Origin: Mesostigma viride
Taxonomy: Eukaryota > Streptophyta > Mesostigmatophyceae > Mesostigmatales > Mesostigmataceae
Assembly: GCA_009746045.1 (NCBI GenBank)
Contig: RPFO01000079.1
Location: 4,502,131-4,566,130, forward strand
Direction of reading: 5' to 3'
DNA: 64,000 nucleotides
Of this stretch, positions 1-64,000 are shown in pieces. The translations under genes and the position numbers were made by a program. Each line of letters opens with the position of its first letter. Positions within the stretch are counted from its first letter, which is position 1. The notes beneath the pieces are model-generated. The model saw only the letters and a program-made list of their open reading frames with translations, ran no database searches and had not been told where the DNA came from.

Positions 1-482
1 GAATGAAATCTCGCGATGGTCCGATCGCAGCTAGAACATACCTTACTGATAAACATAAAATAGTAGTGCCTGACCCTCAGATGCAGTATTTAAAAAATAA
101 TCATGGGCAACGGCTCGTCAAGGCTAGGTGATTTTGCACAAACATCAACATTGCTTGCTCGCGACTTCATCAGCTGGCGTTCATGTTGCCCACTTAAAAT
201 ACCGGTGTGAGCTTGACCAGCACAAATGTTGTTGCTGTTGTTGTTGCCACGCAATGGGCAGCAGAGATTTGTAGACTGTTGTTGGACGTACTACAGTAAC
301 AGTAACTGTTGAGGACGGGCTACAGTTTCAACTTCAACTTGTGAGTAAATCCATGTTCCGTACCCAAGTAACAAAAGGCGTGGGGCGGTGCAGCTCTGAC
401 CCTACAACGAATGGGTCAGCACTGCATGGGCAGCCGGCAAGTCCAGTCTGTCAAATGCGTAGACTAGACTGGTAGAGCGGGC
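1..482. other. Left edge, no gene recognised
   Basis: I see no convincing reading frame, RNA gene or transposon end here. The region serves as the left flank of the retroelement insertion that follows. Confidence 0.5.
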
Positions 483-490
483 CGGGTAAC

Positions 491-535
491 AAATTAATTA
501 ATTAATTAATTAAAACACGTGCTCCCGTTGGGGAG
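491..535 (-). repeat. Retroelement 3' hairpin and (AATT)n tail
   Basis: On the minus strand the sequence CTCCCCAACGGGAG can fold into a small stem-loop and is followed by a short AATT repeat. The same arrangement recurs at several other retroelement ends in this window (for example 23.34 kb, 29.19 kb, 36.44 kb and 45.39 kb). Confidence 0.7.
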
Positions 536-922
536 TCACGGAGCACCGAAGTGCTTTTAATCCCTGTGTGTGCACAACAGGAGAAAGGGCAGAGACCCCC
601 AGTCTCCTTCATGCCAAAGGCATGCCACAGCTGCATTCGGGCGCGCTATAGCTAAACGGACACGCTAACGATCCGGCATACTGTGGGTGCAATAAGACCC
701 GTGTGAGCATATCATAACAAGGAGCGTGGGCAAGTAATCTGATCGAAGCCAGGACGTAGCATGGCTGTACAAGGACTAAGCTATAGGGCTATGGCTGGTT
801 GTGTACCGTGCGTTTGCGGTGCACGTGACTAGGTAAGGTGGCACAACTAGGCAAACATTCTAAGCATGGCTGCCATGGCGGCAGTGACTACCAATGAAGT
901 CAAGCTAGGGCTACAAGCTATT

Positions 923-2281
923 CTAGCCCGCTGGGGGCGTCCACATCTTGTGGTTGATCATCAGGTCCCCGCCCCTCCAGTACACCTTGGGCTTCTGGGG
1001 GTCCTGCTTGTGGCGGAGGTATTCAGGCCACAGGTCACGTCGCTGCTGCTGCTGAGCGGGGGTCAGGTCGTCATCCAGCGTCCAGGTGAGGTCGTGCAAC
1101 CGCTTGCGACGAGAGAGGAACCGCTGCTTGTCCTCACGGGAAGGGAAGGTGAGCAGGACTGGTGGGGGAGCCGCCTTGTCCCGTGAGTGGGGAAGGCGGT
1201 GGCACCCACGCAGTTCTACCTCACCTACCAGGCCCATGAGGGTAAGGAGCTGGTCCTTATAAGCTCGTCGGCAAGGGAGGTTGACGTCTCACCTGGCTTC
1301 TGGGGGAAGCGACGTAGCACCACCCGGCAGTCGCGGCGGGCGCGGTCGGTGGCCTCCTGTTGTTGAGCCTGGCGGAGGTCTTCCAGCTCCTGGAGCTTCG
1401 TAGCGATGGCGTCGGTGGTGGAGGCGGTCGCGGTCCGCAGCAGGTCCGCATAGGAGAGCGGCGGGAGGTCACCAGCATCCAGCCGGGGTGGCTGGGATGC
1501 GATGGTGGCCGTCTGCTCCGCTATCTTTGGGACCTGTGAGGCAAGGGCCTCGGTGTGGGCGGTGATGGCTTCAAGCTTCTTCATGAGCACGCCGCACTTG
1601 CCCTCCACCTGGTTGAGGCGAGAGACAAGTGCAGCGTGCGTCTCAGATGCCTGTGCCGCGGTGTGCAGCGCCGTGAACTGGGGTTGGAGCTTGTGGACGA
1701 CCTTGGTTTCAACATTGGAGACCCGGGCCTCCACCGTGTTGAGTGTCGTGTTCAGCGAGGTCAGCTTCTCGGCCAACGGCCAGGTCACGTGCTCCTCCAG
1801 CACTGCTCGGATGTCATCCTTGCAGAGGGAGGAAGCCGATGTGGCTGTCGGCTGCGCAGGCTGGGCTGGGGCGCGGATGTTGGTGGCGATTTGGTCCAGG
1901 GGTAGCTGGAAGAAGCTGCACAGACAGGATAGCGAGGCGGTGGTCTCCCCTGTTAAAGAACCTCTCCAGGTTCTCGTCCGGGATTGGCCCTGTGCACCCA
2001 TGGAGCTTGCGTTCCTGTGCTAAGTAACGCACGATTGCGGCGCATTCTGCTGTGGTAAGCTGCAGCCAGTGCGGAAAAGAAAAGCGGTCGTAATCGGGTA
2101 GCCACTGTCGCCATTTGTGGTCGTGGCATGGTTTCTTGGGTTCAGGCGAAGCGCTTGGCGATGGGTTTGCTGGCGATGGATTGGCGAGCCCAGGAGGCTG
2201 GGCCAGGACGATGGCGAGTGGGTTGGGCTGGGAGCCGGCAAGCTCCTTTTCCAAACCCCGTTTTGCTTTTGGGGTCGTCAT
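923..2281 (-). pseudogene. LINE-type ORF1 protein (RNA-binding/chaperone-like), frameshifted
   Basis: Three overlapping minus-strand frames together give an ORF1 product of about 450 residues. The Pro-rich N-terminus starts at 2,281 (MTTPKAKRG). The middle (about 1,930 to 1,250) is helical and heptad-like, with repeated VEARVSNVETK-type segments that suggest a coiled coil. The C-terminus (1,237 to 923) has the RKRL..LTWTLDDDLTPAQQ and WPEYLRHKQ signature and a Pro/Trp tail. The order coiled coil, then basic RNA-binding domain, then C-terminal domain is that of L1-like ORF1 proteins, which coat their own RNA. Frame changes near 1,930 and 1,240 mean either decay or base-call indels. The same domain recurs at 28.2-28.8 kb and, in another subfamily, at 45.8-46.4 kb. 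Assignment as ORF1 is by pattern; exact family placement is not possible here. Confidence 0.7.
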
Positions 2282-2491
2282 AGCTGCTTGTCACGTGCGT
2301 AACTTTGGCAATACTGCGTTTCGTGCAGCCGTAACCGATTATACTGGCATGTGCGTCTCAAAAAAGCGCATCGAATGCAAGTGGTCTGACCGAATTTGGG
2401 GCTCAGACGCAAAAGATCTGAACTCCGCCGTCAGCCATACCGCCGTCAGCCATTTTCGTGTTCAGTCAGGTAACCGAGTCGGGTAACAAAT

Positions 2492-3426
2492 GCGCTGCAG
2501 ACTGCAGACCTGCAGTAGGTACGCAACACGATGTGAAGGTGCTGAGCCGCAAAACGTTGATGAAGTTCACGGCAGTCGAGCCAGCTGACTTTGTTTTGCG
2601 TGTTTTCTAATCCTGCATTATTCGATAGTGCGCTAGAGAAGCGAATCATGACAAAGAAGAAAGAGCCCCCGATTCCCCTGGGCTACAAATTCAAAGACCA
2701 TTTCTCACGAGGCTGTGGCATTTTAACCTTGGCCGGCAGTGCAAGCGGTCGGCGGGCTTTGGGCACGGTCGTTACAGACCAGGCGCAGGCAGGCATCGAG
2801 TTAGAAGGGGACGTTAGAAGCGAGCGCATGTGAAATGGACGGACAGGAAGCTGCGCCGGCCCGGCGGTAAAACTGGGAACCAACATACAAAGAAAGCCAA
2901 GATGGCACTACCTAGCGGTGACGAAGAACCTGGTCCTCGTTTTTATAGAGGAACCCGGGTCTCCTGAGGTAGCTTTTCCAACTTCCAATGGCCTATGGGT
3001 GTAGGGTGCATGCAAACAGGCGGCATCATGTTTAATAGCTTACTTAGTCAGGCCGCGCCATGTATGGGTGAGCCAATGTGAGAGCTATACACTGCCTACC
3101 GGCAATGCGTACTATGTTTTGTAGCCTCCTATTGTTATACCATGTGCACATGCTTGTATGCATGCTAAGTTATCATCGTCGCGTGTCTTAGTAGGGCTGC
3201 CGGCTGCCGGCTGCGTATACCCCGGTATGAGAATCAGGGCACAAGCAGCCCACTACTAGGGGCCTATGGCAAGGCTTCAGAGTTTAGGATAAATTATATA
3301 ACTGTATAAGAAATCCTATTGGGATTTTGTTTAAAAAAAAAAAAAAATCGCCACCATCGCTTCGCGGCCTCGGCCGGGACCCTTACCGGAATTACCGGAA
3401 CCCCCCCACCCCTTAGCAAAAACACT
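2492..3426. other. Intergenic, no clear gene
   Basis: There is one short plus-strand frame (2,649-2,833, starting MTKKKEPPIPLGYKF) that I do not recognise and cannot support as a gene. A run of 15 or more A lies at about 3,331-3,347, possibly the tail of an old retroposon. Confidence 0.4.
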
Positions 3427-3704
3427 GTCCTACACACAGATCTCAAATGATTTATCTACTAGTACCAAATCCGAAAGGCTTGCATCACTCCCCGGAAAGG
3501 AGAACTTTTGCGGATGACTGTAGGTGTCAGTTGGCGATGCCTTAGGATCCGGAGACGTCCGTCCTATAGTCAGCAAAATTGGTGCGAGAGGTCCCCAATT
3601 CGATTCCGGCCTGGATTCATTTGCAGATCGCGTTTTTCCGTGTTTTCCGCGGACCGGCACTGAACGCAAATGGTTTTCACCTTTGCGGCGTGCCAAATCA
3701 GAAT
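3427..3704 (+). repeat. SINE-like repeat, copy 1
   Basis: This stretch of about 278 bp matches the 280-bp insertion at 36,703-36,982 (opposite strand) from CCTACACACAGATCTC to ATCAGAAT. An internal box-B-like motif (AATTCGATTCC here, AGTTCGATTCC in the other copy) sits about 28 bp after a weak box-A-like TAGTCAGCAAAATTGG. That is shorter than in a normal tRNA. A tRNA-derived SINE is possible but not proven. Confidence 0.55.
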
Positions 3705-3742
3705 AACTCCGTTGGGAGTGGACAATATTTCACCGGAGGTGG

Positions 3743-5354
3743 ATGCCTGAGCTTGAGCCTTTCCTCCGGGGTGTTTGCAACCGGATTCTACGAGATGGCC
3801 TCCCCCCGCCGACGTATTGGAAGACCGCTGTCCGGGTCATGCTCGATCTACAAGGGCAAGGGGGCCGCCGCGGATACCGGCAACTACCGCGGCGTATGCG
3901 TCCAAAGCTGCGTGCTGAAAGTCTTCATGCCTCTCCTGCTGAACCGCATGCGCGCCAGCCTCGATCCCCGCCTAGGTGGGTCCCAGATGGGCTTCCGTGT
4001 TGGTCGCAATTGTGTTATGGTCTCCATTACCGCGCGCCGGCGCCTGATCGAGGAAGTGGGCCGCCTGGCCCCCGGCCTCTTGCCATTGCTATTGATCTTC
4101 GTGGATTACACCAAGGCATTCGATACGGTTATATGGGACGCCCTGTGGGTGGTCCTTCACCTGTTCCGTGTCCCATCCTACATCGTACGTTGAGATCATC
4201 CGCCAGTTCTATGAAGAGTCCCACTGAGCCCAGGTCCGTACCGCCGACGGCGTCACTGAATCCGGCTTCCCCCCTGCACACCGGGGTGTGGCAGGGCTGT
4301 GTGCTCTCCCCATATCTATCTATTCATCATTATGGTGGACTATATATTATGCGGCGTGCACTTGTAAGCCCGCTTCGCCCGGGTGGAGGGGCGCCCGCCG
4401 GGGATCGAGGTCACGGAGTACGCCAGCTACGGCGGGGTTGACCCACCCTACCGCCTGAGCAATCTGATCTACGCTGATGACACGACACTCGTGGAAACCC
4501 CGGAGTCAGCCCAACTCTGGCTAGACAGCTTATCACTGGAAGCGCGGGCGGTGGGGCTTATGATCAGCAAGAAAACGGAGGACATGGCCATCCGCGTCCC
4601 TGCTGGGATAGCCCCACCCACCCTCCTAGCTCTTGCTGGACGGCAGCCCCGTCCCCCCGGCGACTCGCTTCAAGCTCCTTGGCAGCTGGCTTCCCTCCAC
4701 GGCCGACGACATCAACACCCGCATCGGCCAGGCCTGGGCGGCCCTAGCTCCGCCGCCTCAACAGGTTCTGGACCTGCCGCTACCTGAGTGAGCGACGCAA
4801 GCGCATTTTGTTCAAGGCCCTTGTCCTCAGCATCCGATCCTTTATGGCTGCGAGGCGTGGACCCTGGACCAGGCGCTGAGCCAGCAGCTTGACGGCGCTG
4901 TCACTCGAATGCTCCGTCATATCCTCGGCGTCCGCTACCAAGAACGCCGCATGCACCCGGGCCGAGCTCTACTGCGAGCTCCCTCTTGTCACCCATACCA
5001 TCCGACACCGCCGCCTCCTCTTTGCCGGCCATCTTGCCCGCACAGACCCTGGAGGTGAATACCGATGTGGGCCCTGCATGCCGGGCCAACCAGGTAGACA
5101 CCTCCTCCTATGGCAGGGTCCCCTTGTCCCATCGCAACCCACTGGAAAACTTGCGCGCGCCGGGCACCGGCGCGGCGCGACCCGGACCTATGTGGTCAAC
5201 ACAACTGCTTGAAGATGCAGGGCTTCTGGGACTATCCGTACTCCGCGCCCGCATGATTGACAAGGAGAAATGGGCTGCCATCTGCGATAAACACCTTCCT
5301 GAGGGGTCTGCTCCTGTTTTCTCCCCACGGGCCCCGCGGCCCGTTGCTATATAG
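3743..5354 (+). pseudogene. LINE ORF2 reverse transcriptase, decayed
   Basis: Pieces of a non-LTR reverse transcriptase appear in successive frames. They include NYRGV with QMGFRVGR (fingers/palm motifs), FVDYTKAFDTVIW with the first catalytic Asp (about 4,100-4,135), GVWQGCVLSP (about 4,285-4,310), and YADDTTLVE with the catalytic Asp pair (about 4,470-4,495). A C-terminal HRRLLFAGHLARTD segment (about 5,008-5,050) resembles the end of many LINE ORF2 proteins. No N-terminal endonuclease is visible, so the copy is 5'-truncated or decayed. Several frame changes and at least one stop (near 4,193) break the frame. The family enzyme copies LINE RNA at a nicked target; this copy cannot make an intact protein as read. 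Confidence 0.8.
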
Positions 5355-5489
5355 CCACTGAGGGTAGAAGTCCGCAGGTGGAGGTTATTGGTCCTGAGGA
5401 TAGCCGGCTACACTACCACCTCGTCTGCCATTATACCAGTAGAGGACAGCTCGGATGAGGATTACATCCCCATCTAGTTCACGCTTAAC

Positions 5490-5612
5490 GGTTGGGGGAT
5501 GATGCAGACGATATTTGTTTAAACTCTTGTGTAGTTATTTTTCTAATGAGATTAGCATAGTACTCCGTGGCATGCATGCCTTTGCGCATGACACGCAAGT
5601 ACTTACTTACTT
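5490..5612 (+). repeat. LINE 3' end with (CTTA)n tail
   Basis: A segment with GATGATGCAGA, GAGATTAGCATAGTACTC and CGCATGACACGCAAGTAC ends in an ACTT repeat. Matching ends lie near 25,015-25,110 and 34,985-35,095 (inside the two large elements), and a shorter match lies at 47,150-47,178. It marks the 3' terminus of one LINE family. Confidence 0.6.
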
Positions 5613-5964
5613 ATGGTGGACTATATTATGCGGCGTGCACAAGCCCGCTTCGCCCGGCCGGGTGGAGCTAGGGGCGCCCGCCAGGGATCGAGGTCACAGA
5701 GTACGCCAGCTACGGCGGGGTTGACCCACCCTACCACCTGAGCAATCTGATCTACGCTGATGACACGACACTCGTGGAAACCCCGGAGTCAGCCCAACTC
5801 TGGCTAGACAGCTTATCACTGGAAGCGCGGGCAGTGGGGCTTATGATCAGCAAGAAAACGGAGGTCTGACATGGCCGTCCGTTTAACTGCTGGGATAGCC
5901 CCACCCACCCTCCTCTTGCTGGACGGCAGCCCTGTCCCCCCGGCGACTCCCTTCAAGCTCCTAT
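5612..5964 (+). pseudogene. Second partial copy of the LINE reverse transcriptase
   Basis: This stretch repeats about 4,331-4,690 with small indels and again includes the ATCTACGCTGATGACACG (YADD) region. It is cut off at its right end by the (ATTC)n array. A local duplication or an independent truncated insertion would both fit. Confidence 0.75.
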
Positions 5965-5966
5965 AT

Positions 5967-6375
5967 CATTCATTCATTCATTCATTCATTCATTCATTCA
6001 TTCATTCATTCATTCATTCATTCATTCATTCATTCATTCATTCATTCATTCATTCATTCATTCATTCATTCATTCATTCATTCATTCATTCATTCATTCA
6101 TTCATTCATTCATTCATTCATTCATTCATTCATTCGTTCGTTCGTTCGTTCGTTCGTTCGTTCGTTCATTCATTCATTCATTCATTCATTCATTCATTCA
6201 TTCATTCATTCATTCATTCATTCATTCATTCATTCATTCATTCATTCATTCATTCATTCATTCATTCATTCATTCATTCATTCATTCATTCATTCATTCA
6301 TTCATTCATTCATTCATTCATTCATTCATTCATTCATTCATTCATTCATTCATTCATTCATTCATTCATTCATTC
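5967..6375. repeat. (ATTC)n microsatellite, left part of split array
   Basis: About 400 bp of uninterrupted CATT repeats with an internal block of about eight GTTC units (about 6,134-6,167). The array continues beyond the MITE at 6,376-6,868. The long IHSF-repeat reading frames across it are a by-product of the repeat. Confidence 0.97.
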
Positions 6376-6868
6376 GGCCGGGCCCACTTCAAATGTTCCG
6401 CCGTCCAAGCCAAGTGTGTGACACTTTTGGTCGTTTTTTGCAAAAAAAAAATAAAATTTCGCACGAGTTCGCGTGATTTTCGCGTGATTTTCGCAAAATT
6501 TTCACACATTTTCGCACGATTTCGCACGATTTCGCACAATTTTGCATGATTTCGCACAATTTCGCATGGATTTCAACCAAGGGTCGTTTTGGGGAGTGAC
6601 GTTTGACAAAATTTCGCATGAATTCACACACGTTGTGCACATCAAAATTTTTTACCGTCGACATTTTTCACATGAAATTTCGCACAATTTCAGCAAATTT
6701 CGCACAAATTCGCACGATTTCAGCAAATTTCACACGATTTCAGCAAATTTCGCACAATTTCGCACGATTTCGCACGACGAATCACTCTGCAGAGTGACGA
6801 TCGTCGAAAAAGTCAAAAAAACGACCAAAAGTGTCACACTTTTCGGAACATTTGAAGTGGGCCCGGCC
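6376..6868. mobile_element. 493-bp MITE with 25-bp TIRs and 4-bp target duplication, copy 1
   Basis: It begins with GGCCGGGCCCACTTC and ends with its reverse complement; 25 terminal bases match perfectly. The interior is made of short related units (TTTCGCACGATT and variants). The flanks ATTC/ATTC agree with a 4-bp duplication but are ambiguous because the target is (ATTC)n. Copy 2 at 15,141-15,633 settles the length (493 bp in both) and the 4-bp duplication. There is no coding capacity, so it is a non-autonomous DNA transposon. Confidence 0.85.
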
Positions 6869-7902
6869 ATTCATTCATTCATTCATTCATTCATTCATTC
6901 ATTCATTCATTCATTCATTCATTCATTCATTCATTCATTCATTCATTCATTCATTCATTCATTCATTCATTCATTCATTCATTCATTCATTCATTCATTC
7001 ATTCATTCATTCATTCATTCATTCATTCATTCATTCATTCATTCATTCATTCATTCATTCATTCATTCATTCATTCATTCATTCATTCATTCATTCATTC
7101 ATTCATTCATTCATTCATTCATTCATTCATTCATTCATTCATTCATTCATTCATTCATTCATTCATTCATTCATTCATTCATTCATTCATTCATTCATTC
7201 ATTCAAATGTTCATTCATTCATTCATTCATTCATTCATTCATTCATTCATTCATTCATTCATTCATTCATTCATTCATTCATTCATTCATTCATTCATTC
7301 ATTCATTCATTCATTCATTCATTCATTCATTCATTCATTCATTCATTCATTCATTCATTCATTCATTCATTCATTCATTCATTCATTCATTCATTCATTC
7401 ATTCATTCATTCATTCATTCATTCATTCATTCATTCATTCATTCATTCATTCATTCATTCATTCATTCATTCATTCATTCATTCATTCATTCATTCATTC
7501 ATTCATTCATTCATTCATTCATTCATTCATTCATTCATTCATTCATTCATTCATTCATTCATTCATTCATTCATTCATTCATTCATTCATTCATTCATTC
7601 ATTCATTCATTCATTCATTCATTCATTCATTCATTCATTCATTCATTCATTCATTCGATCATTCATTCATTCATTCATTCATTCATAATTTCATTCATTC
7701 ATTCATTCATTCATTCATTCATTCATTCATTCATTCATTCATTCATTCATTCATTCATTCATTCATTCATTCATTCATTCATTCATTCATTCATTCATTC
7801 ATTCATTCATTCATTCATTCATTCATTCATTCATTCATTCATTCATTCATTCATTCATTCATTCATTCATTCATTCATTCATTCATTAATTCATTCATTC
7901 AA
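6869..7902. repeat. (ATTC)n microsatellite, right part of split array
   Basis: About 1 kb of CATT repeats with a few variant units (AAATG near 7,206, CGATC near 7,655, ATAATTT near 7,685). The CGATC and ATAATTT variants recur in the arrays at 9.0-9.4 and 16.25-16.58 kb. Confidence 0.97.
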
Positions 7903-8295
7903 TCCATTTCTGGCCTTGCCTTGCTTTGCATGCATCACCACAAAACATCAAATTTATTACAATATGTGTGCTAGCTCTATACGGTGGAATAACACAGACA
8001 TGTCTACCAGATGGCAACACGGCCATCTGTATGCTAGGGTGAGCACACTATGTGAATGTGCAGGGCCAGCCCACAGCAGCTGTGCCCCTGCTCTACCCAC
8101 ATCTCCTTACATGGCTAACAGCCGAAAAATACGTAGGACATGCAAAAAAGAAAACTTAAAACTACCTAGCTATGGGGGTACTTTGTCCCAACCCAGGTTC
8201 ACCCTCGGGTTAGTTAAACCATTTCCCCCCTGACCTCCCACACAAGGGTGAGGTCAGTTGATAGCTAAAAGACGAGAGATAAAAACAGGAGGACG
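7903..8295. other. Unique stretch, no gene of its own
   Basis: I see no supported reading frame. It probably belongs to the 3' side of the minus-strand recombinase exon that follows. Confidence 0.4.
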
Positions 8296-8799
8296 TCAAA
8301 ACACGACGCCACCGAAGTGGCGCCGGAACGCCGCTGGGTCAAAACCCAGGGCCTGAGCCCAGAGGGCGGGTGGGATGTCGCGCCCCAGGAGGCTGCGGTG
8401 GAGGCCAATGTAGCGCGTGACCGAGAGGGCCGAAGCCCACCGGCCGCGCAGCTGGATGGCCTCCGGCGACTCGCCAGCGATGGCGTCGTGCGTCGCCCCC
8501 CCATGCCGGAGGCTGTGAAAAGAAAACATCCCTGGGATGCCCATCCGGGCCTGCACAGCCTCCCACTGCTGCCTAGCCTGGCTGTACGTTAAGCCCCGAA
8601 AGAGGAGTGCCTCCGGGGGCTGGCCAGCCGTCAGACGTCGCAGGAGCCACAAAGAAAGTGGATCCCGGACGAGGACGTGCTGGGCCGCCCCCTGCGCAGT
8701 TTTGGGGTTGCGCAGCACAAGGGCACCGACCATGGGCCCTGGCTCGAGAAGGGGGTGGCCGGGATGAGCCACATCCCGAACCCGCAGCCCTAGCGCCTA
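8296..8799 (-). CDS. Tyrosine recombinase C-terminal exon (DIRS/Crypton type)
   Basis: The minus-strand frame carries the tyrosine-recombinase core. It shows an upstream LRNPKTAQGA segment with a candidate first Arg, then HSLRHGGATHDAIAG (the H-x-x-R-like box), RGRWAS, and a closing TRYI with the candidate nucleophilic Tyr. Spacing and residues fit the recombinases of DIRS-like retrotransposons or Crypton elements, which insert by strand exchange. A polypyrimidine-AG acceptor (TTTTGCCTAG) precedes the frame at about 8,800, so it is likely the last exon of a spliced gene. No DIRS reverse transcriptase or split terminal repeats are visible nearby. The element is therefore partial, or the rest has been displaced by the (ATTC)n tracts. 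A stand-alone domesticated recombinase is less likely. Confidence 0.7.
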
Positions 8800-9004
8800 G
8801 GCAAAAGAAACAACCTGCTTCCCTAGAATGGAAGCCCACCCTTTATAGCAACCACCTCTCCAGCCAACCCCTACCTGGGTGGCTGGGGTACGGGTGCCAG
8901 CACAAAAAATATTTTTTCTAAAATTATTTTTTCCTTTGGTGCTATACGGCGTTGCATTCTCCGCTCAGCAGGTTAGTCATAGATAAAATGAGCATAGCTC
9001 ACCA

Positions 9005-9416
9005 ATTCATTCATTCATTCATTCATTCATTCATTCATTCATTCATTCATTCATTCATTCATTCATTCATTCATTCATTCATTCATTCATTCATTCATTC
9101 ATTCATTCATTCATTCATTCATTCATTCATTCATTCATTCATTCATTCATTCGATCATTCATTCATTCATTCATTCATTCATTCATTCATTCATTCATTC
9201 ATTCATTCATTCATTCATTCATAATTTCATTCATTCATTCATTCATTCATTCATTCATTCATTCATTCATTCATTCATTCATTCATTCATTCATTCATTC
9301 ATTCATTCATTCATTCATTCATTCATTCATTCATTCATTCATTCATTCATTCATTCATTCATTCATTCATTCATTCATTCGATCATTCATTCATTCATTC
9401 ATTCATTCATTCATTC
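9005..9416. repeat. (ATTC)n microsatellite, left part of array split by CACTA element
   Basis: About 410 bp of CATT repeats with CGATC and ATAATTT variant units. It resumes at 13,809 after the 4.4-kb transposon. Confidence 0.97.
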
Positions 9417-9419
9417 CAC

Positions 9420-9780
9420 TAGGAACTCAGATTCTGAGAATTTTCTCAAAACCCTCAATTTTCTCACCTTTTGTGAGAATTTTTTGAGAAAATTGAGAAA
9501 AATCTCAATTTTTTTCCGCAAACGCTAGGCAAGAAATCTCACCAGGGTGAGATTTTGGTGAGAAAAAGGGGGTTTTGGTGAGATTGGGGTGAGAAAAAAC
9601 CCTAAAGTGAGAAAAAAGGTGAGAATGGGTGAGAAAAAGTGAGAAAATTTGAGAAAATTGAGAAAATTGAGAAGTTTCTCACCAACACGAGAAAAATCAC
9701 TAACACGAGAAAAATCACAAGTCAACGTGGTGAGAAATTTCTCACCAAGATTGTAACACGAGAAAAATCATGAGCTTTAT
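9420..9780. repeat. CACTA subterminal repeats, left
   Basis: Dense copies of GTGAGAAAA and GGTGAGATT-like units. Matching units in the opposite orientation occupy 13,470-13,800. In known CACTA elements such repeats bind the accessory transposon protein. Confidence 0.75.
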
Positions 9781-9925
9781 TTCATTAAGTCCTTAACGTG
9801 AAAAAAAACTCAACACCACTTTGATATGCATTATAGGGTGCACAAAGGTGCAATTAATATAGGGTTGTCATACAATATAAAACAGCACATCATTCCATAA
9901 ACAATGCTGTCATGCCCAAATTAAA

Positions 9926-11014
9926 TCAATAGTCATCTTCTTCAGAACTGCTGTCCGAGGGGTTGCTTGCATCAACATCATCTTCTGATGACATAGTGTC
10001 ATCCCCACTAGTGTCGCAATAGTTCACAGCTTTACGCTGCCTTCCACTGGCCCTCTTTGCCATAGGGACCTCCTCAATTACAACGGTGGGCTGGCTAGGT
10101 CCAGCATCTGTGGGAGCACCACGCTTGCGGCTGCGCCCTCGAGCAGGTGCCTTGCCAGCGCGGCGCACCACGTCGCCATCACCTAGGTCTGCCGCTGCCA
10201 CCTTCTTCTTCTTGGACCCCTTCTTCTTGCCTTTCTTCTTGCCACTAGGCGGTGGCGGTGGCATCGGCTCACCCTCCTCAATCACTTCAAACTGCGGCAT
10301 GGTGGGGAAATCTGCTGCCACGCTGTGATACACATGGTTACTGAGGGCAGATTGCGCCTGATGTGCCATGCTCCATGGCAGTTTGGCAGGGATTACCACC
10401 ATTTCGGGAGCATAGCATTCATCGACGACATACCCAACTGAGCTCACTGCACCTGGCAACACAAGGCACGACGACCTGGGGGCCTGTGCGCTGCTGATGA
10501 CCACCAACCTCTCGTGGGGCAGGTGAGCGACATGAAGGCGATCAAAAAGCTCCACCTTCAACAACAGCTGCCATTCCCAGCCCCCTCGTGGGTACTCTAA
10601 CCTGGCCTTCAGAATGTGTGTAATGAAACCAAAGTCTACACCGCCCGGGCCATGCACCGCAACTCCCGCATTCTTGTGCCGCTTTCCCTGGGATTGGTCC
10701 GCAGCCTCCGTGCGGTAGTTGAACCTGTGTATCCTGACTTTGTGGAAAGAATCCGCGTAGCGCTTCACGCCCCCACACGCCGCTACAATGCCTTGCGGCA
10801 CAAGCGGCGTCAGGTTTAATGATGCCCATGCAAGCACGTTGAACGTTGTGTCAGCACAGCGATCTCGCCTGCATTCAAACAAACGCACACCGATAACCCA
10901 GCAAAGAGTATTATTATTGCAAGTATTGGTTATTAAAAAAAATAGAACAGATACAACACAGGACGCTTTTACTGGCGGCAAGATCATGGCACCCGGATGG
11001 GTAAAACCAAACAA
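9926..11014 (-). CDS. TNP2-like C-terminal region (DUF4216-like) of a CACTA element
   Basis: This open frame has up to 362 codons. About residues 80-230 show a pattern like the DUF4216 region found near the C-terminus of plant CACTA TNP2 proteins: RIHRFNYRTE, then KNAGVAVHG, GFITHILKARLEYP, LLKVELFDR and a later ECYAPEMVVIPAKLPW. The remainder is low complexity: PPPPPSGKKKGKKKG, a basic RGRSRKRG stretch that could be a nuclear localisation signal, and an acidic Ser/Asp tail ending SSSEEDDY. The DDE catalytic domain of TNP2 is absent, so the product could at most be an accessory fragment. The first 60 or so codons may be intron. Family assignment is by motif pattern only. Confidence 0.6.
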   Translation of the reverse strand: MFGFTHPGAMILPPVKASCVVSVLFFLITNTCNNNTLCWVIGVRLFECRRDRCADTTFNVLAWASLNLTPLVPQGIVAACGGVKRYADSFHKVRIHRFNYRTEAADQSQGKRHKNAGVAVHGPGGVDFGFITHILKARLEYPRGGWEWQLLLKVELFDRLHVAHLPHERLVVISSAQAPRSSCLVLPGAVSSVGYVVDECYAPEMVVIPAKLPWSMAHQAQSALSNHVYHSVAADFPTMPQFEVIEEGEPMPPPPPSGKKKGKKKGSKKKKVAAADLGDGDVVRRAGKAPARGRSRKRGAPTDAGPSQPTVVIEEVPMAKRASGRQRKAVNYCDTSGDDTMSSEDDVDASNPSDSSSEEDDY

Positions 11015-11302
11015 ACTAGATATTAATTACTAGGGCTGGCTTTGTGACAGTAAAACATGATTGCATGGCTAATCCCAAGGCGCCTTTCAATAGGACTGAA
11101 TTAAAAAACCAAAGCAGACGGCGTAAGTAGCATTTGCAAAAAACAAGGCTCACCAGTAGGCCTCGTCGCCATTCGCAGGGTCGCTGTAATCAGCCTTGGG
11201 AAGGGCATCTTCTACCAGCAAATCCCTTGCCGCGTTGTGTCAGCACAGCGATCCCCCCTGCATCCAAACAAAGGCACACCGATAACCAAGCAAAGAGTAT
11301 GC

Positions 11303-12245
11303 AAATGTGTAGCCTTGTTCATTGAAATTATGGCTGGCTTACGCAAAGAGCGACTGTAAGATGACCTATACAGTGGGGCCGGAAACAGCTTGCTTGATCA
11401 GGGCGTGTTTTTCGAGCTTCACTGGCCGGGAGTGTCTAGTGGTGAGAACCATTGCTGCGATCGCTTTCCCACCATTTACGAGGAAATACCCGCAAATGAA
11501 AAACCACTGAAACGGTCTAGCTAGTCAGTCATTACATTAGCCACATGCCATCATGCATGTTTCCAAACGTCCAGGAACTGCACACGGTGCAAATGCCATT
11601 TGCAGTGCAAAAATCCAGAGGACACGACCTCATTGCTTCATATTTGTATGCAGAAGACTAAAAAAGTAACATGCATTAATGGCCCGCATGCATAAAGGGC
11701 CTGAATTCTGATGCGGGCCCAACGGCAGCACCGCCAAAGCAGATAAGGGCCCGCAGTCTGATGCGGGCCCCACGGCACCACCGCCATAGCAGAGCTCGAA
11801 GGTCGTGGTGCGCGTGAAACGTACGTATGCCCTTTGTCGGTAGGTGCCGTTGGGGTCAAATTGGGTGCCGCCAAAATCGGGCCGACGCGTCAATAGACTG
11901 AGGCCGTCGATGAGAGCCATCATGCGGCTTGGGGAACTTCAGCTAAGTTAACTTAACGCAAACCACTGGTCGCCCGCGTCGGGAACCGGCCCAACGGCTC
12001 TCCCGCAACAGAAAATTACGCGGCATACTGCATAAGTCGTCGGATTGTTAGATTTCGACGGTCAAGATTTCATGATGAGGTTTGCGTTCAATTTGCCGCA
12101 GTTTGCCGCCCAGAGAAAGTAGTTGTTGGACTCGTTGCCCACGATGAAACACAATCAAGCAAGCCGTTTCCGGCCCCACCGTGTAGGTCATGTAGTCGCT
12201 CTTCACGTCAGCCAGCCGTAATTTCAATGCACAAGGCTACACATT
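11303..12245. repeat. Inverted repeat of about 100 bp inside the CACTA element
   Basis: The segment 11,303-11,400 (TGTAGCCTTG to GGCTTGCTTGAT, with small differences) returns in reverse complement at 12,140-12,245. In both arms it can encode SDxxMTYTVGPETACLI-like peptides. It could mark a nested insertion or a duplicated and inverted exon piece. The centre (11,690-11,790) has two units of about 52 bp with GGGCCC hairpins. Confidence 0.65.
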
Positions 12246-12683
12246 TCCATCTCCATTCATATTCATAATCCTGCACGACTCGAAAACGCGGACAAGATAA
12301 CGGCAGGCTCGAGCTACCATGGTCCGGATTCTCCCGATTTCTGGCCTGCGCTGGTTGTCTCCTTGATATTGGCAACTCTCTCCGGTAAGAGATTTTCCGC
12401 AGTTTGGCTGTTTCGAAACGTTAATTAAGTGAGATGCCTTCGGATCAGGAGACTCACACAGCCGCGAAATCATGCCAAAGGTCATATGTTCGATCCCTTG
12501 CTGGTAGCTTCTGAGCTTTCTTATTTTCTGTGTTCCGCGGAATCTCAGATTTGGGCCGCTAGCGTTTTCACGTTTGTTGCTTTCTGATCCGACGACAACG
12601 TTGTGCCTTGCTCGTGTGACATCTGGCGCATGGTGTGATTCATGTGTATGGTGCTGCCTTGCCACATGGGGCTGCTTTGCCAT
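12237..12683 (-). CDS. Hypothetical frame in the CACTA element
   Basis: A 148-codon frame beginning MAKQPHVARQHHTHES. I do not recognise a domain. It is His/Arg rich at the start and lies in the same strand and element as the DUF4216-like frame, so it might be an upstream exon of the same gene. The ATG is followed by an uninterrupted frame, but codon structure gives no further support, and it could be spurious. Confidence 0.25.
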   Translation of the reverse strand: MAKQPHVARQHHTHESHHAPDVTRARHNVVVGSESNKRENASGPNLRFRGTQKIRKLRSYQQGIEHMTFGMISRLCESPDPKASHLINVSKQPNCGKSLTGESCQYQGDNQRRPEIGRIRTMVARACRYLVRVFESCRIMNMNGDGNV

Positions 12684-13159
12684 AAGAGTGAGTGTTGGGT
12701 TCTACACATTTGCTGCATGGACCGTTAGGTGCTGGTGAGCTCTTCCTTGTAGAATGGTGATGTCTATGTCAAGGATCTGATGTCTTTTTTGTCTCTTGCA
12801 CTGCTTTCATTTTAGGGGGAATTATAGGTGTCATTATTTTGGCATTTGAAGGTATAGATGTTTATCTGCAAGGGCCTGTTTTTTTTCCCCCGGCCTCTTG
12901 CATGCATGGATGTGTAGAATTGTATGTTGATGGAATTATGATTTGCCATACACATTTGCTGAGCTCAAGATCCTTGTAGAACGCTTACATCTATGTCAAG
13001 GATCTGATTTCTTTTCCTCTTGCGTATATTGTGTCGGTTTGCTTTATTTCTTGCAGGGACCACGAGAGTAAAATGCAAGCGGTTCCACTTTCAAGTCAGC
13101 ATGTGACGCCCTGTCGACCGGCCCGCTTTGTTAGCTAGCTACCATATAGTATTTGATGA

Positions 13160-13312
13160 TAGGCATTGAATGCGAAAGATGTCATAACGCCATAACAGAC
13201 TGTGTTGAACAGGCATTGAATGCCGAAGATGTCATAACGCCATAACAGACTGTGTTGAAAAGGCATATTTGAATGCCGAAGATGTACATAACGCCATAAC
13301 AGTGTTGAATAG
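13160..13312. repeat. Tandem repeat, about 50 bp x 3
   Basis: Three units containing AGGCATTGAATG and GATGTCATAACGCCATAACAG; the third has small insertions. It lies inside the CACTA element. Confidence 0.8.
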
Positions 13313-13469
13313 TTGAATCAACGGGTTCTTGCAGCTGTAAACATTAAAATTATTCAAACATTTAATGAAAAAATCATTATTGTTCGTGCTGTTTTGAACA
13401 GCGGTTGTTACTGGCACTGCATGCATGTGTCTGCTGCCAGCATATTGCATTATGGGTGTGTTTTTCAGC

Positions 13470-13800
13470 GCTGTGTTTTCTCACTTTTCTCACTTTTCTC
13501 ACGTCCTGTTTTTCTCACTTTTCTCACGTCCTGATTTTCTCACTTTTCTCACGTTTCACACCTCCCGTTTTTCTCACTTATCTCACGTCCTGTTTTTTGA
13601 GATTTTTCTCACGTTTTTCCCCTTTTTTCACCTTTTTGGGGCAATCTCACCCGGGTGAGAAACGTGTTTTCTCACCCATTCTCACCCCATTCTCACCCTT
13701 TTTTCTCACCTTTCTCACCCATTCTCACCCATTTCTCACCCTTTTTCTCACCTTTCTCACCCTTTTTCTCACCATTTCTCACCCATTCTCAAAGCCGAGT
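13470..13800. repeat. CACTA subterminal repeats, right
   Basis: Repeated TTTTCTCAC and CCATTCTCACC units, the mirror image of those at 9,420-9,780. Confidence 0.75.
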
Positions 13801-13808
13801 TCCTAGTG

Positions 13809-14077
13809 TCATTCATTCATTCATTCATTCATTCATTCATTCATTCATTCATTCATTCATTCATTCATTCATTCATTCATTCATTCATTCATTCATTCAT
13901 TCATTCATTCATTCATTCATTCATTCATTCATTCATTCATTCATTCATTCATTCATTCATTCATTCATTCATTCATTCATTCATTCATTCATTCATTCAT
14001 TCATTCATTCATTCATTCATTCATTCATTCATTCATTCATTCATTCATTCATTCATTCATTCATTCATTCATTCATT
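13809..14077. repeat. (ATTC)n microsatellite, right part
   Basis: Continuation of the array interrupted at 9,416. The flanks of the combined array (TAAAATGAGCATAGCTCA on the left, TGAGCTATCTGCTCATTTTA on the right) are roughly inverted copies of each other. Confidence 0.95.
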
Positions 14078-15140
14078 TTCTGAGCTATCTGCTCATTTTA
14101 TAGTTATGTTGCGGCGGGCTCAAAGGGGGCCGATCTGCCGCATGTAGCGTAGCTCTACCGTACGTCACCTACACCATGTTAGGTGCTTGTTGTTACTTAG
14201 GACTAGAGAGAGAAAGAACCCTTTTTGCACCCTTTTTGCAGCTTCGCAACTTGATCCCAGCATTTGCTGGCAAGGTCGGCTGGCCGCTATGGCGGCTGCG
14301 CTGAATGTAAGACGATGCTATCGGCCTCTCCGGGCGTGGAGAGGCCTGGAATAAAAGTCTTTATGATCGCCACCTACCGTTACAGGCCACGGTAATGGTT
14401 GTTGGGTGGGGGGCTCTACGATTTGAGTAAAAGGGTGTGATTTCCGGCGCTGGGCCCACTGACGATTCCCCTCTACCCCTGGGTGCGGCAAGCAGCTTCC
14501 TGACACTGGGGAAGCTGCGTTTTTTTAGTCGGACAACGTCAGGGAAGGAGCCATACAGGCCAGGGCCAGCGGCTACGGTGGAAAGAATCACAGGTGGAGG
14601 CGAATCTGCCTTAAACGTGGAGATGGCTAGCGTGGGGTGCCAGGGTAGCCCATAACTACCAGGAGCCTGACAGCGGACCCGATCTTTCGGCCTGTGGCCA
14701 GACGGGAGTTTCGGGGAGGATGCGGGGCTGGAGCGAATCTTGGTGGGAGGAGCGCGCTATTCATAATTGCCCAGTTTTTCAGCAAAGGCAGCGGCTGCCG
14801 TGGGTCGGGGGGGGGTCCTGTCGGCATGGGTAGGTCGGCAGGCACTCTGTACCCTCTCGGCGCTCCGGCGAGCAGGCCCCTTCTGCCCTTGGCGATAATG
14901 GAGAGGTGGGAAGCTGCGGAAAACCGTGGGTATTCATGCGCACTTACAAAAAATCTGGTTAAGAAATTCTACAGCGCCTGGCAAGCCTGGAAAAAAATTT
15001 TCCCCTCGCGGCTCCGCTACGCCCGCCCAAAGGCGGCGGGCTCCGCTTTGCCTTTGCCGTTTTCACGCGCCCCCCACGAGGGGGGGTGCGTGTGGAACCC
15101 GGCAGGGCGGTCCGGCTTTGTTTTAAGAAAATGCATTATA
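14078..15140. other. Non-coding stretch, nothing recognised
   Basis: Several frames are open but none looks like a protein. A clear hairpin GGCCTCTCC-GGGCGT-GGAGAGGCC lies near 14,322-14,345. GC-rich runs occur at 15,005-15,100. Confidence 0.4.
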
Positions 15141-15633
15141 GGCCGGGCCCACTTCAAATGTTCCGAAAAGTGTGACACTTTTTGTCGTTTTTTTGACTTT
15201 CTCGACGATCGTCACTCTGCAGAGTGATTCGTCGTGCGAAATCGTGCGAAATTGTGCGAAATTTGCTGAAATCGTGTGAAATTTGCTGAAATCGTGCGAA
15301 TTTGTGCGAAATTTGCTGAAATCGTGCGAAATTTCATGTGAAAAATGTCGACGGTAAAAAATTTTGATGTGCACAACGTGTGTGAATTCATGCGAAATTT
15401 TGTCAAACGTCACTCCCCAAAACGACCCTTGGTTGAAATCCATGCGAAATCGTGCGAAATCATGCAAAATTGTGCGAAATCGTGCGAAATCGTGCGAAAA
15501 TGTGTGAAAATTTTGCGAAAATCACGCGAAAATCACGCGAACTCGTGCGAATTTTTTTTTTTTTTTTGCGAAAATAGCGAAAAAGTGTCACACACTTGGC
15601 TTGGACGGCGGAACATTTGAAGTGGGCCCGGCC
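15141..15633. mobile_element. 493-bp MITE, copy 2 (opposite orientation)
   Basis: It has the same 25-bp terminal inverted repeats and the same length as 6,376-6,868, reversed. TATA flanks both sides (15,137-15,140 and 15,634-15,637), a clean 4-bp target duplication. Other lengths (2, 3 or 8 bp) do not fit both copies. Confidence 0.9.
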
Positions 15634-16252
15634 TATATACCATAGTAAAGCTCCACTCGGCTGCGGCTGCGCCAAGGCTCGTGACACCATGGCGATGGTG
15701 AGCCTTGGCGCTAGGAGGTCCGCAGCCATCATTATCACCACGATGGGGGGTAATGGAGCCAGTGGCAGTGGCTCTACCCTCGGGAAATCCCAGCGGCTTT
15801 GCCGGTGGGCTGGTGATGGTGGTTGGGTGAGCTGGAGACGTTCCCAGGTGGCATAAGTCCTAAAGCGGCAGCACTGGGATGCGCCCCTCTAAGAAGGGGA
15901 ACGCATGTGGCTCCGCCCTGCGTCCGCCGGGAGACCGTAGCGGCCACACGGGGGCGGAAAGGGGGGCATCATCATGCCAACAAGAGCCCAGCATTCCAAG
16001 TGGTTGCGTTCCTACCACCAGGGTTGGAAACGGCCTGGGTGGCCAGAGATGGTGATGTGGGACAAGATTGGACCAAGGGGGCATGTGCTGGGCCCCAGCA
16101 TGGTGAACTGGCCTAACTTGACAATGACTTGTACAATGATTTTGAGGGTGTGGCTAGGCTCAACTGTTAAAGCCTGCACACACTTATTGTAATAAACTTG
16201 TTTCTCTGGTAGGAAGGCACTCCAATGGACCTTAGCTTCAGCACCTATTTTC
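15634..16252. other. No gene; contains a strong inverted repeat
   Basis: At about 15,658-15,730, GGCTGCGG and CGCCAAGGCTC are mirrored by GAGCCTTGGCG and CCGCAGCC around a loop with ATGGCGATGG. The rest has no supported frame. An AATAAA-like TAATAAAC is seen near 16,190. Confidence 0.5.
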
Positions 16253-16583
16253 TTTCATTCATTCATTCATTCATTCATTCATTCATTCATTCATTCATTC
16301 ATTCATTCATTCATTCATTCATTCATTCATTCATTCATTCATTCATTCATTCATTCATTCATTCATTCATTCATTCATTCATTCATTCATTCATTCATTC
16401 ATTCATTCATTCATTCATTCATTCATTCATTCATTCATTCATTCATTCATTCATTCATTCATTCATTCATTCATTCATTCATTCATTCATTCATTCATTC
16501 ATTCATTCATTCATTCATTCATTCATTCATTCATTCATTCATAATTTCATTCATAATTTCATTCATTCATTCATTCGATCATT
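16253..16583. repeat. (ATTC)n microsatellite
   Basis: About 330 bp of CATT repeats that end with ATAATTT and CGATC variants, like those at 7.65 and 9.15 kb. Confidence 0.97.
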
Positions 16584-16585
16584 AA

Positions 16586-16985
16586 TAACTCCGAACGTGG
16601 GAGTATATGTGGCACATATCCCTGAGAAGGGGCATGCATATGGCTTGTAGTACATTCTAGGCTACTTCCTGCAAGGGTATACAGTAGGGTGTAAACTATA
16701 CACAAGCTCTGGGTGCACAAAGTGTGCACAAGCAGCTGCACACCTGCACCACCATGATGTATCAGAGCTCAAAGGCCTGGCATATGGGGTGGAAGATCAT
16801 CATGCATGACTAAACAATGGCTGCCGGGCATGGCTTCTCACTGAGCAGAGAGTATAGCTCTCTGCATGGGCACAGCACCACTACTGAATATAAAGCTAGG
16901 CATCATCTGGTGTGTGGCACATCATCAGTAGTCACACATGAGTACATGGCATGATGCAGACATGGCAGCATGTACATGGCTAGTT
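16586..16985 (-). mobile_element. 5'-truncated retroelement 3' UTR relic
   Basis: It matches the 3' UTR at 45,390-45,720: shared blocks include CCCTGAGAAGGGGCAT, CTACTTCCTGCAAGGG, GGCATGGCTTCTC and GTGTGGCACATCAT. It ends with a variant of the hairpin (CTCCGAACGTGGGAG, 16,589-16,603) next to the (ATTC)n array. Confidence 0.6.
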
Positions 16986-17181
16986 CACGGCGCTGCAGAC
17001 CGCGGCCAAGGCATATCTGAGGCGCCGGCAGGCTGCATGCACTTGTCTCTCACCTAAATCAGGTGGAGGGCAAGTTCGGCCTGCTCGTCAAGAAGCTTGA
17101 AGCCATCACCGCCCAAACCGATCGACGCCCTGGCCGCGCAGGTCCCGGCGATTGCAGCGCAGACGGCCAACATCGCAGCCC
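16986..17181 (+). pseudogene. ORF1 retroelement, 5' piece (interrupted by CACTA-A)
   Basis: It encodes QVEGKFGLLVKKLEAITAQT and, after a frame change, QVPAIAAQTANIA. These align with the ORF1 coiled-coil region at 1.55-1.65 kb. The reading resumes after the large transposon at 28,185, so both pieces were one gene copy before the insertion. Confidence 0.75.
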
Positions 17182-17224
17182 CACTATACTTTTCGTCCGA
17201 GGGTGGTAAAAAGCATCCGAGGCG

Positions 17225-17520
17225 TAAATTACGAGGTGGTAATTTACTCCGCTTTTACTCTTACGGTTTACATACGAGGTCGGATCTTTCTCGTAAGCTA
17301 CGAGTTAGATCCGAGGTAAGATCCGACGTCGTAATTTACGAGGTAGTAATTTACGAGGTAGTAATTTACGAGGTAGTAATTTACGAGGTAGTAATGTACG
17401 AGGTAGTAATGTACGAGGTAGTAATGTACGAGGTAGTAATTTACGAGGTAGTAAGGTACGAGGTAGTAATTTGCGAGGTAGTAATTTACGAGTTGGTAAT
17501 TTACGATCCCGGTACTCGGT
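17225..17520. repeat. Subterminal repeats of copy A (one end)
   Basis: About 15-bp units TTACGAGGTAGTAAT repeated ten or more times with variants (GTACGAGG, TTGCGAGG). Related units occur at the other end (27,950-28,150) and in both ends of copy B. Confidence 0.85.
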
Positions 17521-17833
17521 CCCGTAGGTTACGACGTCGTATGCTTCTCGCGTACACTACCGGTACTACAATCATGTCGCTATGTCGTTCTGAATTGCAG
17601 TACGCATGTCACTTATCAGAATTTCACTTTGATTTCACTTATCATTTCGGTCAACCTAACCCCTAACACCCATTTACCCGGGGGAAAAAAATGAATGGCA
17701 TTTGCAGCAAGGCTCATGCAAGACGAGTTCCTATTTCATAAAAAATTTCATTATTAAATGCAGGATTACATGTCATGCACAAAAATCCAACGCCTTCACA
17801 GAAAATAGCATATCAAGTCTTCTGACGACAATA

Positions 17834-18071
17834 TCAAGTCAATATCAAATTCGTGGCTTCTCTTCGTGGCTTGAAATACTGTTTCCATGCGGTGCTTAGG
17901 ACAGCTCCGGGGATGTCGGCACCGCACAGAAGCTCCATCCGGGAGCAAGTGCGCCGGGGGAAGATGTTGTACATCCAGAGCTCGATATGTGCGGGAAGCC
18001 GTCGTGTTGGAAACCGAGGTGTCTGCACATAATTCCGCGCGCAGGCAGCTTGTGCCTTTACGGGGGAAGAC
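17834..18071 (-). CDS. Possible terminal exon of a transposon gene (copy A)
   Basis: Mirror of 41,912-42,149 in copy B; see that entry for the reading. The frame encodes a peptide with PTRRLPAHIELWMYNIFP and LLCGADIPGAVLSTAWKQY and has a CAG acceptor just upstream (TTTTTGTGTCGCAG). It is preserved in both copies. Confidence 0.4.
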
Positions 18072-18225
18072 CTGCGACACAAAAACCGTGTCCGGACAAT
18101 GCAATACGGAGAAATGGCAACGGCAGATGGAGTCGGCTAAGGCCGCTTGTAAGGAAAGTGATTTTTAATGCACGAATAAATGTATAATGCATGCTACATC
18201 GCCATCGCTTGGGCGGTGAAAAGAC

Positions 18226-18470
18226 AAGGACCAACCACATGCCCCCACCTACCCTTCGTGCATCCCGCCCTTGACGAGGCACAACCATGTGCCCCCACCT
18301 ACCCTTTGTGCGTCCCTCCCTTGACAAGAAACAAGCACGTGCACCTATCTAACCTTTGTGCATCCCTTCCTTGGCAAGGAACAAGCACACCCACCCACCT
18401 ACTCCACATGCATCCCTCCCTTGACAAGGAACAAGCACGATCACCCAGCTACCCACTAGCACGGCAGCAA
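18226..18470. repeat. Minisatellite, about 51 bp x 4-5
   Basis: Units of the type CCCCCACCTACCC...GTGCATCCCTCCCTTGACAAGGAACAAG. The same array lies at about 41,515-41,760 in copy B. Confidence 0.85.
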
Positions 18471-18791
18471 GGCAGACCTTACAATGGCAAGTGATGTTTA
18501 TCGGTAGAAACTGTTAGACAACTAGCAAACGAGCCAGCCGGTGAAGAGCAAGGCACGCATGCAAGGAATTTGTCGTTGCCTATGTCTACGCTTGTGTTTG
18601 TCACTGCAGTTGAAATCTGCATTTGCATCAGCAGGCCCGATCGAACCCCATGTCGCCACCCGCATTTCCACTTATACTTCACGGCCCCTTATTCTTCTCT
18701 TGTGCCTGCCTTTGCCCTAACTGTTACCCTAGCATCTGCCCTTGCCCCTATCCTTTGATCCCCAGTGTTTGCCGTTGCCCTCATCCTTTCC

Positions 18792-19091
18792 CTAGTGCCT
18801 GCCCTTGTCTTCATCTTTTCCCTTGTGCCTGCCCTTGCCCTTGTCCGTTCCCTCGTGCTTGACTTGTCCTAATCTCTTTCCCTTGCGCCTGCCCTTGCCC
18901 TTATCCGCTTCCCTTGTGCCTGCCCCTGCCCTTGCCCTTGTCATTTCCCTTGAGCCTGCCCTTTTGGCAAGCACAAGTGCCTTTGTCCTTTCCTTGGCCT
19001 TGTGCTTGCTCTTCCAGTTTCCCTTTCCTTTGCTCGTGCGGTTGCCTTTGCTCTTACCCGGGTGCTTGCCCTTGCCGTTTGCAAGCTGCAT
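18792..19091 (-). CDS. Lys/Gly-rich low-complexity frame (copy A)
   Basis: A 99-codon frame starting MQLANGKGKHPGKSKG, composed largely of GKGK, HKGK and KDKG-like units encoded by an imperfect GGCAAGGGCA repeat that extends to about 18,700. The copy at 40,892-41,191 is the same. It might be a basic disordered protein, but the composition follows directly from the DNA repeat, so it may not be a gene. Confidence 0.25.
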   Translation of the reverse strand: MQLANGKGKHPGKSKGNRTSKGKGNWKSKHKAKERTKALVLAKRAGSREMTRARAGAGTREADKGKGRRKGKRLGQVKHEGTDKGKGRHKGKDEDKGRH

Positions 19092-19813
19092 TATTGTCTT
19101 AGCAAGCTAGCAAGTGCAAACTGGCACTGAGCCAGAAATGCAAGCAAAGCAGCCAGTGTAAATAAGGATGGACGGGAACAGTAGAAAGCTAGGGGTGGCA
19201 ACGGTGCTAGAGCTCATGGCAACAAGGTGGTCCCATTCTTGCTGCATTGGGTGCGTTGCGTGGGTGGGATATTGCGAGAGGGGGACATTCTTGCCTTGGT
19301 TGTGTTTTCACATGCACCCGGTGCTTGAATTTATGCGTGCAAGGGTGGCTGGTATCCCAACCAACAGCCTAAGAGGAAAAAGAGTGCTTAGAAAGCAAGA
19401 ATGACTTAATGTTGGTAATAGCAGTGGCGGCGGCAGCAAAAACTGTTGTTATAGATGCAAGCTACAACACTGCGGATGGTTTCTCACACTAATGTGGATA
19501 ATGATAATGCATGCCACTTAACGGGACCATATAAACCACAACAAGAATAAATCGTGAGAGCAAAAGAAAGGGGAGTACAAAATGGCCGGCTTACCTAGCT
19601 ACAGCAAAAAAATTACATGAAAAACAAGATAACTCACCTTTGTCGCAGCAGTGACCATATCAGACAGCTCACAAAAACTTGTTGATCCTTGAAACTTCCT
19701 GCTTGAAGGCAGCCACCAACGGTCTGGAGTTTTCACCCCAGTCCTTCTCAACAGCCAAGGAAAAGGGAAAGAGAGAGGAGGGGTGCGGGAGGGACAAGAG
19801 AGCGGGGGTGGGA

Positions 19814-19928
<115 letters not shown>

Positions 19929-20926
19929 GAGAAGTGCGGGTGGGGGTGGGAGAGGTGGGATGGAAGATTCACTACGTTAGCAGGCGACTAAACTGCTACA
20001 ATGACACAAAACCACGGAGCTAGGCCCTTCACTCCATCAGATCAGAGTGAAAACCCATGTTGAAACTGGGACAAATGCCATTAGAATGTTACTATGACCG
20101 TGGCTAGTAAACGTGAATTGACACCCAGGTTGTGACTTCAACGATTGGAGGCAACCTTGCCAAGTCTCCCAAATGCAGTCGGCTAGACAAGCTTCACAAA
20201 AAACGCAGCAAACATGTTAACGTTGCTAATATTCCAACGACGCGCATCCGCAGTCCGGCTGCCAATGAAGTCTTCTTGGTCGCCAGCTGTGCACAGAGGA
20301 GTAACCGCTAGAGACGCCAATTTGCGAACAACTCATTACAATTACAAAGCGCAGGAAGCAGATGGCTATGCATCAACAATTACTTCCGCTCGCCCTCGTA
20401 TTTAGCCAGGTCTATCTGCCCAAACTGGGTAAATGTTTTGCGATCGGTGAAATTGGCACTCCTTACTTTCCCAGAAAGTGTCCATTCACACGACAACCGA
20501 CTCACGCTCACACGTCGTGAGGAGTTGCCGATAGGATAAAGAAGCCGAACGATGAATTGCTGTACATAAATGCCACGCTAACGGCGTCGTGAACTGACTT
20601 CTTGCAATCACGATTAAAGTGCCCGGCCCAACAACAAATTGGCGACACACGACCCCGCAACTGGAAAAGAATTCTGGCCACATTGATATACATCGGTTTG
20701 ATAAAGTAAAACCTCGCATTCGGTTCTGGCTAGCCTCAAACGCATGCGCCTTGAAACCTTTATCCTCCTGGCGGCCACAGTTTCTCGGTTCTCTTGTTCC
20801 GTTGGTCGTGCCGCTAGCGTGCCAGCCGCTCCAGTCCCTAAAATTCAAATTCGTGTTGTTCGAGAAAACGTTGTCGGGTCGGCGACGGCACGATGCCGGG
20901 CCGGGCTGCATGGGCCATGGAGGGTG

Positions 20927-21363
20927 GTGGTACACAAATACCGTACAGGTGGTACACAACTGCAGCCAGGACAACAGCCGGGCGCTGCGTACCTGCCGTG
21001 GGAAGGAGGGGGTGGTACACAAATACCGTACAGGTGGTACACAACTGCAGCCAGCACAACAGCGAGTCGCTGCGTACCTGCCGTGGGAAGGAGGGAGGTG
21101 GTACACAAAAACCGTACAGGTGGTACACAACTGCAGCCAGCACAACAGCGAGTCGCTGCGTACCTGCCGTGGGAAGGAGGGGGGTGGTACACAAATACCG
21201 TACAGGTGGTACACAACTGCAGCCAGCACAACAGCGAGTCGCTGCGTACCTGCCGTGGGAAGGAGGGAGGTGGTACACAAAAACCGTACAGGTGGTACAC
21301 AACTGCAGCCAGCACAACAGCGAGTCGCTGCGTACCTGCCGTGGGAAGGAGGGGGGTGCTACA
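20927..21363. repeat. Tandem repeat, about 85 bp x 5
   Basis: Units contain GGTGGTACACAAATACCG, CACAACTGCAGCCAG and CTGCCGTGGGAAGGAGGG. Copy B has four units (38,684-39,030). The repeat is open in several frames in both strands, which explains the long overlapping frames there. Confidence 0.9.
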
Positions 21364-21399
21364 CAAATATCCGACCTATATATTAGCGATAGCCGCCGC

Positions 21400-22180
21400 C
21401 TATTAAACAGGTCCTATTCATCACGAGCGTCAACGCCCCGTCATCGCCCCGTCATCGCCCGGCCGAGGGCCTTAACCTGTTAACTGTTTCCAGGTAAATA
21501 GGTGTACGTTTATTCCAAATATAGCCTATAACCTGTTAACTGTTTATTCGGAGTGATAGTCAACGACCTATACTACCAATAGCTGCCGCATATCAAACAT
21601 CGGTTTTTCATCGGGCCCGTCGAGGGCGATGACGGTGACGGTCGTCACCGTCATCGCCCTCGACGGGCCAACATCTAAACTCTTCTCTTAATCAACAATC
21701 TATATTACCAATAGCCGCCGCCTATCAAACAGATCCTATTCATCACGCGCGTCAACGCCCCGTCATCGCCCCGTCATCGCCCCGTGATCGCCATGCCGAG
21801 CCAGCCGAGGGCCAACCTCTTAACTCTTTACATTTGTATTCGGAGTAGTAGTCAACGACCTATATTACCAATAGCCGCCGCATATCAAAAAGGTCGTATT
21901 CATGACGCCCGTCGAGGGCGATGACGGTGACGCCGTCACCGTCATCGCCCACGGGCCAACATCTAAACTCTTCTCTTAATCAACAATCTATATTACCAAT
22001 AGCCGCCGCCTGTCAAACAGATCCTATTCATCACGCGCGTCAACGCCCCGTCATCGCCCCGTCATCGCCCCGTCATCGCTCCGTGATCGCCATGCCGACT
22101 GCCGAGGGCCAACCTCTTAACTCTTTATTCGGAGTAATAGTTAACTGCCGGCATTGCCATACAAGAAGAAGCTCTCGATC
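21400..22180. repeat. Complex repeats with long palindromes
   Basis: Imperfect units contain TATTACCAATAGCCGCCGC, CCTATTCATCACG and GTCATCGCCCC. A near-perfect palindrome of about 56 bp (21,614-21,669) has arms starting GGCCCGTCGAGGGCGATGAC. A second, shorter one lies at 21,906-21,957. Mirror images are at about 37,960-38,640. Confidence 0.8.
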
Positions 22181-23106
22181 CTAGGTATAGACTACCTCGG
22201 GTATCATCATCGTAATTGCTAGCATCGAGATCATTCATACCTACCGACGATGGCCAGCTGCAAAAGAAAAATGTCGACCAACAGACAGGACCTATCGCCG
22301 GGAACCCTCAAGGCAATAAGGGCGAGACAGGCTTTCACCGTTAAGTAAAGTTGTCCACATCGTGCTAAGGAATTTGTGCTAATCTATGAGTACCTATATG
22401 GACACTTTGTCGCATTTTTTACATGGCAAATAAGCGATGTATGTGTCATGTAGGCTGCCATTGGTGCATGCATGCATGGGCCAGCAATGATGGTCAGAGG
22501 TACATTGTGCCTATGAGATAACCATCGATTTGTTGATCAGCAAGTGATTCATTACGTGAGACAACAATATGTTTGGGGGCTAAGCTTCTTACATTGGTCA
22601 CATGGCCCGCCATAATTGTTTTCTTATGTGTTTAAGGTTAGGGCTCTGTTCATGACTGAACGTCATGAACGCGCTCTATTCATGACATTGATTAATTGAT
22701 TTTAATTAGTCTCATGTCCATGTTGGGGGACCGGGATCTCTGAATTCCCCAAAGAAGATATAGTGGAAGTCACCCCAAGACGTCAATATCCGTCAAGACG
22801 TCAATAACAACATGTATGTCCACAGCTCAGCTAGTAGTCTAAAATATGGGCCTCGAGCTAATCTTGCACGCAAGCAATGCCTATCATCAAGGATTAATTA
22901 ATGCCTATCAACAAGGAGACAATCATGCTTGTTAAATTTCCTAGGACCCACAACTGGGGGGTCGTAGTCTTTGACAATGTCCGCCTGGGCAACGCTACTA
23001 ATCCTACACATCCGAGGTCCCATGTCTGAATAAGAGGGGTTGAGCGGATGACGCCAACAGTGTCTGTGCTCTGCATGTCAGCTAAAATCATATCGCGGAG
23101 ACAAAC

Positions 23107-23116
23107 ATATGGCGGT
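23107..23116. other. Empty site for the SINE-like insertion found in copy B
   Basis: ATATGGCGGT occurs once here. In copy B the same ten bases flank a 280-bp insertion on both sides (36,693-36,702 and 36,983-36,992). Confidence 0.85.
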
Positions 23117-23288
23117 ATGTCCAATGTTGGCCACTGCGTCGCCTAACAGGTTCTTACATGGTCGGCAAGGGCCTGACCATGTAAGAAGATATCTCCCTGG
23201 CTGGCCAGTCCACAAGGAACCAGCACAGACCTCATCTGAATCAACCTGATTAATTAACTAACTACTTAATTCATTTATTAAACTCATG

Positions 23289-23620
23289 CCCCCATTAGGG
23301 AGTCAAGGAGCATTAGCTAACCCCGATTAATTAATTAATTAATTAATTAATTAAACACGTGCTCCTGTTGGGGAGTCACGGAGCACCGAAGTGCTTTTAA
23401 TCCCTGTGTGTGCACAACAGGAGAAAGGGCAGAGACCCCCAGTCTCCTTCATGCCTAAGGCATGCCACAGCTGCATTCGGGAACGCTAGCTAAACGGACA
23501 CGCTAACGATCCGGCAATCTGTGGGTGCAATAAGACCCATGTGAGTATGGCATAACACTTGGAGCGTGGGCAAGTAATCTCATCATAGCCAGGACGTAGC
23601 ATGGCTGTACTAGGACTATA
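23289..23620 (-). mobile_element. ORF1-family retroelement 3' end relic inside copy A
   Basis: It matches 480-780 closely (CACGGAGCACCGAAGTGC, GCACAACAGGAGAAAGGGC). On the minus strand it ends in the hairpin and an AATT repeat (about 23,328-23,354). Its 5' side is truncated and abuts the (GATG)n tract. Confidence 0.75.
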
Positions 23621-23628
23621 CCCCGATC

Positions 23629-24784
23629 AATGGATGGATGGATGGATGGATGGATGGATGGATGGATGGATGGATGGATGGATGGATGGATGGATGGATG
23701 GATGGATGGATGGATGGATGGATGGATGGATGGATGGATGGATGGATGGATGGATGGATGGATGGATGGATGGATGGATGGATGGATGGATGGATGGATG
23801 GATGGATGGATGGATGGATGGATGGATGGATGGATGGATGGATGGATGGATGGATGGATGGATGGATGGATGGATGGATGGATGGATGGATGGATGGATG
23901 GATGGATGGATGGATGGATGGATGGATGGATGGATGGATGGATGGATGGATGGATGGATGGATGGATGGATGGATGGATGGATGGATGGATGGATGGATG
24001 GATGGATGGATGGATGGATGGATGGATGGATGGATGGATGGATGGATGGATGGATGGATGGATGGATGGATGGATGGATGGATGGATGGATGGATGGATG
24101 GATGGATGGATGGATGGATGGATGGATGGATGGATGGATGGATGGATGGATGGATGGATGGATGGATGGATGGATGGATGGATGGATGGATGGATGGATG
24201 GATGGATGGATGGATGGATGGATGGATGGATGGATGGATGGATGGATGGATGGATGGATGGATGGATGGATGGATGGATGGATGGATGGATGGATGGATG
24301 GATGGATGGATGGATGGATGGATGGATGGATGGATGGATGGATGGATGGATGGATGGATGGATGGATGGATGGATGGATGGATGGATGGATGGATGGATG
24401 GATGGATGGATGGATGGATGGATGGATGGATGGATGGATGGATGGATGGATGGATGGATGGATGGATGGATGGATGGATGGATGGATGGATGGATGGATG
24501 GATGGATGGATGGATGGATGGATGGATGGATGGATGGATGGATGGATGGATGGATGGATGGATGGATGGATGGATGGATGGATGGATGGATGGATGGATG
24601 GATGGATGGATGGATGGATGGATGGATGGATGGATGGATGGATGGATGGATGGATGGATGGATGGATGGATGGATGGATGGATGGATGGATGGATGGATG
24701 GATGGATGGATGGATGGATGGATGGATGGATGGATGGATGGATGGATGGATGGATGGATGGATGGATGGATGGATGGATGGATG
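23629..24784. repeat. (GATG)n microsatellite, about 1.16 kb
   Basis: Essentially pure TGGA repeats. The mirrored tract in copy B is about 876 bp (35,304-36,179). Because the period is four, every frame is open (WMDG or HPSI repeats), but this is not coding. Confidence 0.97.
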
Positions 24785-25248
24785 TCAGGCTTGTCTTACA
24801 TGATGCAGTGGAACTTTGGTGCTGGAGGGTTAATTGTGGCCCGGTCTGGTTTAGCTTCAGTGCTCTCATGGCGGCCTTCATTTGTAATTATTTGAATGCA
24901 TGCCCATTGGGCCATGCATAGTGTATATTTTTTACGCATGCACGCCCATTATGTATCGCTGGGTCCATCCCATCAATGCTTGTTTATTGCCAGGTCTGGT
25001 GTAAGTAAGTTAGTACTTGCGTGTCATGCGCATGGGCATGTTTAGAGTACTATGCTAATCTCTTTAGAAACATAATTACACGGAAGTTACAAATCTCATC
25101 TGCATCATGCCCCAAGACACTACATTAAAGAATCAAATAAAATTATAACATGCCTCCGTTGGGAGATCATGCAGCACATGCATATTCCTTGCTGAATGGG
25201 TAGAGGTGGGTCAAGCCGCGACATCGAAATAAGCTAACTCTAAGCTAT

Positions 25249-25461
25249 CTAGTCTACAAAATCCTCACTACACTTCTCCCCAAAGCGCCCCTTCCGCTTT
25301 GGGGGAGGGGGCTTACCCACATGGGCTGGCGTGTGAGCCGGGACATTGGTCTTCCACCTCTTCTTGTTCTGCATAGGAACAGAGAGCGAAGAAATGCGGT
25401 GTGGGGACCCCTTCTCGTGGTAATGCGTTACATGTACTCCCCACCGGGCTTTGCTCTTCAT
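25249..25461 (-). CDS. Small basic frame MKSKARWGV (copy A)
   Basis: A 70-codon frame, identical in copy B (34,632-34,844), with KKRWKTNVPAHTPAHVGK and PPPPKRKGRFGEKC. It is basic and Pro-rich, with no recognised domain. It could be an exon of the transposon's gene. Confidence 0.35.
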   Translation of the reverse strand: MKSKARWGVHVTHYHEKGSPHRISSLSVPMQNKKRWKTNVPAHTPAHVGKPPPPKRKGRFGEKCSEDFVD

Positions 25462-26564
25462 GGGTTCATAAAGACAACAATTATTCAGTAAGAATTTAAT
25501 AAATTAGGAACATATATCCGTTGGGAGTCACTGTTACACATATACCTGAAAAGGGGCATATGATTTTAAATACATTCTGAGCTACAACCTGCACGTGCAT
25601 GGGTTTAGTTAACTGGCACCTATACTAGAGGCCTGACATGGGGTGGAGCTTCAGTGCTTCCCCGCCTTCTCCTTCTCCCACACTGGGTGCTCCGCGTCCT
25701 TCTTCTCCGGCCCTGCCCATGGGTGCACCGGCCCCGCCTCCTCCTTCTCCTCACGGGACGATTCGCGCTCCACGCATGGCTGCAGCATCAGTTAGCACGG
25801 GCAAGACATAGCAGTAACCGCGCTATGGCTGTTCTAGCACCAGCCTAGCAGACTGCCATGATCACTCAGCAAACCCACGACAGCTAAACCCTTGGCTGTC
25901 ACAACCAGTCCATGCATCATTAAGTATGGGTACAGGGAAAGCTTCCCGCATATCCATGGCCATATGGATGGCAGCAACACAACGACTTGCCCCCTAGCCC
26001 CCCGTGCACACACAAAAACGTGGGTCGTGGCTTCCACGCCCCATCCGCCATGCATGACAGCGCGTACCTTACTCGCATTCACACCGGGCTGCATCCCAGC
26101 GCCGTTGCTGTCCCCATGTGACACGTCGGCTGATTAAGCAGATACACAGCAGAGTCTGATGTAAACCGCTAAACCCCAAACCCATGCAGACCACAGTCAA
26201 GGACGCGTGCATGTCAAGCCATGCCAATTGTGAACCGTACAGCAATTTACTTTTCAAGCCTGAAGAGGTGGATAGCAGATACTAGCCTGGAAGAGGTTAC
26301 AGGGGCACATGTCCATTAGCGAGCGGAACAACACAGCATACACCCTACAAGCGTACCGCACAATGTCCTCCTGCAATTGTCTGCAGATCTCCCAATGCCG
26401 CAGACATCTCCACTGCTCTCATGGCGATTGCAAATGCTTCATGCCGCTGACATCTCCACTGCTCTCATGGCGATTGCAAATGCTTGATGCCGCACCTCTG
26501 CTTACAGCAGAAAAGCTTCCTCCGGGCGAGGCACCTGACTGGAACCAACACCCATTCCTTGGCT

Positions 26565-27675
26565 TCACAACGTGGCCATGACAGCATCGTGAATCTGCTT
26601 CGCCAACGCCCACACTTCAGGACCCGCGCCCTGCACCGCCATGGCCACAGGCTGCACCGCTGCAATCGATGCAGCATTCACTGCCTGCGCCGCACCATGT
26701 ACTGCATGCACGAAAGCCAATCCTGGCTCGGTTATCATGGTCTTGCCCGATTCCTGCTGCTTCTTCTTCTTCGATGCGGTCATGCGCACTTTATACCCCT
26801 TCCTCTCCAAGCACGCCTTCAGCACCTGGCTCGTGCGGTGCTGAATATGCTTCTGAAGGCGCGCCTTCTAAACACGAAATGTTGGCAATGTATGATTCCC
26901 AAACGGCATGATAGGCACATAATCAGTCCCATTAATTGCTTTGCGGCAGTCAATGCACCAGAACACCTGTTGAAAAAAGAAGGTTATGCACGCTAGCGAT
27001 TACCCGCGGCAAGAAGCAATCAACACGCCTCGCTAACAACTGCAACCACAATGTAATTCATGACGGGCCACTCACCGCTACCCTGCTCTCCTGCTTCAAT
27101 GTCTCCCCATTCTCAAGGCCTCCATTGTAAACCTCTCCGTCTTCACCATCGTCATCGTCTTCCTCTTCCTCCACTCCGACGTATCCGTGTTTCCTTTTCC
27201 TAAGATACCTAGGGTTGTTCAAGTCGTATGTGCGGCGTTGGCACACTTCCAACAAAATTTTGGCCGCCTCTACCCATTACCATTTATTCGTACTATCATA
27301 ACATATCCAGGCGTTTGAAAAATCATTCCCTCGTTCGAACTTCTACCCCTGGGCGTCCATGACGAGGCAGTCACGACGGGACGCAGATGCACAAAAATAA
27401 AACAAGGCGACATCCCTTCAATCATTGACCAAAAAACAGAATACGCGCAGAACTTGGATTTCAACACCACGCACCCATTACCAGCGAGCACGGCTGGCCT
27501 GCAACCGCCATCATTTCATAACCAGAAGCCAGGGCCCACACTCCATCCCGTTACCTCATCTTCCACGCACGGCTTCCGCTGCTTCCCTCTGCTCTTTCGC
27601 ATTCTCCGCCAGCAACCTCGCCTTCTCCTCGTCCAACAATCCACTAAGAATAAAATCCCCTCTATTGGACGCCAT
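26565..27675 (-). CDS. Spliced transposon gene with CxxC and acidic/basic regions (copy A)
   Basis: Mirror of the copy B gene at 32,418-33,528, with the same three exons at 27,675-27,557, 27,269-27,076 and 26,966-26,565 on the minus strand. Donor and acceptor sites are retained, and the same in-frame TAG is at 26,868-26,870 (CTA on the plus strand). The domains are described under copy B. Confidence 0.5.
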
Positions 27676-27949
27676 TCAGACGAACTTTGCTAGCGTCTTT
27701 TCACCGGCCCCAGCACACATAATCTATAGCCGCTTAATGACAACGGCCGACAACGACAACTGCTGAATAGGCGAAAAAGGCTGATAACTACATTTTTATA
27801 TTTCGCTGCATTTGCTAATAGACACGCACGTTCTCCCACTTCTCCATTACAATATAATTATCCATCTGGCCGTGTACAGGCAAAGATCCCCGAAGTAACT
27901 TACTGAAACGTATCTTACAGCATCGGATCACTGGCACCTAATCTACAGG

Positions 27950-28150
27950 TGGTAGATTACCAACCAAGACCCGTCGCGGTAATTTACTCTGTCGGTAATG
28001 TACTACCAAAGATGTGCAGTCGTAACGTTACTCTTACTTACGGCTAGTAAAATTACTACCTATCATCCTACGTAGTAATGATTACGGCGTTGGATCTCAC
28101 GCCTCGGATCTAGGTAGTAAGATAAGACCTCGTAATTTACGCCTCGGATG
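27950..28150. repeat. Subterminal repeats of copy A (other end)
   Basis: Variants of GTAATTTAC and GTAGTAATG scattered over about 200 bp before the terminal inverted repeat. Confidence 0.7.
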
Positions 28151-28184
28151 CTTTTTACCACCCTCGGACGAAAAGTATAGTGCC

Positions 28185-28796
28185 AGCCCACCCGGCCGGG
28201 GGCTCCGATGATCAGCAGCCTTTCGCCGCACTCCTACGCGGATCGACCTGCTGCGGTCAGCGACCGCCTCGACCACTGACGCCATCGCTACGAAACTCCA
28301 GGAGCTTGAAGACCTTCGTCAGACAAAACAACGGGAGGCCACCGACCGCGCTCGCCGCGAGTGCCGAGTGGTGCTGCGCCGTTTCCCCCAGAAGCCAGGG
28401 GAGATGTCAACCATGCACCCTTGCCGACGAGCTCAAGGACCAGCTCCTTACCCTCATGATGGGCCTGGTAGGTGAGGTAGCCGGGAAGTTCTGTGCGGGT
28501 GCCACCGCCTTCTCCACTCACGGGACAACTGGCGGCTCCTCCACCAGTCCTGCTCACCTTCCCCTCCCCTGAGGACAACTGAGCAGCGGTTCCTTTCTCG
28601 TTGCAAGAGGTTGCACGACCTCACCTGGACGCTGGACGACGACCCGTGCCCCCCGCTCAGCAGCAGCAGCGACTGTGGCCGGAATACCTCCGCCACAAGC
28701 AGGACCCCCAGAAGTGAGCCCAAGGTGTACTGGAGGGGCGGGGACCTGATAATCAACCCGGCACAAGATGTGGTCGCCTCTGCGGGCTAGAATAGC
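28185..28796 (+). pseudogene. ORF1 retroelement, 3' piece (after CACTA-A)
   Basis: It continues the ORF1 frame broken at 17,181. Visible pieces are ATKLQELEDLRQ, ATDRARRECRVVLRRFPQK, then in shifted frames FLSLQEVARPHLDAGRRPV-like and HKQDPQK. They align with 1.48 to 0.92 kb. Several frameshifts make it a pseudogene. Confidence 0.75.
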
Positions 28797-29240
28797 CATA
28801 GTTTGTAATCCTTGGTAGTCACTGCCGCCATGGCCTGAGCCATGCCTAATGTTTGCCTAGCCACCATACCTAGCAGCCACGTGCATGCACCGCTAGCGCA
28901 CGGTACATCATGAACCAGCCATAGCCTAAGCTTAGCCCTTGTACAACCAGCCATATGCTACGTCCTGGCTATGCTTCGCTTACAGTACTTCCCCACGCTC
29001 CCTGTTATGATATGCTCACGCGGGACTTATTGCACCCACAGATCTTGCCGGATCGTCTATCGTCATGTCCGATTGCTGCTAGCTACATGGCATGCCTCTG
29101 GCATGAAGTCCTGAGAAAGGGGGTCTCTGCCCTTTCTCCCTGTTGTGCACATTCAGGGATTAAAAGCACTTCGGTGCTCCGTGACTCCCCAACGGGAGCA
29201 CGAGTCTAATTAATTAATTAATTAATTAATTAGTTAATTA
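28797..29240 (+). mobile_element. 3' UTR, hairpin and (AATT)n tail of the interrupted ORF1 retroelement
   Basis: It matches the 3' UTR at 850 to 490 on the minus strand. It contains GTGCTCCGTGACTCCCC, the hairpin CTCCCCAACGGGAG (about 29,184-29,197), and an AATT tail to about 29,240. ORF2 is again missing between ORF1 and the tail. Confidence 0.8.
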
Positions 29241-29603
29241 AGGGGACGTGGCGCGCCGAATATTTTCCGCGCGAAAAAATTCGCGGTACCAGCCGTACTG
29301 TGAAAAGTGGGTGCACCGTGCGCGCACCCCTTGCGGAAGTGGCCATGGCGACTGCGTTTAGGCGAAACTAGCCATGTAGGGCTACAGAAATGCCCAAAAA
29401 ATGCTCGAATGTTGAAGAAGATGATTTCATGATGTTGGGTTGTGGCGGCAAGTAGCTGGTTTACAATATCGCTGCTTTCTTTTACTGCCATCGGCATGGG
29501 GGTTAAACTGCATTTTTTGGTCGCGCGGAATAAAATAGAATTCGTGATAGCGGCAGTAAATTCGCAGTTTTGGGGGCCTTTTTGACCGTCAAGGATGCAT
29601 TAA

Positions 29604-31323
29604 CTCGTCGTCTGTCCCTGGTCCTCTACGGAGGACTGAGTTGAACTCAGTCCTCTCTAGAGGACCGAGTTTTTGGGTTTCGTAGAAAATTCGCCCCGGT
29701 CAGAATGTTTGACAAAAAAATTCTCTCAAAATTTATTCAAATACTACGTGAAAAGATCTTTCTTGGACATATTTTTGGGATTTTTTTGGATTTGGTATGA
29801 GCGGCTTAATGTACGGTCAAAGTACAGGTGGTAAGGGTACTTTTCCACGTGAAACGCGAGTTCCGGAAATGCACGACCTAGCCATGGCGGCTCGCGCCCA
29901 TGCATGCAGTTTACGTTTGCGGACGAGTTAGCTGTCCAAACTCAGGAAATAGATTTAACATGCCCTAAAGATGATAAAAATACATTTTTAGCTCGCGGGG
30001 ATGCGATTTACCCGGTGTCGGCACTGTTCTTGCTGGAAAAAACTGCGATAAGGCAGGTCGACGGAATTGATGACTGCGCTTGCTTTCCGGCGCAATTTCA
30101 ATGGCTGATAGGTTTCTTTCTACATTTTAACATGCATCGTATTAGAATAAATTGAGTGACAGTATAGATTTGAGTATTTCGACCATTCTGTCACGTCATG
30201 GTCTATGTGCCGCAAAGTGCCACTTTTGCGGGCACCGCCTGGGCCAAGGTAACGCCAGCCGTGCCAGGTAAAGCCAGATAATCGTTGCCTCTTCGTTTCT
30301 TGATGTTTGTACATGAGTTTAAGCTTGCGAGGCGTTGTCAGGTTCAAGTCTTGATGCTCTTTCTTGACCGTTGCCTGCCCTCTCTAAAACCCCCTTTTCA
30401 GATGATGTTATCAGGCATTTGCCTTGACCCAGTGTAGTTGTGCAGGGTTTTAGGAGCTGTGCAGGTTTAAACACCTTCATAGATGTTAGTTATTCTTTTG
30501 CTACGTTCATACTGCATGATTTTGAGGCCACGGGCCGCGTCAAGGGTGCATTCAAGCTTTTACGGGTGAGTGAAAAGTCTTGGTGACAAACCACTGCCAT
30601 CATGTGCCAGCAACTATGTTGGCCACATCATGGCAAGGCAAAACAGTTATAGCCATATCTATTGTTGTTAGAAACAATGGAAATATGCTTCACCTACCCA
30701 TTATATTGGTGGTTGACACTTATAACATAACCCTTTGTTGGTAGGGTATCCAAGCCCATTCCCTACATGCATGCATAGGCTCTCACTACATGATAAGGTA
30801 TGATATACCTGAAGTATGATGATGCAAGTGTGTTGTCCTGTAATGCTTGAAGGGAAATGAGTTGATTGGGATGGTTGGTGGCCACGGTGGTGTGTAGTAT
30901 GACCGCACTTACATGCTAGCAAAGTTAGCAAAAGCCCCATTCCTCTCCTGAGGACTGAGAGTTTTTTAATTGTTTCAGGCAGTTGCAGTGGCCAAATCGA
31001 GCCCAGTTTTTTTCCACGTTTCAAGAACTATGTTGTTTACATGCCTATATTTTTTCTTCATGCACGAGGATTTGATTGAATTTTTCCCACTCGTTCTTAT
31101 CCCGAAAAATGCAAATTCGCGAGGGGTGCCCATCGTCCGTGTAATTTTCAGGTGTTCGGGTCAAGTTTTCACATATGCAGTATTTTTGCCAACAAAATGA
31201 CATCTAGTACACCCCCGATCCACATCAAAACATTTGGGATGGACCCCCCACCTAGTCGCTACACGCGGTTGAAAATTGTCAACTCAGTCCTCCTGTGAGG
31301 ACTGAGTTGGGACAGACGACGAG
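29604..31323 (+). mobile_element. TTAA-flanked DNA transposon, 1.72 kb
   Basis: The 15-bp inverted repeats CTCGTCGTCTGTCCC / GGGACAGACGACGAG are flanked by TTAA on both sides (29,600-29,603 and 31,324-31,327). This is the target of piggyBac and Kolobok elements. A TA duplication with slightly longer repeats cannot be excluded, because the junction is palindromic. A nearby AGGACTGAGTT / AACTCAGTCCT hairpin occurs at both ends. Most of the interior (29,816-30,920) is homologous to the element at 49,914-51,613. No transposase was found. Confidence 0.7.
29899..30155 (+). CDS. Conserved short frame carried by TTAA elements
   Basis: An 85-codon frame, counting from the ATG at 29,899, that begins MQFTF and continues QTQEIDLTCPKDD and FLARGDAIYPVSALFLLEK. 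The second TTAA element (50,208 onward) keeps the same frame at the start (MAFTF, QTQEIDFIRPKDD, FLVRGNAI) before a stop. Downstream, both elements have GCCAGGTAAAG, which looks like a splice donor. I do not recognise the protein. It may be a remnant transposase exon or a captured host exon. Shared frame and amino-acid similarity argue for past coding use. Confidence 0.45.
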
Positions 31324-31327
31324 TTAA

Positions 31328-31907
31328 TATCGGTAGCATTGAATTCCAAACCGAACTGGTGCTTTTTGCTACATTTTCGGCCATTGTCGGTAAGTCAAAT
31401 TCTTCAGGCCTGCGCAGTGCATGTCGGAACCTTCCATGGAAAAACGGCCGTTGTTGCGCGCCTGAGCGACGAGGGATCTGCAAGGGTAAGGTATAAATTT
31501 GTCGCGAATGTTATGTGCTATCAGTTCTTTCTTCTATTATGAGCTCATCGTTCGAAGGTTTTTGCGTTCTGTTTGGGCCGTTTGCGCCAGCTAGCTCGCT
31601 GTTGCTTGCCGAATACCTGGCAGCTTTAGATTGTTTTCGTTGATGTCGTGGTTAGGGCCGCTTCAGTCGAAGCCTATAGCTTCTCGGGAAGGTTTAAGGC
31701 ATTTCATAAAACGTGTTCTGGCGAGGATGGTGTGCGTATGGACGCTTCTTGTTGTGTTAGAGTGACGCACCCTCTCTTCGCATCGGCATCACAGCGCTCA
31801 TGCGCTGGAGGGCCGCCAATGGTTTCTTTCCATTTTATCGTGCGGGGGAGGAAGTGTTTTATTGACGATGATGTTGGAGATATTGCATTTGTGTGACTGC
31901 ATGTAGA
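31328..31907 (+). other. Spacer between TTAA element and copy B; weak frame
   Basis: A plus-strand frame at 31,648-31,896 includes VEAYSFSGRFKAFHKTC and GGPPMVSFHFIVRGRKCF and could be an exon of an unknown gene. A donor-like CAAGGGTAAGG lies near 31,480-31,490. Support is weak. Confidence 0.25.
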
Positions 31908-32417
31908 TACACTATACTTTTCGTCCGAGGGTGGTAAAAAGCATCCGAGGAGTAAATTACGAGGTCTTATCTTACTACCTAGATCCGAGGCGTGAGATCC
32001 AACGCCGTAATCATTACTACGTAGGATGATAGGGTAGTAATTTTACTAGCCGTAAGTAAGAGTAACGTTACGACTGCACATCTTTGGTAGTACATTACCG
32101 ACAGAGTAAATTACCGCGACGGGTCTTGGTTGGTAATCTACCACCTGTAGATTAGGTGCCAGTGATCCGATGCTGTAAGATACGTTTCAGTAAGCTACTT
32201 CGGGGATCTTTGCCTGTACACGGCCAGATGGATAATTATATTGTAATGGAGAAGTGGGAGAACGTGCGTGTCTATTAGCAAATGCAGCGAAATATAAAAA
32301 TGTAGTTATCAGCCTTTTTCGCCTATTCAGCAGTTGTCGTTGTCGGCCGTTGTCATTAAGCGGCTATAGATTATGTGTGCTGGGGCCGGTGAAAAGACGC
32401 TAGCAAAGTTCGTCTGA

Positions 32418-33528
32418 ATGGCGTCCAATAGAGGGGATTTTATTCTTAGTGGATTGTTGGACGAGGAGAAGGCGAGGTTGCTGGCGGAGAATGCGAAAGA
32501 GCAGAGGGAAGCAGCGGAAGCCGTGCGTGGAAGATGAGGTAACGGGATGGAGTGTGGGCCCTGGCTTCTGGTTATGAAATGATGGCGGTTGCAGGCCAGC
32601 CGTGCTCGCTGGTAATGGGTGCGTGGTGTTGAAATCCAAGTTCTGCGCGTATTCTGTTTTTTGGTCAATGATTGAAGGGATGTCGCCTTGTTTTATTTTT
32701 GTGCATCTGCGTCCCGTCGTGACTGCCTCGTCATGGACGCCCAGGGGTAGAAGTTCGAACGAGGGAATGATTTTTCAAACGCCTGGATATGTTATGATAG
32801 TACGAATAAATGGTAATGGGTAGAGGCGGCCAAAATTTTGTTGGAAGTGTGCCAACGCCGCACATACGACTTGAACAACCCTAGGTATCTTAGGAAAAGG
32901 AAACACGGATACGTCGGAGTGGAGGAAGAGGAAGACGATGACGATGGTGAAGACGGAGAGGTTTACAATGGAGGCCTTGAGAATGGGGAGACATTGAAGC
33001 AGGAGAGCAGGGTAGCGGTGAGTGGCCCGTCATGAATTACATTGTGGTTGCAGTTGTTAGCGAGGCGTGTTGATTGCTTCTTGCCGCGGGTAATCGCTAG
33101 CGTGCATAACCTTCTTTTTTCAACAGGTGTTCTGGTGCATTGACTGCCGCAAAGCAATTAATGGGACTGATTATGTGCCTATCATGCCGTTTGGGAATCA
33201 TACATTGCCAACATTTCGTGTTTAGAAGGCGCGCCTTCAGAAGCATATTCAGCACCGCACGAGCCAGGTGCTGAAGGCGTGCTTGGAGAGGAAGGGGTAT
33301 AAAGTGCGCATGACCGCATCGAAGAAGAAGAAGCAGCAGGAATCGGGCAAGACCATGATAACCGAGCCAGGATTGGCTTTCGTGCATGCAGTACATGGTG
33401 CGGCGCAGGCAGTGAATGCTGCATCGATTGCAGCGGTGCAGCCTGTGGCCATGGCGGTGCAGGGCGCGGGTCCTGAAGTGTGGGCGTTGGCGAAGCAGAT
33501 TCACGATGCTGTCATGGCCACGTTGTGA
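32418..33528 (+). CDS. Spliced transposon gene with CxxC and acidic/basic regions (copy B)
   Basis: There are three exon-like blocks. The first (from 32,418) reads MASNRGDFILSG and a helical DEEKARLLAENAKEQREAAEA, up to about 32,536. The second (32,824-33,017) follows a GGGTAG acceptor, reads EAAKILLEVCQRRTYDL, then a very acidic EEEEDDDDGEDGE stretch, and ends at a GTGAGT donor. The third (33,127-33,528) follows TTTTTTCAACAG, reads FWCIDCRKAINGTDYVPI, then KHIQHRTSQVLKAC, a basic KKKKQQESGK, and an Ala/Val-rich tail. The splice between the second and third is in phase. C-x2-C followed by H-x3-H recalls a zinc finger of BED type, common in transposon proteins; this is a suggestion only. An in-frame TAG (33,223-33,225) lies in exon three of both copies. 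Regulation is unknown. Confidence 0.5.
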
Positions 33529-34631
33529 AGCCAAGGAATGGGTGTTGGTTCCAGTCAGGTGCCTCGCCCGGAGGAAGCTTTTCTGCTGTAAGCAGAGGTG
33601 CGGCATCAAGCATTTGCAATCGCCATGAGAGCAGTGGAGATGTCAGCGGCATGAAGCATTTGCAATCGCCATGAGAGCAGTGGAGATGTCTGCGGCATTG
33701 GGAGATCTGCAGACAATTGCAGGAGGACATTGTGCGGTACGCTTGTAGGGTGTATGCTGTGTTGTTCCGCTCGCTAATGGACATGTGCCCCTGTAACCTC
33801 TTCCAGGCTAGTATCTGCTATCCACCTCTTCAGGCTTGAAAAGTAAATTGCTGTACGGTTCACAATTGGCATGGCTTGACATGCACGCGTCCTTGACTGT
33901 GGTCTGCATGGGTTTGGGGTTTAGCGGTTTACATCAGACTCTGCTGTGTATCTGCTTAATCAGCCGACGTGTCACATGGGGACAGCAACGGCGCTGGGAT
34001 GCAGCCCGGTGTGAATGCGAGTAAGGTACGCGCTGTCATGCATGGCGGATGGGGCGTGGAAGCCACGACCCACGTTTTTGTGTGTGCACGGGGGGCTAGG
34101 GGGCAAGTCGTTGTGTTGCTGCCATCCATATGGCCATGGATATGCGGGAAGCTTTCCCTGTACCCATACTTAATGATGCATGGACTGGTTGTGACAGCCA
34201 AGGGTTTAGCTGTCGTGGGTTTGCTGAGTGATCATGGCAGTCTGCTAGGCTGGTGCTAGAACAGCCATAGCGCGGTTACTGCTATGTCTTGCCCGTGCTA
34301 ACTGATGCTGCAGCCATGCGTGGAGCGCGAATCGTCCCGTGAGGAGAAGGAGGAGGCGGGGCCGGTGCACCCATGGGCAGGGCCGGAGAAGAAGGACGCG
34401 GAGCACCCAGTGTGGGAGAAGGAGAAGGCGGGGAAGCACTGAAGCTCCACCCCATGTCAGGCCTCTAGTATAGGTGCCAGTTAACTAAACCCATGCACGT
34501 GCAGGTTGTAGCTCAGAATGTATTTAAAATCATATGCCCCTTTTCAGGTATATGTGTAACAGTGACTCCCAACGGATATATGTTCCTAATTTATTAAATT
34601 CTTACTGAATAATTGTTGTCTTTATGAACCC

Positions 34632-34844
34632 ATGAAGAGCAAAGCCCGGTGGGGAGTACATGTAACGCATTACCACGAGAAGGGGTCCCCACACCGCATT
34701 TCTTCGCTCTCTGTTCCTATGCAGAACAAGAAGAGGTGGAAGACCAATGTCCCGGCTCACACGCCAGCCCATGTGGGTAAGCCCCCTCCCCCAAAGCGGA
34801 AGGGGCGCTTTGGGGAGAAGTGTAGTGAGGATTTTGTAGACTAG
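34632..34844 (+). CDS. Small basic frame MKSKARWGV (copy B)
   Basis: Identical to the copy A frame at 25,249-25,461. A short exon-like block ending EKEKAGKH lies upstream (34,314-34,440) after a GCTGCAG acceptor and could be part of the same transcript. Confidence 0.35.
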   Translation: MKSKARWGVHVTHYHEKGSPHRISSLSVPMQNKKRWKTNVPAHTPAHVGKPPPPKRKGRFGEKCSEDFVD

Positions 34845-35303
34845 ATAGCTTAGAGTTAGCTTATTTCGATGTCGCGGCTTGACCCACCTCTACCCATTCA
34901 GCAAGGAATATGCATGTGCTGCATGATCTCCCAACGGAGGCATGTTATAATTTTATTTGATTCTTTAATGTAGTGTCTTGGGGCATGATGCAGATGAGAT
35001 TTGTAACTTCCGTGTAATTATGTTTCTAAAGAGATTAGCATAGTACTCTAAACATGCCCATGCGCATGACACGCAAGTACTAACTTACTTACACCAGACC
35101 TGGCAATAAACAAGCATTGATGGGATGGACCCAGCGATACATAATGGGCGTGCATGCGTAAAAAATATACACTATGCATGGCCCAATGGGCATGCATTCA
35201 AATAATTACAAATGAAGGCCGCCATGAGAGCACTGAAGCTAAACCAGACCGGGCCACAATTAACCCTCCAGCACCAAAGTTCCACTGCATCATGTAAGAC
35301 AAG

Positions 35304-36179
35304 CCATCCATCCATCCATCCATCCATCCATCCATCCATCCATCCATCCATCCATCCATCCATCCATCCATCCATCCATCCATCCATCCATCCATCCATC
35401 CATCCATCCATCCATCCATCCATCCATCCATCCATCCATCCATCCATCCATCCATCCATCCATCCATCCATCCATCCATCCATCCATCCATCCATCCATC
35501 CATCCATCCATCCATCCATCCATCCATCCATCCATCCATCCATCCATCCATCCATCCATCCATCCATCCATCCATCCATCCATCCATCCATCCATCCATC
35601 CATCCATCCATCCATCCATCCATCCATCCATCCATCCATCCATCCATCCATCCATCCATCCATCCATCCATCCATCCATCCATCCATCCATCCATCCATC
35701 CATCCATCCATCCATCCATCCATCCATCCATCCATCCATCCATCCATCCATCCATCCATCCATCCATCCATCCATCCATCCATCCATCCATCCATCCATC
35801 CATCCATCCATCCATCCATCCATCCATCCATCCATCCATCCATCCATCCATCCATCCATCCATCCATCCATCCATCCATCCATCCATCCATCCATCCATC
35901 CATCCATCCATCCATCCATCCATCCATCCATCCATCCATCCATCCATCCATCCATCCATCCATCCATCCATCCATCCATCCATCCATCCATCCATCCATC
36001 CATCCATCCATCCATCCATCCATCCATCCATCCATCCATCCATCCATCCATCCATCCATCCATCCATCCATCCATCCATCCATCCATCCATCCATCCATC
36101 CATCCATCCATCCATCCATCCATCCATCCATCCATCCATCCATCCATCCATCCATCCATCCATCCATCCATCCATCCAT
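35304..36179. repeat. (CATC)n microsatellite
   Basis: About 876 bp, the mirror of the 1.16-kb tract in copy A. It is followed by the retroelement 3' end relic (36,180-36,530) in plus orientation. Confidence 0.97.
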
Positions 36180-36702
36180 TGATCGGGGTATAGTCCTAGT
36201 ACAGCCATGCTACGTCCTGGCTATGATGAGATTACTTGCCCACGCTCCTAGTGTTATGCCATGCTCACATGGGTCTTATTGCACCCACAGATTGCCGGAT
36301 CGTTAGCGTGTCCGTTTAGCTAGCGTTCCCGAATGCAGCTGTGGCATGCCTTAGGCATGAAGGAGACTGGGGGTCTCTGCCCTTTCTCCTGTTGTGCACA
36401 CACAGGGATTAAAAGCACTTCGGTGCTCCGTGACTCCCCAACAGGAGCACGTGTTTAATTAATTAATTAATTAATTAATTAATCGGGGTTAGCTAATGCT
36501 CCTTGACTCCCTAATGGGGGCATGAGTTTAATAAATGAATTAAGTAGTTAGTTAATTAATCAGGTTGATTCAGATGAGGTCTGTGCTGGTTCCTTGTGGA
36601 CTGGCCAGCCAGGGAGATATCTTCTTACATGGTCAGGCCCTTGCCGACCATGTAAGAACCTGTTAGGCGACGCAGTGGCCAACATTGGACATACCGCCAT
36701 AT

Positions 36703-36982
36703 TCTGATCAGACACTCCGCAAAGGTGAAAACCTTTGCGTTCAGTGCCAGGCCGCGGAAAACGCGGAAAACGCGATCTGCAAATGAATCCGACCGGAATC
36801 GAACTGGGGACCTCTCGCACCAATTTTGCTGACTATAGGACGGACGTCTCCGGTTACCACATGTGGCATCGCCAACTTACACCTACAGTCATCCGCAAAA
36901 GTTCTCCTGTCCGGGGAGTGATGCAAGCCTTTCGGATTTGGTACTAGATAAATCACTCGAGATCTGTGTGTAGGAGTACTAC
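36703..36982 (-). repeat. SINE-like insertion, copy 2, with 10-bp target duplication
   Basis: A 280-bp unit absent from copy A, flanked by ACCGCCATAT on both sides (36,693-36,702 and 36,983-36,992). On the minus strand it carries a box-B-like AGTTCGATTCC. It matches 3,427-3,704. Variable-length duplication and lack of terminal inverted repeats favour a retroposon. Confidence 0.75.
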
Positions 36983-38683
36983 ACCGCCATATGTTTGTCT
37001 CCGCGATATGATTTTAGCTGACATGCAGAGCACAGACACTGTTGGCGTCATCCGCTCAACCCCTCTTATTCATACATGGGACCTCGGATATGTAGGATTA
37101 GTAGCGTTGCCCAGGCGGACATTGTCAAAGACTACGACCCCCCAGTTGTGGGTCCTAGGAAATTTAACAAGCATGATTGTCTCCTTGTTGATAGGCATTA
37201 ATTCATCCTTGATGATAGGCATTGCTTGCGTGCAAGATTAGCTCGAGGCCCATATTTTAGACTACTAGCTGAGCTCTGGACATACATGTAGTTATTGACG
37301 TCTTGACGGATATTGACGTCTTGGGGGACTTCCACTATATCTTCTTTGGGGAATTCAGAGATCCCGGTCCCCCAACATGGACATGAGACTAATTAAAATC
37401 AATTAATCAATGTCATGAATAGAGCGCGTTCATGACGTTCAGTCATGAACAGAGCCCTAACCTTAAACACATAAGAAAACAATTATGGCGGACCATGTGA
37501 CCAATGTAAGAAGCTTAGCCCCCAAACATATTGTTGTCTCACGTAATGAATCACTTGCTGATCAACAAATCGATGGTTATCTCATAGGCACAATGTACCT
37601 CTGACCATCATTGCTGGCCCATGCATGCATGCACCAATGGCAGCCTACATGACACATACATCGCTTATTTGCCATGTAAAAAATGCGACAAAGTGTCCAT
37701 ATAGGTACTCATAGATTAGCACAAATTCCTTAGCACGATGTGGACAACTTTACTTAACGGTGAAAGCCTGTCTCGCCCTTATTGCCTTGAGGGTTCCCGG
37801 CGATAGGTCCTGTCTGTTGGTCGACATTTTTCTTTTGAAGCTGGCCATCGTCGGTAGGTATGAATGATCTCGATGCTAGCAATTACGATGATGATACCCG
37901 AGGTAGTCTATACCTAGGATCGAGAGCTTCTTCTTGTATGGCAATGCCGGCAGTTAACTATTACTCCGAATAAAGAGTTAAGAGGTTGGCCCTCGGCAGT
38001 CGGCATGGCGATCACGGAGCGATGACGGGGCGATGACGGGGCGATGACGGGGCGTTGACGCGCGTGATGAATAGGATCTGTTTGACAGGCGGCGGCTATT
38101 GGTAATATAGATTGTTGATTAAGAGAAGAGTTTAGATGTTGGCCCGTGGGCGATGACGGTGACGGCGTCACCGTCATCGCCCTCGACGGGCGTCATGAAT
38201 ACGACCTTTTTGATATGCGGCGGCTATTGGTAATATAGGTCGTTGACTACTACTCCGAATACAAATGTAAAGAGTTAAGAGGTTGGCCCTCGGCTGGCTC
38301 GGCATGGCGATCACGGGGCGATGACGGGGCGATGACGGGGCGTTGACGCGCGTGATGAATAGGATCTGTTTGATAGGCGGCGGCTATTGGTAATATAGAT
38401 TGTTGATTAAGAGAAGAGTTTAGATGTTGGCCCGTCGAGGGCGATGACGGTGACGACCGTCACCGTCATCGCCCTCGACGGGCCCGATGAAAAACCGATG
38501 TTTGATATGCGGCAGCTATTGGTAGTATAGGTCGTTGACTATCACTCCGAATAAACAGTTAACAGGTTAAGGCCCTCGGCCGGGCGATGACGGGGCGATG
38601 ACGGGGCGTTGACGCTCGTGATGAATAGGACCTGTTTAATAGGCGGCGGCTATCGCTAATATATAGGTCGGATATTTGTGTAG

Positions 38684-39030
38684 CACCCCCCTCCTTCCCA
38701 CGGCAGGTACGCAGCGACTCGCTGTTGTGCTGGCTGCAGTTGTGTACCACCTGTACGGTTTTTGTGTACCACCTCCCTCCTTCCCACGGCAGGTACGCAG
38801 CGACTCGCTGTTGTGCTGGCTGCAGTTGTGTACCACCTGTACGGTATTTGTGTACCACCCCCTCCTTCCCACGGCAGGTACGCAGCGACTCGCTGTTGTG
38901 CTGGCTGCAGTTGTGTACCACCTGTACGGTACTTGTGTACCACCCCCTCCTTCCCACGGCAGGTACGCAGCGCCCGGCTGTTGTCCTGGCTGCAGTTGTG
39001 TACCACCTGTACGGTATTTGTGTACCACCA
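38684..39030. repeat. Tandem repeat, about 85 bp x 4
   Basis: Counterpart of 20,927-21,363 with one unit fewer. Confidence 0.9.
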
Positions 39031-40032
39031 CCCTCCATGGCCCATGCAGCCCGGCCCGGCATCGTGCCGTCGCCGACCCGACAACGTTTTCTCGAACAAC
39101 ACGAATTTGAATTTTAGGGACTGGAGCGGCTGGCACGCTAGCGGCACGACCAACGGAACAAGAGAACCGAGAAACTGTGGCCGCCAGGAGGAGAAAGGTT
39201 TCAAGGCGCATGCGTTTGAGGCTAGCCAGAACCGAATGCGAGGTTTTACTTTATCAAACCGATGTATATCAATGTGGCCAGAATTCTTTTCCAGTTGCGG
39301 GGTCGTGTGTCGCCAATTTGTTGTTGGGCCGGGCACTTTAATCGTGATTGCAAGAAGTCAGTTCACGACGCCGTTAGCGTGGCATTTATGTACAGCAATT
39401 CATCGTTCGGCTTCTTTATCCTATCGGCAACTCCTCACGACGTGTGAGCGTGAGTCGGTTGTCGTGTGAATGGACACTTTCTGGGAAAGTAAGTCACTAG
39501 AGTGCCAATTTCACCGATCGCAAAACATTTACCCAGTTTGGGCAGATAGACCTGGCTAAATACGAGGGCGAGCGGAAGTAATTGTTGATGCATAGCCATC
39601 TGCTTCCTGCGCTTTGTAATTGTAATGAGTTGTTCGCAAATTGGCGTCTCTAGCGGTTACTCCTCTGTGCACAGCTGGCGACCAAGAAGACTTCATTGGC
39701 AGCCGGACTGCGGATGCGCGTCGTTGGAATATTAGCAACGTTAACATGTTTGCTGCGTTTTTTGTGAAGCTTGTCTAGCCGACTGCATTTGGGAGACTTG
39801 GCAAGGTTGCCTCCAATCGTTGAAGTCACAACCTGGGTGTCAATTCACGTTTACTAGCCACGGTCATAGTAACATTCTAATGGCATTTGTCCCAGTTTCA
39901 ACATGGGTTTTCACTCTGATCTGATGGAGTGAAGGGCCTAGCTCCGTGGTTTTGTGTCATTGTAGCAGTTTAGTCGCCTGCTAACGTAGTGAATCTTCCA
40001 TCCCACCTCTCCCACCCCCACCCGCACTTCTC

Positions 40033-40169
<137 letters not shown>

Positions 40170-40891
40170 TCCCACCCCCGCTCTCTTGTCCCTCCCGCAC
40201 CCCTCCTCTCTCTTTCCCTTTTCCTTGGCTGTTGAGAAGGACTGGGGTGAAAACTCCAGACCGTTGGTGGCTGCCTTCAAGCAGGAAGTTTCAAGGATCA
40301 ACAAGTTTTTGTGAGCTGTCTGATATGGTCACTGCTGCGACAAAGGTGAGTTATCTTGTTTTTCATGTAATTTTTTTGCTGTAGCTAGGTAAGCCGGCCA
40401 TTTTGTACTCCCCTTTCTTTTGCTCTCACGATTTATTCTTGTTGTGGTTTATATGGTCCCGTTAAGTGGCATGCATTATCATTATCCACATTAGTGTGAG
40501 AAACCATCCGCAGTGTTGTAGCTTGCATCTATAACAACAGTTTTTGCTGCCGCCGCCACTGCTATTACCAACATTAAGTCATTCTTGCTTTCTAAGCACT
40601 CTTTTTCCTCTTAGGCTGTTGGTTGGGATACCAGCCACCCTTGCACGCATAAATTCAAGCACCGGGTGCATGTGAAAACACAACCAAGGCAAGAATGTCC
40701 CCCTCTCGCAATATCCCACCCACGCAACGCACCCAATGCAGCAAGAATGGGACCACCTTGTTGCCATGAGCTCTAGCACCGTTGCCACCCCTAGCTTTCT
40801 ACTGTTCCCGTCCATCCTTATTTACACTGGCTGCTTTGCTTGCATTTCTGGCTCAGTGCCAGTTTGCACTTGCTAGCTTGCTAAGACAATA

Positions 40892-41191
40892 ATGCAGCTT
40901 GCAAACGGCAAGGGCAAGCACCCGGGTAAGAGCAAAGGCAACCGCACGAGCAAAGGAAAGGGAAACTGGAAGAGCAAGCACAAGGCCAAGGAAAGGACAA
41001 AGGCACTTGTGCTTGCCAAAAGGGCAGGCTCAAGGGAAATGACAAGGGCAAGGGCAGGGGCAGGCACAAGGGAAGCGGATAAGGGCAAGGGCAGGCGCAA
41101 GGGAAAGAGATTAGGACAAGTCAAGCACGAGGGAACGGACAAGGGCAAGGGCAGGCACAAGGGAAAAGATGAAGACAAGGGCAGGCACTAG
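40892..41191 (+). CDS. Lys/Gly-rich low-complexity frame (copy B)
   Basis: Same as 18,792-19,091. Its preservation in both copies only reflects how similar the copies are. Confidence 0.25.
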   Translation: MQLANGKGKHPGKSKGNRTSKGKGNWKSKHKAKERTKALVLAKRAGSREMTRARAGAGTREADKGKGRRKGKRLGQVKHEGTDKGKGRHKGKDEDKGRH

Positions 41192-41911
41192 GGAAAGGAT
41201 GAGGGCAACGGCAAACACTGGGGATCAAAGGATAGGGGCAAGGGCAGATGCTAGGGTAACAGTTAGGGCAAAGGCAGGCACAAGAGAAGAATAAGGGGCC
41301 GTGAAGTATAAGTGGAAATGCGGGTGGCGACATGGGGTTCGATCGGGCCTGCTGATGCAAATGCAGATTTCAACTGCAGTGACAAACACAAGCGTAGACA
41401 TAGGCAACGACAAATTCCTTGCATGCGTGCCTTGCTCTTCACCGGCTGGCTCGTTTGCTAGTTGTCTAACAGTTTCTACCGATAAACATCACTTGCCATT
41501 GTAAGGTCTGCCTTGCTGCCGTGCTAGTGGGTAGCTGGGTGATCGTGCTTGTTCCTTGTCAAGGGAGGGATGCATGTGGAGTAGGTGGGTGGGTGTGCTT
41601 GTTCCTTGCCAAGGAAGGGATGCACAAAGGTTAGATAGGTGCACGTGCTTGTTTCTTGTCAAGGGAGGGACGCACAAAGGGTAGGTGGGGGCACATGGTT
41701 GTGCCTCGTCAAGGGCGGGATGCACGAAGGGTAGGTGGGGGCATGTGGTTGGTCCTTGTCTTTTCACCGCCCAAGCGATGGCGATGTAGCATGCATTATA
41801 CATTTATTCGTGCATTAAAAATCACTTTCCTTACAAGCGGCCTTAGCCGACTCCATCTGCCGTTGCCATTTCTCCGTATTGCATTGTCCGGACACGGTTT
41901 TTGTGTCGCAG

Positions 41912-42149
41912 GTCTTCCCCCGTAAAGGCACAAGCTGCCTGCGCGCGGAATTATGTGCAGACACCTCGGTTTCCAACACGACGGCTTCCCGCACATATCG
42001 AGCTCTGGATGTACAACATCTTCCCCCGGCGCACTTGCTCCCGGATGGAGCTTCTGTGCGGTGCCGACATCCCCGGAGCTGTCCTAAGCACCGCATGGAA
42101 ACAGTATTTCAAGCCACGAAGAGAAGCCACGAATTTGATATTGACTTGA
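41912..42149 (+). CDS. Possible terminal exon of a transposon gene (copy B)
   Basis: After the acceptor TTTTTGTGTCGCAG one frame reads SSPVKAQAACARNYVQTP, then PTRRLPAHIELWMYNIFP and LLCGADIPGAVLSTAWKQY, and stops at 42,149. Its composition (aromatic and hydrophobic residues in a helical pattern) looks more protein-like than the surrounding repeats, and it is the last such block before the element's end. I do not recognise a family. A second overlapping frame is open too, so confidence is limited. Confidence 0.4.
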
Positions 42150-42418
42150 TATTGTCGTCAGAAGACTTGATATGCTATTTTCTGTGAAGGCGTTGGATTT
42201 TTGTGCATGACATGTAATCCTGCATTTAATAATGAAATTTTTTATGAAATAGGAACTCGTCTTGCATGAGCCTTGCTGCAAATGCCATTCATTTTTTTCC
42301 CCCGGGTAAATGGGTGTTAGGGGTTAGGTTGACCGAAATGATAAGTGAAATCAAAGTGAAATTCTGATAAGTGACATGCGTACTGCAATTCAGAACGACA
42401 TAGCGGCATGATTGTAGT

Positions 42419-43392
42419 CAGTGTTTTTTTTAAGGTTTTCGTTACTAGTGGCGCTAGGCCACTTGTGGCGTTTCGAACTATGAAAACTTCAGTTTACTCG
42501 GCCAATGTGTGGCTTTAAGCCAATTAAAATTGGGCTTGGCACGGCCACGTGTGGCGGGCTGGCTTTTTGGTGCAGCAAATGACCCTACCGGCAGCGGGGT
42601 CAGCGCGGCGCGGCGCCGTACTGGCATTCCAAGTTCAAAGTAGTTCAGAACAGTATGTTTAATTATCTTAAGTTCAAACTAGTAGAATTTATTAGAATCA
42701 TTCACGCCTTAAGTTGGGTTCACGCCTGAAGTTGGGTTGACCAAAAACCTCGAACCCAACTTAAGGCGTGAATGCCTGTACACAAGGCGGGCGAGCGTCT
42801 CCGTCTCAGGCATCGGCGCCGGGCGTACTTGGTAAATTAACAACAACGATTACCACTACAGCCACTGCTTAACAAAACGATTACTGAAGTGCCGAAAGTC
42901 GAAACACATAGTCAATGCAATGCAGTACAGTACTGTATGGCTGGCGAGTGACTGGAACTGAGGCGCCAGCCGCCAGGCCGCCAGCCAGCTGAAGCCAGAA
43001 AATGCACACAAGCTGCAGTCTGCACAGTGCACTCTGGTCTCTGGCAGCGGGCCACTTGCCACTTGGCACTTGGCCGGGCTCTACGTACATGCACTATGCA
43101 GTCAGTAAGTCAGTCAGTCATAGTAATACTCATAGTAGTTCTAGTACTAGGGAGGCTTGTGGCGGAACGCCGGCCGGAAGACCGGCTGACACCGCCAATT
43201 GTGGCGTAGCCTGTACTAGAGTGAACTTCAGGCACGGCCACCCTGTGGCGAAACGAAACTACAAAGTAGAACAGCACGGCCAAATTGTGGCTTCTTGGGT
43301 GCCCTGTCCAAGTGGGTGGCACCGCCACATTTTGCCAAAAAAAGTGCCACACCGCCACATTTGGCGGTGTATCGCCACTAAAAAAAACACTG
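42419..43392. mobile_element. 974-bp hAT-type MITE with 8-bp target duplication
   Basis: The ends CAGTGTTTTTTTT and AAAAAAACACTG are inverted repeats. ATTGTAGT is duplicated at 42,411-42,418 and 43,393-43,400. The empty site ACTACAAT is present once in copy A (17,565-17,572). CAGTG termini with an 8-bp duplication are typical of the hAT superfamily. The interior has many GTGGC/GCCAC motifs, which may be subterminal binding sites. It also has a long hairpin (about 42,699-42,772, ATTCACGCCTTAAGTTGG arms). No transposase is encoded. Confidence 0.9.
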
Positions 43393-43429
43393 ATTGTAGT
43401 ACCGGTAGTGTACGCGAGAAGCATACGAC

Positions 43430-43720
43430 GTCGTAACCTACGGGACCGAGTACCGGGATCGTAAATTACCAACTCGTAAATTACTACCTCGCAAATTACT
43501 ACCTCGTACCTTACTACCTCGTAAATTACTACCTCGTACATTACTACCTCGTACATTACTACCTCGTAAATTACTACCTCGTAAATTACTACCTCGTAAA
43601 TTACGACGTCGGATCTTACCTCGGATCTAACTCGTAGCTTACGAGAAAGATCCGAACTCGTATGCAAACGGTAAGAGTAAAAGCGGAGTAACTTACCACC
43701 TCGTAATTTACGCCTCGGAT
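43430..43720. repeat. Subterminal repeats of copy B
   Basis: ATTACTACCTCGTAA units, the mirror of 17,225-17,520. Confidence 0.85.
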
Positions 43721-43755
43721 GCTTTTTACCACCCTCGGACGAAAAGTATAGTGTA

Positions 43756-45047
43756 GCTGCCACCATTGGTTTATTTGAGGTTTCCCTTGATATGATGATG
43801 TGAAAAGACTGCAATGTGCTGAGCCAACCATGGTTGACATGGTTGACTGCATGCAAGCTTTGTATGCCATGATCTCCTTGGTTCCTTGCCCTCCATAGTT
43901 CCAGTTTGTTGCCCATCTCAGGTAGGGCAGTGAAGGAGTTGTTGCTGTGTTGATTAGCTTGGTTGGCATAAACCTTACACTCTAACCTGGGAGAAACATA
44001 GAAAATGCTGGTTAGGCATTTTAGTGCCATCATCATTATTGCTATTCACATGCTTATATGTCTGGCCATGCTCAAGGGACGGTGAAGGTGTATGAGGTGT
44101 GTGGCCACCCCTTTGTACTTCATAACATATTCAGCATGTATTTGATGCATGTTGGATGGCATGTAAAGTGTAATTGTGTTAACTTGGTTACTGAGTGGTC
44201 CTTCACTTAGCGCCTGTCAGGTGGTCGTCTAGGAAACCCATCAGTGCGTGTCACAGTGACCCCAAACCTTGAGCATGTGTCGTCATCAGTGTGCAAAAGT
44301 TATTTATATGTGCTTTTGGTCATAGATTTGCTGAGTTCTAATCATGAAGTTTACAAGGTAACCTTGGGTTGACTAATGTGTATGCTCTCTTGGCATGTAT
44401 GCCTAACGATCGTGTTGCTACGCTTGGGCTGGCAAGGTTGGCCATGCCGAGGGCAGGTGAGGGCAGATGAGGTGCCTAGCTGTTTGCTTATGTATTGTGA
44501 TCGAGTAGGGCATGCTTTCAGGCTTTTTGGATGGAAAACATCATGCCTAACTGGCCTTGTACAAAGAAAAACCTCCTTTAGTAGCTTATGTTCAGGTTTT
44601 AGCACGTTTAACTTTATAACTTGAGCTAGACTTGTCGGAATGACCTGGGACTTGGAAGACAGTTGTCCCCCTGTTAGACGGATTTTCGCTGCAGAAAAAA
44701 GTATTTTTTTGACGTGTTTATAAAAAGTTATTCCCAATGTCCGGTAAAAAAAGGGTCGTTTTGCGGGGAAATTAATAACTGTTCGAGGTTTTGCCCTTTC
44801 CATGATGTAAATAGCTCAGCAAGCTACAAACTCAGGGAACTAAAAACGCTGCAGGCAGTTTTGCAAATAAATGTGTGCATTGGCTGGGGCATACCCAGCC
44901 CTAATTAGCGTCTTTTGCTATTTGTAGCGCATTATTGGTGTATATATGGGGGTAGTACCCCCAACAAGTGCATGGACAACTCACTAGAGATGTTATTTAG
45001 TGCCCCCAATCATAACTTAGCGTTGTGCAAATGAATTTCAAGTGATA
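43756..45047. other. Unique stretch, no supported gene
   Basis: The longest frame (44,351-44,803, minus) has no recognisable domain. I see no transposon ends. Confidence 0.4.
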
Positions 45048-45361
45048 TTAGCATAGGTCAATTTTTAAGGGTTTTGGGGTGCCACCTCCCCTTAATGCGT
45101 GGAAAACCCTACATTCAGGACCTGTCGGAGCATCTTGTATACCTTGCCGTTCAGCTGGGTGACCAGCTTGTTGATCTGTGAGCGCCCGTGCCTCGGCGCC
45201 GTAGGTGAGCACCGTGAGGACCAGGACCAGTCCACCTGACCAGAGCACGCGCTTGCGGTCCTCGCCCAGGTCCTTCGAGTGCCAGTAGGTGTTGAGCGAG
45301 CGGAGCCTGGCCCAGGCCAGGCGGATGCGGGAGTTAACGCCAAGCGCATTGGCGTGATCCT
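45048..45361 (-). pseudogene. LINE reverse transcriptase C-terminal relic
   Basis: The minus-strand frame reads NSRIRLAWARLRSLNTYW, then VLWSGGLVLVLTVLTYGAE and ALTDQQ. The YG.E..ALT pattern is typical just after the RT domain of LINE ORF2 proteins. It was interrupted by the ORF1 retroelement at 45,362-46,367. Confidence 0.6.
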
Positions 45362-46367
45362 GATTCGGCATTAATTAATTAATTAATTAGGAACATAACT
45401 CCGTTGGGAGTATATGTAGCACATAGCCCTGAGAAGGGGCATATGGGCCTATAATACATTCTAAGCTACTTCCTGCAAGGGTGGGAATGTAAACAACACT
45501 TGCTCTAGGTGCACCAGGGCACCCGCACCCTCATGGTCTATCACGCTATGCCCGGGTAAGGGGGGAGCATGCCTGTGAGGGGGAAGATCATCATGGCTAT
45601 ACAAGAGCTGTGGCATGGCTTCTCAGCAGAGAGTGACTCCCTGCATGGGCACAACATTACTAAATAAGGCTATGCATCGTCTGGAGTGTGGCACATCATA
45701 GGCACACATGTACATGATTAAATAAAGCGCGGGGCTTAGCTGGGATAGTGCCTCTAGGAGGCGTACATGTACATGGCCACGGTCTATCTATTCTGCACTA
45801 CTACTGCTGTATTCCCCTAAGCTGGGGCGTCTGGAGTCGCTGGGGCCGCGGGGGGGGGGGTCGCCTGCCAGGGCTTGTGGCCGACGTAGATGGCCGCCCC
45901 CTTCCAGTACACCGGCTGCCCCGCCTTGGTCTGCCGGAGCTCGAGGTAGGTCGGCCATAGCTCCCGTCGCCGTTGTTGCTGCGCCAGGGTCAAGTCGTCA
46001 TCAAGGGTGAAGAGAGTCTTCTCGAGCCGCTTGCGGCGTCTGAGAAAAGAAATCTTGTCCGCCGGGGTCTTAAAGGTGAGGAGGAGCGGGGGCGGCCCTG
46101 CCTTACCCCGCGCGCGGGGAAGGCGGTGGGCAGCCAGCTCTATCTCACCGTTAAGGCCCATGCGACCAAGGATTTCTCTCTCAAACGCACGCAAAAGCTT
46201 CTCGGAATTCTCACCTTCCTCCATCTTGAAGTTCTTGACAATGACGTTGAGGCTGCGCTTGGCGAGCTCGGCCTCCTCGCGGAGGTCAAGCGTCTGCCGT
46301 TGAAGCTGGGCTGCGACGGCGGAGGTGGTGGAGGTGGTATGTTGCTTAAGCATGTCCGATTCGGCAT
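45362..46367 (-). mobile_element. 5'-truncated ORF1-only retroelement nested in the RT relic
   Basis: GATTCGGCAT is present at 45,362-45,371 and 46,358-46,367, a 10-bp duplication. Between these, on the minus strand, are the 3' two thirds of an ORF1 frame, a 3' UTR, the hairpin ACTCCCAACGGAG (about 45,399-45,410), and an AATT tail (about 45,371-45,389). ORF2 is missing, as in the other two ORF1 elements. Confidence 0.75.
45817..46357 (-). pseudogene. LINE-type ORF1 (second subfamily), 5'-truncated
   Basis: About 180 codons in one open frame starting near MLKQHTTSTT. A helical segment (QRQTLDLREEAELAKRSLN) precedes IVKNFKMEEGENSEKLL, then RARGKAGPPPLLLTF, FLRRRKRL, LDDDLTLAQQQRRREL and YWKGAAIYVGHKPW. 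This corresponds to the RNA-binding and C-terminal domains of ORF1 proteins. The apparent longer frame (to 46,506) runs into flanking DNA across the duplicated target. In contrast to the other ORF1 copies, this stretch has no frameshift, so it is the youngest or best preserved one. Confidence 0.75.
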
Positions 46368-48051
46368 ATCTCTGCGATTCCAGCGGCACCGGAACGAGTT
46401 CATTCCGACGAGTATCAAGAAAGTTATGGCGTTCCGACTTCCCGGTCGCGCGCGAGCGCGAGCCGGCTGTTCTTCTAAGTCGGACGTGAATATTTGCCGA
46501 CGACATATGGGGTCGACAGTAATTCCTGGGCTGACAGGAATTAGGTGCTGTACCTACGACGGTATTGGATTAATACGTCGTACGCAGGAAATAGGAACCT
46601 TAACCTGTGGTCTGTTGGTACCGCAGGCTTAGTCCTGGACTTCTAGGTGCAGATGCAATAGTCACTGTGGACTGTGCTCTGTAGTCACTGTGCCTGTATG
46701 GCAGACCTACTGTATAGGAGTTGGGCGCTGTACAGGTAGTGAATACTGTACCGGGGGTGTTATTACTGAGCAGGCCTCCTAGGCTGCTCAGGACTAGCAA
46801 GCACAGTGCACAAGTATATAAACAATAGGCCAGTGCCAAATGGGCATCTCTTGCGAGCCCGCCTCACGTGTTGTGCCTTGACTTGGCAAACGCGTGTACA
46901 AGCCTCAAGTGTGTGAGCGCTGTAAACATTATCCGATTTTAACAAAGCTCCGTTTCCAACCATATCACACATTGCTGCATTGCAACCATATCCTTCACAT
47001 TGCGTGTGCTAAGAAGCTTAACTGCGGGTGTCCACAGCGTTTGCCGTGTCAGGAAGCATGCTCGATCCCCAGTAGTTTGAAGCGATGACGGAACGGTACC
47101 TCAGTCCTGTCGAGCAGCCGCGGGCAACTGGTAGCACCAATTACCATCTATGCGCATGACACACAAGTACTTACTTATGTGGGTTATTAACCCGTGTTAG
47201 AACGCGATATATAGCGTTGTAAGCTTTTTTTAGAACGCGTATAGCACCTAAGGAAATTTTTTTTTCATGGTCATGTATATACTTTCCTGAAAGCCCATAA
47301 ATCAAAGGATTTTTTGAGCTACTCAGACCTACAAAATGCTTGTTCATTAGAGAGATACACTGGTTTGAATACAGGGGGGTCTGACCGTGACCGCGATTTC
47401 TTGACCCTAGGTCACAAGTCATGTGCTTATTCACAAATGGTTCATGAAAAAAATCTGGCTTCTTGCACGAGCTATGGGCAACATATGCAGGCTCTGTGAA
47501 ACAAAACTCAGGCCCATTGGGCCACTGGAGCTATTTTTCATTAGCATCACAATTACAACGCAGTACAACGCAGTGGGAAACATGAGAGCCCTTCACAACA
47601 TTACGCAACGACACGAGCCCCATAAACGGGGCCATAGTGAGCTTGGAGGGTCAAAACGTTGAAAACAGGTGTTGTATAAGTTATACTGCATCAAACATGA
47701 ATCAAACATCATGACTGGATGACCTAATATGACTGAATCAGGCAGCCATAGCAAAAGCATCATCCACTCTCACAACGTGTTGAGCACATGCCTCGTGGGA
47801 AGGGAGGTGTTGGGTTTTCATTCCATAACGCGTGCAATACTGAAAGAAAGAGGAACGTGTAATGCAAGGCTTGGATAGGTTGAGTGATCCATGAGCTCAC
47901 ATGCAGGCAAAGATGACGCTGGAATGCATGCTAGCAAATGGTGGCAAGATGCTAACAACACATGATTATACACCATGATTATGGGCACCTAGCTGATCTT
48001 CTTGCACAATCAACGCAGTATAAACCATCAACATCCAATCCTCACGATATA
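46368..48051. other. Flank and unique DNA, no supported gene
   Basis: 46,368-46,506 extends the RT relic side. A short LINE-end match (CGCATGACACACAAGTACTT) lies at 47,153-47,178. Otherwise I see no gene. Confidence 0.4.
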
Positions 48052-48636
48052 TGAGTTAACGTAAAGGATTTACGTTAGATGGATAGAGATTGTTACGCTC
48101 TTTCCAACGGCACCTTGAACGCCTCATTTGGTTAAGGAACGTAAAAGTTATGACGTTTCCTAGGCTGTGCCGACAGTACCCGGCGCGCCACTGTGGGCGC
48201 GTACGGACACAGGATGTACAAGTGTCACTTTGATAGTCCGCAGGACGTTGACAGGACTTGTACAGGACTTGATGGTCAATTGATAGGTAGGCGCACTGTA
48301 GCGCGCCAGGACCTATGAGACAATTGATGCTGACTAGTGTACGGATAGGTCCACAGGACTAGCCGTATGGACAATTGATAGATCTGCGCGCCAAAGGCGT
48401 GCCAGAGTCTGTGTAATCAATTGATTGACAGTTCAGCTGTGACAGTGCAGCTGAATACTTGGACGCGTCCCTAGCAAGCTATATGAGTGACTTGGTCACA
48501 CCGGGACGCTAGTTCTTGCGTGCACGTTCTCTTGGCACTGCGACTCTGTCGCCTGTGCTGCGTGCAGTCTTGGAAGTGACGTGACTTACGTCTGTGTTTC
48601 CTGATTATTAATAAAGGCAACTTCCTGCAAGAACCA
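48052..48636 (+). repeat. 5' LTR
   Basis: It starts TGAGTTAACG (the 3' LTR has TGGAGTTAACG), has an AATAAA at about 48,610, and ends AAGAACCA. Several CAATTGAT-type motifs occur in the middle. Confidence 0.8.
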
Positions 48637-48652
48637 TGGCGGAATTCGTGGC
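48637..48652 (+). promoter_or_regulatory. Probable primer binding site
   Basis: TGGCGGAATTCGTGGC directly follows the LTR-terminal CA. TGG complements the CCA end of a tRNA. I cannot name the tRNA. Confidence 0.55.
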
Positions 48653-48694
48653 ATTCTTACCCTCACAACTCGTATTACACGCTCTGTCAAAAAG

Positions 48695-49405
48695 ATGCCA
48701 AATTCGGAAGAATTTCGGATTCCGGACGATGAGGAAATAGCCGCTCCGCCGGCTGGTTCTTCGTCAAGACCGACGGTGCCGTCGTGGCAGCAATTGCTCG
48801 ACGAAGTAACGGTCTCGCTCGACGAGCTTCATCGTCAGCAGCGTGCAGCTCACGCATTGCTCGGGGATAACCCCGAGGACCCCGATTTGCCAGCACTGGT
48901 GCCGGCAATCCGCAACCTGTTGGACCAGATTCGAAACATTTTATCGACATTTACGGTCCAGGTGCGGGGAGGTTTGCGGTCGGTGACCGAAGTCACGACT
49001 GCCATTGAGGAGTTGGACAACGTCCTCTCTTCACTCACCGGTTACCAGAGAAACCTGCAAAACTGGGCATCGCTACGCACGGGGGGCGCGCCGGCGGTGT
49101 CAACAAATTTGTTTCAAGATCTTGCGCTGTTATCGCTGCTCACTCGCGGCGTACGCAGTCGCGAGCGCCAGGTTTTAATTAACCTGGTGGCATTTCTCGC
49201 CTCTGTGCGAGAGTGGATCCCCGCGGGGTGGGAATTATTGACGATCTTTACACATCCTCTGCGCCTCGTCGCGCGTCGGCGCGTCGCAACTTACGCGGCG
49301 GGGAGCACGCCGGTTTTAATTCATACCGGTGCAGGTCCGGAGCTGGATATGGAGGATCGTGAGTTCGTATACACGTACTGCGACTTCAGGGGCCTTGACT
49401 ACTAG
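48695..49405 (+). CDS. Accessory ORF upstream of gag, unknown function
   Basis: A clean 236-codon frame starting MPNSEEFRIPDDEEIAAPP, 58 bp after the primer binding site. After a Pro/Ser-rich start, residues about 30-130 look helical (LLDEVTVSLDELHRQQRA, then IRNLLDQIRNILSTF and TTAIEELDNVLSSLTGYQ). A hydrophobic segment with FLASVREWIPAGWELL follows near residue 190. No known domain is recognised. It has no frameshift, while gag and pol do. Known Copia elements usually start with gag, so this may be an extra protein, or a separate N-terminal part of gag expressed from its own start. The ORF ends at 49,405 and gag begins at 49,576. Confidence 0.65.
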   Translation: MPNSEEFRIPDDEEIAAPPAGSSSRPTVPSWQQLLDEVTVSLDELHRQQRAAHALLGDNPEDPDLPALVPAIRNLLDQIRNILSTFTVQVRGGLRSVTEVTTAIEELDNVLSSLTGYQRNLQNWASLRTGGAPAVSTNLFQDLALLSLLTRGVRSRERQVLINLVAFLASVREWIPAGWELLTIFTHPLRLVARRRVATYAAGSTPVLIHTGAGPELDMEDREFVYTYCDFRGLDY

Positions 49406-49575
49406 TCGGCCTAATTTTCTTCTGCAGTACTCGTCGACATTTTTTTTGTCGAATTTTCAGCGGCAATTCGCGGGGCGGCAGCGACACCGGCGCAGGCGGC
49501 AGTGGCGACACAAAAATTTTGTACATATTTTCTGCTGCTTTGTTAAGGTGTTCTTTGAATAGCTGGTAGTGCAGG

Positions 49576-52400
49576 ATGGCTGAGGGACGCCGTAGCAAGG
49601 GTCCAGCCAGTGGGAATAATAATGGGGGTGCTGGTAGTGGAACCGCTCACGTAGATGACGTGGGGCTTACCGGAGAGATTACCAACCTTCCTCACAATAT
49701 TAATAATGCACAAGCTATTCATGGCTTTGATCTTACCACACAGGGTCTTTTAATTGTCAATCAGTTGCAGCCTGTAACCTCAGACTCCAAGCCTAAGCAG
49801 GCTGAAGAGTTTGTGGAGGGATTGGAAGGGTTCCCTAGCTTGTACGGTGGTACAAATTACTATCAAATCTGGATAGGCAGTAGCACTTTTGGCAAGTGTA
49901 CTGACCAGATTAACCCCTAAATGGTCTGGCTGCCGATTTTCCGCCTAAAACTGAGTTACAGCCGACACGTCGGCCCCTTCTCGGGGGACCAAATGCCGCG
50001 AAAACTATTGAGAATTAGGAAACGTTTAGCTGAGAAGATCGAAAGTTTATAATTTTCCTCACAGCATGGTACTAGGGTTCGCATACTTCTGACAAAGTTA
50101 TAGAGGTGTTCTGGCCGGTCAAAGTACAAGGGGTCAGGGTACTTTTTCACGTAGAACGTGCATTCCGGAAAACGACGACCTGGCCATGGCGGCTTGCGCC
50201 CACGCATGGCATTTACGTTTTCGTTCGAATTTTCTGACCAAACTCAGGAAATTGATTTTATACGTCCTAAAGATGATACAGGCCAATTTTTGGTTCGCGG
50301 GAATGCCATTTGATAGGTGTCGGCAGCGTTCTTGCTGGAAAAAACTGCGATCAGGCCGGACGATAGAAACGTTGACAGCAATAACTTTCCGGCGTATTTT
50401 AAAGGATATATCGGTTTCTTTGTACTTTTTATGATGATTTGTAGTCGTAAACGTGCAAGGGTGGCCAGAAATCGTCGAATCTAGCGACCATGCTGCACAA
50501 CTTTGGTGTGCCGAAATGCGCCATTTTGCGGCCACCGCCTGGGCCAAGGTAATGCCAGCCATGCCAGGTAAAGCTGAGTTATCGTTTTCCTATCGATGTT
50601 TGACGTTTATATATACGTTCTAGCTTGTGTAGCACATTCTTTTTGCATTATTCATGCTCTTTCTTGACCATGGCCTGGCCCCTTCCTAAAACACCATTCT
50701 TAGATGCTTCCCTCAGTCAGTTGACCTGCCATAGTGTGATGGTGATAAGTTTTAGAGGCTGTATGGGTTTGAATACCTCCATATATGTTTGTTATACATT
50801 TCCCACACACATATTGCATGAGTGTGAGGCAGTTGGCTGGTCTCTGTGGCATCATCAAGCATGTACCCGGTGAGTAGAAGCTTCCCATTGTCAGCATGTG
50901 CCACCAGGTGTGCTGGCCATCACCTGGCAAGCTATAGCAGCTTAGGCCTAGTTTATCCTTGCTAGGGCAAGCTGAAATAGGCTTAAAATCACTAGTTTGT
51001 TGGTGGCTGCCTCCTAGAATGCATGCCTTGCGTAGGGTATCCGTACCACGTTACCTACGTGCATGGACAAGGTGGCACCTGCACATAGGTGCCATGTAAG
51101 GGCAGTGTGATGATGCAGTTATGTTTCCCCATCATTGTGGAAGGGAAATGTATTGTGTGGCATGGTTGGGGGACATTTTTAGTAGGTATTAGTAGGTAGT
51201 ATGCCCACCCCTACCCCTTTGGTTGCTTTTTACCAACGGTACCCCTATGGGCTGTACTGGGTGTAACTGCTGGTATACCCACCCAAATGATGACCCCAAT
51301 GGCTCAAACTGTTCAGCAACTAATTGTTTATCATCCCTGAAGTGGTAGGTGCCTAGCTCTTACAACATAATTCAAAATGCACATTCTACCAAAAATGAAA
51401 ACGCTCGTCTTGACCCCCCTGACTTTGACGGCAGTTATACATGGCCTACCCTGCATATATGTAAGGTTGTGATATACCAACCCGAAGGGCAACTCATGGA
51501 CATGCTTGGCCCCCAAGGACAGCCATTGGATATGGGTGGGTTGGATGGCATCTGGTTTGCAAAATTGTGAAGTTACAGCCGATGCATCGGCAGTATTTCT
51601 GCCCATTTAGGGGTTAAGGACCTAACCAAAGAGTGCAAAAAGGCCAATAAAGCCTGGGCACTGTACGTGGCTGAGCTGAAGGAGCTGCTGGAAGACCAAC
51701 GAAAGAAGGTCGGCATCCATTGGCAGGACAAGTACCAAGGGTGGGAGGTTAAGGGGGACCTGATCCAGAACTTTCTCAACTATTGTAAGATGGTTGAGGA
51801 GGGCAGGGCTCACGGCTTTAATGTCGCTGATAACATAGCCCTAACCAACTGGCTCAAGGTTTCTGGGCTGGATAAGGCGACACGTGGCTCCTTAAAAGTC
51901 ATGTGTGCCCCACACTCTACCCTGAAGGCCTACAAGGTCATCATTAAACAAGCTCTCGAGGCAGAGGAGCTGTTTGAGGGTGGAGTGCCAGCAGTGAAGG
52001 CTACCCAGGCAGGCGGGCGTACCCAGGGTGGCTCCAAGACGTCTGAGGCTGACCGAAGCCAAGGAGGGCGTAGGGGCAACCATCACAAGCGCAAGGGAGA
52101 TCATTCACCTGATTCTGACATGGGAGGTCACACTCCAAGTCGGTGTTCAGGCGGGTGGGTGGTCAGCCCAAGCAGGGCAACGCGTCTGACAATGGGGGCA
52201 GTGGCCAGGGCAAGTCCAAGATACAATGCTACCTGTGCAAGGGGTGGGGGCACATCAAGAAGGAGTGTCCCAGCTTCAAGAAGTCCCAGGGCCAGGGCAG
52301 CAACAAGAATAACAACAACAACAACAAGAAGAACAACAACAAGTCCCAGGCAGGCCAGCCTTCAAAGGGCAGTCAGCAAGAAGACAACAAGGAGCAGTGA
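49576..52400 (+). pseudogene. Copia gag, split by a TTAA transposon and a frameshift
   Basis: The first part (49,576-49,911) begins MAEGRRSKGPASGNNNGG. The frame enters the TTAA element and stops at 49,920. It resumes at 51,614 with LTKECKKANKAWALYVAEL, and the two halves join in frame if one TTAA is counted once. The capsid-like region includes WQDKYQGWEVKGDLIQNF and NIALTNWLKVSGL. A frame change near 52,140 leads to the nucleocapsid zinc knuckle CYLCKGWGHIKKEC (C-x2-C-x4-H-x4-C) and an Asn/Lys-rich tail ending at 52,400. Gag would package the RNA in virus-like particles. As read the copy is broken twice. Confidence 0.8.
49914..51613 (+). mobile_element. TTAA-flanked (piggyBac-type) transposon, 1.70 kb, in gag
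   Basis: The inverted ends CCCCTAAATGG / CCATTTAGGGG are flanked by TTAA (49,910-49,913 and 51,614-51,617). The C-rich terminus directly after TTAA is typical of piggyBac. AGTTACAGCCGA repeats occur near both ends (about 49,953 and 51,573). The interior from about 50,110 to 51,210 is homologous to the 29.6-kb element, including the short MAFTF frame (50,208). No transposase is visible, so it is non-autonomous. Confidence 0.82.
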
Positions 52401-52541
52401 CTGTCTGAGGCAACCCCTACACACCTTAATTCACCCAAGGGGGAGGCCAGGTGCTCCAATGCAGATTTTATATCTGGGCAACAAGAGGGTGATCTCCAGG
52501 TTCAGTGTGGCCCCAGGTCACCTGGAGAGGTACAGGTTCCT

Positions 52542-54263
52542 ATGAAGACGTCCTTGACAGCTGGTGCAGCTGTAAGAATGTCTGACCCTATGCATCCTCG
52601 TGCTGGGCACGAGGGTGGACCTCTCATTTTGAGAGAAACCAATGTACAACCACAGAGGGGTGTGAAGGCCTCTGGTGGTATGCATGTGGTCCCTGCTGGC
52701 GGTCCAGGTGTTGGGCATGAGCAGGGTGACTCAGGCTCTGAGTCAGAACAGGATGGAAGTCAGCATGGTGATGCTGGACAACCTGACAGCACAGTCCTGA
52801 CTGTGCCAGGGACTGCTTCCTCTGTGTACCAGGAGTTGGGTGCCCGAATCCACAACATGTTTGGGCATGCCACTTCTCTGTCAAACAACTTTGCCTTCCG
52901 TATGGGCAGGGCACCCCTTCTTAAGGCGTGTCAGCAAGCTGCCTCACGGTGTAAGTGCCAGTTGTCCTCCAACAAGCCCAGGAAATCACATGCCAAAGCT
53001 CTACCTCAGAGCATTGGTGATCTGCAGTGTGATATCCAACACATCAGGGGCATGCAACTGTTGGTGTGCGTGGACAGGTACACGAAATACAAGGTGCTGG
53101 AGCATTTACCTTCTATGAAGAACAGGTACTTGCTGGCTGCCCTGCAGAATGTAAGAGCCAAGTTTCCTACCACAAGGATCCAGGTGGACATGCAGTTTCA
53201 GCATCTCAAGGGTGATCCTACCCTTCCTGAGTTGCTGGTTACACCTAGGGAGGCTCATGGGCAGCAGGGTGCTATCGAGAGGGCAATCCAGGAGGTCAAG
53301 AAATTGATCATCTCTGAAGACTGGGTACCCTTGTCTGCACCTGCACTTGTCAGGAGTGCATGGCTGAGGAACGTGGAGCAGCAGCTGAACAGCAGGGTTA
53401 ACTTCTACTATGATGGAGTTGCTGTCAGCCCAATGGGTCTATATCATGGCCTGTGCCCACCACATGTGCTGGAGGGCTGGAAACATGCTGCACATGTCAC
53501 CTTTGCCAAGCTGAGGGAGAAGGACCGGGGTTGGAAGATGCTGGAGCCACAAGTGGGTCAGAAGGTCCTAGCTTGGAAGGAACCTAGCCTTTATGGCAAA
53601 CGTGGTAGCTGGAGTCCTGGGGTGGTTACCCAGGTTGATGAAGCTAGCCACGCATGCTTGGTCAGCATGGAGGACGAACCAAAGCATGTACACCGGCTGA
53701 GTTGGTCATATGTCAAGCCTAACCTGATGAATGAGGGCAGTCAGGCACAAGGCTCACAGGATCTGCAGGATTTTCAGGTCCCAGGTGACATCACTGACGC
53801 AACGACCACATCTGTTGCAGGGGAATCTGTCAGCCCTGGCCAGGTTGCAGAGGTACTTGTTGAACAGGCTGCAAGGTCAACAGCTGGGGAGTCAACTGTC
53901 AAGCCCAAGGCACTAACCAAGCCCAGGGGGACAAGTTTGGCTGGATTGATTGGGGCTCTACAAAGGGCCAAGAAGCAGCCCAAGGTAGCCAAGCTCAGGT
54001 GGCATGGCAATCTGGGGCTGGACACTGCCTTAGAGGTAGACACTAATTCTCAGGTTTCCATCATTGGGACCAGGGCTGCAGCAGGGTACAGCATGTCTGA
54101 ACCCAGCTATCAGTTTGTGTCTGACTTCAGTGGCGGGGTACACGTGAAGGTACTGGGTGAGGTATTCATTCCTATCCTTGGACAGGACACTGCTTTTTGT
54201 GTCTTGGAGGGCTATCAAGGACCTGCTCTTCTGGGGCAGAATTTCCTATGCCAGGATGGGTAG
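52542..54263 (+). CDS. Copia pol part 1: integrase followed by protease-like domain
   Basis: A 573-codon frame. The integrase has a zinc-binding-like IHNMFGH...CKCQ region (about residues 100-145), then the catalytic triad: Asp in LQCDIQHIRGM, Asp in IQVDMQF, and Glu in QQGAIERAIQEV about 30 residues later. A C-terminal SH3-like VGQKVLAWKEPSLYGKRG segment follows. Residues about 500-570 look like a retropepsin: LEVDTNSQVSIIG (Asp-Thr-Asn where Asp-Thr-Gly is usual) and, near the end, GPALLGQNFL. The usual Copia order places protease before integrase; here it comes after. The frame ends at a GGG run, where a one-base change would continue into the RT frame. The protease may be inactive because of the Asn. 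Confidence 0.8.
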   Translation: MKTSLTAGAAVRMSDPMHPRAGHEGGPLILRETNVQPQRGVKASGGMHVVPAGGPGVGHEQGDSGSESEQDGSQHGDAGQPDSTVLTVPGTASSVYQELGARIHNMFGHATSLSNNFAFRMGRAPLLKACQQAASRCKCQLSSNKPRKSHAKALPQSIGDLQCDIQHIRGMQLLVCVDRYTKYKVLEHLPSMKNRYLLAALQNVRAKFPTTRIQVDMQFQHLKGDPTLPELLVTPREAHGQQGAIERAIQEVKKLIISEDWVPLSAPALVRSAWLRNVEQQLNSRVNFYYDGVAVSPMGLYHGLCPPHVLEGWKHAAHVTFAKLREKDRGWKMLEPQVGQKVLAWKEPSLYGKRGSWSPGVVTQVDEASHACLVSMEDEPKHVHRLSWSYVKPNLMNEGSQAQGSQDLQDFQVPGDITDATTTSVAGESVSPGQVAEVLVEQAARSTAGESTVKPKALTKPRGTSLAGLIGALQRAKKQPKVAKLRWHGNLGLDTALEVDTNSQVSIIGTRAAAGYSMSEPSYQFVSDFSGGVHVKVLGEVFIPILGQDTAFCVLEGYQGPALLGQNFLCQDG

Positions 54264-55305
54264 TGATCACGTCCTCTCTCCTGACTAAGGAAGGGGCTGG
54301 TCAGGTCCCACTGATTAATTTCAGGACCACTCACCTATCACGTGCAGTAACCAGGTCGGTTAAGCGTGTGCAAGTGTGCCAGGGGCAGGAGCCCTTGGTT
54401 GATGACCTCATACTGCCAGCTGCTAGTCATCCAAGCAGTTTGGGCATTGGTCCTCACTCACTTGCTGGACACAGCCCTATCAACTACCAAGGCCTGGTGA
54501 AGCTCATGTCCTCTCCCATTATGTGTCCCCAGGTCACACTGGGTCTGATTAAATCTGGGGAGGACTGGATCTCCAAGAAATGCGTGGAACCTGTCAATGA
54601 CCTGCCTCCTGCACGACGTCTACTCAAGCTCAAGTTTGTCATCAAGATGAAGGAGGTGGACGGGGTCAAGGTACCACATGTCAGGCCAGTGCTGAATGAG
54701 TTCAAGGGTACTGGTGAGTGCACTGCTGAGGAGTTGTATACCCCTGGCATGCTGCATGATACTTGGAGGCTGCTGCTGTGTGTATTTCTAGGCCTTCTCA
54801 ACAAGGGCTTGGACTATGGCTCAGTGGTGGTAGACTTCAAGAGGGCATTTCTGGAGGGGATGCAGATGTGGCACAGGAAAAGTGGGAGGGCAAGACGCCT
54901 TTCTATGTTAGGGTGCCTGCTGTATGGAAAAGGGACATCCACACGGAGTTCCTTAAAATCCTCAAGGGCCTGGAGGGCCTGAGGTCAAGTCCAATAATCT
55001 GGAGGGAGACTCTCAACCGTTTCCTGAAGGAGCATTGCAACTTGAAGGTCTCTCCTGTAGACCCCTGTCTGTTTCTGGGGCAATGGGAAGGCCTGCCAGT
55101 GTATGCTTCGCTGCACGGGGATGACCTACATCTGATAGCTCCCACGTCGTGGCTTAAGGAGCTGATCTCCATCATTAAGTCCAAGTTTCCTCTGGGTAGG
55201 GAGCAATGGCAGGTGGAGAATGAGCCTCTGCTGTTTGTGGGCATGGAGGCCACACTGGTGAAGAAGAAGGGGGGAGTGGCGTATGCTGCTGGTGGGGGGC
55301 AATGA
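54263..55305 (+). pseudogene. Copia pol part 2: reverse transcriptase (two frames)
   Basis: The first stretch (to about 54,870) reads WISKKCVEPVNDLPPARR, LKFVIKMKEVDG and then VVVDFKRAFLEG, the first catalytic Asp of a Copia-like RT. At the GGGG after LEG the frame changes to DADVAQEKWEGKTPFYV, GLEGLRSSPIIWRETL, VSPVDPCLFLGQ, and YASLHGDDLHLIA, where HGDD replaces the usual YVDD. PLLFVGMEA follows. The frame ends at 55,305 in a run of six G. All expected RT blocks are present in order, so the enzyme would be complete if the two G-run indels were base-call errors. Confidence 0.82.
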
Positions 55306-56023
55306 TTATCAAGAGACCCTCATTAGCAAGCTTCCTCCAACCATCACACAGGCACTGTGTCCCATGGTGAGGGGCATGGTTGCTTGGGTGGCAGGCATTT
55401 CCAGGCCAGACCTTATGGTCATAGCCAGGTTGCCTGATGACATGCTGGAGCTAGGGTCTGCCAAGGTGGCTGATCAGGTCAGGGCTTCATCTGGCATTCT
55501 GTTGTCTGCAGTGGATTTATCACAACCCATTTGCATGGAGCTGTATGTGGATAGCTCAATGGACAGCAGGCAGGTCTCCAAGGTCAGGGGCAGGGCTGCA
55601 GGGCTCTTTGTGCTCAGACAGGAAGGCCTGGGGAGTTTGGTGAGCTGGTTTAGTCGCCTGCACAAACGGGTGGCTGTCAGCAGTGATGTGGCAGAATGCA
55701 GGGCTATTTGTGAAGGCATTCACACAAGCCTTTATCTGAAGGAGTTGCTTCATCAGATGACTTCTAACACTCCTTGGCCACTTCAGGTTACCACTCTTCT
55801 AAAAACAGACTCCATGGGGATGGTGCAGTTTGTGCACAGGCAGATGGCCAGAAGTAGGGACTTGGATTATCTCCTTCTTAAGGAGTTGTCCTCCTTGGCC
55901 AATATTGAGCATATCCCTGGGGTTGACAATCCTGCTGATGCTTTGACCAAGCTAGTGCAGAAGGCAGCAGTGCAATACAAGGTTCTTCAGTCTCTGATGG
56001 ACCCATCTCAGCAAGCTGTCTAA
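55283..56023 (+). CDS. Copia pol part 3: RNase H
   Basis: A 246-codon frame with the Copia RNase H pattern: ISRPDLMVIARL, ELYVDSSMDSRQ (Asp), GRAAGLFVLRQEGLGSLVSW, VAVSSDVAECRAICEGI (Glu), LLKTDSMGMVQF (Asp), HIPGVDNPADALTK (Asp) and a stop at 56,023. The protein degrades RNA in the RNA-DNA hybrid during replication. It overlaps the RT frame by 23 bp because of the G-run frame change. Confidence 0.82.
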   Translation: MLLVGGNDYQETLISKLPPTITQALCPMVRGMVAWVAGISRPDLMVIARLPDDMLELGSAKVADQVRASSGILLSAVDLSQPICMELYVDSSMDSRQVSKVRGRAAGLFVLRQEGLGSLVSWFSRLHKRVAVSSDVAECRAICEGIHTSLYLKELLHQMTSNTPWPLQVTTLLKTDSMGMVQFVHRQMARSRDLDYLLLKELSSLANIEHIPGVDNPADALTKLVQKAAVQYKVLQSLMDPSQQAV

Positions 56024-56970
56024 GCTGGTGCCTGGTTATAGGGCATTGGAGAGCAGATTGTGTGGTAGTGTCAGCATTGTGACTGGCATAATACCTGTAT
56101 TTTAGTCTGTACTAAGGCTCATGGACCATGGTACACTCACTCTGATTTTAATCAGGATACAGCCAGGTTTTGGCTGGGGTTCATGCTGTTGACTACACAA
56201 GGTTGACAGGTCCATTACAGACCATGTATTCTATTTTAAAAGAAATGTATATTTGTACATACTTCTCACAATGGTCTGGGAACCTTTATTCTGGGGTTTA
56301 TAGGGCGGGGTTCGATTCCCTGGTATTATGTTTCTACAAGCTGGCCTGTTCAGGTGTTTGCCTGTTCAGACTTCCCTAGTTCCCCAGGGCAGGATTTAAT
56401 TGTTGCCTATGTGTTTCATTTTGTCATTTGTTTGCTGTGGCAGTTTACCATCTGGCAAGTAGACGGGCGCCGTAAGACGGGCGCCAATAGACCCCTGTTG
56501 AGAGAATGACAGGCAAACTATTGTAATACGCCTTACTTTGTCAAGTGGTATTTTAATTGTCATGGATTTATTGTACTTATATTGAATATGTACTGGGTTT
56601 TATGGGATTAGTATCTGGGATTAATGTAACTCACCGCCAGAAGGTCATTGTACTGGAGGCTCTACCGAGGTGATGGGATTAATTCCTGGAGAAGACCTCA
56701 TAGAATTAACCTGTATGTATTTAATTTTGTGTGCTTCTAATATCTGGTGGTACTCTGTAATGCCACTTCCATAGGTTTTTATCCATTTCTCATGGAATGG
56801 TTTTCCCTGTGGCAGATCTGTTTCTTTTCCAGTTCCTTAAAAGAAAGGGCTGGGGGAATGGCAATGGCCATTAAAGACATCTGTTCAAGCTTCAAGCTGG
56901 AGTGAAGGACATTTCAAGCTACTTCAAGGGTCCCTGGCAGGGGATGTGATCCCTAAAGAAAAGAAGGGAT
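56024..56970 (+). other. Retrotransposon 3' untranslated region
   Basis: No gene. AAAGAAAAGAAGGGATTG at about 56,954-56,971 is the probable polypurine tract. GGGTTCGATTCCC-like text at about 56,308-56,320 resembles a box B but has no tRNA fold that I could see. Confidence 0.6.
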
Positions 56971-57496
56971 TGGAGTTAACGTAAAGGATTTACGTTAGAT
57001 GGATAGAGATTGTTACGCTCTTTCCAACGGCACCTTGAACGCCTCATTTGGTTAAGGAACGTAAAAGTTATGACGTTTCCTAGGCTGTGCCGACAGTACC
57101 CGGCGCGCCACTGTGGGCGCGTACGGACACAGGATGTACAAGTGTCACTTTGATAGTCCGCAGGACGTTGACAGGACTTGTACAGGACTTGATGGTCAAT
57201 TGATAGGTAGGCGCACTGTAGCGCGCCAGGACCTATGAGACAATTGATGCTGACTAGTGTACGGATAGGTCCACAGGACTAGCCGTATGGACAATTGATA
57301 GATCTGCGCGCCAAAGGCGTGCCAGAGTCTGTGTAATCAATTGATTGACAGTTCAGCTGTGACAGTGCAGCTGAATACTTGGACGCGTCCCTAGCAAGCT
57401 ATATGAGTGACTTGGTCACACCGGGACGCTAGTTCTTGCGTGCACGTTCTCTTGGCACTGCGACTCTGTCGCCTGTGCTGCGTGCAGTCTTGGAAG
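56971..57496 (+). repeat. 3' LTR (right end truncated)
   Basis: Same sequence as 48,052-48,576 apart from TGG/TG at the start. It stops at CTTGGAAG, 60 bp short of the 5' LTR end. Confidence 0.85.
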
Positions 57497-58045
57497 GGCG
57501 TCCCCAACATCTACTGCTCCAACCTAGGGCCATTGCTGGTACTTTTGACGTCATGAAAGCAGCGTTTTGGACTAGTGGAATATGATTTTACAGCATAAAA
57601 AGTCCATTTTATCATGAATGAACATGGCCAACAACCCCAAGTGCCCCTAAATTTCTCAATATTTGTAGAGAAATGCTACTTCTCATAATTAAAACCTGCA
57701 CAAATGCACAATTTGGGGCATGCATGTGAAAGTTTGAAGTACAATGAGGTTTTACATTTTTCAATTATTAATGGTATCTCATTCTTCAATCAATCAATTT
57801 GCAATCGTCCAAACAATTTATTCATTTCATACATGTCCGAATATGTTGAAAGAACACATGCAAGTGCTCAATCAGCGTGGACCCCCTTGGACGCGCCCCA
57901 CCATATATACATTGGACACGTCACCCCAACTACTAAACTGCCCAAAGTCACGGTAACTGATCCAACTACTATGTACATCTGCATTTCTCCACGTTGCGGT
58001 GGGCAATTACGTGCAAAACGCGATTTCGTGCAAAGTCCTCGCCCA
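57497..58045. other. Intergenic, nothing recognised
   Basis: AT-rich, with no supported frame. It lies downstream of the minus-strand gene. Confidence 0.4.
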
Positions 58046-58740
58046 TCATCGCTTGCCAGGTCGATATGAAGGAATGTTGTCCCAGCTGGCGCCTTCCTTC
58101 AGGAGAGTAACATGTTCTCTAGCGAACTTCAGAGGGAAACGAAACTTTTGCTCGCACTCATTACTCCAACCGAGGTCGTGCCCTTCATCAAACCATCTGA
58201 ACACCACCTTCTCCCTCTCTTTGCCCAGGAGGGTGCCAAAGAGCGGAAAATCTTCCTTCTTGGGGTACTTGTGCTCCCAGTTTATGCACACGTCGTCTAC
58301 CCATTTCGAACTCCAACCTCCGCGACTCAGTTTCGCGCCATCCATAAAGCGCATCCGGACGTCCGGCCGAACGTCCCTGATTCGGTTTTCGGCCGTCGCA
58401 TCTCTGCCCTGACCACCACCCTTCTGCGGCTGTGCAGGTTCGTCGGCACCCTCCGTCTCCTGCCCCGCCCCTCGCCTGCCCCCTCCCCGACGTTTTGCCT
58501 TCTGCCCCTGCGCAGCCGCCGCCTCTGCCATCAACTCTTCGTACGTTTTTTCTGGCTGACCGCACGGTAAGGCTGGTGCGTGAGTTGGTGCGTTGGGTGG
58601 GAGCTCGTCCCCTCCCGCCCCCGGTTGTGCAACTGGTTCGCCGACCGCGGCCTGGCCAACAACACGGCCGGCCTCTCTGGACACAGTCCCAGACGCGGAT
58701 CCACGGGGAAACCGAACTGGAGTTTCTTCTTCGCCTTTCC
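58046..58740 (-). CDS. Last exon (or separate gene) of unknown function, basic/Gly-rich
   Basis: It is preceded by an acceptor TTACGTGCAG, and the frame runs from GKGEEETPVRFPRG to a stop at 58,046. There is a Pro/Gly/Ala-rich first half with KAKRRGGGRRGAG (possible nuclear signal). The more ordered C-terminal half has RPDVRMRFMDGAKLSRGGW, SSKWVDDVCINWEHKYP, KKEDFPLFGTLLGK, VVFRWFDEGHDLGW and CEQKFRFPLKFAREHV. No family is recognised. A donor-like CGGCCG-GTAAAT near 58,882 could join it to the larger upstream gene by an intron of about 140 bp. Otherwise it is a neighbouring gene on the same strand. Confidence 0.5.
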
Positions 58741-58863
58741 CTGCACGTAAGCACATGCCAATTAACATGAATACGGAAGGGTCGTGTGAGAAATCAATGA
58801 AGCCATGGACTGATGCAAAAAAACTTATGTAGAAATATATATTAAGGTACTTATTAAACTCGT

Positions 58864-61561
58864 TTATTGAAAATGAAATTTACCGGCCGAATGTACCGTT
58901 GGAGCGTGGAAGGGCATCCTTGGTCGATCGAAGATATCCGTAAATGTTAACGGTGCGGTCGATGTCCCTGGCGGCGCCTCAACATCGACCACCTCAGTCG
59001 GGCGCATCAATCCGGCAAACGCCGGCCCTCCACCTGAGACTTTCGGCGGACCCTCCACGTTACGAGCCTCCAATACCCTCTTCTGCAGTGGGGTGCTCGC
59101 AACAAAATCCGTGTCAGCCGACGGCTCCGGATCGTCATCCTCATTCAGCAGTATCGTGTTCGGGCATTGCTCCATCCCCGTCGAGCGGGGGGGCAAAGTC
59201 ATCACAACCGTCCTTCCTGACGACGGTACGGGATCGTCACCCAGACCCAAAGAAACCGAGGCGAGGGCGGGGGTCCCCTCAACCGGGGGTCCCCATGAAT
59301 CCTGACGAGGCCTCATTCCCATCTGTGGACACGACCGCCTCCCGTAAATCGGGAACGCCCGCCGGCGCTACCAGTAACAGGCCGCGAGCCTGCTTCCTGC
59401 TGGCGATCCCCTCCTCATCACAGATACGCCCGCCGGCGTTTCCAGTAACACGCTGCGAGCCTCCTTCCTGCTGGCGATCCCCCTCCTCATCACAGATACG
59501 CCCGCCGGCGTTTCCAGTAACAGGCCGCGAGCCTCCTTCCTGCTGGCGATCCCCCTCCTCATCACAGATACGCCCGCCGGCGTTTCCAGTAACAGGCCTC
59601 GAGCCTCCCTCCCGCTGGCGATCCCCCTCCTCGTCACAGATACGCCCGCCGGCGTTTCCAACGACAGGCCTCGAGTCTCCTTCACCAGCACGCTGGCGCT
59701 TACCTCCCCCCCTGTTGTCTTCATCCCCCCCCATTGTCTCATCACGCAAGCCTCCATCACCCCGACTGCGCTTTTTCCCTCCCCTTCCATCTCCTCCCCC
59801 GTCCCTCTCCCCCCTCCCCCCTCCTCCCATCTCCCCATCCCCATCCCCTTTCTCCCCCTCCGCCTGCCCCTCACCCATCCCGGGCGGGTGCCCCTCAGCA
59901 ATATCCTCCTCCTCGTCCTCCTCGTCCTCCTCGTCCTCCTCGTCCTCCTCGTCCTCCTCCTCCTCCTCATCCTCCTCCTCCTCATCCTCCTCCTTCTCAT
60001 CCTCATCCGCCTCCCCCTCTTCCCCCTTCTCCGAATCATCATCCTCATCAGACGAAGAATCGTCGTCGGAAAAGTATTTGAGGCCTTCCCACCCATCTTC
60101 AACAAGCCAATATTTGATAAGGCGGACCAGGCGCTTCCACCGGCGGATATGGGCGGGCTCCCCGAACACCAGCAGAACTCTGCAGGGTCCCCTAAAAAGG
60201 GCGTTGGTCATCTTGTCAACCACATCCCACACGACCGGGCTCAAATGCGAGGAGGGTTTGGGAATGTTGCTCTCCTCCGGAATGCAGTCTGCGTCCCACT
60301 TGCGCAGGTTCCTCCACTTCTCGTTGCTGTCAGCTGCCAGGTCCAGCACAGCAAACGCCTGGTCCTCCAGCGACCGAGGAATTTTGTAATTCCCCGCGCA
60401 CAACTCGTCCACCACCTTCGTCACCACCAGATCCTTTCTTTTTTCGTTTTCCTTCCATGTCATTGTCCTGTATGCGATCCAGTCGGATCCCATCCTCACC
60501 CCCTTCCAATCGCTGTAGGCTTCCAACCTTTCCTTCCACCCCTTCTTGGCCTTGGTAGTCCCCTCCTCCGCCGCCTCCTCGACCTCCTTCTCGACCTCCG
60601 CCGCCGCCTCCTGTGGCACACCCAGCAGATGTTTGGTCTTCACCCCCAAATCGTCATACAAATGACGGGGGTGGGAAGCGAGCAGCCCTCTCGGGAACTT
60701 CCAGTCCTTCTGGTCGACCACTTTCCTTTTAGCCGGCGGAAGGTCCCTCAGCGTGAGAATGATCGCCCTCATGGCCGTGACGACCACCCGCCAAAAGTCT
60801 CTGGTCAGGCGGCAGTCGGCGATGAACTTGTCGAGGTCCGTGGCGAAGGTGCCCTTCAGCTTCACGCCAAACACGTGCTCCCTCACCAATACGGGGTCGA
60901 AAGTCCCGTTTAGTTGTTTGCAAGCGGCCATCAGCTCGGGGTTCTCCAGGAACTTGATGTGGGCGAATTGCTTTGCCGCCTCTATCAAATTCTTGGCGAC
61001 TTCCATTATTTTTATCAGGTTGCTGGGAGGGGCCTCACAGGACATGATCGGCGCTTGGATCAGGCTGTCGAAGTACTGGAAACTCGCAAGTTCCCGATGC
61101 GCGGTGAAAATGGACAGTTCGTGCGCCTTGTCTTTAGGGCGCGTGTCAAGGAAGTCTTGCCGAGCCGCGATATCCTGTGCGATCGCCGGCTTGCCGTCGA
61201 CAGCGGGCTTCAAAGGGTCCTCACACCAGAACAGCCAGCGCTGCATGAAGTTCTTCTGGTCCGGCCCCCACTTGTCCGTCTCTTCAGCCCCTCCTGCCTT
61301 GTCGCCTGCGCCGTCCCCTTCGGCCTTGGCTTGCTCTCCTTTCTGCCAAAAGGGCTTCACAATCGCCCAGATCTTGCCGTACAGAGGAGTTGGGAGAGAC
61401 ACGCCCTTCCCTCTCTTGACGGGTCCATATGCCTGGTAGGCCCGGTGCACATCCCCCAGCGCTGAGCCCCACGTTGCCTTGGCTTGGGCTGTGTCCTCGG
61501 CGTTCATGGCGTTCCCGAGCTGCCTGACAACTTCGATCATCTTGCCGACTTGTTCGGTAAC
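58864..61561 (-). CDS. Large exon of unknown protein with acidic stretch and 24-residue repeats
   Basis: It starts after an acceptor GGGATGCAG with VTEQVGKMIEVVRQLGN, in phase with the previous exon. The first 500 residues look globular and helical (for example SLPTPLYGKIWAIVKPFW, NFMQRWLFWCEDPLKP, DFWRVVVTAMRAIILTL, WKFPRGLLASHP). They are followed by a long Glu/Asp run (59,895-60,065), a basic Gly/Arg region with GGKKRSRG, and about five repeats of 24 residues (GGRICDEEGDRQ core; 59,375-59,690). A frame change at a C/G run near 59,285-59,297 gives a C-terminal part ending at 58,864. No family is recognised. The layout suggests a nuclear protein with a disordered tail. Confidence 0.6.
59375..59690 (-). 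repeat. In-frame 72-bp tandem repeat, about 4-5 units
   Basis: Each unit encodes a peptide around GGRICDEEGDRQQEGG and contains GGAAACGCCGGCGGG on the sense strand. Between-unit differences are few, so the array is recent or homogenised. Confidence 0.88.
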
Positions 61562-61817
61562 CTGCATCCCCGTAGGGCAACAACGCGCAGAGACACATCG
61601 ACAGTCCTCCCAAATAAGCACAACTCAACTGAGAACAAGAATACGACTGACAGAAACGCCGGCGGTCGCATCTTGACCAAAATATGGCATGCTAAGGTGG
61701 AACATGAAAACCCCTTATAGAAACGCCGGCGGTCGCATCTTGACCGAACTAATGGCATACTGAAATTAACACAAGAAAACCACTTATAGAAACGCCGGCG
61801 GTCGCAACCTGGCTTAC
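61562..61817 (-). repeat. Intron with tandem repeats (about 70 bp x 3)
   Basis: The motif GAAACGCCGGCGGTCGCA occurs three times (about 61,653, 61,720 and 61,791 on the plus strand). The last copy abuts the GTAAGC donor. The same core is in the 63.0-63.4 kb intron. Confidence 0.75.
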
Positions 61818-63002
61818 CTTCTGTTCACGGATCTGCCACCAGGTCGGCAGGATGGTCTCACCCTTGAGCATCTGCACGTCCACCCCCCCGAAATTCGTCC
61901 AATCAGTTGCCCACTCCTCCAGCTTCGCCGCGGCCACGGTCTTCGTGACCTCCTGCTCCTTCCCTCCCCGCGCAACGACCCTGAGCTTTTCCGCCTTCAT
62001 GAAACCATTCAGCATTGCCTGGTACCACACAGATCTTTGGTCCACCGTCATATTGTCGGTGACCAGTTCGAATTTCACCGATTTGATGAGTGTGGTAAAG
62101 TGGTTCCCGTCCAGCACGAGAAAGCCGCAAATGGCTGGCGGCAACGGTGGCTTCTTCTCGAATGGAGCCATCTCCCAGGCGGACTTGCACAAACTGTCCA
62201 AAAGCGCGGCCTTTCTCACGTCCACGGGCTTAAGATCGTCCAGCAAATCGGCCCGTCCTGTCAGAACCGCGGTGGAAGCAGCTTCGGCCATTCCCTTGGC
62301 CGAGCTCGTTCGCAGGTAGATATCAATTTCTTCGTCAGTCATTGCGCGAGCGTAGCCAGCCTTCATTGTCCGTGCCCCCCCATCTCCCCGAAGAGTTGCG
62401 CGAGCTGACGCTGGGTGCCTTCCTTTTTCATCCAGTCATGAAAAGTGTTGGGGCACCGGTCAGCCAAAAACTGGAACGAGTACCGCCACACAGGAATCAC
62501 CAGCTTGTCGTGGCCGTAGTCGGACTCCGAGTTTGCAAAAATGGTGGCGTTCTGCTCGGCTCTAGACAGATGCAAGTCTCGTGCGAGGAGCTTCTGAGGC
62601 CCCACGAACAGGTTCCTTGTCCACACCCGATTTCGATGCACCAAGGCTTTGGACATCTCATCGAGGTCCCGAGGCTGAACGGCAAGCTGCTTCCGTAACC
62701 GTTTGCCCTTCGCGATCTCATCGTTCACATCCAGGATGTCATCATCATCCTGCGACACCGGGGACTTCTCCCATTTCTCAAGCAGAGACACGGGAGCATC
62801 CGCAACCTCCACCTTTCCTTTCCCCTTTCCCTTCAGCGCCTTCCCCTTGTAGGTCGCAAGTGCTTCGGAGAGTCCCTTCTGGTGTTCGTCGACGGCAGCA
62901 GTCCACGTACTATCTATTTTCATGTTCTCGCGGCGCGCGTGCTGGTCGAGGCTGATTGAGTACAGGATGGCCGCGTGGGTCGCCCTCTCGGCCTGCACGT
63001 AC
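61818..63002 (-). CDS. Exon of the unknown gene (one frame change in a C7 run)
   Basis: It begins after CACTGCAG with YVQAERATHAAILYSISLDQ, includes a basic KGKALKGKGKGK, and has NRVWTRNLFVGPQKLLARD and IPVWRYSFQFLADRCP. It changes frame at seven C (62,375-62,381), then continues with KAGYARAMTDEEIDIYL, GFLVLDGNHFTTLIKSV and LPTWWQIREQK before a GTAAGC donor. The frames fit each other if one base is added or removed in the run. I do not recognise the protein. Confidence 0.6.
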
Positions 63003-63443
63003 TGCAGTGATGCGAAAAAATCAGGAAAGCATAACCAAAAGGAATAAAGTAAATGTCGATTGAGAAACGCCGGCCGTCGCAACCTACATGAAACCTGAAC
63101 CTCAACATCAAAGCCCCCCTCACAACAGAGGTATACTTACCTCGTTCCCCTTAACAATGATATGAAAAAATCAGGAAAGCATAACCGAAAGGAATAAAGT
63201 AAATGTCACACTTGAGAAACGCCGGCCGTCGCAACCTAGATGAAACCTAAACCTCAAGATCAGAGCCCCCCTCACAACAGAGGTACACTTGGCTCATTTC
63301 CCTCAACGATGCGAAATCAGGAAAGGAAGTAAGTGTTAGTCAAAAGGAAGTAAGTGTCACACTTAAGAAACGCCGGCCGTCGCAACCTACATGAAACGTG
63401 GACCTCAAGAACAAAGCCCCCCTCACAACAGAGGTAGACTTAC
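63003..63443 (-). repeat. Intron with three units of about 150 bp
   Basis: Units share GAAACGCCGGCCGTCGCAACCT and CCCCCCTCACAACAGAGGTA. The first and third carry a splice-donor-like GAG-GTAAG (at about 63,443 and 63,142), so the donor region itself has been duplicated into the intron. Confidence 0.8.
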
Positions 63444-63716
63444 CTCATTCCCCTCAACCGCTGCTGCTTCAGCCGCTTTCTTCGACCCCTTCGCGATCTT
63501 CGGAGACTTGTCCTGGCGGGCATCGTGTTCCTTCAACATCTTGATCAGAGTCTTGGCGTCCTTCTCCGTCACCGTCAACAGTTTACACTTCCTCTCCTTC
63601 CCTTTGCCCTCGAACAGGTTCTCCTGCATCCACTTTATCAAGGCCTTGGCGCTCGGGATTTCCTCAGGCTGTGTGGCGCCATCGGGCCGGCACGCATTCT
63701 TCACGATCAACTCAGC
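63444..63716 (-). CDS. Exon of the unknown gene
   Basis: It encodes VAELIVKNACRPDGATQPE, IPSAKALIKWMQENLFEGK, VTEKDAKTLIKMLKEHD and an Ala/Lys tail ending AVEGNE before a GTAAGT donor. The Lys-rich helical segment is compact, but no domain is recognised. The boundary with the next upstream exon is unclear: only about 30 bp with two in-frame stops separates them, too short for a normal intron. Confidence 0.5.
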
Positions 63717-63747
63717 GACTTGATGGAATCATCATCTGGTTCCGTAC

Positions 63748-63947
63748 CTCAGGTGGGGCTTTTCCGTTCTCACCTCGGCCACAACCCACTTTGCCAACTT
63801 CTTCAGTTGATAAGCATCCGCTTGCTCCTTAAAGCGTGTCATTTTCGCAGTATCGCCGTCGCTTCCACCCGCGCCCTCTGACACAGGCTCACCGACAGCG
63901 ATAGCCCCCTCTCCCTGGAGATTTGCCCCACCCTGACGACCGGCTTC
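63748..63947 (-). CDS. Exon of the unknown gene near the right edge
   Basis: It starts after a TTCTTGCAG acceptor with EAGRQGGANLQGEGAIAVG and continues KMTRFKEQADAYQLKKLAKW to a GAG-GTACGG donor-like site. More upstream exons must lie beyond the window, because no start codon context is visible. Confidence 0.5.
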
Positions 63948-64000
63948 CTGCAAGAACATTATCAACGGAAGATTTTTAATGTAAGAAAAAGTGTAAAGAA

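What the first reader, a model, noticed from the sequence alone, without database searches (positions are those of the whole stretch)
48052..57496. Copia-like retrotransposon with protease-like domain after the integrase
The readable order is gag, integrase, retropepsin-like (DTNSQVSIIG ... LLGQNFL), RT, RNase H. Known Ty1/Copia elements have protease between gag and integrase, and I saw no protease there. The catalytic Gly of DTG is replaced by Asn and the RT has HGDD instead of YVDD. This could be a distinct Copia lineage with relocated processing activity.
Basis: partly seen in the sequence, partly recalled or inferred. Interest (0 to 1): 0.75.

Follow-up and report, generated by a model that had tools for sequence, protein, structure and literature searches.

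The report
Copia-like retrotransposon with protease after integrase
A green-lineage genome carries many copies of a retrovirus-like jumping gene whose protein parts come in an order unlike the two standard groups, and whose protease-like part lacks a residue such enzymes normally need.

Summary
The finding holds, with corrections. The window element is one decayed copy of a multi-copy LTR retrotransposon in a 440-Mb genome with green-type rbcL. Intact copies carry one 1207-1208-aa Pol reading IN - retropepsin-like - RT - RNase H, in frame after a gag UGA. All 33 loci holding the integrase-E, PR and RT-B motifs read IN-PR-RT. Two sister families, about 53% and 38-40% identical in Pol, share the order and HGDD. 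The triad Gly is Asn in families A and B, Gln in C: 1258 VDTN and 847 VDTQ motif sites, in several codon spellings, and none found with Gly. dN/dS of the domain is about 0.11-0.17. RT-RNase H is Copia-type. The PR-like domain is not a moved Copia protease: its weak matches are gag-asp/retroviral types, while a Copia family of this genome keeps Pol_BBD before integrase. Retropepsin support is consistent but weak (best Pfam E 0.0014); structure prediction failed. Whether DTN/DTQ is catalytic is open. My searches showed no published equivalent; Repbase and most subscription papers were out of reach.

The parts
48054..48670 (+). 5' LTR, 617 bp, AGTT...AACT
   Evidence: ends fixed by 5-bp target duplications of relatives L040 and L041; 524 bp identical to the 3' LTR
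48695..49405 (+). ORF0, 236 aa, unknown, between LTR and gag
   Evidence: open in L039 and L040, broken in L041; a counterpart ORF in family B, only weakly similar (blastp E 0.01)
49576..49909 (+). gag, first part
   Evidence: ORF; continues uninterrupted in L039
49910..51617 (.). nested TTAA-flanked insertion with 15-bp inverted ends, not part of the element
   Evidence: 26 of 34 A loci show the empty TTAA site
51618..52397 (+). gag, second part, with CCHC zinc knuckle about 52224-52274 (frame broken in this copy)
   Evidence: zf-CCHC E 4.2e-4
52398..52400 (+). in-frame UGA between gag and pol (UGA CUG)
   Evidence: TGA CTG in 33 of 33 A loci where the segment was found (34 looked at); end of gag in the same frame as pol in 4 of 4 long A copies read; TGA CTT in family-B copy L063
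52818..53730 (+). integrase: HHCC-like, D/D/E, C-terminal SH3-like (GPY/F-like) segment
   Evidence: rve E 0.0045; HHCC, DxQF and E motifs seen in families A, B and C, the first D in A and B
53997..54330 (+). retropepsin-like domain, VDTNSQVSIIG...VSDFSG...LLGQNFL (Asn codon 54045-54047)
   Evidence: all 6 Pfam hits of its relatives are aspartic-protease models; five-sequence profile: 19 of 20 PDB hits are retropepsins
54610..55260 (+). reverse transcriptase, Copia type, HGDD
   Evidence: RVT_2 E 4.2e-6 on intact copy; blastp to the canonical Copia of the genome E 2e-14 over RT+RH
55520..56023 (+). RNase H
   Evidence: same blastp alignment; VDSSMD motif
56955..56969 (+). polypurine tract AAAGAAAAGAAGGGA
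   Evidence: read directly
56974..57496 (+). 3' LTR, truncated (523 of 617 bp)

Best explanation
It is a member of a distinct LTR-retrotransposon lineage with Copia-type RT-RNase H but Pol order integrase - retropepsin-like - RT - RNase H. Likely cycle: Gag is made from the first frame; in families A and B a leaky UGA-C stop lets a fraction of ribosomes continue into Pol, whereas in family C the gag knuckle and integrase share one open frame. The retropepsin-type domain between integrase and RT dimerises in the particle and cuts the polyprotein, freeing integrase upstream and RT-RNase H downstream; integrase inserts cDNA with AGTT...AACT ends and a 5-bp duplication. Shown: order, in-frame UGA, conservation, LTR ends, duplications, copy number. 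Inferred: readthrough, dimerisation, cleavage. I put 0.55 on the domain being catalytically active with Asn or Gln at the usual Gly; the confidence below is for the lineage and for the domain being of retropepsin type. The domain was probably acquired from, or kept in common with, the gag-asp/retroviral protease type rather than moved from the Copia slot.
For: Intact Pol of 1207-1208 aa read in L040, L041, L042; 5 of 76 scored copies have open frames of 1207 aa or more. IN-PR-RT in 33 of 33 informative loci. Families B and C found and read. All 6 Pfam hits of the PR domain are aspartic-protease models (C2: Peptidase_A2_2 0.0014, gag-asp_proteas 0.0041, Asp_protease_2 0.047; C1: 0.0079, 0.24; B2: 0.035). 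PDB profile: 19 of 20 hits retropepsins, best 0.0099; ASPRV1 (E 0.41-0.5) aligned over positions 3 to 88-89. Purifying selection: B1-B2 dN 0.112, dS 0.67; C1-C2 dN 0.098, dS 0.893. 1258 DTN and 847 DTQ sites in several codon spellings, zero with Gly in the two patterns tried. Canonical Copia control in the same genome: Pol_BBD, gag_pre-integrs, rve, SH3_retrovirus, RVT_2 in the textbook order.
Against: Every protease score is weak: no Pfam hit for families A and B1, no PDB hit for C2 alone, none for the whole Pol of A, and a reversed-sequence control reached E 0.059 against an unrelated protein, so the best single-sequence value, 0.017, is little above noise; the HIV protease alignments cover only the second half of the domain, not the D-T end, and the PDB is rich in such entries. 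The AlphaFold model is unusable (mean pLDDT 35.7). Integrase is weakly supported too: phmmer of A gave designed proteins first and integrases only at E 0.94 and 1.2, the three-family profile hit one unrelated protein (E 0.23), the model has pLDDT 36. Gly of the triad is missing in all families seen.
Confidence: 0.75

Rival explanations
1. The domain is a retropepsin-fold pseudoenzyme: it keeps Asp-Thr and the fold for dimerisation or as a hinge between integrase and RT, while processing is absent or done by another protease.
For: The triad Gly is Asn (A, B) or Gln (C), and no Gly version was found with the patterns tried.
Against: V-D-T, a Gly-containing flap-like segment (VSDFSG) and L-G are invariant across five sequences of five subfamilies, and selection is about as strong as in RT, which suits an active site as well as a scaffold; a canonical Copia family of the genome also lacks Gly (LDSAAS).
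Confidence: 0.35
2. The domain is another small beta domain that only resembles retropepsins.
For: All scores are below curated cut-offs; structure prediction failed.
Against: Three Pfam models and ASPRV1 cover the D-T position and HIV protease covers the flap-to-LG half.
Confidence: 0.1
3. The order and DTN are products of decay, chimerism or misassembly of one copy.
For: The window copy has broken frames, a nested insertion and a truncated 3' LTR.
Against: Same order in intact Pol frames and in diverged families; 51 of 76 scored copies reach the top protein score.
Confidence: 0.02
4. An ordinary Copia element with a diverged protease in the usual slot before integrase; the later domain is a duplicate.
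For: A DSG string lies in that linker in A and in B1.
Against: The strings are at unmatched places in low-complexity linkers; no Pfam hit there in A, in the broken B2 piece or in the C piece. The B1 linker was not scanned.
Confidence: 0.04

Closest known systems
Ty1/Copia (Pseudoviridae), e.g. the canonical family of the same genome (L069 + L006)
   Same: RVT_2-type RT and Copia-like RNase H, integrase upstream of RT, 5-bp target duplications (typical length recalled)
   Different: canonical protease (Pol_BBD) lies before integrase; here a different protease type lies after it; LTR ends AGTT...AACT
Ty3/Gypsy and retroviruses
   Same: protease directly before RT; gag-asp/retroviral-like protease; SH3/GPY-like integrase tail (by eye)
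   Different: integrase is upstream of protease instead of after RNase H; RT is Copia type
Gmr1 group (Ty3/Gypsy with Copia-like integrase order; Llorens 2009, PMC2774666, passages read)
   Same: a precedent for a changed integrase position
   Different: Gypsy RT; protease before integrase (from the title of the cited Goodwin and Poulter paper and recall)
Tca2 of Candida albicans (PMC2194720; start of abstract in the listing)
   Same: gag and pol separated by a UGA stop
   Different: no changed Pol order mentioned in what I saw
Troyka (PMC12440569; abstract and passages read)
   Same: a retroelement lineage set apart partly by unusual LTR ends
   Different: Gypsy/BEL-like order, CG...CG ends, 3-bp duplications

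Membership tests
Ty1/Copia | RVT_2 reverse transcriptase | tested here: met
   A E 4.2e-6, 27 bits, below the 31.6 cut-off; B2 E 8.6e-5, below; C 34.7 bits, over, E 1.8e-8
Ty1/Copia | order gag-PR-IN-RT-RH | tested here: not met
   IN-PR-RT in 33 of 33 informative loci
Ty1/Copia | Pol_BBD-type protease | tested here: not met
   no Pol_BBD hit in 5 PR sequences; hhalign 0.5% to the canonical one
Ty1/Copia | TG...CA LTR ends | tested here: not met
   AGTT...AACT in L040 and L041, AGTTAG...CTAACT in B copy L064; B copy L063 starts AGTTAG but its 3' end reads CAAAT(C)
Ty3/Gypsy | RVT_1-type RT and integrase after RNase H | tested here: not met
   no RVT_1 hit; integrase is upstream
Ty3/Gypsy | GPY/F module in integrase | tested here: inconclusive
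   GPY/F-like segment read by eye (recalled motif); strands at pLDDT about 64-72 in an otherwise poor model
Retropepsin | D-[ST]-G triad | tested here: not met
   DTN or DTQ; Gly patterns 0 hits
Retropepsin | retropepsin fold | tested here: inconclusive
   consistent weak profile hits; model unusable; fold search switched off
Retropepsin | proteolytic activity | not testable with these tools
   needs biochemistry

The most novel reading that the evidence does not exclude
A superfamily-level lineage of LTR retrotransposons in a green-lineage host with a third Pol order (IN-PR-RT-RH) and a retropepsin that works, or has been kept, with Asn or Gln in place of the triad Gly; a reference survey that removes elements of unexpected domain order would not have kept it.
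Probability: 0.5. Interest if true: 0.82.

Novelty: new variant of a known kind. Interest (0 to 1): 0.7.

Why it matters
Pol domain order is used to define the LTR-retrotransposon superfamilies. A successful third arrangement with a Copia RT would show that order is less fixed than assumed, give a test case for how polyproteins are cut when the protease sits in the middle, and question how strictly retropepsins need D-[ST]-G. One plant survey says that elements with domains in unexpected order were in every case removed as likely mispredictions (PMC6317226, passage read), so such lineages may have been filtered out elsewhere.

Tried and rejected
Decay of one copy: rejected by intact copies and sister families. 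Relatives outside the genome: none confirmed in viral contigs or genome contigs; these collections are viral, bacterial and archaeal, so this says little. Self-priming of reverse transcription by the LTR: no match of 8 bases or more for A and B1, one 8-base match for B2; the primer site stays unidentified. Structure prediction of PR and IN from single sequences: unusable. PDB searches of integrase: weak or unrelated; of whole Pol: unrelated. Literature: searches returned no paper; others returned listings in which no title or abstract start described this order. Only PMC12440569 (abstract, passages), PMC2774666 and PMC6317226 (passages) were opened.

Full report
Setting. The window lies at G000:C2022:4502131-4566130 of an unnamed 440-Mb assembly in 2243 contigs. 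The assembly carries rbcL; a 160-aa piece of it matches plant- and green-type RuBisCO large chains far better than red-type ones (the species behind those entries are recalled), so the host is taken as green-lineage. The species was not identified.

The element. The direct repeats at 48053 and 56973 are identical over 524 bp. Two longer copies, L040 and L041, place the LTR ends at AGTT...AACT with 5-bp target duplications GATCC and CAACG, which gives a 617-bp LTR and shows the window's 3' LTR to be truncated. Family-B copy L064 has AGTTAG...CTAACT ends and an ATGTG duplication; family-B copy L063 starts AGTTAG but its 3' end reads CAAAT(C), with CCGTT on both sides. A polypurine tract precedes the 3' LTR. 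Gag of the window copy is interrupted by a 1.7-kb insertion with TTAA at both ends and 15-bp inverted ends; 26 of 34 A-family loci have the empty TTAA site under a strict match, and the other 8 do not cover it or fail the match.

Copies. A search with the window's IN-PR frame scored 76 of 6812 candidates; all 76 round to 100% identity and 51 have the top score, the window copy included. Five of the 76 have an open frame of 1207 aa or more. Three were read (L040, L041, L042): one Pol frame with integrase, PR-like domain, RT and RNase H. In the four long A copies read (these and L039), Pol follows the gag TGA in the frame of the last part of gag (gag itself is broken further upstream in L040, and its 5' part is missing or broken in L041 and L042). 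The context TGA CTG was found in 33 of 34 A loci and no other form was seen. Family-B copy L063 has TGA CTT in frame; in L064 the aligned TGA CTA lies in a broken frame and is not counted. UGA followed by CU is a known leaky context (recalled); readthrough itself is inferred.

Relatives. A motif search for DFKRAFL with a codon choice that leaves out family A gave 726 places and none with the reversed control. All 20 loci taken from it, of 726, encode relatives by tblastn; most pieces are about 42-70% identical to A, and L045 matches at 38% over its main piece. This is family B, with subfamilies B1 (L063, integrase core deleted) and B2 (L064); the longest matches are 52.5-52.9% identical. L064 sits inside a third element, family C, whose gag knuckle and integrase HHCC lie in one open frame with no protease hit between and which continues into PR with DTQ and an RT with HGDD, 38% identical to A over RT-RNase H by tblastn and 40% in the alignment.

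Order. Of 69 loci held, 54 carry at least three of five motifs (integrase E, PR, RT B, HGDD, RNase H). 33 show IN before PR before RT (26 full, 5 without the RNase H motif, and L039 and L064 with an extra motif from a neighbouring element), 20 show PR before RT with no integrase-E motif inside the stretch, and one shows RT and RNase H motifs only. None has PR before IN. Most of the 33 are family A; B and C each rest on the L063-L065 region for the IN side. As a control, a canonical Copia family of the same genome reads a CCHC-like knuckle (by eye), then Pol_BBD protease, gag_pre-integrs, rve, SH3_retrovirus, RVT_2.

What the PR-like domain is. Five natural sequences (A, B1, B2, C1, C2) share 36 invariant columns, among them V-D-T, Q-V-S, V-S-D-F-S-G and L-G. 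Pfam gives nothing for A and B1, gag-asp_proteas for B2 (0.035), gag-asp_proteas and Peptidase_A2_2 for C1 (0.0079, 0.24), and Peptidase_A2_2, gag-asp_proteas and Asp_protease_2 for C2 (0.0014, 0.0041, 0.047): all 6 hits are aspartic-protease models and all lie below curated cut-offs. In one search a longer C piece also drew three unrelated weak models. The five-sequence profile hits 20 PDB sequences, 19 of them retropepsins (the other is apisimin), best E 0.0099; the HIV protease hits cover the second half only, the ASPRV1 hits (E 0.41-0.5) cover positions 3 to 88-89. A alone gives retroviral protease in 12 of 13 hits, best 0.017 (a shorter piece 8 of 8, best 0.14); C2 alone gives none; whole Pol gives none; the reversed A sequence gives four unrelated hits, best 0.059. 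The case rests on agreement between models, not on any one score. The AlphaFold model was unusable.

The triad. Asn in A and B, Gln in C. The genome holds 1258 sites of the pattern for VDTN-S-QVS (its serine codons also admit a few other residues) and 847 of that for VDTQAQVS, reversed controls 0. The listed places use both Asn codons, both Gln codons and at least six spellings of the DTQ motif. VDTG followed by A, G, S, C or W and QVS gives 0, and DTG-S-QVSII gives 0; other Gly contexts were not tried. Synonymous change with the residue kept, and dN/dS of about 0.17 (B1-B2) and 0.11 (C1-C2) in this domain against 0.11 for RT-RNase H (B1-B2) (one copy each, 100 codons), suggest that the residue is kept by selection. 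Comparisons between A, B and C are saturated or nearly so at synonymous sites and are not used.

RT and integrase. Pol of A aligns with the canonical Copia of the genome over RT and RNase H (residues 735-1189, 24% identity, E 2e-14); its integrase gives no alignment there. Integrase has weak rve support (rve_3 0.18 for the C piece) and conserved HHCC-like, DxQF and E motifs in A, B and C, with the first D seen in A and B. phmmer of the A integrase gave designed proteins first and integrases only at E 0.94 and 1.2. The second D to E spacing is shorter than the usual 35 (counted by eye, usual value recalled).

Verdict. The order and the odd triad are real, repeated features of a lineage with about two thousand motif sites in this genome. 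The protease is better described as a different type in a new place than as a moved Copia protease. Activity is unproven. [quoted passage not shown] None of my answered paper searches showed this order in what they listed, but Repbase and most subscription papers were out of reach.

Noticed in passing
49910-51617: Non-autonomous TTAA-flanked insertion with inverted ends TTAACCCCTAAATGG, piggyBac-like by target site (recalled); a 69% identical relative lies at 29814-30884.
   Followed up: partly
17565-28182 and 31910-42418: Large inverted duplication in several blocks, about 99-99.9% identical.
   Followed up: no
48695-49405: ORF0 ahead of gag, with a counterpart ahead of gag in family B (L063, L064); no Pfam hit better than E 0.11.
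   Followed up: partly
5966-6375, 6868-7901, 23630-24784, 35304-36179: Long near-perfect tetranucleotide arrays, up to 1155 bp.
   Followed up: no
59279-61624: 781-aa minus-strand frame holding a 72-bp tandem array, with further minus-strand frames to 63136; L042 carries similar-looking sequence.
   Followed up: no
3570-4441: Frames that look like a non-LTR reverse transcriptase (FVDYTKAFD; judged by eye).
   Followed up: no
L069:363-1100: Canonical Copia protease of this genome reads LDSAAS, so Gly is also missing there.
   Followed up: partly
L064:834-9312: Family-B element inserted in the integrase of a family-C element with ATGTG duplication.
   Followed up: yes
L063: Family-B copy lacking the integrase core but otherwise with open Pol (1059 aa), a possible trans-mobilised deletion form.
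   Followed up: no
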